From contig MU006108.1 of NCBI GenBank assembly GCA_010093705.1, forward strand, positions 1 to 64,000: 64,000 bases of DNA, read 5' to 3'. A program made the translations under genes and the position numbers. Below are positions 1 to 64,000 of this stretch, one piece after another (within the stretch, counting starts at the first letter, position 1; every line of letters starts with the position of its first letter). A model generated the notes under the pieces. It did no database searches, had not been told where the DNA came from, and saw only the letters and a list, made by a program, of their open reading frames with translations. The DNA comes from Patellaria atrata CBS 101060 (Eukaryota > Ascomycota > Dothideomycetes > Patellariales > Patellariaceae).

Positions 1-880
1 AAGCCTAGCTACGTAATCTCCAAATCAAGGCGAACATAACGATACTACCTACGTCAGATATAAAATAAGAGATGACATCAAAAGAGTGAGCTAATGTTAT
101 AGTTTTGGTGATACTTAACCGATAAGTCGGAGCTGAGCATTTAGCTCTGAAGATCTCCAACACGAACTCCTGGAGATCCTGACGATCTTCCAACATAAGG
201 CTATCGGGGATCAGCCATCTGACACGTCTTTCTCACTAGGGGCGCGGTTCCTGTATATCTCGCCTGGAAGGTAGCGTCCCTAGATGGCCATTGCACATAC
301 AGACAAACACGGTGCCGCCAGCGTAAAGGTGGCCCGCTGAAGAGTTTTTAATTTAGTAGGGAGGTTATGTACTTTACTATGGGTGCCGTACGTATATGTA
401 TCTATTATAACGTGAGGGGTATATGGGATAATAACCTCTCTAACTAAGTAGCGGGTGTCATTAGTAGCGGAGAGTAGGGTAAAAGTGGCATAAAGCTGCG
501 GACGGCGGCGGAGATGGAGTAGCTCGTTGGTCGAGAAGGGGATAGCATGCCCTGACTCGGCCACTGAGCTATATTTATGTACCTCCCCTCCGCTCTATCG
601 TAAGTTTACTACACTCGGTAACTAGATCTGATGTGAATTCTAACGCTAAGTAAAGCTAAAGATAAAGCCGAAGATGAAGCCGGACGTAGAGCTGAGAACA
701 AAACGCGAGTGCAAGCTATTCGACTAGAAGAAGTCGATAGACTGGCGAGTTGATAAAGAGGACGATGCTGCCCAGGCCGATATAGTTCTAGGAGGCTATT
801 ACTGCTATTACACTTGGTCTTTCCACTTTGATATAATGTAGCTCTACACGATGTATCTCAAGGACGAATTTGAACTCATA
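1..880. other. gene-poor left edge with decayed coding-like segments
   Basis: No intact gene is supported here. On the minus strand an open frame of 94 codons (280-564) and another of 63 codons (5-196) read like protein but share no continuous frame. On the plus strand, around 640-760, one frame is rich in Ala, Glu, Arg and Lys and looks like a coiled-coil piece before it meets a stop. These look like remnants of one or two old genes or repeats, not recognised by family. The 75-codon frame at 889-1116 runs into the tail of the next gene and is not supported as a gene. Confidence 0.35.
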
Positions 881-1112
881 ACGAAGTTATGACAGCCATG
901 AGACTAAAATATCCAAAGGGGACTCAAGCAGCATTCTTTCGGCTGAAGAATGGGGCAGGATTCTTCAAGTCATACTCTAAGAGAATTGGAAAGGATACTG
1001 AAGGGAAATGTTTTGGAGACTGCTACCATTGGAGCCTTATTAATCAATACGATCAACTGAGCTGTGAGCAGTTGGGACATGCCTTATACAGTTATCTCAG
1101 TATGAGTAGCAT

Positions 1113-3001
1113 TTAATGGGTATGCTCATGCATATGCCCTTCATGATCCTCAAGATTATCATCATCAATCCAGTCCTGAAAGCCATCCTCAAAAGCCTTG
1201 GCCAATTTCTCATACTTCATCTCTCTCTCACTTGAGCCGCTACCATTCGACTCTTCACCATTCATCATGATTCCTTGCCATGATCCCCACTCCTTATCAT
1301 CTAAAAGACATTTATCAAGCTCATTCTGTACTCCCTTGATATCTAAATTCTCGCCAATAAACACTAATTCCTGTCTCCGATCACCCCAAATACCACCAGC
1401 CTCCATATCATATTCCACCAATTCATCAATCTCCCTGTTTCCAGTCTTCCATTCCACAGGATGAGTGACGCAGAACCAAGGCCGTCCGCCTCGTAAAGTA
1501 AGCATAGCACCAGCTTGCGACCATTCGCCAGCGCGATCGGGGCGGGTCGCTAACCAGATTTCACCTTTTGAGCGAAATAGTTTTGCAAATAGAGGGTGGG
1601 AGGATTTGTTGGCGAGGATGGTTGCGTTGCTTGGAAAAGAGGGGGCGGGATCGCCTTCATCATCTTCATCGTCATCGTCATCGTCTTCGTCTTCATCCTC
1701 ACCGGATTCCTCGGCAGCTTCGGTCATATGAACATCTTCGTCTTCGGCTACTTCTTCATCATCATCCAGCTGCTGTTGGAGGATGAATTTATCATACACC
1801 AAGTTGAACAATCGACGAGGATGAAACGGTCGACGACGGGTGTACACAAAGTTGCGCACGTTGTATCTACAAGGTATTATTATTAGCTTGTTCAAAACTC
1901 CGAACATCAAATAAATGAAACTTACTCTTCTGTCTCGGGCTTTGGTGTGACCATCTTCTTCCCGTTGACCTCTCGCAATGTCATCTCATGCAGATCCTGT
2001 AACCACCCATATCCTGTCTGCGCCAGCTCCATATTAAACAGTCCCGTGTTTACGATCTGCTTAACCTCAATTTTACCGAATTCACTCTCCAGCACTTTCG
2101 CGCGGTGATTCAACTTTACGATGAGGTCTTTGATCCTGCGTTTGGTGTCTTTGCTGACCATGTCCAATTTGTTGAGAACGATAACATCGGCAAATTCGAT
2201 CTGGTCCACCATGAGATCAGAAATTGTCCGCTCATCTTCGGGAACAACGTCATCTCGCCGTGAAGACAACAATTCGTCAGTCTGGAAGTCGTTAAAAATT
2301 GTAAAAGCATCAACCACCGTAACCGTCGTATCCAGTCTCGCAAACTTCTCCAGCCCACCAGCATCCTTCAATCTTTCAAGTGCAGCAAGCATCGCCTCAT
2401 CCAGTCCTTGTCCTCCAGCACCAGCTCCTCCAACAGCGGCTAGTTGTTCCGCCAACCTCGTGTCAAATGTTTCAGCAACTTGCTCCGGCTCGCTAATCCC
2501 GCTACTCTCTATTATGACATAATCAAATTCGGCGAGCTCAGAGAGACGGATTAATTCCTCAAGTAGGTCACCGCGGAGGGTACAGCAAATGCAACCGTTC
2601 TGGAGGGCCACGATTTTCTCTTCTGTTTTGGTGAGGAGATGGGTACTGCGAATGAGGGATGCATCCACATTGATACTTGGGAAGCTGCGTTAGTGGAAAT
2701 CTATCATGTGAAGGATACTCTAGACTCACGAGCCAATATCATTGACGATTACAGCGATACGTAGGCCATGGTCGCTGCGTAGGACATGCTGTAAAAGCGT
2801 GGTCTTTCCGCTTCCCTAGGTCAACGTTGTCAGCTTGTTCATTGATCATTGATCGATGCTGGGCTTTCTTACCAGAAAGCCAGAGAGTAAAGTAACAGGC
2901 AATGCTTTTATTTGTTCTCTCTTTGACTTTTCCGTCGCAGCAGCAAAGGACTTGACCTTGATGACGCCGTTCTGTTTTGTGATTGATCGCGTGGCAACCA
3001 T
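1113..3001 (-). CDS. CobW/P47K family GTPase, putative zinc/metal chaperone
   Basis: A G3E-family P-loop GTPase of the CobW/COG0523 type, a family that delivers metal (often zinc) to client proteins using GTP. Four exons, 3001-2873, 2815-2730, 2675-1926 and 1866-1113, give 572 residues. The Walker A loop GSGKTT is at about 44-49 and is split from the preceding GFL by intron 1. The metal-binding CXCC signature GCICC is at 99-103, ESSG follows at about 128-131, and the guanine-specifying NKLD is at 240-243. The C-terminal CobW_C domain starts near RRPFHPRRLF and is interrupted by a long acidic Asp/Glu tract (DNA 1655-1760). The tail is His-rich (HEGHMHEHTH), which suits metal binding. It lacks an obvious N-terminal PELV-type motif of ZNG1 proteins, so the client is unknown. 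The start is the first ATG before the P-loop. It shares its promoter with the divergent methyltransferase gene. Confidence 0.88.
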
Positions 3002-3127
3002 TTTTGCTCTGTCCTTGTTGCTTTACAGTAACAGCGAAAGAGCTTCATATCTTTTCCTTTTCTCTCAATCCCTTGTATCTTTGAATTATTTCTTTACTCA
3101 ATGTGGTCTTGTTGTAAAGCACGTGAT

Positions 3128-3166
3128 ATACCATCAGGGTATACCATCATGGTATTCCATCATGGT
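3128..3166. repeat. three tandem 13-bp repeats in a divergent promoter
   Basis: Three head-to-tail copies of a 13-base unit, ATACCATCAGGGT, ATACCATCATGGT and ATTCCATCATGGT, lie between the start codons of the CobW gene (3001) and the methyltransferase gene (3268). Each unit contains the near-palindromes GGTATACC or CCATCATGG, and a fourth, diverged CCATG follows at about 3172. The placement suggests repeated binding sites for a regulator of one or both genes, which is inference only. Confidence 0.5.
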
Positions 3167-3267
3167 AGAACTACCATGCGTAAAGACCGTGTTTGCACGA
3201 TCCTCATGAAGTGAATTTTATATGTATGCCGGTACTTAGCTGCATCTTTTGCTTGCCGTATAACAGC

Positions 3268-4776
3268 ATGAGGGTTTTCCTGCTTATTCTGTGGTGCTGG
3301 GTGTGTTCGAGTAGTTCTAGTTCTACGTACAAGAACCTTGCTTTAGCAAGCTCTCATAATTCAGTAGATAGTTTTCTATCGGTACTGCCTTATCAATTTC
3401 TGTGTAACTATGTGCAAAAAAACAAGAACTCACTTTCACATAGGATGCTAAACCAGTCACCGTCGTGGTTACCCGCATCACAGTCTTGACAGCCCAAGAC
3501 CTAATCACACCGGATCAATCAGAGAGGCATAGAAAAGAAAAGAAACGTTTGCTTGAACAGCTTAATAAAAATGATAAAAGCTCACGAAACTCGCGCAACC
3601 GGCTACTGAAAGCGCTGCACGGCTTCTCACGATGCGGAGAGCGCAATTTGGCAGAGCTCAAACGATGGAAGAGCCATTATGGACACGTTCCGAGGCATCA
3701 GAAGAAAGTGCGCGTGCCTTACTTATCTTCTGTTAATTTCACTCACACCGGTATAGGTCTTAGAGCAAGCCGTCCGATATTCCGAAAAGTTGAACATCAA
3801 CGAGCAGCTCATCTGGAAAAATCACCAGCTCTGCGAAGAAATTGTACGCGCGGCGCTCGACTTCTACGACATCACCTCGAATGAGCTTGAGGGTTTCATC
3901 CATGAATCTGAGGCCAAATCTGAGCCAGCCGATCGGATAAGTGTGAGCCAGGCTTTGAAACATTATGTTCGAGATTGGTCGGGTGAAGGCGCGCACGAAA
4001 GAAAAACATTCAGCTGTATTCTCAACACCCTAGCCGTCTATGCTCCACCACTCGAGCAGCGCATTAGCAACCCGTTGCGAGTCCTTATCCCAGGAGCTGG
4101 CTTGGGTCGACTTGGATTTAACATTACTGCGCTCGATGGTACGTACTATACATACTCTCCCAGACCCTATGTTCCAGCCCGCTTATAGTAAGCTATTACA
4201 GGTTATGAAGTGACAACTAATGAATGGTCTATGTTCATGAACGTTGCATACCGATTCCTCGAGTCGCGACCGAACGCTGGTCAGCATGTCTTTTATCCAT
4301 TCATAGACAGTTGGTCTCATCATGCAACCACCGCTGACCTGCAAAGAAATGTAACATTCCCGGATCAGAGGCTGGACACCTCCTCAGTGTTGCTTGTTGA
4401 AGGCGACTTCACGACAGCGTTCCAAGGCTCCAGAGATAGCTTCGACTTCATCGTTACACATTTTTTCATCGATACAGCAAGGAACCTCATGAGCTATCTG
4501 GAAACGATACACACGACCCTTCGAAAAGGTGGTTACTGGATAAATTCTGGCCCGCTTCTATACGGTTCTGGACCGTGGGTGCAGTTATCGCTGGATGAGA
4601 TCATCGCCGTCTCCGAACATCTTGGATTTGAATTTCTTGAGATGGGGCCGACATGCGGTGAGAGCACGTTTCCAGGGAAAAAAGTGAGATGGATAGCCGG
4701 TATATACGGGTCGAATGAGCGAGCCCTTAATATTAATGGGTACAGAGTTCAGTCCTGGGTGGCCAGGAAGAAGTAA
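3268..4776 (+). CDS. N2227-family (carnosine N-methyltransferase-like) SAM methyltransferase
   Basis: A SAM-dependent methyltransferase of the N2227 family, which includes carnosine/histidyl-dipeptide N-methyltransferase CARNMT1. The catalytic part is clear: SAM-binding motif VLIPGAGLGRLGFN near residues 232-244, then NEWSMFMN, the family signature VTHFFIDTA, and GGYWINSGPLLYGSG. Four exons are proposed: 3268-3381, 3444-3707, 3766-4138 and 4202-4776, giving 441 residues in frame. The N-terminal family helix (RLLKALHGFSRCGERNL) is in exon 2. Exon 1 is the weak part: it starts at ATG 3268 and codes for a hydrophobic, signal-peptide-like stretch (MRVFLLILWCWVC), unusual for a family whose animal members are cytosolic or nuclear. 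If exon 1 is wrong, the protein begins nearer 3444. The gene converges on the giant gene downstream, with 158 bases between stops. Confidence 0.8.
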
Positions 4777-4934
4777 TCATGGACTGGTGAAGCTCATAAC
4801 AGCAAGCTCATCTAGAATACAAGGAACACCAACACCTGTAAACACTGCAAACACCGCAAAAGTCCAAATTACTGCCTACGACTGTAATATGTATCGAAAC
4901 CTCGATAGGGGTTGTACTCATCAAAAGCTTACCC

Positions 4935-7900
4935 TTAACATTCACTCTCTCCAAAATCAGATTGAAGAAGTAACTGTCCATCCAGTATCATCCCAATATG
5001 TGTCTTGTCAATTGCCTCACAATCTCTCCGAATCTTTGTCATGAGCACCTTCAAAAATGTGACAGGACTGTCATGGAAACTAGATTTTGATTTGGATACT
5101 CCCCGGCCAGCGCCGTTTCGTAAAATGAAACCGTCAGTAGCAATAATGCAGTCCCCTTCAGCTTTTTCCCATGCGAGGCCCAGCAGCTCGCATAGTTCGA
5201 TGTACTCCGTGAACGAGTTGAGGTATAGTTGTCCCGCAAATAGATTCAACAGCACGAGAAGACGGCGGGGCAAGATCCTAGCCTCCCGCTGCGCAGGGAC
5301 AGTATATAAATCTAGTCGATCCAGAGAGCGGAAGCCCAAATTCGATCGCGGAGCGTAAAGGTGGAGTGTTACGATCTTAGATTGTCTAATAATCAACAGG
5401 AGCTCCTGTGCTTCATATGGACTGATGATAATCGCGTGCTTAACGGTATTGTTGCTTAGGTCACTGCTACCAGTGCTCGTAAGAACCCACTGGACCGGCC
5501 GTTGGTAAGCGTCTGAGGTATATGACTTGCCAGATATCAGAATCGTTCTGGCGAAGTCGGTTGTGACGAGGAGGTCCTGGGGAAATTGCGAAACGTCCAA
5601 ATGTGCGGCGCCGCTTGTGCTGCGGAGTGTTTGGAAGGCGGGCTGATGTGCTTTGGAGTTGCTGATAAGTGAACCCGTATTCACGAATGTAATCAGATCT
5701 GGGTGGATGCCATGCTTTGCAGATTCAGCGGGTGCAGGCCTCTGGACCTGTCGTTCTTGCTCAATCTCCGGGGATAACTCGCGCTCCTGTTCCTCCTGTA
5801 GTTTGGCGGAGTTGGCTTCCAAACTGCCAAATTCACGACAGCGCTCGAATATCAGTTGAAGATTTGTGTTTTGGCTGTTTTGTAAGGAAGATATTACGTC
5901 AATGCTATTATTTGGCCGATACCTATCCTTCAAAGACTGGGACTCGTCCTCAAGAAACTTTTTCGCTTGTTCCTTGGACATCTTTATCTTATTGTTAGTA
6001 CGATAATCAACCCAAAGTGTACTCTGATGTTCGAAACGTTGGCCTTGAATTGCCCAGAGAGGTATACTCCGTCGCATATCGATGCAAGTTTCTGAAACGG
6101 CCCAGCAGAGAATATCAGAAACTTCAATAGGCGCATCATCAGGCTTGATAGCGAGCCTCAGAATCTTGGTTTTGATCTCTTCCGGGACGCAGAAAACGAC
6201 TGACTGCCCTTTTCCAAGCTTTCTCATTCTCATACATGCTACTAAGATGTCAGCAGCGCTTACCAAACCGAGTGTGCAGACTCTCACCTTGAACTAATCT
6301 ATCTTTCGTTAAATTTGGTCCTAATGTAACGGCTGCCTTGTAGTATTCTGGCAATCTCAAATCTGTACCTCTAGTATGGGCTTCATCTAGGAATACGAGA
6401 CATACATCAAGTTGTTTGGCGAACGATGAGGTTTGTAAGGGCTCAATTTGTCCCTTACGGTTAAGGACAGTGAGCTCATCCTTATTATCAAAGAATACTA
6501 CTGCTTGTACTTTTTCATGATCAGGCATCCTCTTAAGCCACTGTATTGCAACCCCTAAATTACTAAGTTCAATAATTTGGGCCCCAACGTCAAGGATTAC
6601 TTGCGGCGGTGGGTTCATAGTTTTCACCATATCCAAGAGAAGTTCCGCCTCGGAATCAATAGTCCCTCCACTTGGTGGCATAAGCGCAATGGAGTTTTCA
6701 GGCTGGAGTAAATGCTCCAAGACCAGCGCATTGGTGTGATTCTGCTCTGGAAGATCAAGCTGTCTTACGAATAGTGGTAAGACTTGTCTTGCGTCATTTG
6801 TACCGCTAAAGCCAGTTGTCGGGTGTGATTTAATCCGGCCAATGTCCCAGCCTGATGCGGACAGTTTGTGTGGGAACTCCTTCATCTCCTTCGGGAAGAC
6901 GATGTGCCCCAAAAAGTAATCGATGACACTCTTAGCGTAGCGGAGAGGAGGAAATACTTGCTTGATACACTGTGAACGGTCCTTGAGACTGATACCAACC
7001 AACTGACGGAATGCTGGTGGTAGACTAGGAGCATCTTTGACCCACGCTTGAAATTCGATGTCTGCCTGGTCTGACTTTAGAAGGTGAGAAAAGGCTAAGA
7101 ATAGGTCATCGTCGTCGATCCCACCATAGTAGTAGCTTAAGGAAGTAAGAACAATAATAACATCAGGATGACTAAACTCTGATCGCGGTGTGGGATTGTC
7201 TTTAGCCCGGTATGGTACTGCAAGTTTTGTCATAGGCTGTCTGTTCGCATCAAGCCCATAATTGACTCGCCAGCGTTTCTGGCTGAACGAGAAAGCCAAC
7301 ACTCCTCCGGCAATGAGACCTCGCAGGAGAAGTAGGGGTTTGCGTGTTGTCTCCGTCAAAAATCCTCCTGAGTCGTTAGTTTCTACTCGGCCAATCTCAT
7401 CAGATGTGAGATTAGGCTCGGTGATGTATTTGAAGACAGCCTCTCTAACAGCTTCTGTCTGCCTGGCAATTGGAAATCCGTTGAATCCGGTCTCACAAAG
7501 GGATTTAGCAATGTGGCGGAAGATCAACTCTTGGGCATCGGATCCGAGGAATCGAGTTCGAGGGAAACCTCCTGGCCAACGCTCATTGACCTCTACGGAA
7601 AGGGGAAAATCCTTTGCTGCCCTTGGGGCAATCTGCCTAACCAATTCTAGCACCTTCTGAATGCAAACCCACCGCTCAGGGCCAAGCTCAATGGGGTGCT
7701 GCATGCCCATTGTGTAGATCAGCTCGAACTTCACACTAAAATTTTCATCACTCTCATCCACAATATCGCGAGTCGACTTATCGAAGTAGGTCTGTAGGCT
7801 TAATAGAGAAAGACCAATTCTCTTCTTGCCTGTGATGAGGCACTCGAGGCCCATTAGCTGAAAGGACAGAATGTGTTCGGGATGAACAAGGAGAACACCT

Positions 7901-10900
7901 CCATTTGTCATGCATTCCTGGCAGATACTGTAAATTGTGTTTATCTCTGCTTCTCCGAGCATAAGGGAACGAGAAAATGGGAGATGGTAGACTCGTCTAC
8001 TCAACAAACCTCCCAACTTAGAAACCAACATCTGAAACATCTGTCTAGATTGCGGTTTAGCCACGATGACACGAACCAGCCGAGAAGAGTCTGCGAGTGC
8101 TGCGGCCACCATAGGGACGATCACCGACGACTTTCCCTCACCCATGTTCAACTGCATTACCGCATTTCCGGCAGATTTAGGACCTCTCATCTCTCTAGCA
8201 ATTTGTTCCTGGACTTCTCGAATCATAATGCCGCTCTCAACTTCTAGGAGCAGAGATTCGGGATGTTGGGTAGGATCCCAATTGGTATGGCCAGGATTGC
8301 GGAGTTCTGTGATCAAATCTGCAGTGTGGTTTGATAGACTCATGAGACGCTCCGCTCGTTGAAATTCAACGAGAGCTAGAGCGTAGTGAACAAGACAGAG
8401 CTTCCAGTCGTTTGTTATCTTTTGCCACCGGTTGCGAGCGAGTTGTTGGAGAAGGAGGATAGGGGATAGTCGTGGCCACTGTTGAATGCTCGTAGCAACA
8501 GCTGAAGCTTTATGCCTCTGCTCGAGCAATAAGTTCTCGACTGTATCACCAGCGGTTACAGCACAGGATATAGCAGTATAAATCTTCTCGACATGCTCCT
8601 TGCAGAGATTCAGGTGATTGTGGAGAATTCCCTCGACATCGTCCGCCTTGGGCTCTAATGAATATTTCTTTCCCCAGCATTGTAAAGAGAGAAGGCTGTC
8701 CTGTAAACCCTTGGCGTAATTCCTCTCATAACTGGAGCAAGCCCGAGTGGCGATTCGATCTATCAATGAGGCGAGACGAGGGAATGTTTTGTCCGCATCA
8801 GGAGACGCAGACAAGAGGCCTGTCAAATTCTCCGTCCTAGGAGGCAATACCGGGGGAGAGAAATATTCAAAAATGTTATCGACACAGACGAAGCCACTTC
8901 TCCTCGAGATGGCCGGTAAAGGTGTGGTATATGAGTACGAGGGCATCTCCACCTCTTTAACCTCTTTCGGTCTGAGTGCATTCTCAATTTGGCCGAGATA
9001 ATTGTAAAATCGGTAATTGTGAAACCAGGTCTTGAACATTGGCCTCACTTTTTCCATGGCTTTACTCATATCCATATACGTGCTGAACCCATCATCAATT
9101 GGAGTAACGGGAATTTCGCAAGGCCATTGAGCTTTTAGTGCGCGCAAAAGTGCAGTGAGGGTATTCTCTTGATTGTTCGAAAATAGGTGTTGTCGGCGCG
9201 TGTTGAATGCATCCGCACGTTCCGATCGACCACGGGAGAGCCTTGCTTCAGGGCAAAGATAAAACGGGAGAAGGGCAGACCGCATAGCACATCTTAGTTC
9301 CGAGGTTTCTATCTTTGCACCTTGAGATAGGCGAAATGATGTAATTTCTGGGGGGCGGACCTGAACCATCTCGGGCATTGTGAAAAATGAGGCCAGTGTT
9401 TGAACAATCCTCCCGTCACTGTTTTCAGCGAACGCAAGCGTGGAGAGCCAGATCATCAGTTGGAACTTATCAAAACGAGGGTGTGCCTGACTAAATGTTT
9501 GGTGCAGAGTGCTCCAATACTTGGAGACAATTTCGCACGAATCTTGGAGCAACCTGGCATCATACCTTAACTCAGGGATTGGTGCCAGATGGTTTAGTCC
9601 TAGTATTTTGGGATTTCTTGAAAGAACACTCCACAAATGAGCTTTCAAGTCAGAAACTCTGTAGTGGACCGTCGTAAGTTCACGGAAAACGATGCTTGAC
9701 ATGACAAAAGCTTTGAAACCTCGTGCTGAGTTCTGCTCCCGATCCCTGGCTACATAAGTAGTATCGTGTTCTACGGTGTGGTCCTCGGCACCAAATCCTG
9801 AGACTCGAAACGTTGATGACCGGATACAATCGCGTTCCAGGAGTTCCGGATCAACGTGATCCAGGCTAGGTGGTTGGACATATGAATCTGGGTAAAATAT
9901 TTTTGTCTTGATAGCTTGGTCAAATATGATCTTGACACTCTTATAAAATCCACCGTGCTGTGCTAGGGATCTGAGTTTTGGTATCCACTCTACCGTTTGC
10001 ATGACACGTTCATTAGCTGGATAACATTTTCGTCCTGGTGTTAAAAGGGCGATTTTGTGAAGGATGTCAATGTTCTCATGTGTCAATCGATCGAATGATC
10101 TAACACCAGCAGATTCTAAGATTGAGAGTGCCTGTTCAGTCCCAGTTCTTTGTATAAGGGGATCGACCAGGCAGTGAGACGTGAGTGCATGGAGATAGCA
10201 TAGAAATAACTTGCTTTGCAAACTCCCATTTTCGATCAATCTACCGATCCGGTCATCTATGTAGTATGCATGGTATTTCGCAGCAGAAGTCTTGTCAATG
10301 ACAACGCGAATATGATGACCCTTCTCCTCGTACGATACACGACCTTGGGGTATTATAACAAGGCGACTGTTATTCTCCTCATGCTTTAGTATGAGCTTGT
10401 TATGAAGGCCAACTAGAGTATCAAGTGACTGAGATTTGTCGATACTCATTCCGCGGAATTGCCGGGACTGGATTGAAGATGCACCCGAATTCAAATGGAA
10501 CCCCAGCTGCAGCCTAGGAAGTTCAATCTCCAACGATGATGAAGATTGTAAGACGATATGTATCCGAAGCGGATCCTCAAGGGGAGAGAGTATCTTGGAG
10601 ATCACTCGTGCGGTCTTACATTTGACGCTGACCAAAGATGTCCCATCCTTCATCAGACGCCATTGGGCAAGAGGGTTTACTCTGGTCAATCTCCAATGGT
10701 TTGGAGATGAAGTCCAGGGCTCTTTGAGAGGACGGAACTCCACGCAGTCATTAGTCACGTCGTACCAATGCACAAAGTCCTCAGCGAATGCCACAGGAAG
10801 TTCCCCACCGAAAACCCAGGAGGGAATAAGTTCATATTTCCGGCCAAGTTCCACGGCTTGAACCAGGAGATCGTAGTCTTGTGTGTTCGGGTTGCTCGGG

Positions 10901-13900
10901 AAACTGTTAATCCCAAAGTGAAGGGTATAACCAGCATATTTCTTCTTCCCGGAGAATTGCATGCCGCGAACAGCGGTTGGCATTACCTCTAGAGCGGAAT
11001 GGCCAAACAGTGTACGGTAAGCTGCGTGATGTTCGTACTTAGAAGGAAGACGAGCCAAGGGAAGACCGTTTACAAGAAGCTCACCGGTTAAGAGATTAAA
11101 ATGGACGGATAGAGGGTCACTCTCGCCTTGAGTGGTCATTTGGGTGACGAGCCAATAATCAAATTGTTCTGACACCACTTGCCAGGGTTCTCCTATTTGA
11201 TAGGCGGACCAGGCCTTCTTTATAGCGTCGTCCAGAGATCGACTTCGGGCTTTCAAGACTTCCTTTGCAAGAATAGGATAAGTCATGTATGATAGCGATT
11301 TCCAACGCTGGTGCAGTATATGAATCATCGAATCAGATGACTTCGAGATGGTATAGGCGCCTTCTTGGATGAAAATAGAACATTGGATGAAGATAGATGC
11401 ATCATTAGGCGATGTCAAAGTTTGATCTAGATATGTTTTATCAACATTAAAAGAATCAACACAAACCAAAGCGATCTCCACGGCCTTGGAAATTAAATCT
11501 GTTCTTTCGTGGTCAAGAGTTGCTCTGTAGGCCTTGTCCCTAAGAAGGTTGACCCAATCAAAAGCAATAGCACGAATTTCATCTAGATAACCCAGGCATA
11601 AATTCTTGATTACATCCGTGGTATTCAGCGACAGCAACCGTGCAGCTAAGGAGATGAAGGTACTGAGTGCTTGGGAAGACTCCCAGTTCTCCTTAACTCT
11701 CTGGGAGGCTATATGCAAGCTCTCTAAGAAAGCATGAGCAAAACTCTCCTCGTCCACAATTTTGTGGCCTGACCTCAAGATACCTTCATCACTGGAAGGT
11801 CCAGCTTGATAGATTGATTGGAGAACCACAAAGGTAGTTTCGACCTTCTTGAAATCAACCGATGGGGCGCACAGTTGCAATAGAATGTTTTGCCACTGAA
11901 TTCGATATCCGAGAGGGATAGTACATAGTGCCTTATATTCGTCCAATGACATGTGAGTAGGGCAATCGTACTGATCTGATATGACAGTGTTAGGTGAAAG
12001 TCCGCTGGGCATGGTAGCCGGGCGAAAGAGAAACTTCTGGAGAGATGATGACTTTGTAGGTAGCTCGTAGGTGGGCAACTTCGAGATCTCATGATCAACA
12101 TGGAAGTCATTGACAAAAGCATCCGTTCTCCCATCATAGTATCTATACCAGAGTCCGTTATTAAGGCAGACATCATCTTCGGTAGCGGTCGCGATCGATT
12201 TGTTCCGGCGATGCGTAACCTCATGTGGCTTATCCTCTGACATAAGACCAAGACGCTGCATTGCACTAAATGGGATGAAGGATGAAGATAGTCCTTGGTA
12301 ATTGTGTAGATGGTGATGTGCTCGCGGCGGATTTGTCGACAAATTTTCAACATTCAGAACGTCGAGCAGAAGAAACCATGCTGCATCCCGCCACTGGCCA
12401 AAATAAGGAGGTACGCTCAGTTCGAATACTGTCGATTGTGCTTCAAACTCGTTGCTAGGTAGAGGCCATTCATGAATTCGGATAACAAGGGATTCGGCTT
12501 GAGATTTGTCATCACACTTCTGGCAGTGGATACTATGGCGTAATTCGCGGAAATCATTGAACTCGTCCATGATCACTTCAGAGTATTCACATTCACCGTG
12601 ATCGTACCTTCGCATTAGACAGTTGTACTCCTCCTTCTTCGAATGAAATTCGTCGCGCTTCCTCTGTCTAGCTATATTTGCTCGATTCTCAATAGTTCTG
12701 AGCAACTCTTGATGTTCGGGAGACTGGTTGAAATATTTCACTGGAAAACAGTTTTGAAGACCATAATCATGAAAGATACCCGGCGATCGATAGCTAGTAC
12801 GCGCTTGACGGCGATTGAGATAGTCTTCCACGCGAATCAGTCGCTCCATCTGGCATCTAAAAGGTAGTATCAGAGATTGAAAGAGCTCTAATGGGATGCC
12901 TACATCATAGTCTCCTAAGAGTGCGCAAATATGAACTGCGGATTCATCGCAGGCGATCCAAAGTTCAAGGATAGTCAGCAGCATTATGGAAGTAGCCTCG
13001 GGATTTCCGGAATAAAAGGGGCATGCAATACCATGATAACTGTAAATCAAGCCACTTATTCTACCGCAGGTGCTGAGATCTCCCTTATGACGTTCCAGCC
13101 ACTGACGGAGGTTAGCAGCAACCCAATCTTCGAAAGCCCTTAAATCATACGCGGTGTACTCTGTGGACAATGAGCTGAAACAGGTCGGAAGTTCCTCAGA
13201 CTGATATCTGATAAGAGCAGAGGAGGGTTGAAAGGCGGGAGCTTCTTGCTGATGCTCTCGTTTGGCCAGCGACTTAATATACTCCTCTAGAGCCGGAAGA
13301 GAGTTGAATTCGTCCTGGCGAAAATTCAGGTGTTCAAGCTGCGATAGATCATAGTGAGGGTTGGCCTTTTTCATAAAACTTGACCATCTCACACTCATAA
13401 GTGTGTACGTCTTTCGCATAACATTTTGAACGAAGTTCAAAATACTGCTGTCCACGGCTGAATCGATCTTGAGTAGGCGTCGAGAAAGTTTTGCGTTCAT
13501 CGCATGGTACAACTCACTGGGGAGGTGGTATTGGTGGGAGAGCTCTAGAATGTTGCTCATGCAAAAGAGCATAAAAGTCTTATAGAGATCTCTTGATCTT
13601 TCACTCGACCTAGAAAATATGAGCTGCATGGCAACGCGGATAAGCAGCCATGTTGGAGATCTTCGCCATGGCAGAAGGCTGTCGAGCCACATAACCTCTT
13701 CCCGGGTGTTCTTCCAGAGGTAGGATACGACCACTGGCTCAGCGAAAGGCCTCAAGAATGCCATGAATAATTCAGTGATGATTATTGGATGTGATGTATC
13801 CCGATCTTCGTCGTGCTTACGTCCAGCTTTTGTCGCTTTGGGCATTGTTTCCACAGCACGTTGATGGCTCATTTTGGTAAGTGTATGTGCAACCGTCGCC

Positions 13901-14451
13901 AAGAGTTCAGGTTGTTTGAAAGTTTCGACATTTACAGAAAAGGCGGGTCCTGGAAAGGAGCGTCGAAGTCTGCCCTTGGTGGTAATCACTGGCTGGTTGA
14001 GAGGAGACAGCTCAAATGCCTCAACATGAATTGAGTTTTCAACCTTGCTGATCATAACGCCGGCATTTTGAGCTCGTATGTGAAGAAGAATTGTTGCAGG
14101 ATTGACTAGTCCAACTCAGTAAGATATTTGGAAAGCCATTATGAAGAAGACGTATACAGTACCTTTCTTGCACAGCTCTCTTAGGGCACTTTCAAGCTCT
14201 CTCTCACCCACGGAAGCGCGTATGGTCATCAGACTAGAGATCATAGCAATAACCAAGTCAATTGCACCATCATTCTCATCAACTACATGCGTTTTGAATT
14301 TCCGAAGGGCGTCCAGAGTGACATTCAGCATGATCGATTCGTACTCTAAATCAGAATCATCCTCCTGTGGAAGTCTCGGCGGAAGGAATATGTGATGAGT
14401 CAAATACATAATCGCCTCAGTTGAGAGCTTTTCGGTAAAGTTTTCATCCAT
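4935..14451 (-). CDS. giant DUF3638/DUF3645 protein with SecA/SF2-like ATPase motifs
   Basis: A conserved but functionally undefined fungal protein of 3,136 residues. Exons 14451-14163, 14105-6288 and 6238-4935 sum to a multiple of three. The N-terminus (YLTHHIFLPPRLPQ) and the following stretch (ELSPLNQPVITTKGRLRRSF) are typical of this family. The conserved C-terminal third holds the DUF3638 segment with a P-loop, MGEGKSSVIVPM (Lys2088), and the acidic box DIVDESDE (2210-2217). The DUF3645 segment, PPSGGTIDSEAELLLDM, follows. Near the end are DEAHTRGTD (2670-2678) and VQACMRMRKLGKG (2701-2713). The order P-loop, acidic box, RGTD, Gln/Arg-rich box is that of SecA and SF2 translocases, though this is my reading and not an established assignment. 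The long N-terminal two thirds show no motif I recognise. No signal peptide or clear membrane segment is seen. The start ATG at 14451 is the first in an open first exon. Confidence 0.85.
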
Positions 14452-17400
14452 AGCACAGATATCAGGTAGGTAGATAGGTCTGAATGAAGTTGTTTCTTTT
14501 GAATCGGAAAAAGCGGTGAGACAGAAAAGTTGCAGGAATATATCTCGTTGCGGCTTTACAGACGTCTAATAATCTCAAAATAATGGGCACGGTTACATAC
14601 TTGTATGGATAACGCGTTTTAGGTGTTCAGCACTGATTTTTGCTTGCTTGGTTTTTGACTAGTAATCATTGGTGGAAAGCAATGTCGGGTGGTTTGGAGC
14701 GTATCATTTAGCTAAATAATAACAATAATCAAGCAAACCTTAGTGTAAAGGGGAAATACAATACTGTATCAAGAGGATATATCTCACCTTGTACACTACA
14801 TTCAAAGCATTCACGCATCCAGTTCGACTGGCCTCGTGATTCATTTACTTCACCTTCACTTTTCGGGTGCTGCTTAAGGTGGTATACTCCCCTAGATGAG
14901 GGAAACCCCATAAGAAGTCGTGGGGGTCCATTCAAGCCTGAGACTAAAGCTGTCAATAATGGGCAGCCCGATCCGTCCTTGAGCGCAGAATATGGCCCAA
15001 TCCAATGCAAGAATCTGCAACGGTTGCTCCCCATCTGGAGTCATAACTGAATATTTTGCGGCACGACATGATGAAATGGAGATTGATAATCAGACGAGGG
15101 TGTGTTTGATTGGTTGATAAGGCCTTGCCAGCACAACTGTGCCGTCCTTTCTTGCGGAATGCCACAGATACCATCAGGCAACGACCGAAGGCAGCATGCA
15201 GTCAAAAGCATCACACGGAAAGTAGACTCCATCCTTATTGAAGGATGGAGATAGTGTAGCAATCAGATCTACTGAATCGATCCGAGGGAAATCCGATGAA
15301 GATGTTGAAGAAGTTAAAGGTCGGTTGAGGTGGTGGTAACCCGACGGTATATAGAACGTTATTATTCAGCTACGCTAGTTCTAGTCCCACCTTAGCTCTA
15401 CGACGCGTTAAGGTACCCTTGGTACAAGGGCTACCTCTACTGGTAGCTTCTCGTTCTCAGTTCTCACATTCGAACCTCATCCACACGTTATGTGAGATTG
15501 AGCTGTGCGATAGTGCTAGCAAAATAGCAATCATGCATTGCGGCACACGCTCGTTGAATCAATTCCGGTGAGCGTGGCCTAGAACTAGCAGTACGAGGCT
15601 GTAGGGCTATCTTGCTCTGTTCATGGAAATCGGGCGCTTTAACAAGGTGTGTCCTCTCCTCTTCCTGAAACCATTTTATTTGTATTCATGGACTTCATTC
15701 TAGTTTGAGCGGGCTTCGCTGGCCCTATTATGACAGTTCAACTGAGGAGAAAGCTACCTGGACTCAAGCCCTCCGTCCTAGAGCGTGCCTCTCCCCTCGG
15801 CGAAAGTTGATAATATCACAATTCGTGTAGGGTCTCTACTTTCCTTCCGTTGGAAGATTTCACTGACTCATTCGGATCCAGGATGTGCGGTAGACATAGC
15901 ATACAGCATGTCGTTTGAACCGTCACTGACAAACCGTCCGTAGTTTCCCTCACAGCGCCATATTACGGTATTTTCATCATGTTATTACGGAGTATGACTT
16001 CGACCAACACTGAAATACAATTCCGAGGTTGTCGATGCGCACTGGGGTAACAAAACAATATCTAGATGGACCTTTGTGTACAAGGACTCGAGGACATCAG
16101 CGCTCTCCCAACAATGCGAGTTATTGGTATCCGCTAGAAGCCAACTAGTCCAACTTAGTTATGGAGGCATATAAGGGCATTTTTGAGGGTGATTATTAAA
16201 TTGTAGCAAGTGGGAGGATTAGATCAGTCTGAGAACACAATATCAGAGCTATTGGTAACGGCGGTGAGCTTATCATACAGTTTCGAAGTCACACTCTGAC
16301 TCTGATCAGCCTCCGGTACACAGCTTGTTCCATCCCTCGTACTATACAACGAGTGGGATGCTTAATTTAATTGATCAGATCACCCCAAGGGTAGGCAAGG
16401 CGAAAGGATCTAAGTCTTTCACGATTAACGGTGTGGATATTTAGGGACTTGTCATTTTGTCTACGAGGGCGGAGGTACCAGCAGCACTTCAAGCTCGGAA
16501 GCATTCTCCCAGTTCCGAAACACCTACCAGCTTAAAAGAACATGCAGCTATGCTATGATCATCCAATAGTAACTGACCCCTAAAAAGGTATCGGGACCAT
16601 ATCCTCCTGAAGTATGAGGCGGATTACCAACGGCGCATTGTGAATTTTTGTTACCTTACTTTTTCAATATTCTCAGCTTCAGATTGCTGCATTATCCCAC
16701 TGTGAAGTGAAAACAAGAGGGCGTAGTCGATCAGTCTGGTAAACACTGCGCTGCTAATCTAATCGTAAGTAATCCCGAAACATGGAACTTTGCTCGCCCT
16801 AGATGTGCTTTAGATATTCAGAACAGGATACTAGTCTCGTTCTCATCGTCTTAATGTCAAAAGTCGCTTGGGGGGATTCCTTAGGTAAATGAATTGGAAT
16901 GCAATATCACCTGCCATTACCAATTAACCGTCGTTTCTGATTTTCGAATTTCTTCATGCTTTACGGGCCAAAGTTCGCCCCACTCACCATCTAGTTTTCA
17001 TTCTTACGTTGACGTCGGCCCAGAATGTAAGTACTTAGTGGGGTCCCCTATTGTCATTCCCAGCATCCTTTCAGGGCATGTGGCTTCTAGGCTCTCATGT
17101 TACACGCAGGAGATTATTCTAAGATAGCGGCACAAACTCTATCATGAACATCCTCTGTAAGGCACAAGTTCGGAAAAGCGCTGGGAATGTAAATGTATCG
17201 CTCAGGCCTTTGTTACCAAGATTTGATGTCAGCTCTACGTATGACGGGAATACTTTAGACTCATGTCTTATCACGTAAAACTTGACATGCACCCGGATGC
17301 ACTTTCTCTTTGTCTCTGGCGTTCTTGTACCTGTATCATCTACTGAATTCGGTTCCGGTCGAGGTGCATGAAATGCCTCGAGACCCGGGACTCTGAATTC

Positions 17401-17600
17401 TGGAGTTTTCATTACCCTTTTCGATCGAAAATCACCATAAAGTCAGGTACCTTTAGATTATCAAAATCGCGTCAATGGAGGTTACGTTGACGAACATTGT
17501 TGAGAGCGAAGCTCTGGGGGGGAGGTCCTAGTAAGCACGTTGCGTTTACTCCACCCATCGATACGTTCCTTGTGAGGTACTGTACGTCTCATGACGAAGT
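14452..17600. other. 3.1-kb gene-poor region with short coding-like remnants
   Basis: No intact gene is supported. On the minus strand, 14892-15044 is a 50-codon ATG frame with protein-like composition (MTPDGEQPLQILALDWAIFC), flanked on the same strand by overlapping frames at 14729-15262. This could be one exon of a decayed or short secreted-protein gene, with no family recognised. A 97-codon minus-strand frame at 17119-17412 is equally unplaced. The rest (about 15300-17100) is stop-rich on both strands, as expected for old, mutated repeat or intergenic DNA. Confidence 0.4.
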
Positions 17601-17628
17601 GCTAATGACACTCTAAAACAGTGACTAT

Positions 17629-20490
17629 TTGTATATCGAGTCTTGGGTTGCTGCCCTTGCGCGGTGTAGGGAGAAGCCAAAACAACACGACCATGAACGT
17701 GCATTGCAAGTCAAGACCGGCGATGACTTCCTCAAGCAACTGGACAAGCTGAAGTCGGAGTTCACTAATGAAGGGACTCTTGGTGTGATTAGTCTGTTAT
17801 ATCCCGTCTTGGATCATTACAAGACCTTTGCGCAAACCTTTGTCGGAATGGTGTCCCGTAAGATTGAAGTATCAATGTTGTGAGGCCTTTTGTTTCTCGA
17901 GGTCAAAGTAAGGCTGATCGTTCTCCCTCTTTAAAACTCCTAGACCTAAGAATATTCGCAAGTACTGAGCGTTTCTAGTAGCTAGCCTTAGAATCGGAAG
18001 CGTCAGTTGATGGTATCAGTAGAATGTCGCATGAGGTAAGTCACGGGCTAAACGTCCTAACCGACATTTCGAAATCACTTGGAGACTGGAATACGGTCAA
18101 AAGGGACAATGGCTAAACCAATCAAGAGATATACAAGCTGTGGTTGAATAATCATGTTTTTTAGAACCCAGATACATGGTATGTACTAAGGATGATTTCT
18201 CGGTGACAGGTATCCTAACTTCTTTGCCAGGAGCTATCAATGAGGATAGTCTAGAATCTCTGCATAGTCTCTATCTCTAGTCCTTTCCTAACAGCTCCGA
18301 AGCTACAGAAAGGATTCAGGAGGTTGCACACCTGGCTTTCCGGCGTGCACACACCACTGACTTAGAGGCTTTCCAAAGAGCATTGTCTCTTAAGGATATC
18401 AATGAAGAAGATGCCATCCGTCCGTGTCTCATGCTACCTAGTCCCCGCAACTGTCATTTCTTTGGTCGACAAGACCTCATTAATCGCATCGACAGCGAGT
18501 TAACTTATAGCAAGGAAGACGGTGGCATTCGTTCGGTAGCTCTGCATGGCCTCAGGGGTGTAGGCAAGACACAAGTGGCACTCGCGTTCGCATATAGCAA
18601 GATGAAATATTTCGACCCGATCTTTTGGGTGGCGGCAGAAATGGATGTGGTCTTGAAACAGAGCTTCAGTAGAATTGCCGTCAATCTCAAACTCCTCAAT
18701 GCTCATCCCCAGAATCATGAAGAAAACACGCTCCTAGTTCTCAGCTGGCTGAATCAGACAAGTAAGTGCAGACACGTATGTGGCTCGACTTGTATGCTAA
18801 CACTTTCTGGAGGCGAAATCGCTGCTAATATTCGATAATATCGAAGACGTGCGCATATTAGAAGATCGTTGGCCTGTAACTGACCGGGACTCAGTCCTCG
18901 TCACTGCAAGGCAGCCAACAATTGCTACACAGCCAATTGATGTTGGTATTGAGATCCACACTTTCTCGGCCGAAGATGAGGCCGGTTTTCTGAAGCGCCT
19001 TCTCCCAAATCACAGCGATTCCGAAGCGGAAGAGCGGGCGAGAATGGATCTATTCATGCACTTCAGTGGACACGCTCTCGCATTAGCCAGATGGCGGCTC
19101 TCATCAACACGAAGCAAATTTTAGTTGCTGACTTTGTACTATATTACGACAAGTACACCAGGAAGGTCCACAGGGAACGCAAGGCGAGCTAGAAGTATAT
19201 GGGATACAAACACGCGCTGGATACAGTATGGCTGCTATTCTTTGAAGCGGCAAATGAACAGGCAAAGACCTGCCTGAGCATATTTGCCTTCCTAGATCCA
19301 GACCGTGTACCAGACAAGCTCGTTGAGCCATCCGAGAGTGCGAATCTCCCACAAGTGTTGGATTTCCTCCTTGAAGGATGTGAGTAAGCATTCCACCCCT
19401 GACCCCTCGGCGTCTCTCGTATATTACCACGCTGATCGCCATAGCCGCCTTAAAGTTTTGGAGGAACTAACGAGTCATGGACTAGTCGAACGTGACTTGA
19501 AAACGAACATGCGCTCCCTTCATCGATTAGTGCAGGCGAAATTCATGTATCAGCTAAGTGAAAAGCAGAGACAAGATGGCTTTGACGCGACAGCCCTCCT
19601 GTTGCAGCATGTCTTTCCGAGCCGTGCCAAAGGACAGGCCCTGGACAAGCAGTAGCCTGTTGCACAACTTTATATACAACACGTCCTTATGTTAATGTAC
19701 TGTCACCGTAAGTCTCAGTCTGAACCAAAACGATTACAGACAACTATTCTCTTTTGTGACCTACTAGCTGATGCATCTTGGTGAGATTCTCTTCCTTCTT
19801 TCCGGTCACTGAATTGACTATGGCTAGGTATTTAGTATCATATGCCGATATCACCGTTGTCGGCGACGTTTGTGCCTTTGCGCTCGAGGCAACGCAGAAT
19901 CTCCCGGCATCGAAAGATAACGCGCTAATTCGCAGTATCTTACTACGCCACGCCACGTTACATGACTTTAGCTTCGGCGAATCCAACATCGCTGAAGGCC
20001 GTATGAAAGAGATTCTAGATATTGATTCAAAGGTATTGGATCCCTATGATGAGAACTTGATGAATGTCTACAACACTGTCGCACAAGTCGCGGCTTCAAA
20101 ATGTCTGTATGAGGATAGTCTGAAATGGTGGACCAAAGCTGAGGATATATTTGAGCAACCTCATGAACCTTGGCCTGTCAAAGCTCAACCTCAGATGGAA
20201 GCTGTAAGGTATATTGCTACATGTACATGAAGCTTAAACTTAAGGAAAGAAAGTGTTGAGACAGCATATGCTGTTCTGCTAAAGTACAGTATGACTAAGC
20301 CGCTGGATCACCCAAGGCACTTATACCTATCGGGTCTAACCCGTGACATATATATGCTAACTGTAAAGGTCAGCACTTCGCAAATAGTAAAGAGTGCGAA
20401 TTTGTCGAAGCAGCTAACACATCTACTTAATGTAACAGGCTAGAGCCTAGTGGTATGAACGCGCCCTGCATCCGAAGATCAGCCAGTAAT
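17629..20490 (+). pseudogene. broken NLR-like STAND gene (N-terminal helical domain, NB-ARC, TPR)
   Basis: Remains of a fungal NOD-like receptor, the class used in heterokaryon incompatibility and non-self response. In order: a helical N-terminal domain (SWVAALARCREKPKQ, from 17638), stop-rich remains to about 18300, then an NB-ARC-like ATPase with Walker A GLRGVGKTQ (near 18553) and Walker B LLIFDNIED (near 18830). A winged-helix-like part (CLSIFAFLDPDRVPDKL) and TPR-type helices follow to about 20490. Several canonical introns are still visible, for example 18763-18812 and 19384-19443. The frame is broken: a one-base shift near 19090 within LALA-MAALIN, a TAG near 19190, several stops in the 5' part, and frame changes in the TPR part. 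The start codon is not identified. It is the host's own gene in decay, next to a dead LINE. Confidence 0.72.
20183..20348 (+). repeat. inverted repeat, arm A (within the NLR pseudogene)
   Basis: This segment of the NLR pseudogene's TPR region, with one frame reading ESVETAYAVLLKYSMTKPL, recurs in reverse complement at 21297-21461. By eye the arms differ by about seven substitutions and one one-base gap over 165 bases (about 95% identical). The arms are separated by about 950 bases holding the endonuclease part of a LINE. Confidence 0.88.
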
Positions 20491-20596
20491 ATTTTCCTCA
20501 AATCTGCCCTCAGACTCTTCTTTTCTCCTTTATCTTGATTGTAAATAGCATCTGGACTAGATAGTTGGAACACAATTACTAGAGGCCGCTCACACT

Positions 20597-22885
20597 TAAT
20601 GGATCACAACAATAGCAAACACAATCAGAAAGAATTCCTTGTAGGAAAGGATAAAGGTGAAATATCCTTCCTACAGCACAATACAGCCAGATCCCAGGAA
20701 GCACAGCAAACCCTACTGGAGATTGGTTTTCAAAGAAAAACAGACATCATCCTTGTATAAGAACCATATGCATGGAGGGATGGGAAAAGGAGAATATATT
20801 TTACAACCATACATTCAGCGCATAACCTAGTACTCCCACAGGACCTTAGAAGACCAAGGGTGGCAACTTAAATCAGGAAAAAGGCGCACATCGAATATAG
20901 AGTTTTGCTAGACCCTTTACAAGATAGTGACATTCTGCTCTTAGAAATTTGCAAAGGAACAGATAAGTTTAAAGCAGCCAATATTTACAATGAGAAAGCA
21001 CTTAATGGAGAGTCTAAAGCTCAAGATAACGGTATAACCACAATCAATAGAGGACTTTTAAACTGGACGCCAACCCTACCAATTCTACTCTGTGGAGATT
21101 TTAATCTATATCATAGCTGGCGGAACCAACAAGCCACTACCTCTGAGATAGCGAAGTCAAGAACCATAGTCAAATGGCTAAGGGACCACAACTATCAGCT
21201 CCTCAATCTAGACAATACTGGCACATGCTTTAGGTCTAACCTAACAAGACAATCAATTATCGACCTGGCATTTGTCTCATCTAACTTTCAGCAAGCTGTC
21301 ACGGGTTAGACCTTATAGGTATAAGTGCCTTGGATGCTCCAGCGGCTTAGTCATACTGTACTTTAGCAGAACAGCATATGCTGTCTCAACACTTTCTTTC
21401 CTTAAGTTTACGCTTCATGTACATATAGCAATATACCTTTCAGCTTCATCTGAGGTTGAGCCATAACAAAAGGAGCTTTTGACCATATGTCAAAGAACCA
21501 ACTACTATCTACCTACAAAGAACTAGGACTCCTATACAGTCTATGCCAATGGATATCCTATTTCTTAACTCACGGAAAGATGCAGCTAATATTTAATTGC
21601 GAAAGGCAAGAAATGCATAGCATAAATATTAGCATACCTTAAGGCTCACCAATCTCACCGATTCTCTTCTTAATCTATATTAGGAAAATCTATAAAGATA
21701 GGGAATGGATTAACTTACTAACTTATATTGATGACTTTTCACTAACAACAGTCTCCACATCCGCAAAGAAAAACTGCAAGTTACTAGAATAGGCTGCTCA
21801 AGACCTAATCTTAGTAGCCAAAGAACATGGCATTGAATTTGATATTACAAAAACGGAACTCATCCACTTTCAAATAGCATGTAGAGAAAAAGATCAAGAG
21901 TGCAGAAAATGCAATGTACATGATTCAAAGACTAGGAAACACATAGAAAGGTCTATCAATGCAAGCAGTGCGTCAGCTGTATAATGCATGCGATAACTCA
22001 AGAGCAGACTATGGAGTACTAGTATGGTGGAATTCGAATCACGGGAATAACCAGCAAGTTGGATGGTATCAAACAATGTAGAACAAAGCATTAAGGATGA
22101 TCTTAGGTGCCTTTAAGACTTCTCCAAACATGGCCATAGAAATTGAAGCAGGTCTACCTCCTCCAGCTGTCAGATTTGAGAAACTATGCAATTCTTATGC
22201 CCTTAGGGCTCTAAAGTTCCATAAAAACCATCTAGTTAAGAGAGTGCTCTAGGAAGAGCTTAAAAAAGATGACTTAGCTACAACCTTAGACTCTAACTCA
22301 GAAGCAGGCAATACTCCAATCAAGTACATCATAAGACCAAACACTCAGCTCCTATCCTTATTGAAGAGAACCCAGGAGTTTATCACCAACTGGAAGATAG
22401 AAAAGATTTCTATATATAATGCCAAACCTTGGAGGCCAAAAGTTAAAGGCATTATTTATCATCTCCAGCAAGGATAAGGAAAAAGTATCAAAGCAACATG
22501 ATAAACTAAATTAGAGACCTAGAATCAGGCATGAAGGATGGACTGGTTAGTGTTTACTACACTAATAGGTCTAAAGAAGGCAATAGAAATGTCGCAGGAA
22601 CATACTAAATAGGAAACAATTAACGCATTTTATTTGCTAGCAACTGGAACTTAGAGGATAGCGTTGAGACCATGGATGTAGAGCTATTTGCAATCCTAAA
22701 AGCACTTGAAAGAGAAAAGACCCAACGTGAGAAGGGACAATCCATTGCCAAAAACTTATGTGTTTTTATGGACAGCCAGGTAGCACTCAAGAGGCTACAA
22801 AAGGATAGTCTCAATGGAGGATAAGAACTAAGTGTGTTGATAACTAATCTATAAAATACTCTTTCCAGGGAATGGGAAATGAAAA
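20597..22885 (+). mobile_element. decayed Tad1-type LINE (endonuclease, reverse transcriptase, RNase H remnants)
   Basis: A non-LTR retrotransposon remnant in plus orientation. The apurinic-like endonuclease part runs from about 20597 to 21300 (FLQHNTARSQEAQQTLLEIG, then ILLCGDFNLYHSWR and SIIDLAFVSS). After an inserted inverted piece of the NLR gene (21297-21461), reverse transcriptase resumes with GAFDHMSKNQLL (near 21470), the block GSPISPILFLIYI (near 21648) and the YIDD active site (near 21730). An RNase H part follows (VYYTNRSKEGN, then MDVELFAILKALERE). The RT 5' half, between the endonuclease and GAFDH, is missing. Many stops stand where Gln is expected, such as SIP*GSP at 21645, consistent with CAA/CAG to TAA/TAG change of the RIP type. 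The 3' end fades near 22885 with no poly-A tail seen. The element is dead. Confidence 0.85.
21297..21461 (-). repeat. inverted repeat, arm B (inside the LINE)
   Basis: Reverse-complement copy of 20183-20348, the TPR part of the NLR pseudogene, placed exactly where the LINE lacks the region between its endonuclease and reverse transcriptase. Its left edge abuts the LINE endonuclease frame (NFQQAVTG) and its right edge is followed within about 10 bases by LINE RT sequence. It therefore marks a local rearrangement after or during LINE insertion. Confidence 0.88.
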
Positions 22886-24337
22886 TTACGTTCTTCAGAA
22901 CCTTTACGCTTCTAATTGTATCTGAAACTTTCATGAAAATAATTCCGATATCTTTAAAGGGATTTCCGATAAAAGTAATAGGCCAATGTCTTACGTTTGA
23001 GAGAGAGAAAGAGAGAAAGAGAGAGCTGCTTCAGTCCTCGCGAAACGCTAGGAAGCAGTCATCTCCTAATCACGCTTACTACAAGATAAGATGCCATACT
23101 ACCAACCATTGTCTGGCTATATACCACCATATATGCAGAGATATAGCATTTGATCCCTATACCGTGACTTGAGTTTATCTTGTGGTAAAGAGAGCGAGCG
23201 GAATACTACATAGTCTCGTCAATACCTTCAGCAGTGTTCTTGAAGCGCCAAAGACTTGTCATCCGTAGCGAAAGAGAAAAAACTTGGATATATGAGCGGC
23301 TATGACCCATTTCGACTTCCCGGTATATATTTAGATGTGCTTCCCACACACGCTCCCGCGATTGATCAAAACGCTCTTTGGACTGGTCCTGGCCGTGTGA
23401 AGATCTCTCCCCTCTTCTCAAGTTGTCAAATGAACACTACGGTCGATATTAGGAGGAGAACACAAGACAAACCATGATACCCAGCTTCGAGGCCACCGAC
23501 AAGGATTTGCAGTACCTCTATTAGAGGGCGAGAGATTCCTGACTACCTGTAGACTTATTAAAAGAGGTGAGAGAAGCATGTATAAGACACGTACCAGTTA
23601 TTGAGGTAGGAGGGGTTGAGGATTGCTCTATGCATATGGTGAGAGTGATAGAGGCTTGTGTGGTTTTGCCTATACACTTGTTAGCATGGTTCGAGATTAG
23701 TGAGTGGATGATATACTTGTCGATGTAGTTGACGGAAGCAAGGGTTTGTCTGTTAAGATATACTTCTCAAGATGAGGCGAGAGAGATGCGTGTGACCTTT
23801 ACCGGTGGGCTGAGTGCACCTACTTTAAGAACCCTTCTGACCGGACAAAATTTGAGGTAAGAGTGAAAGGTACGCATTTCGAGTTGGAAAGGAAGTAGCC
23901 TCAAGCCTCAGGAGGTACCTTAGGGAAGAATAGTTGAAAGGTTCTGTCGGGTATTCAACAACCATTTCAGTCTTATATCTCTCGACCAAATCGAGAAATG
24001 AAATTCTTTCCTTTAGACACACGACAGTAATTGAGACACTATGAACTTTTTTGAAACGGAATGCTATAATATGTTCTAGAATGCAACCTGCAGACGCTGC
24101 TCCTTACGGGAGGTAGTCACATCGACCGGACGGAAATTGTATTGACACCATTTAGTTGGGATGTGAGTCAGAATAATGAACTCGTAAATCTACCCATATA
24201 TCAAATGGAGGTAGTCAAATTCACAGTTTGTTTAGGACAATGTGGTTAGGGAAGCTTTTATAAGGCGGAGGATCTGATCGTTTATGAGACCTTGGAAATG
24301 ATTACGCGCTGATATAAATTCGAGACTTCTACTAGTA
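22886..24337. other. gene-poor region with a GA microsatellite
   Basis: No gene is supported over 1.45 kb. A GAGAGA-type purine tract lies at about 22999-23025, just after the LINE remnant. Short frames at 22879-23172, 23256-23477 and 23825-24022 overlap one another, show no family features and are most likely chance. The region looks like continued decayed DNA beside the dead LINE. Confidence 0.4.
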
Positions 24338-24835
24338 TCACCTATCCGATATATCATTTACAGCGGCCCAGGCGCTCAATGGATCAGCCCAGATTTCCCA
24401 GTGACCGATCTTCCCATTTTCATCGAAATCACTCAAACGGTATATGAACTCTTCATCCCAGCTCTTACCAGTTTTGATACTTTCGAATCTCGCTTTACCA
24501 ATAACGCTGACAATTCCCTTGCTTTGGCTCTCATTTTGTACTTTTGCGTCCGGATCTACGATGAATCCTGTGGTCTCCGGAAATGTGTCGGGACCCATAT
24601 GCATCTTAAGCGTTTCAGAGAGCAATTGGAAGTACTCTTCACAGCCTTGTTTCCCCTTAAAGGTTTTGTGCAAAAATGGAAGGCTTTTCCTAGCCCACTC
24701 AGGTCCATGTTCCGTAATGCGAGGGTGTGATGAAAAATACTTGGAGATTATCTCTTCTGGTGGAGGAGGCGAAAGGAGCGATTGACAGAACTCATTGGCG
24801 CAGCTTCGGAGAGAGGACGCTCGATTTATAGTCAT
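24338..24835 (-). CDS. SnoaL-like / NTF2-fold small protein
   Basis: A single-exon gene of 165 residues starting at an ATG (24835) and ending in TGA. The layout fits the fungal SnoaL-like (NTF2-like superfamily) cone-fold proteins: an N-terminal helix (ANEFCQSLLSPPPPEEIISK), then FLHKTFKGKQGCEEYFQLLS, and a C-terminal sheet ending in GKIGHWEIWADPLSAWAA. The family includes polyketide cyclases, dehydratases and many stress or detoxification proteins of unknown substrate. There is no signal peptide. No polyketide synthase or other pathway gene is nearby, so a cyclase role is not implied. It sits alone between decayed DNA and the capping-protein gene. Confidence 0.75.
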   Translation of the reverse strand: MTINRASSLRSCANEFCQSLLSPPPPEEIISKYFSSHPRITEHGPEWARKSLPFLHKTFKGKQGCEEYFQLLSETLKMHMGPDTFPETTGFIVDPDAKVQNESQSKGIVSVIGKARFESIKTGKSWDEEFIYRLSDFDENGKIGHWEIWADPLSAWAAVNDISDR

Positions 24836-25085
24836 CCTTTTCCAGTCGATCCAGGATTTCAGGAGCCCGGATTATCTTCATAAAGTATTTGAGTGTAAGG
24901 TTCTGTAGTTATTCCTTGAGTGTAATAATGTAAGGGTTTCTACTTGCATAATATATTAAATATAATTGCCCTAGGGAGCTTGGACCAGCCACCCCACAAT
25001 ACAACATATAAGGTATCTAGACATAGCTTTCAGTAGGATGATCTTGAAGCTTCAGCAAACCGAGAAAATCTTATAGTAGGAGACG

Positions 25086-26362
25086 ATGGCATCTGCCGAC
25101 CCCTTTGATAGTGCTCTGTATGTTTTGTCCCCGCGAAGTCATTCTGATCTATATATCTCGCTAGTTATAAACTGACCCCGTTTTCCTAGCGACCTGCTCC
25201 GCCGCCTTAACCCCAAGGATACAGCTGCAAACGTTCAACGCCTTTGCTCACTCGCCCCTTCCCTTACCGAAGATCTCCTTGAATCCGTTGATGTACCCCT
25301 CACGATAAAACGGGATACAAAAACCGGGCGCGACTTTCTATGTTGCGATTACAACCGGGATGGTGATAGTTGGCGAAGTCCTTGGAGTAACGAGTTCTTC
25401 CCCGCCATCGATGATGGAGAAGGTGTCGTACCCAGCGAGAGAGTTAGAAAAATGGAAGTTAAGGCGGGGGAGGCGTTCGACGTATACCGGGAACTGTGAG
25501 TTTGCACATCTGAAGCTTTTAATGCATGAGAAATGGAAGGTACACTCTTGAACGTGGGTCTAGCGTTACTGACCCCCTACTCTCTCAATCAGGTATTTTG
25601 AAGGCGGTATCTCAAGCGTATACTTCTGGGACGTCGACGATGGATTTGCTGGTTGTGTCCTGCTGAAAAAGTGTGCGTACCGTACCCTTGTCCCCGTTCC
25701 CCTGGTTATCCTCAGTCCTGATTAGGAGCTTGGTAGCGGCCTCACCCAGTTCGAAGTCTGCTGCTAGCTGGGATAGTATTCACGTCTTTGAAGCTCTCGA
25801 CCGAGCTCGAACGGCTCGTTACAAACTTACTTCGACCGTTATATTAAATCTAGGCACCGATGCAGAGAATCTAGGAAACATGGATCTCAGTGGCAACATG
25901 GTCCGACAGGTTGAACAAGACTTACCAGTCGAAAACGACGGAAGTCATGTTACCAATATCGGAAAGGTATGTATTATCTTCCCTTCGAGTGCGAGTAAAA
26001 TGATCAAGGATCGATCAAGATCAATCAAATCCACAATATGCGGTCATACTTCTATACAATGCAGACCACATAGTATCAACTAACATTTCCATCTAGATGG
26101 TGGAAGACATGGAGGGCAAAATGAGGAATTTGCTACGTACGTTCTATGACTCCGCAGTTCTACAGACGCTTATATAATTCGTAGAGGAAGTCTACTTTGG
26201 TAAAGCAAAAGATGTAGTCGGTGACCTCAGAAGTATGCCACACTAGTAACCTATGATAGGATAATGATATACTAACGTTTTCTAGGTATAGCATCTCTTA
26301 GCGAGGCGAAGAGAGACAAGGCCACGCATCAAGAAATGATCAATAGCATGAGTCGGTCATAA
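25086..26362 (+). CDS. cap2: F-actin-capping protein subunit beta
   Basis: The beta subunit of the heterodimeric actin barbed-end capping protein, which limits filament growth in cortical actin patches. Seven exons (25086-25117, 25190-25495, 25593-25670, 25726-25966, 26097-26136, 26185-26232, 26286-26362) give 273 residues. The family run is unbroken: DLLRRLNP near the start, [69 protein letters not shown], then RQVEQDLP and the C-terminal [18 protein letters not shown], which includes the actin-binding tentacle side. Length is normal for fungi (about 270-290). The first exon is only 32 bases. The alpha subunit is not in this window. Confidence 0.93.
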
Positions 26363-26778
26363 GCCTGCATACAATTACCCCGATCATAACAGTGCCTACT
26401 AATGTAGTGTACACATAAACGTTGTAGACTTGAAATTAGAGCGGTTTATTATGCTCGTCCACCGTCAGATCGTGTAATATATACCCCATACTGAGTTCAA
26501 AGGGTTCGAAATATGTAAGAGCGCATTTTAAAGAGCATCTTTACTAAGCAATTACATGTTTCGTTATTATCTCAGAGTACAAGATCTAACCCGAGCATCA
26601 CACTAGTTTTTAATTTCTGTAAAGTACAATAATGATGTTATACACGTAAAACATATCAGCGCTCATTTTCGATATTACCCAATCCAGTTTTCCAACTTGT
26701 CATCCCATCAACATCCAGAGGACATGAACATTATCACTTAGGCTATTTTCCTGGATGGCAGATCGGGTTTTGATGCAG

Positions 26779-27398
26779 TTATAGAGCAAAGATAGCCATA
26801 AGCAGACCGGCAAACCCACCTACAGAGACGCTCATGGGGCTATTGCCGATAGCGGCTCCGGAGGAAGTAGCTTCAGCAGCGGATTCCGTTTGAGTGCCTG
26901 TTGGAGAGGAAGCCCCTATTTCTGTTAGTTACAGTCATCTTGACTCTCTCGTCTTAGATTTTGAAATTTGATCTTAGGAAGGAAAATATATTCACACTCA
27001 CCATCAGTAACACTCGCCGTATCACTTGCTGCGGTGTTGGTAGAGCCCTGACCCGCGGTACCTGTTGCTCTCGCAACTGCTCCAGTCCCTGAAGGCAAAA
27101 AGATGCTCGTAATGCAACGAGACATACACTGCGCGTATATTTCTGTCTGCTCCTGGGAGCCGTCCCCCTGGTCACACTCAGCGACGCACTCGGTTGTATC
27201 ATTCGCATGTTGTTCATCCGGGTGAGGATTCCCCCCACACTCAGCCTGGCATTCGACGTCGGCAGGGTCACATTCGGTAAGACATTTCTGGTACGGAGTG
27301 AGAGAGATTGTAGGAGATGCCGGGCCGTCAGTAGTTGCTTGAGGTACTGCAAGTACGAGGGACGCGAATGCGACGAAGATAAAAGCAACGGGCTTCAT
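26779..27398 (-). CDS. small secreted Cys-rich protein, predicted GPI-anchored
   Basis: Two exons (27398-27002 and 26915-26779) give 177 residues. A signal peptide is clear (MKPVAFIFVAFASLVLAVPQ). It is followed by about 80 residues with eight cysteines in paired spacing: KCLTECDPADVECQAECGG, then ECVAEC, then QCMSRC. A Ser/Thr/Ala-rich linker comes next. The C-terminus has a small-residue stretch followed by a hydrophobic tail (VGGFAGLLMAIFAL), the pattern of a GPI anchor signal. The protein probably sits on the cell wall or plasma membrane. The cysteine spacing is not the eight-Cys CFEM pattern as I read it, so the family is left open. It shares a 529-base divergent promoter with MPH1. Confidence 0.8.
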
Positions 27399-27927
27399 GT
27401 TGATTGACGTTTGAAGGATTCGAATCAGATGTTACGTGACAAGGAATGTGTTGAGTCGAATGCCGTAGTTGATATTGGATATATCGAAAGAGAGGAACTG
27501 CTAAGAACGCGATATCAAACGAGTGACTGTTGGTGCAAATAATAATGAATGACGACACCGAGGTGAAAGCAACCTTGAACTGTAAGAAGAGAGAGGAGAA
27601 AAGATGGGATTTATGGAAGGGATCAAAAGTATAGGCAAGGGGCTCCCGCATAGAAACACGAGGCGCTAGATGTTATCTGGCTTAGTTCTGGCTTGGGCGG
27701 CTAAATGAGGTTAAAGTTTCCGTAGTCCGCTCCGCCCTATTTCGCCCCATCCCGCCCCGGTAGTGCCCTGTGCGGCTCAACGCCGGTCCGAGTCGCGTCT
27801 TCCCCCACTCAATTCACACGTCACGCGTAAGTACATTGCCGCTGTACGTTTACAGAATGAGAATTAATGAGAAAGCAGTGATTGACCCTCCTACAATGCA
27901 CAAGCAATCCATAAGGACCAGTACACT
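27399..27927. promoter_or_regulatory. divergent promoter region between the GPI protein gene and MPH1
   Basis: 529 bases separate the two start codons. Near 27738-27772 there is a C-rich stretch with repeated CCGCCC/CGCCCC units (CGCCCCATCCCGCCCC), a GC-box-like or C2H2-finger-like cluster, placed about 160-190 bases upstream of the MPH1 ATG. No TATA box is obvious. A regulatory role for the C-rich cluster is inference. Confidence 0.35.
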
Positions 27928-30900
27928 ATGTCTGATTCCGACGATTTCGGAGATTTCGACAATGATGATTTAATTCTAGCTACTACACAGGCCGAAAAAT
28001 TGCACGGAGTTACCCAAGATTTTCCAGAGTCCAACCGTCCACGGAAGAGACGAAAAATAAAGAGTCAATACGATGGCAGTGATAATTTCAGATTCGAAAT
28101 GCAAGATGAGAAAACATGTAACCCTCGTTCCTACGACTTGCCATCCACTTCGAAAGAAGCTGAAAGGTCTTCCGGAGTCACAGTAGACGAAGTCAATCCC
28201 TTAGACCCTCAACATGGAACAGCGTTGAGAGTGAGGTCACAACATGGGGTTCGTGTCCCTGCAAGGGTCGATAACTTGAATGACGTCTTGGTCAATCAAG
28301 CTCTAGATTCTACGCAAAGTCTGGGGCTAGTCCGAGGTCCCATATGGCAGAAGAATCCGCAATTGAATGAATCGGGCCCTAAGGCGAGCAGATCAACTCT
28401 TGGAGTGTCGCAAAATGCCATGGACCCGTTGCAAAGGATGCCCCTCTCAGAGAACATGAATAAACTGAGTTTTCGAACGTTCAGTTCCGCAAACCGCATG
28501 GGCGGGGCAAATACCTCTGTAGCTCAACATATGTGAGTAATCAATTAGCGTGGTGTATTTTGGGATCTTACTCATCCTTAATTTAGAGCTACGTTACCCT
28601 ATGACCCTGCCCAAGAGCTCGCAGATCTTCCATCTGACGCTTTTTCTTCGTCGCAGTCCTCTCCGCAAAGGCAAGCAATAGGTGCGAGATTCGTTAATCC
28701 TCAAGAACAGTCGGTCCCAATGATATCTCGCAGACTTGCCGCTCCACATGCTGGTCTCCGCCAAACCACTTTATTCGGACGAGACCTTGCGGACGGTATT
28801 CCCGCTTCTCAAACCAACAAGCAGTACAACTGGCCTCTTGCTGAAAAGGTAGAACCACCAACCCACCATCAGCTCGACTTTGAAGCACTTAAGTCGTGGG
28901 TGTATCCGACCAATCTAGGTACAATTCGTGACTATCAGTTCAATATCGTGTCCAGAGGGCTATTTCACAATCTTCTGGTGGCTCTACCCACTGGGCTTGG
29001 GAAAACATTTATTGCAGCTACTATCATGCTGAACTGGTTTCGCTGGACAAAAGATGCCCAAATTGTATTCGTCGCTCCCACCAAACCGCTCGTTGCTCAA
29101 CAAGTGGACGCATGCTTCGGTATCGCCGGAATCCCTAGATCACAGACCACGATGCTGACGGGGGGCATCTCACCTAGCATTAGGGCTGAACAATGGGCTG
29201 AGAAACGGGTCTTCTTCATGACTCCTCAAACTCTACTAAATGATCTAAAAGCAGGAATCTGTGATCCCAAAAGAATCGTTCTCGTAGTAGTTGATGAGGC
29301 TCATAGAGCCACTGGAGCTTATGCTTACGTTGAGGTTGTAAAATTCATCCGACGGTTTAATGAGAGCTTCCGAGTCTTAGCACTAACTGCCACACCCGGA
29401 TCAGATGTGGAGTCCGTGCAAAAGGTCATTGATGGGCTAGACATTTCTCGGATTGAGATCCGAACTGAGAATTCCCTAGATATCAAAGGATACGTAAACC
29501 AGCGAAGAATTGAGAAATTCGTCTTCGAGAATTCGGAGGAAATGGTTATGCTTATGGAACTTTATTCAAAAGCTGTGCGGCCCGCACTCAATGTGCTGAA
29601 CACTCAAAATGCGAACTGGGTAAAAGATCCCGTTACGCTGACCCCTTATGGTTTAACGAAGTCAAGACAGCAATGGTTGTCATCGGAGGCAGGTAGAAGA
29701 GCGCCAATGTCAATCAAAGGCATGGTGAATTCAGTCTTTACTATACTTGCTAGCTTGTCACATAGCATGGAATTGCTCAAATATCACGGTATCGGCCCCT
29801 TTTACCACGGTCTTCTCAAATTCCGCAAATCAGTTGAAGAGGAGAAAAGCAAGTCGAGGTACAAAAAGCAGATCAATGAGGATGATAACTTCCAAAAGAT
29901 GATGGGTACTCTCAAAGTTTGGATCAATAACCCTGAATTTGTCGGCCACCCGAAACTCGAGCATCTTCGATCTCTCGTCCTAAACCATTTCCTCGATGCC
30001 GGGGAAGGACGCGGAGCAGATGGCGCACCACCATCAGCTACTCGTATAATGATCTTCGCACACTGGAGAGATAGCGCGGAAGAGATTGTCCGTATTTTGA
30101 AGCGGGATGAGCCGATAGTTCGACCTCATGTTTTTGTAGGACAGGCAGCTAGCACAAATTCCGAAGGAATGAGCCAATCGAGGCAACAAGAGTTAGTTGC
30201 TCAGTTCAAAAAAGGAATATTTAACACTCTCGTGGCAACATCTATTGGTGAAGAAGGTCTGGATATCGGAGAGATAGACCTAGCCGTCTGTTATGATTCC
30301 AAAGCATCACCAATCCGCATGCTACAACGAATGGGACGTACAGGACGGAAGAGATCAGGTAACATAATTCTGCTTCAAATGAAAGGTAAAGAAGAAGATG
30401 ATGCAGAAAAAGCAAACGACAACTACCTGAAAATGCAGGAGATGATTGCGAAAGGAGACCGTTTCACCTTTCACGGCGATCGTTCTCGTCGCATTTTGCC
30501 GAAAGAGGTTCAGCCTGTGGTAGATAAGCGTATCGTTGATATCCCTTCTGAGAATTCTCAACAAGAGTTACCGGAGCCGAAGAAAAAGGGTAAAGCACCT
30601 AAACGCCCTCCGAAAAGGTTTCATATGCCAGATGGCGTGCATACCGGATTTGTCAAAGCCTCAAGGATAGACGACGTGAATAATGATCAGGATGAGGAAG
30701 ATAGCAGACCTCGAGGCCCAATTCTCTATTCTACCGCACCCGTTCCAGTTCCAACTATAGCTGAAGTTCTTCTTAACCGGGACCAATGGGGTGAATTAGA
30801 ACGTCAGTACCAGAATGCCTTCGATATGGACGGCGGCGAAGTGATTAACCCCCCTAACCTGACCACTCAACCCGAAGCCCAGCGGAGACTTCGCAGAATC

Positions 30901-31704
30901 AAGCATGTGAGCCACGGTCGGACTTGCAAAGATGTTGTAGAGATGCTTAATAGTATACATACTATGTCCCAAGTCTGTGACTTCAAATACGAGAAAAATT
31001 TGCATATGTCCGACCTTGAAGACAAGCCCGCACACATCCTTCAAGCATCGTCAAGCGAAAATTCTTCTAATGAGGAGGAAGGCAAAGACGACAACACTAC
31101 CATAAGCGGCTTGGATTCAGATATAGAGGACGTCAGAGATAACATGCTTCATCCGTCCTTTTCATGTCCATCATCCGGTTCCCGGATGAGGGCCAAATCG
31201 AAACAGAAACGTAAAGCCTACAACAGACCTTCACTTTTCCTCACATCGGCATCCCACTTCCCTAGCTCTCCTCCACCCTCCTCCCCACGCTTTGCCCTTC
31301 CTACTCAAGGCATAGATATAGGCTCGGACAACACCTCTGGCTCGGAAGAAGCAGAAGGAGAGCCATCTTCGGAGCTACGGGACTTTGTGGCCGGTGATGA
31401 TGAAACTGTTTGGGAAGGGTCATCGAGTGGTGTTTGCAGGAGCAATAGAACTGTGAGGCTAAGCCAGATGTTTTATCTGAGCCAGGAAGTAGATGAAGAC
31501 GAGAACCATGATGAGGAAGATATGCCGGACCTTGCTGATTTGGTTGCGAGTGGGGCAACGAGGAATGAACGGAGTGCAAATCTAAGTGATAAAGAAATAA
31601 GAAAACCAAAGCCACAACAGAGGAATGTTGAATCGGATGAGGAGGTTCATGTTCATAGGAAACGGAGAAGAAGGGTCGTAGAAGAACATGAGAGTGACGA
31701 ATAA
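27928..31704 (+). CDS. mph1: ATP-dependent DNA helicase MPH1 (FANCM family)
   Basis: A nuclear 3'-to-5' DNA helicase that unwinds D-loops and remodels stalled forks, the fungal counterpart of FANCM. Two exons (27928-28532 and 28587-31704) give 1,240 residues. Motifs: Walker [11 protein letters not shown] (Lys341), Walker [11 protein letters not shown] (438-441), motif [13 protein letters not shown], and motif [14 protein letters not shown] (from 782). Between the RecA domains lies the MPH1/FANCM-type helical insert ([18 protein letters not shown] and what follows). The C-terminal third is acidic and low in complexity, with basic patches such as RKRRRR near the end that suit nuclear import. 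The N-terminal exon is poorly conserved, as usual in this family. The start codon ATG 27928 is followed by an acidic [13 protein letters not shown] motif typical of fungal MPH1 N-termini. Confidence 0.95.
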
Positions 31705-32012
31705 TTCAGGTGCATATTAGCTAGCGCTCCGATTCATTGCATTTATACTACATTACCACAAGGTCACAAACTAGCACTTTGTATGTCGATCAATCAGTCC
31801 CGAACTTGACAGTCGAAGCACTTTAACCACCATACCTTGACAGACAGACTTCGCCATAGTTTAAGATCATGGTGAAATTAAATAAACCAGTATGTGTGAC
31901 CACAACGTCAATCTCGTCAACCGCTTACTCGTAGGAGCAATGATCTTACTTAGAACTACTCGGATTCTAGGAAACTTTGTTTCTACTCTTAGTTTCGGGT
32001 CGGGAGACGAGT

Positions 32013-33872
32013 CTATATGTTGTTACCAACCGCGCCGGGACAATCGTCCTCAATTGCGACATTCGTTATGCCGGCTCTGTTGATGACAATAGTCTCAAAC
32101 CCTCCCCTTATCATTTTCACCTCCATTACGAACTGCATGAGTCCCTGCGTATTCATTTCCTCTGTTAAGGTTTCGTTAGAAGAACAATATACACGCAGGA
32201 AGTCGCGTGAGAGGTTATTAACTGCATGAAACAAGGACCTGGCGTTCAACTCGCGACAATAACGGTCCTTCGCGAGCTTTTTCGTGATAGCTTCGTCATC
32301 GCAGATATAAAGATAGCTATTTCCGATAAGGCGCTTCACCTCTGGGCGGAGATCGATTGGCTTCCGAATTTCGTCCGCGAACTATATTTTTGCGTTAGAG
32401 GGTATTCATAATGGAAACGCCAACTGAACAACCAACCTTAAGGAGATATTTGTGCGCGATAGCAGTTTGTTCATTCAGGCTGAATGGTAGGAATGGGACT
32501 ATCCTGTTGATGCGTCCCATGAAGGGTGCGTAATACCTCGGGTTAGTGACATAGTAAAAGACTGGTGACGTTAGCTCATACTCCAAATTTTCTCGTAAAC
32601 ACCTTCCCGATTTCTTCTTGCAAAGGAAGTAGAGACACATGCGACTTTTCCGTATCATTCTTGGGCTCAATCTCCTTGTCGTAGAATGCATTGATCGCGG
32701 CATCCCCCAAGTTAGTAACCACGATCAAGATAGTCATTGAGCAATCTATTGGTGTGTTCGTACGCATATCGTAGTAGTCCCCTATGACATGTGCGCATCT
32801 TCCAGACGCTGAGAAAAAAGAATTATTACCTGTATCACACAGGAGGAGCAAAGAGTTTCTGATCTTTTGTGAAGTTTTATCGAACTCGTCGAGAAAAACA
32901 ACACTTCGAAGGCCACTATTAGTAGCTAAGAAGTTGTTCAACTGGGATCCCTCCTCGGATCGCTGGTAACCATTATGAGCGCCGAACAGGTCCCAATCGT
33001 TTCTCATCTGAGCGCAATCAACAACGGTTGTGTCCACGTTCAAGATGTCCCCAATCTGCCTAGCCATCTCGGTTTACCGTGACCGGAGGGGCCAGCAAAA
33101 GCCATTATCAAGGGTACCTTCGTATTAAATGCCATATGTGAGAGCAACTCGGTTTGAACCATTGTAACGGCCTGCTTCTGGCTGATGATCGAATATTGAA
33201 GCTTTGACAGGTCTCCCATGCGGTGTGTGGTCGTAATCTGTGATTCAGGGCCTGTTGGGTTGGAAGAACAATGAGCTACGTTCAAAAGGTACTTACTAGA
33301 AACATTCATGGACCTGGATAAGACGCCTCGGTAGAAGGGGTGGTTACACCAGGCGGTTGCCTTCGAATCCTTGGGCAATTTATCGTCTACCCAGAATTCA
33401 AAAGGGATAGTTGTAGGCATGACACCCGCGGCAATTAACACTTTAACGGTTGCAATTGTGTTCTTTGACGAAAGAGTTCCGTTCATCATCGCGTATGCTA
33501 GAACGAGCACGCCTCGTGCTGAAACGGCTTTGTCAACATTTGCTCCATGATCAAAAAGCAGCTTGACCACTTCGATCTCGTTACGTACACCGGAAAGAAC
33601 AGAAGCGGTGCCTGGGATCTGATAAGGGTATTGATCTGATCCTTGATGATCTCTGTCTCATGGACATTCAAGTACTTGTGCAAGAGTGAATACCCGCAGC
33701 CCTGTTGAATACAAGCAGCGAGTAGTTCAGGGCTAAAGTCTTTGTTATTGCCGAGATTGAAAAATGCATGATCGATCTGTTCGTCGGGGTCGCCAGGGAG
33801 TGGCATAAGAGGTAAGTCAAGCGGCGAGATGATAGACCTACGCTCTTTAAGATCACCCAGTTTTCCAGACAT
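32013..33872 (-). pseudogene. ankyrin / ClpB-like AAA+ ATPase gene with broken frame
   Basis: An N-terminal part with ankyrin-like repeats (VVKLLFDHGANVDKA) is joined to a single AAA+ module of the Clp/HSP100 C-terminal type. The module has a Walker A region MAFAGPSGHGK, Walker B VVFLDEFDKT, and FMGRINRIVPFLPFS followed by a small helical lid. The frame is broken at three places. Near 33640 the ankyrin frame shifts. At 33073-33076 the Walker A reads GHGKPRWLG, where GHGKTEMARQIG continues one base away, as if one A were lost from an A run. Near 32575 the frame shifts before YYVTNPRYYAPF. Introns are still recognisable near 33253-33297, 32779-32829 and 32376-32441. The 5' end is uncertain: an upstream exon ending near 33944 may precede the ATG at 33872. 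Either a recent pseudogene or base errors in the assembly. Confidence 0.68.
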
Positions 33873-33944
33873 GGCGATGGAAAACTTTATGGCGTAATTA
33901 GCTCTGAGTAGCAAATGAAGATATTGGAGCTCGTATGAGCTTAC

Positions 33945-35246
33945 TTTGCTTCGTAAAAGTTCAAATGATGGGTAGATGCGCTCCGGTTATGATTGTTGTT
34001 CGTCACGTTGAAAGATGTAGAAAGATGGGAGAGAAGTTTGAAGAGAACAGTTTATATTTGTTTATCACTACGCGAGATAAATAATGAGAGCCAAGACTAT
34101 AATAGGGGTACGTGAATGTGAAGTTTGACGAAATATATTCACTTAAACGATTTTCACGTGAAAACGGGAATATGAATAGAAGTCAACATCCAAAACGGTT
34201 ATGGGCGGTTTGAATTGTATTTCGAGCGATTTTAATATATCTAACGTACTTTATGGTTATCATTTACTTCTCCTGCGATAGACTTTTAGTCCTATGAATA
34301 ATGGACTGATTTTGCTGAACAGAAACGAAGACAGAAATTGATCTGGAATATTCCAAAGTTTGAGATTCTGGGGTGGGCACAGCTGGGCCACAACTAGAAC
34401 ACCTCTATTATTTTTATGAAAGAGAATGATGGTGACATGTTCTTAGTTGTTACCGCTTCCAATATTCTCCTACCTTCATTTGGACTCAAGGGCACATTTT
34501 CCTTCACAAAGATCTACAGTAAGACTATATCAAGCTTGGAAATCTAGTTTCATGAGTTGTATTCATCAGCGGTGTAGCTACGAAGGACAGCAATATATCC
34601 TTTCAAAATTCTTCTCGTTGGTAATTCAAGCAATTCAAGTAGAATCTAGAGGTGCAATATGATACCTTATTGCGTACGAAATGGTGTAAATGTGATCAGG
34701 ATTAATCTGAGGTACGTACAGTACAATACGGCTCAGTTACAAGTCAAATTATAATGAAAAGACTAAAATGGAAATGAAGTCACTTTTTGTATCGTACTCT
34801 ACAGTAAGGTACTTGAGAAGGATAAAATGAAATTGAAGCTACTTTTGTATTTTATACTCTACGGTAGATTGTCGTTGAGGTGAAGATAAAGGACGCCCTT
34901 TGACTCTTGGACGTCCTCGCTACCTTGGGCGCTAACTCTTTTACGGTTAGCTCACTCTTGCCATGCGGCTCTGAATCGGTAGTGCAGGTTTTCATTTCGG
35001 GTTATGCCTGATGGACCTTTACAATATATAATAAAGAATACAATACTCCGTACAGTATGTCGATGCAAAACTAAGAGTGTCATAATCGCCCTCCTTCTCT
35101 CCTCGCCACTACTTCTTCTAGTTCTCTATCTTTCATTTCTTCCACGCCCAAATTGATTATCCTATCCTCACCTTCTCTGCCTTACAACCGTCTCTCCCGC
35201 CCTTTCACCTAACTCTTTTCAATCCTACCATCTTCAACTTTCCAAT
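33945..35246. other. 1.3-kb intergenic region: AT-rich repeats and a pyrimidine-rich promoter
   Basis: No gene is supported. Two imperfect direct repeats of about 55 bases lie at 34752-34868, each ending in TACTCTAC(A/G)GTA. An ACTCCGTAC motif is at about 35044. From about 35088 to the BRR2 start codon the plus strand is strongly pyrimidine-rich (CTTCTCTCC-like runs), the usual look of a fungal core promoter and 5' leader, so the BRR2 transcript probably begins in that tract. Confidence 0.5.
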
Positions 35247-38200
35247 ATGGCAGACAAAAAGGAGAATAACCTCGCCCAATTCAAATATGCGGCTATGTCC
35301 AACCTGGTTCTCCAGGCGGACCGCAGATTTGTAACGCGGCGAGGTGATGAGAATACAGGCGATCCGGAATCGCTAGCCGGGCGTATCAATATCAGGGATA
35401 TGGGGTCACGCACATCTCGGGAAGACGCGCCGGTCCAGGCAAAGAAGTCTAAGGGGCCGTCTAACATCGAGCGCGGAAGTATAAGAGAAGGCGAGGACAT
35501 GCTGGAGCGAGAACAGAAGAAAAGGAAACGTGGCGAGCCGGTACAGTTAAGAGGAACGGGCATTTTAAGTCAGCAAGACCTCTTGGTTGAGGATCTAAAG
35601 TATAGGCCACGGACTTCAGCTACGAGAGCCACATATGAGCTTATCACGACTATTGTTGGTAGACATTTAGGTGACGTACCGAGTCACGTCACCAGGAGTG
35701 CGGCAGACGCGGCTCTAGAATATCTGAAAGATGATAATTTGAAGGATTTCGACCGGAAGAAGGAGATAGATGATATACTAGGCTCAAGTATGAGCAGCAA
35801 GGAGTTTAATGAACTAGTCAACCTGGGCAAAAAAATAACGGATTACGATGCACAGGATGAAGATGAGAATATGGAAGATGCGGCAGATGGGACCGAAGGC
35901 GCGGAGTTGGATGACCAACAAGGTGTTGCCGTTGTCTTTGATGAATCAGACGAGGAAGAAGGTGCTCAGACATTTGAAGTTCGGGATGAGGATGATACTT
36001 CGGAAGATGAGGCAGAAGGCCTTACCGAACAAAATGATGAAGGAGCGAATGGTGTTCTAGACGAAACAGCAAACGAAAATGGAGATGAGGATGCCGAAGG
36101 GGGAGAAATGGTTTTAGGATCTACCACGTCTAAGTCACAAAACGAGAGGCAGGACCAACTTGTACCCGCCCACGAGATTGATGCTTATTGGCTACAGCGG
36201 CAGATTGGTTTGGTATACCAAGATGCTCATACACAACAAGAGAAGACCCAAGAAGCATTGCAGATTCTATCTGGCGTCTCAGACGATGGGGAGGAGAAGC
36301 AGTTACGAGAGATTGAGAACGATTTGATGGAACTGTTCGATTACGAACATCACGAATTTGTTGCGAAGCTAATTATCAATCGCGACAAGATCGTTTGGGT
36401 CACAAGATGGCGGCAAGTCGCTGAAGAACCGGATGCAAGAGCAGCAATCGAGCGACAAATGATAGCCGAAGGCCACCGCCATATACTAACTGAATTGCGC
36501 ACCCGAGAGGTAACCACAGAGACGAGCGATCGGACCTCCAAGAAAAAGTTAGCAGTCGAACTCATGGATGTCGACGTTCCTGCTGAGTCAAGAGATGCCG
36601 TGATGGTTGACCAAAAGGATAGCGGCTTGAAGGGTGGTCTACAACCTAAACGCTTGATCAATCTCGAGAATCTCATATTTGATCAAGGAAACCATCTCAT
36701 GACCAATCCTAACGTGAAACTTCCACAAGGTTCAACCAAGCGTACGTTCAAAGGGTACGAGGAAATCCACGTTCCTGCCCCGAAAGCTAAGAAGGATGCT
36801 AATGAACCTGAGAACTTGCCCACCTCAGAATTACCGGAATGGGCGAGGCAAGGCTTTGGTTCATCAAAGAGCTTGAACCGAATCCAAACAAGGTGTTACC
36901 CGACCGCGTTTAAAGATGATGGGAATATGCTCATCTGCGCCCCTACGGGTTCCGGAAAGACCAATGTCGCTATGCTGGCCATGTTGCGAGAGATTGGTAA
37001 GCATCGCGACTCGAATACCGGCGAAATCGATCTTGATTCCTTCAAAATCGTGTACATTGCCCCCCTTAAAGCACTCGTCCAGGAACAAGTCGGGAACTTT
37101 GGCAAGCGGCTGGCACCTTACGGGATTACCGTGTCTGAACTTACAGGTGATAGGCAGCTTACTAAACAGCAAATTGCGGATACCCAGATCATCGTCACCA
37201 CGCCAGAAAAATGGGATGTCATAACGCGTAAGGCCACAGATACGAGCTATACAAACCTTGTTCGTCTCATTTGTATCGACGAGATTCATCTTCTACATGA
37301 TGATCGCGGTCCTGTCCTTGAAAGCATCGTCAGCAGGACTATTCGCAGAGTCGAACAAACTGGGGATCTCGTTCGTTTGGTAGGGCTAAGTGCAACGTTG
37401 CCTAATTACCGCGACGTTGCGAGCTTCCTAAGGGTCGACCCCCTCAAAGGCTTATTTCATTTTGATGGTTCATTTAGACCTTGTCCTTTGAAACAAGAAT
37501 TCATCGGCGTCACAGATAAGAAGGCTATCAAGCAGTTAAAGACGATGAATGATGTTTGCTATACTAAGGTTTTAGAACAAGTGGGTCAACAGCGTAACCA
37601 GATGCTCATTTTCGTACATTCAAGGAAAGAGACTGCTAAGACGGCAAAATACATTCGAGATAAAGCTCTCGAGTTGGATACGATCGGCCAATTATTAAAA
37701 AGTGAAGCCGCCAGCCGTGAAGTTCTCAAGGAAGAATCTGACGGAGTACAAAATTCTGATCTGAAGGACCTTATGCCATATGGATTCGGGATACATCATG
37801 CCGGCATGAGCCGCGCGGATCGCACATCTGTCGAGGACCTCTTCGCTGATGGCTATCTGCAGGTACTGGTATGCACTGCTACACTCGCTTGGGGTGTCAA
37901 TCTTCCAGCCCACACGGTCATCATCAAAGGGACGCAGATATACTCACCCGAGAAGGGTAGTTGGGTCGAATTGAGCCCTCAAGATGTGCTCCAAATGCTT
38001 GGACGTGCTGGTAGACCTCAGTTTGATACGTTCGGTGAAGGAATCATTATTACCACTCAGAACGAGTTACAATACTATCTCTCACTATTGAACCAGCAGC
38101 TGCCGATTGAAAGCCAGTTCATGAGCAAGTTAGCAGACAACCTCAATGCAGAAATTGTATTAGGCAACATTCGAACCAGAGATGAAGGGGTTGAATGGTT

Positions 38201-41200
38201 AGGATATACGTACCTGTTCATCCGAATGCTTAGGTCTCCCGGTCTGTATAGTGTGGGAGCAGACTATGAAGAAGACGAAGCTCTAGAACAGAAGAGAGTC
38301 GACCTCATTCACTCAGCCGCCACTGTTCTCGATAAGTCAAACTTGGTAAAATACGATAAAAAGTCTGGAAAGCTTCAAAGCACGGAGCTCGGGAGAATCG
38401 CCTCGCATTACTACATCTCGCATAACTCTATGCTTACCTACAACCTCCACCTTCAACCATCTATTACGCCCATAGAACTCTTCCGCGTCTTCGCGTTAAG
38501 TGAGGAGTTCAAATATATTCCGGTCAGACAAGATGAAAAACTTGAACTAGCAAAGTTATTGGGACGTGTGCCTATTCCAGTCAAGGAGAGCATTGAAGAA
38601 CCTCAAGCGAAAATCAACGTCCTTCTACAGGCCTATATTTCGCGGCTCAAACTAGAAGGACTAGCTTTAATGGCCGACCTCGTCTATATTACTCAATCCG
38701 CTGGTCGTATACTCCGAGCTATTTTCGAAATATGCTTAAGGCGAGGCTGGTCTTCGGTCGCAAAGACAGCTTTGGATTTGTGTAAAATGGCGGAAAAGCG
38801 GATGTGGCCGACGATGACACCTTTGCGCCAGTTCCCAAACTGTCCCCGCGAGATCGTTCAGAAAGCGGAGCGTATCGAGGTTCCATGGTCGCATTATTTT
38901 GATCTAGATCCTCCACGGATGGGCGAACTCCTTAGTATACCGAAGGCTGGACGAACTGTATGCGCCCTAGTGCAGAAGTTCCCTCGTTTGGAAATTCAGG
39001 CACAGGTGCAACCTGTGACTCGTTCGATGCTACGTGTCGAGTTGACCATAAGTCCAAATTTTGAATGGGATCCCGAGCTTCACGGAAGAGCGGAGAGTTT
39101 TTGGATCCTTGTAGAGGATTGTGATGGTGAAGAAATCTTGTTTCATGATCAATTTCTTCTTCTTCGAAATTATGCTGAATCAGAGGTCAACGACCACCTG
39201 GTCGACTTCACTGTACCAATTACAGAGCCCATGCCACCCAACTACTTCATAACAGTCATCTCTGACAGATGGATGCATTCGGAAACCAAACTTGCTGTCT
39301 CTTTCCAGAAGCTCATCTTGCCTGAGAAGTTCCCCGCTCATACGCCGCTCCTCGATTTGCAACCAACCCCTTTCGCGGCGCTTAAGGTTGCGGAATACGT
39401 GCAACTCTATGACGGCTGGGACCGATTTAATAAGATGCAGACGCAAACCTTCAACTCTCTATACGCGACGGATGATAACGTCTTGATTGGAGCATCCACA
39501 GGAAGCGGAAAGACTGTCTGTGCTGAACTAGCCCTCCTTCGATATTGGAAAAAGTCGAGTGAGGGTAGGGCGGTCTATATCGCCCCTTTCCAGGAACTGA
39601 TCGATACACGTTTAAAGGACTGGGTATCTCGGTTGTCGAAGATAACCGGAGGGAAGAGGATCGTGAAGCTCACGGGAGAGACAACTGCTGATCTCAAGCT
39701 ACTTGCAGATGCGGACGTTGTCCTTGCAACACCATCCCAGTGGGATGTCATCTCTCGCTCCTGGCAGCGACGCAAAAATGTGCAAAGTGTTGGCCTTTTC
39801 ATAGCCGATGACCTCCATATGATCGGAGGTCAAGGTGGCTACATCTACGAAGCCATCGTGTCCAGAATGCACGCAATGACACTTCAATTAGAGTCCGGCA
39901 TGCGGATCATCGGGTTAAGTGTTTCACTCTCGAATGCTCGCGACATAGGTGAATGGATTGGGGCAACCAAACACACCATTTATAATTTCTCACCTCACTT
40001 TCGTCCCGTTCCTATTGAAGTCAGCATCCAGCCCTTCACAATTCCACATTTCCCGTCTCTTATGCTGGCCATGGCCAAGCCAGCCTACCAAGCCATCCTT
40101 CAGTCATCTTCTGACAAACCGGCAATTATCTTTGTACCAAATCGCAAGCAAGCTCGTGCAACCGCCGCAGACATTCTCGCTGCGTGCATTGCTGATGAAA
40201 AAGACGATCAATTTTTACATGCTGCGGTCGAGGAGATCGAGCCCATTCTAAAGAAGATAAGTGAAGGAGCACTGGTCGAGTCTCTCTCTCATGGAATTGG
40301 CTATTTCCATGAGGCCTTAAGTTCATTTGATAAACGCGCTGTGGAACATCTATTCAATATTGGGGCAATTCAAGTCATGCTTGTTTCAAGAGATTGTTGT
40401 TGGGAGATCAGCTCAACGGCTCATCTCGTCGTCATTATGGGGACACAGTTTTTCGAAGGGAGAGAACATCGATACATCGATTATCCGATCAGCGAAATAC
40501 TTCAGATGTTCGGTAAGTCTGGCCGGTATGGAGTGGACAAGTCCTGCAAGGGAGTCCTGATGGTTCCCTCCGTGAAACGGGAATACTATACAAAATTTTT
40601 ACGGGAAGCACTACCGATTGAGAGCCATTTGCAAGCATATCTGCACGATGCCTTCGTCCCAGAGATCAGCACTAAGGTCATTTCCTCAACGCAGGATGCT
40701 GTTGATTGGTCGACATATACTTACTTTTATCGTCGTCTTCTAGCTAACCCGAGCTACTATGGCCTTACAGACACATCTCATGAAGGCCTCAGCGCCCATC
40801 TCTCTGATCTGGTAGAGACAACGCTCAAAGAACTATCAGATGCGAAAATCGTCGAACTTGATGAGGAAGATGATACGGTCACCCCTCTCAACGCGTGTAT
40901 GATCTCTGCATATTACAACATCTCGTTTGTCACGATGCAGACCTTCATGCTCTCTCTGACGGGCCGAACGAAGCTAAAAGGAATTCTGGAAATTATCACC
41001 TCAGCTACTGAATTTGAGGGCATACAGATTCGCCGTCACGAGGATTCTATACTGCGCCGCATCTATGAACGGCTTCCGGTAAAGATTTCCGAAGCTTCGT
41101 ATGAATCACCCCATTTCAAAGCCTTTGTTCTTTTGCAGGCACATTTCTCCCGGATGCATCTTCCGGTGGACTTGGCCAAAGATCAAGATACAATTCTTCG

Positions 41201-41933
41201 AAAGGTCCTCCCGCTCCTTAGTGCTGTTGTTGATGTCCTTTCCTCCGATGGCCATTTAAATGCCACCTCGGCGATGGAAATGAGTCAAATGGTCGTTCAG
41301 GCTATGTGGGACCGTGACAGCCCACTTAAGCAGATACCACACTTCGACGACGCGGTCGTAAAGACTTGTAACGAGTTCGGCATCAATGACATCGTGGAAT
41401 TTATGGATGCCATGGATCCCTCGGAAAACAAAGACTACGAGAAACTGCTAAAGAGGATGAGCTTGGATAAACGACAGCTCTCCGATGCTGCAGCTTTCAC
41501 GAACGACAAGTATCCCAATGTGGACCTGACCTTCGAATTGGAGGATCCGGACGACATCAGTGCTGGCTCTCCGGCTTATATCAATGTTGTTGTCGAGCGC
41601 GAGATTGATGACGAGGAAGGGGACGAGAAGACCGAGGTTGATTCTACAGTCCACGCGCCATTCTTCCCGACGGAGAAGTCTGAGAATTGGTGGATCGTGG
41701 TTGCAGAGGAGAGCACCAAGAACCTCTACGGCATTAAGAGGATCACGGTTGGCAGAAGTCTCAAGACCAAGCTGGAATTCGTAGTTCCGAACGCTGGAAA
41801 ACACAACTTGAAGCTCATGTTGATGAGCGATTCTTATGTTGGTGTTGATCAGGACCCTGAATTCGAGGTAGAAGTCAAGGAAGGCGAAGAGGAAAGTGGC
41901 GAAGACGATGAAGACGAGGATATGGAGGAATAG
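35247..41933 (+). CDS. brr2: U5 snRNP RNA helicase BRR2 (SNRNP200)
   Basis: The Ski2-like RNA helicase that unwinds U4/U6 in spliceosome activation. One intronless frame of 2,228 residues starts at ATG 35247. An N-terminal domain of about 500 residues (with an acidic insert at about 200-290) precedes two helicase-Sec63 cassettes. Cassette 1 has Walker A APTGSGKTN (Lys571), Walker B DEIHLL (678-683) and motif VI QMLGRAGRPQFD. Cassette 2 has Walker A ASTGSGKTV (Lys1422), a degenerate Walker B DDLHMI (1521-1526), and QMFGKSGRYGVD in place of motif VI, in line with the catalytically inactive, scaffold role of the second cassette in yeast and human BRR2. The second Sec63 unit ends in an acidic tail. 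Length matches the family (about 2,100-2,200). A U5 protein gene without introns is noteworthy only because most neighbours have them. Confidence 0.97.
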   Translation: MADKKENNLAQFKYAAMSNLVLQADRRFVTRRGDENTGDPESLAGRINIRDMGSRTSREDAPVQAKKSKGPSNIERGSIREGEDMLEREQKKRKRGEPVQLRGTGILSQQDLLVEDLKYRPRTSATRATYELITTIVGRHLGDVPSHVTRSAADAALEYLKDDNLKDFDRKKEIDDILGSSMSSKEFNELVNLGKKITDYDAQDEDENMEDAADGTEGAELDDQQGVAVVFDESDEEEGAQTFEVRDEDDTSEDEAEGLTEQNDEGANGVLDETANENGDEDAEGGEMVLGSTTSKSQNERQDQLVPAHEIDAYWLQRQIGLVYQDAHTQQEKTQEALQILSGVSDDGEEKQLREIENDLMELFDYEHHEFVAKLIINRDKIVWVTRWRQVAEEPDARAAIERQMIAEGHRHILTELRTREVTTETSDRTSKKKLAVELMDVDVPAESRDAVMVDQKDSGLKGGLQPKRLINLENLIFDQGNHLMTNPNVKLPQGSTKRTFKGYEEIHVPAPKAKKDANEPENLPTSELPEWARQGFGSSKSLNRIQTRCYPTAFKDDGNMLICAPTGSGKTNVAMLAMLREIGKHRDSNTGEIDLDSFKIVYIAPLKALVQEQVGNFGKRLAPYGITVSELTGDRQLTKQQIADTQIIVTTPEKWDVITRKATDTSYTNLVRLICIDEIHLLHDDRGPVLESIVSRTIRRVEQTGDLVRLVGLSATLPNYRDVASFLRVDPLKGLFHFDGSFRPCPLKQEFIGVTDKKAIKQLKTMNDVCYTKVLEQVGQQRNQMLIFVHSRKETAKTAKYIRDKALELDTIGQLLKSEAASREVLKEESDGVQNSDLKDLMPYGFGIHHAGMSRADRTSVEDLFADGYLQVLVCTATLAWGVNLPAHTVIIKGTQIYSPEKGSWVELSPQDVLQMLGRAGRPQFDTFGEGIIITTQNELQYYLSLLNQQLPIESQFMSKLADNLNAEIVLGNIRTRDEGVEWLGYTYLFIRMLRSPGLYSVGADYEEDEALEQKRVDLIHSAATVLDKSNLVKYDKKSGKLQSTELGRIASHYYISHNSMLTYNLHLQPSITPIELFRVFALSEEFKYIPVRQDEKLELAKLLGRVPIPVKESIEEPQAKINVLLQAYISRLKLEGLALMADLVYITQSAGRILRAIFEICLRRGWSSVAKTALDLCKMAEKRMWPTMTPLRQFPNCPREIVQKAERIEVPWSHYFDLDPPRMGELLSIPKAGRTVCALVQKFPRLEIQAQVQPVTRSMLRVELTISPNFEWDPELHGRAESFWILVEDCDGEEILFHDQFLLLRNYAESEVNDHLVDFTVPITEPMPPNYFITVISDRWMHSETKLAVSFQKLILPEKFPAHTPLLDLQPTPFAALKVAEYVQLYDGWDRFNKMQTQTFNSLYATDDNVLIGASTGSGKTVCAELALLRYWKKSSEGRAVYIAPFQELIDTRLKDWVSRLSKITGGKRIVKLTGETTADLKLLADADVVLATPSQWDVISRSWQRRKNVQSVGLFIADDLHMIGGQGGYIYEAIVSRMHAMTLQLESGMRIIGLSVSLSNARDIGEWIGATKHTIYNFSPHFRPVPIEVSIQPFTIPHFPSLMLAMAKPAYQAILQSSSDKPAIIFVPNRKQARATAADILAACIADEKDDQFLHAAVEEIEPILKKISEGALVESLSHGIGYFHEALSSFDKRAVEHLFNIGAIQVMLVSRDCCWEISSTAHLVVIMGTQFFEGREHRYIDYPISEILQMFGKSGRYGVDKSCKGVLMVPSVKREYYTKFLREALPIESHLQAYLHDAFVPEISTKVISSTQDAVDWSTYTYFYRRLLANPSYYGLTDTSHEGLSAHLSDLVETTLKELSDAKIVELDEEDDTVTPLNACMISAYYNISFVTMQTFMLSLTGRTKLKGILEIITSATEFEGIQIRRHEDSILRRIYERLPVKISEASYESPHFKAFVLLQAHFSRMHLPVDLAKDQDTILRKVLPLLSAVVDVLSSDGHLNATSAMEMSQMVVQAMWDRDSPLKQIPHFDDAVVKTCNEFGINDIVEFMDAMDPSENKDYEKLLKRMSLDKRQLSDAAAFTNDKYPNVDLTFELEDPDDISAGSPAYINVVVEREIDDEEGDEKTEVDSTVHAPFFPTEKSENWWIVVAEESTKNLYGIKRITVGRSLKTKLEFVVPNAGKHNLKLMLMSDSYVGVDQDPEFEVEVKEGEEESGEDDEDEDMEE

Positions 41934-42377
41934 AGTGCTTGGTACGACCATGGGTGTAAAAACTGGGATGTAAAGGAGGCGCTGCGGTTCAAAATTAATG
42001 CAATTGTTGCAATAACCTGAATGGCTTGTGTTCGAATTGAGTTGTACCTATCATATAAACCACCAATGCCCCAGGTTACGGCGGTTGCCCCCAAGTGGAG
42101 TACTTTAAGTAATCAAAAGAGCGATCCACTCCAGATTTTATTTTAATTGGGAATGAGTACTCTTTCATTGCAATGAGGAGGATTTACCGAACCTGCATCC
42201 CTTACCATAAAATTTCTAATAGAAGAGACTTATGACTCCTAATGAACATACTGCAAAAGCGCAGCCAACGCCTCGATCAGCATCCAAGGCTCATGTCGAG
42301 CATGATATTAATACCTTCCACCCCACAAATACGATAACTCTTCATAAGCTAACCCTTTATCCGTTTCCTAGTAGCAC

Positions 42378-43062
42378 TTATACCGTATTGTCGTGAAATA
42401 AGAAGTTAACGTCCCGCGGCCGAAGTCTATTGCGACGTGAGAAGTCCTCGTCGCCAGGAGGTCGCTCATTCTTGGTGTTGCTGGTGAGCATGCTCTGCAG
42501 GCTGATACAGACACTCTCGACGTTATGGACCGGTGACCAGCCTTGACGATCTAGTAGGTCGAGGCATATGATGCCGTTGGTATAAATGTGCGGATGCATT
42601 GGGATTGGGCGTGTATCGCTTTTTACAAAGACAACCTCAGGTGGTTCTGTTCACAAAGAAAGGAAGCGAAGCAGTTAGTTACAAGTATAAGGGCCCGCTT
42701 AATAGGCTCTAGCGGTTGGGTTCAAGGGTTGTGAGATCTGAAGATAGACTCACCGATGGGATAACTAGGTGTGAAGCGAAATTTGAGACGGAACGTTTGA
42801 CCATTGTATATCGGATTTGAATCGAGAACTCGTATGTCCATTTCCCATTCTTCGAAATCATCGGCTTTGACGAGGGTTATGCCAGGTGGTGTGGACGATT
42901 GGAGCTGTCGCGGGGAGATGTTGGGTTAGCATCGAAATGCTCAGAGGATTTCGGGGGGTCAGTTGTGGTACCTTAGAAAGCTCCTGTACAAAATGTTAGA
43001 ATAGTTGAACTATAGCTGCATACAAGCACTCTTACCTTTCCTAATCGCTTCGAAGCGAACAT
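42378..43062 (-). CDS. ubiquitin-conjugating enzyme E2, UBE2W-like
   Basis: An E2 enzyme of 152 residues from four exons: 43062-43036, a 12-base exon 42983-42972, 42904-42754 and 42646-42378. The protein begins MFASKRLGKELSKLQSSTPP, the usual E2 helix 1. Then come FRLKFRFTPSYPIEPPEVVF and the active-site region HPHIYTNGIICLDLL, with the catalytic Cys at residue 91 and HPH in place of the usual HPN. HPH is the hallmark of UBE2W, which ubiquitinates protein N-termini. The C-terminal part (SVCISLQSMLTS, then ending FLFHDNTV) also fits UBE2W. Exon phases join exactly and the total is in frame. The 12-base exon (codons for Glu-Leu-Ser-Lys) sits within helix 1. Confidence 0.88.
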
Positions 43063-43685
43063 TGCCGTCTTCCACTTTTACTCGGTGATGGCTGGCGGAG
43101 TGAAGCGGTCCCCACCAGAGAGTTGTGCTCGAACTCGGAAAACGAGCACACGTAGTACTGTGCAGACGGTAGGATTATAATCGAAACTAAACCGGAGCTT
43201 TGGATTTCATGAAGCGGATATACGTAGATAATAGGAAGTAGGAAGAGCGTTTCAGGTTACAGTAGGTACAAATGTTGAGCCGTTTGATCAATCGAAGATG
43301 CATGTGACGACAATTGGGGAGGAGGAACTCAAAACACCGGCTCACGTGATCAGCAGCCTCAAAATGATTACAACTGATAAAGTTGTTGGATTTCTGCCTT
43401 TGCTGTCCCACAGCCTCAACCCGATTGCTTACCTCACGTTCCACACAAATATTACTATATTACTATAGCATCGCCTCATATCGAAACACAAATGAAGACG
43501 CCTCGTAAACAGAATGAACGGAAAGCGTTCAATGCAGACGCTATGTTATGCTACGCTGCCTAGACTAAAGAATGCGATATCAACCTCAGAAGAGCGCTCG
43601 TGTCCATACGATAAGCTCGAACTGATGGATTAAACCAGTACCATAAATATATCAAGGACGAAAATCTTCAAAACGCGTAACTAGA

Positions 43686-44588
43686 TCAAAGGACGGCGAA
43701 GCCAGCGAAGAAGCTAGTTAGGATGATAGCCAGGCCGTAGCTTTGACCCAGGTTAAGGATCGACGCAGCATCCGGCTCGTCGGGGTTGGATTCCTCCTGG
43801 TTATCGTCATTGCTGTCCTCACTATTATCATCGTTATTACCATTATCGTTGTCGTCCCCGAACGTGGAGGGTTCATCCGTAGTTTCAGGGTCATCGTTGT
43901 TTGTACCAGTAGACCGGGTGCCGCTGGTGGTAGATGACGGTAAGCTTATCGTGGAGGTTACGTTCACACGCGTTGGGTTTTGAGCGCCACATGGGTTGTC
44001 CTCACTACAAAATGTCAGTTCTCGAATAGGGGGAGAATGAAGCTTTTCGGGCTTGACACATACCGGCAAGATGTTTGACAGGCAGTGTTCCCGTTGCAGT
44101 CATCCACACACTGATTATTCGATTCGGTACAGATAAAATATGGAACTGTCTGAGAGTATTCGGAGATGTTGGGAGAAAGACCATTGTCGCATACGCAGTC
44201 GTACACAAGTGTATCCTGTTGTATACGTGGTCAGTAATCGTTCTGTGCCAGACAAACTAAATTAGGCCCATATGCTCTGAAGAGCTGAGGATATCGTCGG
44301 ATCGATAAAGAGACCAGTGCAAGGAAGAAGGGACATACAGCATCGCAGTCATTGGCCAGTGTTCCAGCAGATTGGCTTTCCGTCTCCTGGGTACAGATCA
44401 ACGGGCATTGCGTCTCTTGTTGTTGGCACCAGTAACCTGGAAAGAAGGTCAATTATCTTTCTGCTTCGGGCCAAATGGATCTTTCTCATACTTCGTTGAG
44501 ACTTTGGGACTGATTCTGGATCAAGACGCTGAGGGGATGATAGTCGAACGATGGTAAGAAGGGCAGCGAAGGCAACGACAGAACGCAT
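43686..44588 (-). CDS. DUF7707-type secreted Cys-rich GPI-anchored protein
   Basis: Four exons (44588-44492, 44436-44339, 44215-44064, 44004-43686) give 221 residues. A signal peptide (MRSVVAFAALLTIV) is followed by the family opening DPESVPKSQRSYWCQQQ and the pattern QCPLICTQ, then NDCDADTLVYDCVCDNG, then CVDDCNGNTACQTSC and CGAQNPT. This is the Cys-rich ectodomain of a fungal family labelled DUF7707. A Ser/Thr linker and an Asp/Asn/Glu-rich tract (about 165-195) come next. The C-terminus (SYGLAIILTSFFAGFAVL) is a hydrophobic GPI signal. The likely site is the outer plasma membrane or wall. The function of the family is not known to me. Confidence 0.85.
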
Positions 44589-45799
44589 TTTGAATGCTTT
44601 TAGATATTAAATTATTGGACTTGATTGGTCTGTCAGCCATATAACAAGAATAAAGCGTTCAATCTGAACGACATGCCGAGCGTACTTATGAAGAATGATC
44701 AGACAGGAAGCAAGGGCACACGGGAAGAGGAATGGACAATACAGGACAACAATAATGGGGAGCTTAGCGAACGTCTAAGAAGCAAAAGATTATCAGAAGA
44801 AAACAAGACAAGAACAAATTAATTAGAGCGAAGGATGTGCTGGTGATGGGAAGAAGAGACAGAACTGGGGGGTGGTGGCTCTGTAGATAATAAATAAAAG
44901 GAGAGTAAAGCTAAATTCGGGTAGATCTAATGAACGCTCGGACGCACCATAGAACTAAGATAACACCCCTAGCAATAATGAAACAATACGGAGGTACTGT
45001 AAGGTAAAGAAAGGTACCTTCATTCTCTCTCTCCACTGTCGGGTGAGTGTTGACTCCATGAAGAGACACCTTTCTCCACATGGAGAAGTAATAAGAGGGT
45101 TGATTGCTGCTGTTCTGATGGTGTACAGTAATAAAGTTCATTCCATGGTGTCTTGATGCGTACCTTAGGTAGTCCTACATACATTCGTACGGTGGTTCTA
45201 CTGTTCTATTGAATAGACACTTTTATTATTAGAAATTTCAATGCATCAACCTAGAACTAGACGAGAATTAAGCGATGCACTACGGCGACTATATGCTCGA
45301 TAGTGGAGGTCGATATGTGTTCCATCGGATGTCTGCGTCTCCTTCTTCGTGTAATCGTATAATTCCGTTGTATTACTCGTACTTCTTTTCCATCACCTCA
45401 ATTGATCAAGTTGAATAGACCGTATTTAAAAAGTCGTCACAGAAGTTGACGCGTCCCGTCTGGGCACGTGCTGGAACTTCCCGTCTGCAAAACAGATCAT
45501 GATCATGAGTGGAGGTTTTCGGCTCCTATAACTAGAACTAAGCCAATCTTTATACTTGGTATTCTATCTTTTTGTAACCTAATTAAACCTAATGGAATGG
45601 CAGACGGGATATTAGCTTTGTCAGTTTTTCTGCTCAATATCGTTAGTCGCAACGTAAGTTACAGAAACAAATTCGACCGATAAACTCCGAAGCCCCAAAC
45701 CTACAACACATTTTACTACTGTACAGTCGTGACAGTACACCTGTACTAGGCGCTGCAACTCTGCAAGACAGCATCCGGCATCCGCTTAACTGTAGATGG
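44589..45799. other. 1.2-kb intergenic region
   Basis: No gene is supported. The short frames here (for example 44911-45141 minus and 45468-45683 plus) show no splice-consistent extension or family motif. The region lies between the divergent 5' ends of the DUF7707 gene and YPT35 and so should hold both promoters. Confidence 0.5.
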
Positions 45800-46633
45800 A
45801 TGGAGACTTCGGATTCTGGACTTCAACAGCCTCCTAACGAGAATGGCCTCTCTTCCTCACCCCATCATGGCCGTGGCAAAGCATCTGCGGACGGCCAACA
45901 ACGGCATTCCATAACTCCACCCTTTTGGCAAAGCCACCAGAGGAATGATTCTACCTTCAGTCATGCTTCCTACGAGAATCGTACTTCCAATCCAATTCGC
46001 CTTGAGGATCATACAGACGACACCTCGGAGCAGACCAAAGCATGTTGGGCCCGACATGTAACCATCGACGACTATGTCATCATCAGTGGTAATGCTCCCG
46101 GTGTTGGTGCTTATGTTGTCTGGAACTGCACCGTTGAAACTTTGGATGTCAGTTCCGACTTTTTTTTTGTACTATCGCAGGCAAAGCAATGTAGGTGTGG
46201 AGTGCTAATCCTTTGATCCCAGGGCGGTCCACTCAAGATTCGAAAACGGTATGCTTGTGTTCCCTCATGCTTCTTTCCATTCTTTTACTTAATGCCCATC
46301 AGCTATTCTGAATTTGATCGTCTTCGGAGTAATCTTATAAAGACCTTTCCGCACGCGACAGGCTCTTTACCTCCTCTACCACCAAAGAGCGTGATATGTA
46401 TGTCATCCCTACCTGTTAACCAGCTATAAAATTGGCGCTCATATAAACCCACAGCGAGATTCCGTCCCCGATTCTTAGAACGAAGGAAAAGCGGCCTCTT
46501 CTACTTCCTAAAGTGCGTTTAAAACATTCTTCTTAGATTCATTAGAAGCTAACCTGCTGATTTCATAAGCTGTGTACTCCTCAATCCAGAATTCGCTGGG
46601 TCTCCAGTATTAAAGGAGTTTTTGTTTTCTTAG
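45800..46633 (+). CDS. ypt35: PX-domain endosomal protein YPT35
   Basis: A PX-domain protein that binds phosphatidylinositol 3-phosphate on endosomes and vacuoles; in yeast it recruits VPS13 to these membranes. Five exons (45800-46147, 46223-46248, 46303-46397, 46455-46512, 46570-46633) give 196 residues, with the second only 26 bases. A disordered Ser/Pro/Asn-rich N-terminus of about 95 residues precedes the PX domain: HVTIDDYVIISGNAPGVGAY, VWNCTVETLDGG, the lipid-binding RKRYSEFDRL (124-133), the proline loop LPPLPPKSVI, and FRPRFLERRKSGL. The protein ends LNPEFAGSPVLKEFLFS. An alternative ATG at 45796 is in another frame and is rejected. The Pro-x-Pro VPS13-binding motif of yeast was not located with confidence. 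Confidence 0.93.
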
Positions 46634-47803
46634 GTCCATTTATGGTCTCCTTCGCCATGTGGGTAAGCAGGGGCTTACTTACCCCGTGCATCTATCTGTT
46701 CCACCTATGTATATGTACGAAGTATGCTCTTACTGATGGGCAAAATCAATGTAATAGAGAGAAAGTCACTTAAAACAAACTTTCCACAGCGGGAATGATC
46801 TTTAGGTCTTGGGAAGTTCTGATAATATCGCAAGATACTAAGGCATGTATTGACCCACTAAAATATCCTCCCAAGGAAATTTTTCTAAGTTTCCCTTGTG
46901 CTAGGTATGTCGCGCTTTAGCATGTCTTCAGATCCTATCAGATGATCCTTTGCATCGTCAGTAGGGATATCCACACCAAAGCTTTAGATGGATCACTAAA
47001 AGCTACCCGGTCCAGCGTACTTGTACAGTTACAAGTTACTAGACCACAAGCCCGGGACATAAGGTATATCTGATGTATGTTTACCAAGACTCTTGCCTAA
47101 ACCTTAAGGAGCAGTATGCTTCAGGTGGGTTGTAAATGTTCAATTTTGGGATATGAAATATGAATAAATTCAACCGGATGGAAATGATCATTGCATCTAT
47201 TTCTTCAACCTGTGGATGGGTAAATAGTATGAGGTATAAGGGGTTCTCCCGACATTCGTCCCTTCAGTTGACTTCGGTTGTATTTATTACTGTACCGCGC
47301 ACCGCCGTAGAAATGCCGGTTATTTATTTACTATATCACCTCCCGGCCCCGCCCGTCCTGTCGTCTCGTAAAATACTTTGCTTGATCGGGTATCCAGCAT
47401 TGTTATTAATTACTTTTCTCAGGAAAGTAAAATATTTAGGATTCTATCATCCATTTACTATGCTATACTGCGTTACGACAGAGATTCAGAAAGGATTTTG
47501 CTCCCATCATCCATTGACTAGTTGAAAATATTCGCAGTGTCTTTTCCCGGCGATAAGTGTTCACTGTTCAGTACATTATTTCCATTCTCTTCAGTGCTCT
47601 TTCGGCGACCCGGGATGGCTTAAAGGTGGTTTCCCTTGGTCTTTCCCTTTACACTACCCAGTATCGAGGCAATTACCTTACAAGCACTTTTATCCCCAGC
47701 CCAGAGACCATGCACTTTTCTTCGTTCAAAACTCATTTCTATTACTGAGATTAAAACAACTCGCCTTGGATTCAAACAATGAGCTTAAACATACGAGCAA
47801 ACG
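46634..47803. other. 1.2-kb intergenic region
   Basis: No gene is supported. A 121-codon ATG frame at 47160-47525 has hydrophobic stretches but no splice partners or family match that I can see, and it overlaps what should be the SAS4 promoter. Two near-identical short segments, ATCATCCATTTACTA near 47446 and ATCATCCATTGACTA near 47507, lie about 60 bases apart. Confidence 0.45.
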
Positions 47804-49430
47804 ATGGTCAACTCCTCCAGACCATCGCTGCGATCCAGTGCACGTATCAACAACGATACGTTCAAACCTTCCGCGACCGAGAATGTGACAGGTGCACAAC
47901 ATAGCTCCTCTGCCATCTCAACGCGAAATAAACGCGTCCGCGAGAGCAATGCTACCCTTCCTGCCATACCAGAGCCTTTGCCTAACATTAAGAGGTTGAA
48001 ACTGGCTGACAATGCACCCAAGTCAACGCGAAGTAGTACCAGGCCAGCGGCGAATAATGCAACAACCATATTCAACGACTCCTTGGTCGGATCTCACCTA
48101 AAACCCCCAACCAAGATTATCCTCACACAGCCTCATGGGAGACTGCTCTCTGCGACCAATGGTGTATCAACCGCATTACCTCTCTCTCTCGATGATGTCG
48201 CTTCGCAAGTTTCCACACTGAGATCCAAAGATCCAATAGGGATCAACAACAGTAATAAGGATAGCAATGGCTCTATAGCAGGACCTTCGAAGCTTGATAA
48301 ACGCACATTACGGTCGCATGATGGAGGATCGAGATCTAAGAGTGAACTAGCCATATATTTCCCAAATTATGAGGATATCATTAACGATGTCCCGCGACCG
48401 ACAGGTATGCCACAAGGCCATCTCATGCAGTTATAGCAGTACATACTTACAGCTACTCTCAGACACAATAGGGACGGACACCCTCATATGCCTTGTGGAC
48501 GAGGTTGTGAAAAGTCCTAAGGATTCCTCCCCCCTAAACCTGAAATCTATCCTTCTGTCGGCCGGCACGTTTCCCCATCAAGGCCCGAAAGACGGCCCTT
48601 CTACTGCGCATGTTAGATTCGAAAGGATTGACTTACCGTCATACCATCAATATAATCACCCTCCCGAATTTGACCCACTTTCAGAGGGTGTGTTCTTCAA
48701 ACCCCATCGCCGTGCGGAGCGAAAGGAGAAGCAGCTGCGCAATATCGAGAAAGAGCGTGCGATGCATGAAAAGGTCCAACTTGAACGCCTCCTCGATGGC
48801 CTTCTGGGTCATGATTGGCTACGCGTAATGGGCGTGACTGGTATAACTGACGGAGAGAAGAAAGATTTCGAGTGGAAACGGCAATACTTTATCCGGGAAG
48901 TACGAGCACTCGTGGACAAGTTTCGTGAGTGGAAGGAGGAAGAAAAACGAATCAGAATGGGTAAAGGCACAGTACCCTCTGCGAAGGATGAAGGAGACGA
49001 TGAAGAAGGAAACGAAGACGAACACACCCAGGACGATATGACTGAACCTCCCCCTTCAAGTGATGTCGATGCGTGGGCAGCAAGACAGCTTCAGCAAGAG
49101 GCATCACGCTCAACAAGTTCGGCGTCTGTTCCACCAAATCAATCCCGCCGAGGTCAGCGTATGCCTGCTCACCTTCTTCCCCCTCCGACGCCCGAACCGG
49201 ATACACCATTCACGTCCTTTTTTTCCAAACCATATATTCGAGCAGCTGCTCTTGGCAAGCATAGATATGGGTCACGAACCGTTTTGGCGTTTGGTTTACC
49301 AGTTCCAGATTTTGAGGAACGATTATTTCAGTTACCACCTGATTACACAACCCCCGAAGAGCTGAGAGCTAGTGCAAGGAGGCGGAGAATTCTTAGAAGA
49401 GAAAGGATGAGCATGACAAGTTCAAAGTAG
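47804..49430 (+). CDS. sas4: SAS4-like subunit of a histone acetyltransferase complex
   Basis: Homologue of Something-About-Silencing protein 4, the scaffold of the SAS complex that acetylates histone H4 Lys16 in yeast. Two exons (47804-48404 and 48463-49430) give 522 residues. The N-terminal 200 residues are basic and disordered. The conserved core starts in exon 2: HPPEFDPLSEGVFFKPHRRA, then ERKEKQLRNIEKERAMHEKV, LERLLDGLLGHDWLRVMGVT and VRALVDKFREWKEEEKRI. This block is the fungal SAS4 domain. An acidic stretch (EGDDEEGNEDEHTQDD) and a Pro/Ser-rich part follow. The C-terminus (FGLPVPDFEERLFQLPPDY) is also conserved in fungal members. The partner acetyltransferase is not in this window. Confidence 0.85.
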
Positions 49431-50014
49431 CCTGTTTCACTTCGTAAATGGGATAAGGAGTTTTGGATATTGTGCCAAAGTGCGAACGGCAACGGTTTGA
49501 AATGGGTGTGGCATGGTTCATGGGCATTTTAGGTGTTTAGGCGCTTCCGTACGTGTTATTGTATGTTTGCGCCGGAGGCCTTCAGAAGAACATTTCGGTG
49601 ATGTGTGCAGTACTGTCGGGTACCTTTCTCTAAACGAAGCTCGAACAGGTGGTCGATGAGCTGAGATATCCTCTTTTCCCTTGTAAATACTTCCCCTGAG
49701 GGACTGAAACTGAAAAGTGAACGTATTAATCGTAGCCTCGTGCTTTTTTTCTTTTCCCCTGAAATAGATACCTTATGCCGTGAGACTGAAAGGACGCCAA
49801 GACAGTAGTTGACCTTCACGTGTAGATTCGGAGTAAAGGTACTCGTCCTATACCACAATTTCACACCAGCTTCCTCCAGAACTCCAACAGATCCTACTGT
49901 TCAATAATGCGCAAAATAACTGGGTACGTAAGCGTTCATTTCTAAGTACGTCGAGTACTAAAGCCGAACAGATGAACGTAAAAAATTTCGCACATTCCAC
50001 TACCATTCGGCGCA
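49431..50014. other. intergenic region of about 580 bases
   Basis: No gene is supported. The minus-strand frame 49556-49864 lacks family features. The region holds the 3' end of SAS4 and the promoter of the PPR gene. Confidence 0.5.
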
Positions 50015-52324
50015 ATGCCACGATCTCTTACCCCTAGATGCGTTCATTCAATATCACATGGGAAAATACACAACAGACTTGATGGAAGCTCCAAATCAGA
50101 ACTTTCAACATCGTTAGCGTCATTTCTCAAGTGTCATGATAACCCCTCGGGCGAACAGTGCAATAGGATACCTTTGTGCAATCTACCATGGGCGAGAGGA
50201 TGGAACTCAATCACCTATCAGTCCAAGCGAGCACCCGCCGAGCTTAAACAGAGCAGAAGATCTTTCCTCCATACAATCGCATGCAACCATAGCTTAGGAG
50301 AGTTAGAAATAAGGGTTCCCGGGCAGAATTCTCTCTCTCTGAGAAATGTTAATGCCCAACTACGAGCGGCACGTGTCAATGAGGAGGACTTCAACCGCAG
50401 GAACAAGTCCGCATTATGGCTGTGGTATACGCGAGCGAAATTAACTGTTCCCGGGTTTCTTTTTGCAATACCGGAGCGGACGTGGGAACTCCTTTACAAG
50501 ATAACAGCTTCAAACATACCTCATGACTGTGCACAGAGACAAGTCCTAAAGGTTTTACACGAAGATATGAGGTCTATTGGCCGAGATGCTCGAGTTTTCT
50601 CTCCCCTTGCCTCGATCGAGGCCCTTTTCCGTTCCGGTCAGCAACACGCTGCACTATTACAATGGCGACAGAGCAGAGAGAACTTTGCAGACCTTCAGCC
50701 TGAGTATCTGCTGAGCGGTATTGGCATGCATGCAGTTAATGGAGATATACCTTTCGCCAATAAGCTACTCCGTCAACTCCTTACGCAATATCGATATTCG
50801 GCTCCAGCCTTCCGTCTCGCTGTGCTCGAGGCTCCTTGGGGCTACTTGCTAGATTCTAAAGAAATCTCAAAAGTATACGGAATTCTTAAGCAAGAGATAG
50901 GCGTCAACGCTATGAGTACATCATTCTCGCGAATATTCAATACCTTCTTAAATTGCAAAGACAAAGATCTAGCAGTGTCCTTCGTTAGCGACATCTGTCA
51001 ACTTACACGTTCTATTCCACCGGAAGTCAATGTTGCAATAACAAAGATTCAATCCTCGATGACGACTGCTGAGGAAATTGATGCGCTGTCTCTCTCCGCC
51101 CTAACTTTCCTCCCACAAAGTTGCCAAGACAAATACTTTTACGGTACATGGATCAAAAAGCTGGTCGACCTCAACGACCTTGACCGTGCGGCCGAAGTTG
51201 TAGAGCTGATGTATGAGAAGGGCCAAAGGCCAACCGCTGCACACATCAATGCTCTGATTAACGCTTGGCTACTCAGGGGTTCTAAGGTGGAACGAGAAAT
51301 GGCCGAGAGAATGGCTCTTGCGATGATTGATCGTAGAGTAGCAATAGCTACCCGGCAAAAGGGTGAGTTCCTCAAACGCGACGTCGGAATCCGTGATACC
51401 ACGACGATGAATGATGGACGGTTTTACTCCGAGCGAATCCTACCATCGGCACCGATTGCCACATTTACTATTCTCGTCAAGTATTATTTAAAAGAGCAAA
51501 TGTACCATAAGGTTCAATATGTCAAACGAAAGCTCTATCAAGCAAATATGCAGAAGGACGCTGTTTTCACGAACCATCTTATGCACGCAGAACTACAGAC
51601 CAAACGCTTGAGGCGAGTCTGGAGCCTTTATAAAGTCCTAAAGCAATCATCCCAGTCCCCAAACATGGTAACCTACGAGAGACTATGGTATGGACTCAGA
51701 GAGCATGTGCGGAATCCCAAGCACAGTTACATTCGCGGATATCCTCCGGCACGTAAATTGTTCGCGGAGATGATTCAGTATGCTCAGAAATCCCGTCGCA
51801 CTGGAGAAGAGTTCCGTACTATGATACAGAAAGTCCACAAGGAATATGATCTGTATCATATGATCGTCAAATGCTTTTGTCGAACGAACGATCTTCCTGG
51901 ACTATTAGTCGCGTTCCACACCTTGCACGTAAAATGGAACATTCCGCTCCACGAGAACACCCCCTTAGTGTTGGCAACTCAAGTAGCAGCAATCGGTCTT
52001 CCGAACAGAACTGCACGTCTTCGGTGGCTATCTCGCACCTCCGGGCTCTATGAAAACCAGCTTCACATGACACAGATGGCGATGCAGCTTATTTACCTTG
52101 CAAGGCAGGACAAGATGAAAGCTAAAGGGTGCCAACTTGAGAATATGGACCCCAAACAGCATGCTGATATGAAGCTACATGTGATATCAGAGTTTCTTCG
52201 CATTGTTATGGTGCTCAAGAGTGATCCTGCCGAGGTAGAGGAGTCTATCGAGGGGGCGAAGAAAGAGATGGCTGTGACCGGGCTCGGGTCTACCGGTGAT
52301 GTTGACAGTTTCCAAGTTGCGTAA
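50015..52324 (+). CDS. PPR-like helical-repeat protein, probably mitochondrial
   Basis: A single-exon gene of 769 residues. The N-terminus is basic, Ser-rich and low in acidic residues (MPRSLTPRCVHSISHGKIHN), which suits mitochondrial import. The rest is helical repeats of the pentatricopeptide type: WIKKLVDLNDLDRAAEVVEL, MYEKGQRPTAAHINALINAW, and later FTILVKYYLKEQMYHKVQY and TNHLMHAELQTKRLRRVWSL. Each fits the PPR pattern of paired helices with a conserved turn. Fungal PPR proteins of this size act in mitochondrial RNA stability, translation or complex assembly, but I cannot assign the RNA target or a yeast orthologue. The gene ends 64 bases from the convergent VPS33 stop. Confidence 0.78.
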   Translation: MPRSLTPRCVHSISHGKIHNRLDGSSKSELSTSLASFLKCHDNPSGEQCNRIPLCNLPWARGWNSITYQSKRAPAELKQSRRSFLHTIACNHSLGELEIRVPGQNSLSLRNVNAQLRAARVNEEDFNRRNKSALWLWYTRAKLTVPGFLFAIPERTWELLYKITASNIPHDCAQRQVLKVLHEDMRSIGRDARVFSPLASIEALFRSGQQHAALLQWRQSRENFADLQPEYLLSGIGMHAVNGDIPFANKLLRQLLTQYRYSAPAFRLAVLEAPWGYLLDSKEISKVYGILKQEIGVNAMSTSFSRIFNTFLNCKDKDLAVSFVSDICQLTRSIPPEVNVAITKIQSSMTTAEEIDALSLSALTFLPQSCQDKYFYGTWIKKLVDLNDLDRAAEVVELMYEKGQRPTAAHINALINAWLLRGSKVEREMAERMALAMIDRRVAIATRQKGEFLKRDVGIRDTTTMNDGRFYSERILPSAPIATFTILVKYYLKEQMYHKVQYVKRKLYQANMQKDAVFTNHLMHAELQTKRLRRVWSLYKVLKQSSQSPNMVTYERLWYGLREHVRNPKHSYIRGYPPARKLFAEMIQYAQKSRRTGEEFRTMIQKVHKEYDLYHMIVKCFCRTNDLPGLLVAFHTLHVKWNIPLHENTPLVLATQVAAIGLPNRTARLRWLSRTSGLYENQLHMTQMAMQLIYLARQDKMKAKGCQLENMDPKQHADMKLHVISEFLRIVMVLKSDPAEVEESIEGAKKEMAVTGLGSTGDVDSFQVA

Positions 52325-52388
52325 ACATTTAATCTTCGCTCCATATATGTACACTTCTAGACAGCGTTGTGGCATGAAGATAGCCTTT

Positions 52389-54867
52389 TCAAGCATTCCC
52401 AAACTTCCTCTCCTCCACCGATGCGCCGACAACAGTATCTCCTGTGATAATGCCCGTTGTTGCAATTAAAATCCTCTTACCTTTACCTTCTTCTGCCAGC
52501 TTTCGACTCACAAATCGCAAAGCTGCGATCTCTGCCCTGCACACTCCGCCTAAAAAGAACACTATCACCGTCTTCTCGCTGTTAGCTCCGCTGCCGTTTA
52601 GAATATGACGCGCCCGCACCGCCTTATCTTCGCCAGTCTGCGCTTCGTCGAATGTAGCGCCGCGAACATTCTTCACGGCATCCTCGAACCCGCGCCAGCC
52701 TTGTCCCGAGGGGGCTGCGGCAGTTGCAGAAGCCTGTCTGTTTCCGTGGCCCTGGCCACCCGTCGAGCGCAACTGCGTCAGGAACTGTTTCTGTATTATG
52801 CACTGGACCAGGCGGACGCTCAGCGGTGCGTAACCACTGAAAACGTATGCAATGTCGTTCGGATCCGCCTCGTTGACTTCGTCAGCAAAGAGATGCAGCG
52901 ACCGACGTACGGCAGCATAGTTGGTGCCGTGAGTGGCGTGACGTGCGCCTGCGGCGGGGATACCGAGTGCGCTGCTGGAACGTGGGGTGAGAAGGCCAGA
53001 TTTTTCGAGCGCTGATAATGTCAACAAGTGCTGGTGGCCGTAAGCATGTAGAACTGCGGTACGGAAGAGGTCGAGGTCTTTTGCTCGTAAGCCCGAACCG
53101 AAACTCGATGCGAGGCAGAGCAACCGTAGGATGGTGGCAAGTGGCACCGCGCGATTGATGAGTTCGTCGATAGCATCGTTTTGAGTCGCTGGGTCAGCAC
53201 CAGCCGCGAAGTTCTGCTGGACTTCCAGGACGCGAGAGAAGATGTCGGTGCGGGTATGCTTCATAATCTCCTCTGTGAGAGAGGTGTGGATATTCAGAGA
53301 TGCTTGCTCAGCTTGCAACCCGGGCAGGTTATTGACAAATTCCCGGAGCTCAGATGTCGTTTTGGCAGTGTTGCGTGATTCATAGGAAATTTGGAGGCGT
53401 CGAGCCACCTTGTTCAGAAGAGAGCCAACAATTGCAAAGTTGGAGTCGCGCAGGGTTTGGTATAGAGTGTCTTTATCATCAAGAGGAATTTTGCGTTTGA
53501 GAGTTTGAGGTTGAGCCGTGGGTGCTGGAGACTGGGTAGATGATGAGTTGTGGGAACCAGGGGTAGGTTGCGGAGTGTTAACGGCACCAATAACTGATGA
53601 GTCTACTTCCGTAGCATTAGAGTTGATGTTGAAGACCTCGTCTATCAATCCTTCATACGTTAACTGAGTCATAAGCACGGTTGGAAAATCAATCTCCCTA
53701 TCAATAAGGATGAGACTTTCCAGGGTAGTGCTCGGGGTTAGGCCAAGGACAGATGTGCTTCCAGAGCCAGAGTCTTCGCTCGCAGTCACTTCAGAACGCA
53801 TACGTAGAAGTAGGTCACACAATCGTTTCGCATTGTCCCCTTTCCCAATGATGCGGGGAAATAGTCCGTGCCGCTGTTGTAGAAGCATAAGCGCTTTTGC
53901 AGCAAGGAATATAGAGGTTGGATCTTTCCGCTACGAAAAATGAGCCAAACTACTTGATTGTGGGATGTTACGGAATTCTTTTCGAAGACATACGAGATAT
54001 AAATCACCGAACGCCTCATCTAGCTCTAATGAGAGAAGGTCATCCGCTACTGGGATGAAATGCAATGCATATTCGCTCACGCTCGCTTCCCCCAAGACGC
54101 CTGTGTCTTCGAGAATCTGGTCTGATACCAGGGTCCGCCGGGGCACCCAAATGATGGAAAACTCATGGTCAGTAGACGAAGAGCGGCGGAGGCGCTTGAT
54201 TTGTTCTGAAAGTGGTCACATATGTTAGCATTGTTGAGAGCAATCAGCATTGAGAGTAACCGTGAGACTGCCAATGATGTACTAATGGATACAGTTATTT
54301 CATCTAGGGGTCGAGACTTGACTATTTAGAGTGAGATACCTACTACAGAGTCTACTTTTAGATCCCGGGGTTAAGTTAAACTTAATTCACTCCGATAGGA
54401 CATCAAATTAAGAAAAGGGAGCGTTAGGAGATGTGAACGAAGATTGATTGTGTATGGGAAGCCAGGAAAGAAACTGTTTCACATTACAGTTGAGAGTTTA
54501 GCAAGATGTTGATTGAAATCATGTTCCTGACCTGCTACAGAAATGACCTGCTTTGCTTGCTCCGCTCTCGCTAGGAAGATAATATTCTTTTGGGAGGCGT
54601 CGACATTGTCATTCTCCAGGAAGAATACTCGGTCCACGCCATATTCTTGAAGTGTGGAAAACTTGACGAAAAGTCCGACGGGACCAGCAAGTGATCTTTC
54701 AATCACCAGGTTTTTCTTTCCTCTAATCTATAAAAGGTGTTTTAGCTATCTTGAATGTTGTGAAATGGAATAAGAGTTGCCTTACTTACGCCTTCTAGCA
54801 GTTGCAACAGGTCCCTTCGCGCTTTATCTGATATCTCAGCTGTATCGAGAAGAGCGTGAGGAGCCAT
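52389..54867 (-). CDS. vps33: vacuolar sorting protein VPS33 (Sec1/Munc18 family)
   Basis: The SM-protein subunit of the HOPS and CORVET tethering complexes that chaperones vacuolar SNARE assembly. Four exons (54867-54790, 54727-54532, 54205-53994, 53930-52389) give 675 residues. Features include IRGKKNLVIERSLAGPVGLF near the N-terminus, FIPVADDLLSLEL, GLFPRIIGKGDNAKRL, and the SM-typical LILIDREIDFPTVLMTQLTY. Near the C-terminus come YVFSGYAPLSVRLVQ and VIVFFLGGVCRAEIAALRF. Length is normal. A Ser/Pro/Gln-rich insert (PGSHNSSSTQSPAPTAQPQ) follows DSSVIGAVN and is probably a disordered loop. Intron 2 is long for this window (about 326 bases). The 3' end is convergent with the PPR gene. Confidence 0.95.
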
Positions 54868-57800
54868 TGTAGCCTTGACTACATACCTATAATTTTTACT
54901 ATGCCCAGTCGCAGTATTATATGGCACGAGAAAAAAGAGGACTTCCGAGATGTTGTGTTCCTCTGTCTGATATACTGTACTCAGCCGCGTAGGTGGACCG
55001 CAAGGCCTTCCGTAGAACTAGAGAACATCGATTCCTCGTTACCCTTTCGTGCGTTTCAAAACCAAATTTGAAAATAAAATGGTCCTCATTACCCACGCTC
55101 CTCTATCTCACCAGTCTTCAAGCCAATTTCAACCTTAAACTGCCGCTTAGAACTGTTACAGGTATTGTCTTGTGTGCAGTACTCCTCCCTCCGTCTGATT
55201 GAGCTTGCCAACGGAATATCTGCTCATATCAAGTTTTCAAAACTCATAGTAAAGAACACATGAGATCAGAACCTGGAATACCTTATGGATGCAGAATATC
55301 TAGATTGGGGCATAATAACTTAATACAAAGCAGCATCGCACGCCCGAGTGCGTGGTTATCGAAGGGGTTAAAATACTATGATTAGTCATAAATATAACGG
55401 TTCATAGAAACGTTATATTCATGAAATGAGACCGCAGTGCCTCAAAGTAACTGGAACCTCAATCCATCCTCTTCCCAACGTCCTCAACAACATCCCATTT
55501 GCATCTACAACAAATGGACTGGTGTTATGAATTTGGACGAATATTATCATCTTGGTTCTAACGCTTTACTTGTCTCGTTCAACAGTATAACCGCTTGATA
55601 AGTTCAGCAACAGCCCGAACCACACCGCCATCCCCCAGTCGTCAAACAAGCAATGCGATCAAATCAACCTATCCATATATATGATATCCTTAGCAGAATG
55701 GGGAGAGCTCGCATACGCATATATGTTGGCACTGTTGCGGTACTGAAGGGAAGATCATAGCGGTGGAGCAGCATATAGAGTCCAACCAGAGAGGGACCAT
55801 GCAAGTAGATAAGAGTGATTTTCTGATCTCCGGACAATAAGCGTGAATGAGCTGAATTGTTTCAAATATCCCAAGCTATACTGACGGGATATCAGATCTA
55901 TAACTGATAGGAGTTACCTATTCTTTTGACTCCTAACGTATCACGAATAAGTAGTGTTGAACATCACAACACGGGGCACTATATCATATGGTATAGTTGA
56001 CGTCTAGTATAACCCTCGGTCGTATATTTCAGCACCTTTATATCGCGTCAAAGTTTTTTACCCGGCATACACCGTAAGATATGTTTCAAAACATATATAG
56101 TGTAACTTCTCCGAGGGACGCCGCAAAATAGGATCTCACTGGACAAGTTCCAAATCACACATAAGCAAATCCGATAGATAGTATGGAGCAATCCGCTGGA
56201 ATCCTCTTTGCCCTCGGTTTCCAATGCTTATTCCACAAGCACCAAACATTCTACCGGTTACTGTTTTTCTAACTCCAACCTGGACGGGACCATGCCGTGA
56301 AACAATCATTCAGTTACATGACCATAACTCGAGCATGGAGGAAACCCCAAATTAGGGGCTCTCCCTAAATATTAGATATAAATCAACGTAAAATCGAAGA
56401 CTTGATGGAATTTAAATCCAATCTTACCTAGGAAGAAAGCTTGTTATGATTTTTCTCTTGACACAGCTAGTCAGGCGGAGCGCTCTATTTCTAGCTCCTG
56501 GCGTAAGGATATCGTTCCAATCAATCTCCCTCAGAAATCTTCTTCTCAAGCTGTATGAATAAAGCTATCTATATGTTCGGAGATCTTCTCAAGTCCCTCT
56601 CCTTTCTCCTCAATGTCATAATATGCACAGATTACCTGATAATTATTCCTCTCCTTTAGATCTTTTTCAGTAGATCCACCATTTAGACATTTTGTTAAAT
56701 ATTTGTAAATCTACTTTGGGTTTGGGGCGCCTCAGCCATACGGTCAAACTGCAGGATACCTATTCAAAGATCATGAGCACGTATAAAAGACCCAATCCAG
56801 GTGGGAGAGCCTCAAGAGCGAGGCATCGTCTTAGAGAATCCGTTCAGGGTGGACGTTAGCACAGAAAGGTACTACCGAATGCACATTTCGACCAACTCGA
56901 CTAATCGAATGCTAGGTACGACCGAAAGCTGCAGATGCACGTATATACCGTGTAACTACTGCTAGTACAGTGGCTCCAAACAGAGATTAAGCGTATCCAA
57001 ATCAACCTTGATGATGAGCATCATCCATCCTTGGAAATCTTGCGGCCCGTAGTAATATACGCCGTTTCTGCTTCCCGTCGTGGACAAACGGGGCATTGAT
57101 CAAGAGCAAGGGAAGTTCGACAGGCTTGATGGGTACGTTGCCCCAGAATAGCGTCCAGGCCCCCGAGCTTGTGCTACTGTCGCGCAGTCTCTTGTAAATA
57201 CTTTTGCGCCCAGTGGGCATCGACAGCAGCGAATACATTACTTTCAGTCTGAGATGTTCATTGTCGACGCACAGGAAGAAGCTGAGAAGCTTTTGAAAGC
57301 ACCTTATCATTTTGCGACGTGGGTCCCATGCTTTACCGGCTTTGCTCTACACTTACAAGATTCACCATTTTACAGAAATTCCAGCTTGGGCATCGTGGGG
57401 GACAACTGGGCAAGAAAGCAAAGCAGGCAGGGCAGTCGGCATGCAAGAAAACGGTCGGGGCGGTTGATGCCATCGTGAGCCCAACCGAGCCCCGAGAGGC
57501 CCCAAATAAAATCCGTCAGTGCAATCTGGCGGGACAAGGGAAAAACCCACAAGCACCTCAAGCTCCACCCAAAACCCATCAACGTCGAACCAACAACAAC
57601 GTAAATTCGGCAAGAAAATCATTTCAGCTATATCGGAACGGTATCTTGAAACATCCATCCAGTTTGTTTTCTTTATTGAGCTTTTGTTATCGCGTGTTTG
57701 GCGCATCGTAGCACACGAGCAAAAGATCAAGTCACGTGTCCGCTCCTCTGAGCTTCCGGCTTAGTGTTGTATTTCTTCGCCGTCCTCTCTAATCCCTCCA

Positions 57801-58011
57801 ACATCTTCCACACACACCTTCCTCTCCACTTCCACTCATCAATTCCATCACTTCGCATCCACAACACCAACTCCATCCACCCATCCATCATCAAAGGCCT
57901 CGCGCCCTTTGTTTCCATCCATTTTTCGCGACTTTTTCACCCTTCTACGCGTGACACCGTCGACGTTGGTCTATCTCACAACCTCAAGAATCCTCATTCC
58001 ACCGCTACAAG
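54868..58011. other. 3.1-kb gene-poor region with an exon-like remnant
   Basis: No intact gene is supported. On the minus strand two open stretches read like protein: 57002-57310 (102 codons; SMPTGRKSIYKRLRDSS, then LLLINAPFVHDGKQKRRIL) and 56546-56709 (54 codons without Met, starting after a good acceptor, AAGTAG). They could be exons of one decayed or unrecognised gene, but the frames between them are closed. The middle (about 55250-56450) is AT-rich and stop-dense. From about 57765 to 58011 the plus strand is pyrimidine-rich, the likely leader and promoter of the PWWP gene. Confidence 0.4.
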
Positions 58012-60099
58012 ATGGCAGAGGACGCGTCAGTCAAGGTTCCGGTTACATCTGCCTCCGGTGACGACGCGACACCTGTTGTTGCTGAAGGTCAGTCAGAGAA
58101 CGTCGCTTCAGCCGACTACGCCGCCGAGACACCTGCAGTCGGCGAAGCGTCTGGTGATGGTAAGTCAAGATTCAGCACCCTTCATTCCCTATGCAGACCA
58201 GCTTACCAACACCGTCATTTTCAGCCACAGCTCCTCTCACTGACGCCGCCACCGCCGCGACCGAGAACACATCCGATGCAGCACCTAGATCCTCAGACGC
58301 CCAGCACACAGCAGGAGGAGAAGAAGAAGAAGAAGAAGAAGAAGGCACTACTACGACAAAAGATGTAGGACAAGGTATGTTCCAGCAAAGGCTCGCACTT
58401 TTCAGCTCAACGCACCTAACCCTCGTAGACAAGCAAGAGCTAGCAAATGAGGCACCTAATGGCACCGGTAACTCAAAGAAGGCTAAACGAAGGTCTTCTG
58501 GCATTCCGGAGCATAAGACCAAGAAACCCATTGGCAAAAAGAAGTCGATGCAGAATCTCAACATCGATGTCCAGCCTGGTGAATACTGGTTTGCCAAGAT
58601 GAAAGGTTATCCACAATGGCCCTGTGTCATCTGCGACGAAGAAATGCTTCCAGAAACCCTACTCAAGAACCGTCCAGTGAGCGCGAAACGTGTAGATGGT
58701 ACCTACCGGGAAGACTTCGACGTAGGTGGCAAGAACGTCCGTGATAGGAAATTTCCTGTCATGTTTCTCGGAACCAACGAGTTGTAAGTCTCTTCCTCCA
58801 AGTACCTGCTATTAGCGTTCTTTATATTATACTATAGAATCTAATCATTCAATAGTTATTGGATCAACAACACCGATCTCGTTCCCTTAGATGTAGACGA
58901 GGTCAAGCGTCAGGTCGAGAGCAACGAGCAAGGGAAGAAGTCGAGGGTCCTGTGGAAAGCATACCAAGTTGCCGCTGAGGAATCGACTCTCGATGATTTC
59001 AAGACGATGTTGCTCGATTTCGAGAAGGAGAGGCTTCAAGAAGAGGAGAGGAAAGCTGCGGAAGTAGCCGAGAAGGAGGCCAAGAAGGAAAAGGCCGCGA
59101 AACGTAAGAGCAAGGACGCCAAATCTGCTGATGACGACGTCGAGATGGCAGACGCAGATGAAGAGGTTGAGGCTCCGAAATCTTCCAAATCCAAGAAGCG
59201 AAAGGCTCCCGACGAGGAAGCAGATGGAGCGAAGGCAAGTGTTTAGAGCTCTTGTATCGTCATTTGTCACTAACCAATTAATAGCCCGCAAAGACACCAA
59301 AGAAACTCAACTTGAAGGTCGGCAAATCTGCAAATGAAGATTCTGCGGCGAAACCAAAGAAGGTGTCAAAGCTAAAGAAGGCAGCCAAAAATGCCAGTAG
59401 TGAGGATATAGAGACTAAGGCTGAACCCATCATCTCAGAAGCAGAGCAGCGCGAAAAGCGCAAGAAAGCAGGTATGTTCGACACAACCATATTCCCTTTC
59501 AGTAGTTAACTCGTCTAGTGCTCTATCTTCGTCACAAACTTCAAAAAGGCTTCCTTACCCGCGACCAGACCCCTAAGGAAGATGAGATGTCCGCTATGGC
59601 CGAGCACTTCAACTCTCTTGAGAAGTATCCCGACTTGGATGCCAGCATCATCCGCGAGACTAAGATCCACAAGGTTTTGAAGGGCATCATTAAACTAAAT
59701 TCCATTCCAAAGGATGAAGAGTTCAAGTTTAAGGAACGATCAACCACCCTACTCAATCATTGGAACAAAGTTCTCGCTGCTGATGGCGGCGATGCTCCTG
59801 CGGGAGAGTCTTCAATTGTGGTTCCCACGACCAACGGTGTTGACCATGGTGAGCCGAATGGAACGAAGTCTCCCAAATCTCCCGCCGAAGCAGCACCGGG
59901 AACGCTCAACGGTGCAATCAATGAGGCCGAAGCAAAGATCGAGGCGTCTGTCACTTTGGATGATAAGGCCAACGACGGTAACGATGAGAAGTCAACTGCG
60001 CCGGAAGTTGCCTCCGAGGCTGCAATTGAAACCAACCCTGACGTTACTTCGGCCGAAACAGCTGCAAAAGGTACTGAGGGTGACGTTGTTACAGCATAA
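58012..60099 (+). CDS. PWWP-domain chromatin protein with LEDGF-like C-terminal domain
   Basis: A nuclear chromatin reader of 599 residues from six exons (58012-58159, 58225-58374, 58429-58783, 58856-59234, 59285-59471, 59519-60099). The PWWP domain starts at QPGEYWFAKMKGYPQWPCVI (Pro-Gln-Trp-Pro in place of PWWP) and ends YWINNTDLVPLD; such domains bind H3K36-methylated nucleosomes. Long charged, basic linkers rich in Lys, Glu and Ala follow. A helical domain at about residues 407-490 (VLYLRHKLQKGFL, then KVLKGIIKLNSIPKDEEFKF) resembles the LEDGF integrase-binding / TFIIS N-terminal fold. This order matches LEDGF/HRP2 and fungal Pdp3-type proteins. A (GAA)n run at about 58319-58345 codes for an eight-Glu stretch. 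Intron 4 uses a GC donor (separate entry). Confidence 0.85.
59235..59284 (+). other. GC-AG intron in the PWWP gene
   Basis: The junction reads AAG|GCAAGT at the donor and AATAG|CCC at the acceptor, with a CTAAC branch site about 16 bases upstream. Removing these 50 bases keeps the frame (KRKAPDEEADGAK to PAKTPKKLN). No GT donor gives an in-frame join nearby. GC-AG introns are a known minor class that needs the strong AG|GCAAGT context seen here. Confidence 0.7.
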
Positions 60100-60708
60100 T
60101 TGCGATTCTCTATCCAGAGCGAGGTAATGTTGTCATTTAGTGCTCAACCATGTCATTTCTATCTGCGAGATTCATCCCTTAAGTACTTCTGACCTCTCAT
60201 TGCTGCGATTGTGATGTAACTGTTACCCATCCTGGATGTCTTGCTTCCGGAAATGGCGTGCTCTTTCAAGCTCAGACAAGCAAGTTCCGATAATTTTCCT
60301 ATTGTCGAGAAATCGGGTTTCATCTTGGTTATGGACGGTACATGGGTAAGGGGGGAGGTTTTTTGAGTATCTCTGCGTACATAAGTAATTCGCTGTTCAC
60401 TTACCAGGCTATGAGCTTGTCATCATTTCTCATTCAACAAGGGGAGGGAAGGGAATGGAATTCGAGGCTTTCACGGTTCAGGTAAAATGGGTCCCCAAAA
60501 TTTGAGATGCTTTGATCAATGGTGTATTTTAGTTTACAAGGGCGTCCGTAGGGAATAATCACTAGTTTCCATTACACGCGTTCTCCCTTCATTGCGTGTT
60601 CTGTGACCGTGGACGTACGAGTACTATACGCAACCGTTCTTCATTCATACGTCTTCCCGAAGATGATAGGTCTGGACGCTATCAGCTATTCAGTTCGATA
60701 CAATATTG
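60100..60708. other. convergent intergenic region of about 610 bases
   Basis: This lies between the stop codons of the PWWP gene (plus) and MDE1 (minus). It should hold two 3' untranslated regions. No gene or structured element is seen. Confidence 0.5.
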
Positions 60709-61907
60709 CTAGTCTTTCGGCATCCACGGTAGACCGAGCTTATGCATTTCCACCGCAAGTTGGAAGATGTAATCTAAGCTAGTGATTGTCAACTCAAGAT
60801 ATGAAACATCACGAAGATGGATAAGCCATACCTTTCACATTGGGTCTTAGCCTTGTGGACATTGTCCCCCCAGACGTAACTGGCTCGTCAGCAATCCGTG
60901 TGCGTGGAGGGGGGGAGAACAGCTCCAGGGGGGTGCGAGAAAACTTACACTCCGTGTCTACGAACCAGCACCGCGTACGTGTCCGGATAGTCGTTCATCG
61001 CTTGCTGCAGACTATCCGTCAAGTCCTCCTCGCTGTGCACGTTTCCCACTCGTCAGCCCTCGAACTTACTTCGCAATCCTTTCTCTCCCGTTTTCCCAGC
61101 GTTCGAACTGGAGGAGGGACGACTTTGTTATCCCCAAGGGGGGAGGGGGAAAGGAATGGGTCAGGATGGGGGAAAACTCACTGCGCCGTATTCTCGATAA
61201 TGGGGATCCTCAGGCGCTCAAAGTATCCCAGATAGGCGACCTTACCGTTTGCGTCGCGAGCGTAGTTTTTGGGGATGCCCTTGATCTGTTCGATGCGCTC
61301 GATCTCGAAGGGGGCGGAGGGGCCGAAGTCCCGCTCGACGAGGAGAGTGATCAAGACGGCCCACTGCGAGTGCGTGTGGATGCAACAGTGGGCGTCGCGC
61401 AGGGTGAAAGAGGACATGAAGAGGGGGGTGCAGGCGGAGGGTTTGTGGCTCTGTTTCCCCCGTCATTCAGGAGGAAGCAGTCTTTGGATTACTTTACTCT
61501 GTTCGTTGGGGGTGGAGCTTTGGGGAAAGGGTTTTAGAACTCGCACCTTTGGCTTTCGGAGGTACTCTTTGCTCTCAAAGTCCATCACGAACATGTCGGT
61601 GGGCTCCATAAGCTCCTTCTGGACGCCAGACGGGGCGATATAGATGTGAGGACCATGACGGATGGAGGTGCCGCCGCCAGTGCCGGTGACCTGTTCGAAT
61701 CGACGAGAGAATCGCTGTCAGCTGGATAGGGTTTCTTGAAATGGTGGGTTATTCGGGGAATGGAGACTTGGGAATTGGGGAGGTTACCCAGCCTAGAGTA
61801 TAGAATTTCCGGCACAGCGTACAGATTAAGTTTGCGGGATGTTGGGGGTCTTCTGAACGGACGAGGTGTTCACTATCAAGATTATGATCGGAGCCGTTGA
61901 TGGTCAT
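60709..61907 (-). CDS. mde1: methylthioribulose-1-phosphate dehydratase
   Basis: A class II aldolase-fold zinc enzyme of the methionine salvage pathway, converting 5-methylthioribulose 1-phosphate to the 2,3-diketo compound. Six exons (61907-61788, 61690-61547, 61450-61182, 61032-60949, 60879-60832, 60778-60709) give 244 residues in frame. Signatures: [53 protein letters not shown], and the zinc-binding [10 protein letters not shown] (His113 and His115) with the third His at RRHG (His204). IEQIKGIP and VYVWGDN are family-typical. The end, PWMPKD, is normal. No other methionine-salvage genes are close. Acts in the cytosol. Confidence 0.93.
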
Positions 61908-62493
61908 GTTTATAGAGCGTAGGGAATATTTCCTTCCTTTTTCTTTCTTCACGGATGGAAATATTTGTTTAGTTGATAAGAACTCTTGTGTGAATATGAA
62001 TAAGCTCTCAACAACGCTCACATACGAAGTGGCACCAATGAAGTCGATACTCCTATATCTCTATGGAGCCTCGATGAATGCCTGAATCTCTTACTCTCGT
62101 ATATCTGAAATACTTTTTCCCCTTTAGAGCCGAAATTTATATACGTATGTATTCAGAGAGCTCTCAATTCAGCCCCTCATTGCCTCATAGCTTTGCCCCT
62201 CCATCTCATCATCTGCCCCTCCATGCCCTCGTCCTCCGTTTATCATCCGAACGGTATAGATAGATGGGAAGGATACGTTCAGTCCATAACGTTTAATGTA
62301 TTTCAAAGAAAGCCGTCAACAATTCATCTATGAGTTATCTCTGAATCTGATGGGGCAGGTGTAGTGACAGAAAAACAGCAAAGCAATCTATTTCAGTTTT
62401 GTCAAAGCTATAGAACGAAGTGGTATCATCATAAGAGATTGAAAAGAACATTCGAACATCTCGGCCCATTTTTCCTTCACATATACTGCAAAT
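61908..62493. other. intergenic region of about 590 bases
   Basis: This holds the MDE1 promoter and the 3' end of the DUF3602 gene. Near 62175-62230 the plus strand has a degenerate tandem CCCCTCATTGCCTCAT / CCCCTCCATCTCATC / CCCCTCCATGCCCTC pyrimidine pattern. No gene is seen. Confidence 0.45.
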
Positions 62494-63145
62494 TTAATGA
62501 GCAGACGGCTCAGGCGTCTTATCCTTCTTGCCCAAACCTAAGGCATTTTTGGCCTTGTCAACGAAATTTTCCTTGCGGGGATGCTCGGCGTGTTTATGGG
62601 GCACATGTTCGCCTCTGATTTCGTTCCCTTTTCCGCCACGCTACGAGAAAGATAGCGGTCAGTAGGGACATAATTGAGTTAGGATTATTGGAAAGACATA
62701 CCCCGGCGTGGAAGTTTTCGTGTCCATCCGAACGCAACGCGGTCTCGGGAATCACGTCCTCAGAATGGCGCTGCGCACCGAGCTGGGGAGTTCCTTTCGG
62801 GGTGCCGATATTTCCAGCTCCACCGCGCTGCCTGACGTTAGCCTCCAGGTAAGAGGTAGCAGTGTAGTTGACGTACGCCCGTCGAGTACTCCTTGTTGTC
62901 GTTAGTCTCTCCGACGACTCCTTCGCGGACAATGGCACCATCTGCGTAGCTAGAAGCGTAGTTAGCTTTGTGTCCATTTCAGGAGATTTATTGAGAATGG
63001 GATAACCTACACATTGGGATCGGTACCAATGTTGCCGCGGCCTGGATAAAGAAGAGTTAGTCTTTCTATTTCTAAAACAGTAGGTTCGATGGCTTTTACC
63101 TCCGCGACCAGTAGAATGGATCCCATCTGATACGTGCTCGGCCAT
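62494..63145 (-). CDS. small DUF3602 glycine-rich repeat protein
   Basis: Five exons (63145-63100, 63041-63011, 62949-62877, 62827-62702, 62640-62494) give a 140-residue hydrophilic protein in frame. Three copies of a STGRGG(x)GNIG-type motif are present: HSTGRGGRGNIGTD, YSTGRGGAGNIGTP and FHAGRGGKGNEIRG, the signature of the fungal DUF3602 family. The C-terminus is Lys/His/Pro-rich (EHVPHKHAEHPRKENFV, then ALGLGKKDKTPEPSAH). No signal peptide or membrane segment is seen, and disorder is likely. The role of the family is unknown to me. Three of the four introns fall inside or next to a GRGG motif, as if exons and repeats spread together. Confidence 0.85.
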
Positions 63146-64000
63146 TTTGGATGTAGTTTTGATATGTTCAGAGATGAGCCAAAGTATTTCTCGGTTTCAA
63201 GGTTGACGAGAATTGTAGTGAGTCAAGGGGAGAGCTTTAAACAATTCGCTCAAGAGTCCAGACGAACTGGGTTTTTATATATGACGCAATGTCAACGTGG
63301 GATAGAAAAGCGTTCACCTGGCGTTATTGCACAAGTATGATTAGAACTAGCTGCTTGCCCCATTATTACTTCAGGTTAGCATTCACACCTAACCGCCACG
63401 GCCAAGAAACAAACTCGAGGAAGAAGAGGCATCTTGCTGTATATCTCCGTACTGGCGGGGCCTTGGGTTGACTGATGGTGTTGACGCATCCACGAGGAAA
63501 ATCAGATCTTTCACCTCTTCCAACCATGTGCCCTCCTGTTCCTTCTGCCTACATTACCGTCCCCTGCGCTACCGTGTTGCTGGTGCTGGTCCGGCAAAGA
63601 GCATAACTTCACCACATTTAAGCCCTACATGACGCAGAATCCGGTGATCAGTCCGGTAAGGTTACGGAATGGCTGATGGCTTTGGGGGAATACGAGAGAG
63701 TTTCAAGCACGTCAATTCAACCCGCCGGCCCTTTTTGTTCGTCAAAATTTGTCGAATGCGTGAGGTGATGCGTTTCCGCTGAGCTTTTGCTTTTTACCTA
63801 CAAATACCTTCATCAGAGAGATGGCCTGATAAGCTTCCGCCTTCTGATTCGTCAGGCAGTCCAAGATCACTCGTTCTCGCTGAGTTTGCTGACAGTTCCA
63901 TATTAGGTTTTGATAGGGGTGACAAACCGGGTGGAATACGACTATACAGAACTACAAGTACAGGAGTCTGCAGTCTGGGGCCTAGAGTCCGGAGAAGGTA
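63146..64000. other. right edge, no gene seen
   Basis: This stretch upstream of the DUF3602 start codon should contain its promoter. The short frames at 63134-63340 and 63289-63471 lack features. Nothing else is recognised up to the end of the window. Confidence 0.45.

Follow-up and report, generated by a model that had tools for sequence, protein, structure and literature searches.

A giant DUF3638 protein of the fungus Patellaria atrata carries an active-looking SF2-type motor that is SecA-like by resemblance and not by membership

SecA is a bacterial motor that pushes proteins through membranes, and to our knowledge it is not generally found in eukaryotes outside plastids. DinG also carries an insert in RecA1, and motif VI of SF2 enzymes reads QxxGRxxR. 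In the literature, one DUF3638 gene is listed as lineage-specific in a strain of Aspergillus oryzae, the domain also appears for two new genes of Tetrahymena, and the family is described as a large gene family in microsporidia and as expanded in Hypomyces; the available portions of the literature found on DUF3638 give no function for it. Neither DUF6606 nor a joint treatment of SecA and DUF3638 was found in the literature searched. If fungi have a giant SecA-like ATPase that is related to proteins of some bacteria and, by fold, of giant viruses, this would suggest a mechanism for a family known by DUF names, and its conserved motor residues would offer named targets for testing it.

The window analysed here is a stretch of 64,000 nucleotides of P. 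atrata CBS 101060 (contig MU006108.1, positions 1 to 64,000). A gene on its minus strand encodes a protein of 3,136 residues, the length given by a sequence-only reading of the same DNA, once two GT..AG introns of 57 and then 49 nt are spliced out, which leaves a frame without an inner stop; an acceptor 3 nt upstream is an alternative splice that would add one residue. Intron 2 (6239-6287) splits motif VI. In the paralogue L007 the frame is broken at this very point, and in the paralogue L006 it is not. The features are as follows, with conservation counts referring to the 26 aligned motors described below.

14451..4935, minus strand: whole gene of the giant protein, 3 exons, 3,136 aa
14451-14163, minus strand: exon 1
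14105-6288, minus strand: exon 2
6238-4935, minus strand: exon 3
13543..14055, minus strand: DUF6606 (PF20255), in exon 2, E 1.5e-66, profile positions 96-267 of 267
7621..8289, minus strand: DUF3638 (PF12340), equal to RecA1 with motifs Q, I, Ia and II, E 6.9e-102
8125..8148, minus strand: motif I (P-loop) NMGEGKSS, residues 2083-2090; G2085, G2087 and K2088 in 26/26
7744..7764, minus strand: motif II IVDESDE, residues 2211-2217; D2213 and E2214 in 26/26
6820..7746, minus strand: insert (residues 2217-2525) separating motifs II and III, where SecA has its preprotein-binding domain
7144..7245, minus strand: DUF3645 (PF12359), within the insert, E 2.8e-17
6793..6819, minus strand: motif III TTGFSGTND, residues 2526-2534; T2532 in 26/26, G2531 in 23/26
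6577..6597, minus strand: ILDVGAQ, residues 2600-2606, in RecA2; D2602 in 26/26
6358..6390, minus strand: motif V LDEAHTRGTDL, residues 2669-2679; G2676 in 26/26, D2678 in 25/26, R2675 in 6/26
6222..6291, minus strand: motif VI QACMRMR, residues 2702-2708; Q2702, R2706 and R2708 in 26/26

Membership of the DUF3638 family is clear (337 bits against a Pfam cut-off of 31). DUF6606 probably starts further upstream than the matched stretch, as the profile match begins at 96 and the scan covered exons 2 and 3. Apart from these two families and DUF3645, no Pfam family reached E <= 1 in the frames of these two exons, each scanned separately, and pieces of the protein gave nothing at E < 0.05 against NCBIfam, PADLOC and PHROGs. 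The highest 19-residue Kyte-Doolittle window averages 1.69, near to but not clearly a membrane helix, so the protein is expected to be soluble.

The motifs from which the sequence-only reading had proposed a SecA/SF2-type motor lie where it put them in the translation: MGEGKSSVIVPM begins at residue 2084 with its lysine at 2088, DIVDESDE at 2210, DEAHTRGTD at 2670 and ACMRMRKLGKG at 2703, and the spacings it gave are correct. It named motifs I, II, V and VI but missed motif III; ILDVGAQ, from its position, would be the motif IV region. Conservation was examined in a motor alignment of 26 sequences (3 fungal and 23 bacterial, the latter from 12 genomes; the incomplete L104 was excluded) with 870 columns, of which 11 are invariant: G2085, G2087, K2088, D2213, E2214, T2532, D2602, G2676, Q2702, R2706 and R2708. 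All but one of these fall in motifs I, II, III, V and VI, which are kept in this order, a pattern that for this reason is beyond chance; the eleventh is the single Asp D2602. The five residues K2088, D2213, E2214, R2706 and R2708 occur together in every one of the aligned motors, whose identity to the window protein is 16-38%. Motifs I and II lie within the DUF3638 profile that was used to find the rows, so their conservation is partly an effect of selection; motifs III, V and VI lie outside it. The sequence-only reading had named non-conservation of its motif residues as a refutation: Lys2088, the DE of DESD and the Gly and Asp of RGTD proved conserved or nearly so and withstand it, but the Arg of RGTD does not, and DEAH failed as a conserved element, residue 2671 being Glu in 4/26 and Gln in 20/26. 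Motif VI had been read as SecA-like, and its Gln and both Arg residues do occur throughout, but with the spacing Qx3RxR in 26/26 rather than QxxGRxGRQG; most SecA rows have QLRGRxGRQG. Taken together, these residues make it very probable that the P. atrata protein is an active SF2-type ATPase.

Structure prediction was done on the motor of L006, since intron 2 cuts the motor of the window protein in motif VI. The AF2 model (17 sequences) has a pLDDT of 75.1 and a pTM of 0.74; beyond about residue 780, roughly 50 residues downstream of motif VI, it is of low confidence (mostly pLDDT < 60), which limits what it can say on the helical scaffold and two-helix finger of SecA. A Foldseek search of the PDB gave 42 matches at E <= 0.001, ten of them to SecA. 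The six best are all SecA (E 1.2e-9 to 8.4e-7); LGP2 is the first other fold (E 1.5e-6), followed by DinG, INO80, MDA5, RapA and others. Judged by their titles, all 42 are SecA, helicases, Dicer or complexes that remodel chromatin or RNA polymerase. The SecA of E. coli itself matches at E 1.4e-3, and even the best TM-scores against SecA, 0.37 by query and 0.47 by target, are low. The predicted fold thus supports the tandem RecA-type motor that had been proposed, and supports SecA as its closest solved fold. The insert of the window protein, modelled by itself (residues 2217-2525; 25 sequences), gave a pLDDT of 82.8 and a pTM of 0.84. Nothing in the PDB matched it at E <= 0.001, and a P450 came closest at 0.58. 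Its profile matched the SecA domain PPXD at 11% over 10 columns, with none of 40 shuffles as good; without a PDB fold match the insert was not taken for a PPXD. As modelled, then, the motor appears SecA-like, and the likeness does not extend demonstrably to the insert, the putative clamp.

Direct profile comparison favours SF2 in general. The whole motor reached 0.8% and RecA1 6% against a gammaproteobacterial SecA profile; against a more diverse SecA set, pieces of the motor reached 2-25% when the wrong-strand row L086 was included and 0.7-11% without it; RecA1 against SecA varies between 3 and 25% with the SecA set. The DUF3638 RecA1 reached 87% (E 3.7e-6) against a DEAD-box profile, where SecA's own RecA1, as a yardstick, reached 97% (its rows including one on the wrong strand). 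Direct similarity to SecA is weak, and this comparison was discarded as proof of SecA. Pfam listed 20 families at E <= 1 for 13 members (11 bacterial, 2 fungal), and SecA_DEAD, SecA_PP_bind and P-loop_SecA were not among them. The bacterial member L054 is above the cut-off for ResIII (28.6 against 22.5 bits), with DEAD at E 1.9e-4, and also for ABC_tran (27.7 against 25 bits), from which it follows that its P-loop alone accounts for part of such matches. Nor was SecA singled out by segment HMMs of the motor, which were run against it and other SF2 sets: for motif II, SecA scored highest yet barely over shuffled sequences, for the P-loop it was PriA-type sequences that were preferred, and for motifs V-VI shuffled sequences scored highest. 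The labels of these sets are our own, and row L056 of the UvrB set looks like PriA. PF12340 itself also has weak matches in Mfd-like and PriA/UvrB-like proteins.

A link to SecA came from a set of bridging proteins. In the order of a Hymenobacter genome, which we take to belong to the Bacteroidota, 20 genomes had weak DUF3638 matches, and the loci of ten were inspected; in three of these ten (G971, G953 and G879, 0.9-1.9 Mb) the match is a giant SecA-domain protein. These proteins match a SecA-core HMM at E about 1e-49 in a small search set, and a five-row profile of them matches SecA at E 1.1e-44. L169, L170 and L171 are above the Pfam cut-offs for SecA_DEAD (E 7e-35 or better), SecA_PP_bind and P-loop_SecA, and additionally have a DUF3638 match below cut-off. 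When four such motors were made into a profile, it reached 82% (E 1e-5) against the full set of 26 DUF3638 motors, compared with 42% for DEAD, 34% for PriA and 8% for UvrB; against the three fungal motors it reached 81%, compared with 56% for PriA, 47% for UvrB and 0.9% for DEAD. Against the 23 bacterial motors alone it reached 5%, under DEAD (20%, from the best alignment, where default hhalign gave a lower alternative of 4%) and PriA (15%). The Q motif, P-loop, DE box and GxxGT are in register in the alignment, and the fungal alignment against L169 alone reached 82.8%, with 34% identity in a stretch of 61 columns that spans the Q motif and the P-loop. The score of 57.2 against the 26 motors compares with at most 25.6 in 30 column shuffles, and the two bridge scores, 57.2 and 54.8, with at most 27.6 (0/30 each). 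Since the PriA and UvrB sets were likewise above all 30 shuffles for both the 26-row and the fungal profile, and DEAD was so for the 26-row profile (1/30 was as good for the fungal one), beating the shuffles speaks for SF2 kinship and not for SecA kinship. The sequence evidence for the SecA branch may be called moderate, resting as it does on the fungal rows, and we consider this branch somewhat likelier than another branch of SF2. SecA-like helicase-related domains have been named in effectors of Amoebophilus (PMC3482391). The giant SecA-domain proteins may correspond to these.

The P. atrata genome (28.3 Mb, 46 contigs) holds three loci with long open frames, one each on C20 (the window), C9 and C17; a decayed copy, broken into several frames, lies on C13. 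This copy gave no tblastn match across about 300 residues, from within the insert to before motif V, and its base composition showed no RIP-like signal. Over the motor, L006 has 35-37% identity to the window protein. The N-terminal 2,000 residues are weakly conserved (25-28% identity among fungal copies); a stretch around [LF]xRYxLxF, about 800 residues N-terminal of the P-loop, aligns in fungal and bacterial members, with weak HMM support.

Searching genome contigs with the fungal alignment gave no prokaryotic relative, and searching viral contigs gave nothing. A degenerate DNA pattern for DExHTRGxD found 17 stretches. Relatives are present in three of these: L024, from a MAG with the title Gammaproteobacteria (G001), and L019 and L022, which share a 'Deltaproteobacteria' MAG. 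The last two have frames broken as if by introns, were taken for fungal contamination and were excluded from all subsequent counts. PF12340 was above cut-off in 6 of 369 genomes of the class of G001, G001 included (8 of 369 at E <= 0.001, the two extra looking UvrB/PriA- and Mfd-type), in 1 of 398 of a phylum sample, again G001, and in 8 of 14 of the order of G322, where G322 and G223 were already known. None of 390 genomes in the order of the Hymenobacter genome was above cut-off (the 20 weak matches are those treated above), nor was any of 387 in the phylum of a Puniceicoccales MAG, with one weak match. The family is thus rare in the sampled prokaryotes and concentrated in one group. Bacterial frames above cut-off have 2,013-4,201 aa, with one of 6,232, and the fungal profile matches 13 bacterial ORFs at E 3e-34 to 4e-8 (only those 13 were searched). 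No shared partner was seen among ten adjoining ORFs at 8 loci; eight of these ORFs have known domains of varied kinds and two have none. A tblastn search of plasmids and phages gave no relative, and IUPAC patterns in viral contigs gave two stretches, neither related. In the Foldseek viral library, the nine best giant-virus matches range from E 2.8e-32 to 2.9e-14, the next being 1.2e-6; five are named DUF3638, two 'ubiquitinyl hydrolase 1' and two are uncharacterised, and their holders are Hokovirus, Fadolivirus, Harvfovirus, Hyperionvirus, Yasminevirus and a Megaviridae sample. A tree of the 26 motors, in which long branches meet, did not resolve the direction of transfer.

We read residues of about 2050-2760 as an ATP-driven SF2 motor on the SecA side, set in a giant scaffold, and give this reading a probability of roughly 0.58. 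Conservation and fold prediction show RecA1, with the P-loop (K2088) and D2213/E2214, and RecA2, with R2706/R2708; this pair would close and open with ATP binding and hydrolysis. This motion would shift the insert of about 310 residues (2217-2525), at the place of the substrate clamp of SecA, and the moving insert would pull or remodel a substrate, while the roughly 2,000 N-terminal residues may choose the target. We consider an unfolded polypeptide or a protein complex a likelier substrate than nucleic acid, since both the nearest fold and the bridging proteins resemble SecA; polypeptide as the actual substrate is a tentative assignment by analogy, at somewhat less than even odds. The chief competitor, a minority reading of real weight, is a nucleic-acid helicase or translocase of SF2 (DEAD, PriA, RIG-I-like or DinG-like) in a giant scaffold, acting for example on foreign or viral RNA or DNA, in which case the SecA match would reflect only a similarly placed insert. 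The DEAD-box match of RecA1, the whole-motor scores against PriA and DEAD, the ResIII and DEAD matches of L054, the preference of the bacterial members alone for DEAD and PriA over the SecA-like giants, and the run of LGP2, DinG, INO80 and MDA5 next after SecA in the fold search all argue for it; yet six SecA chains outrank all of these folds in the PDB, and the fungal and 26-row profiles favour the SecA-like giants over DEAD, PriA and UvrB.

That the motor is degenerate and the protein merely a scaffold is suggested by the unusual motifs V and VI, but catalytic residues kept in 26/26 strongly diverged members make this very improbable. More improbable still is a deubiquitinase, as the database name 'ubiquitinyl hydrolase 1' of some relatives, two of the nine giant-virus matches among them, would have it. 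The N-terminal part of nine bacterial members includes a stretch whose His, Asn, Gln and Cys are invariant (GGW..GH .. Q.S.TC) and which, by its sequence, could be a cysteine peptidase; this stretch was seen in bacterial members only, its profile has no convincing PDB relative (best E 0.43), and no Pfam family matched it in more than one of the nine. Moreover, no Pfam peptidase reached E <= 1 in the exon 2 and 3 frames or in the list for the 13 members, and what the family conserves throughout is the ATPase. Returning to the SecA-side motor, one could go further and see in DUF3638 a non-plastid, eukaryote-resident branch of the SecA clade, made up of giant polypeptide translocases or unfoldases, each with a substrate clamp of its own. 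These would have passed between fungi and protists, their giant viruses and bacteria living inside eukaryotic cells, and would serve in conflict within those cells; we regard this wider picture as speculative and rather unlikely.

The SecA/SF2 reading of the sequence thus holds for the SF2 motor and for SecA as the nearest fold, but not for SecA membership. With SecA the giant protein shares two RecA domains, a GEGK P-loop, a DExD box, a motif III of the GxTGT type (GMTGTA in SecA, the counterpart of TTGFSGTND), the G-D of motif V, the Q..R of motif VI and a large insert between motifs II and III. It differs in its 3,136 residues, the lack of a SecA Pfam domain, a helical scaffold not shown by the model (which is of low confidence past motif VI), a motif VI of Qx3RxR against QxxGRxGRQG and an insert without a PDB fold match. 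L169, L170, L171 and L183 share with it the giant size, the Q-x-N-x-GEGKS P-loop, GLTGT and, in three of the four, a DEVD box, but they have recognised SecA_DEAD and SecA_PP_bind domains and a motif VI of QxxGRxxRQG. The SF2 helicases of the DEAD/ResIII type (PriA, UvrB, RIG-I-like, DinG) share the RecA1 motifs and profile similarity, but have different inserts and lower fold scores than SecA. The DUF3638 proteins of giant viruses, known here from the fold library alone, share the same predicted motor fold.

Beside the giant DUF3638 gene, the window contains two further SF2 helicase genes, and four neighbouring genes were also annotated:

1113-2668, minus strand, CobW, in two frames
28720-31704, plus strand, DEAD/Helicase_C protein, SF2 helicase
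35247-41933, plus strand, Brr2-type splicing helicase, SF2
48369-49430, plus strand, SAS4
50015-52324, plus strand, PPR protein
52389-53888, minus strand, Sec1 family

A fourth, decayed copy of the family lies on contig C13 of the same fungal genome (L008:1-6900); it carries several frame breaks, about 300 of its residues are without a match, and RIP-like composition was not found in it. Broken, fungal-like DUF3638 genes also occur on two contigs (L019, L022) of a 'Deltaproteobacteria' MAG (NYXK01), where they probably represent contaminating fungal DNA.

An N-terminal stretch is common to nine of the bacterial DUF3638 giants, aligned in A6 (L046:10406-11218 is one of the nine). Its invariant residues are GGW, GH, N.G.G, H and Q.S.TC, a pattern noticed in the bacterial members and not in the fungal copies. 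The stretch may be a permuted cysteine peptidase; neither Pfam nor the PDB gave a convincing relative.

Giant SecA-domain ORFs were found in three small genomes (0.9-1.9 Mb) belonging to the order of a Hymenobacter genome:

L169:1-5952, with a sub-cut-off TPR match
L170:554-6922, with many ankyrin repeats
L171:2007-9830
L183

In each of the three genomes a separate frame, 619-1,117 aa long, also gives a stronger SecA_DEAD match (E 4e-108 or better).
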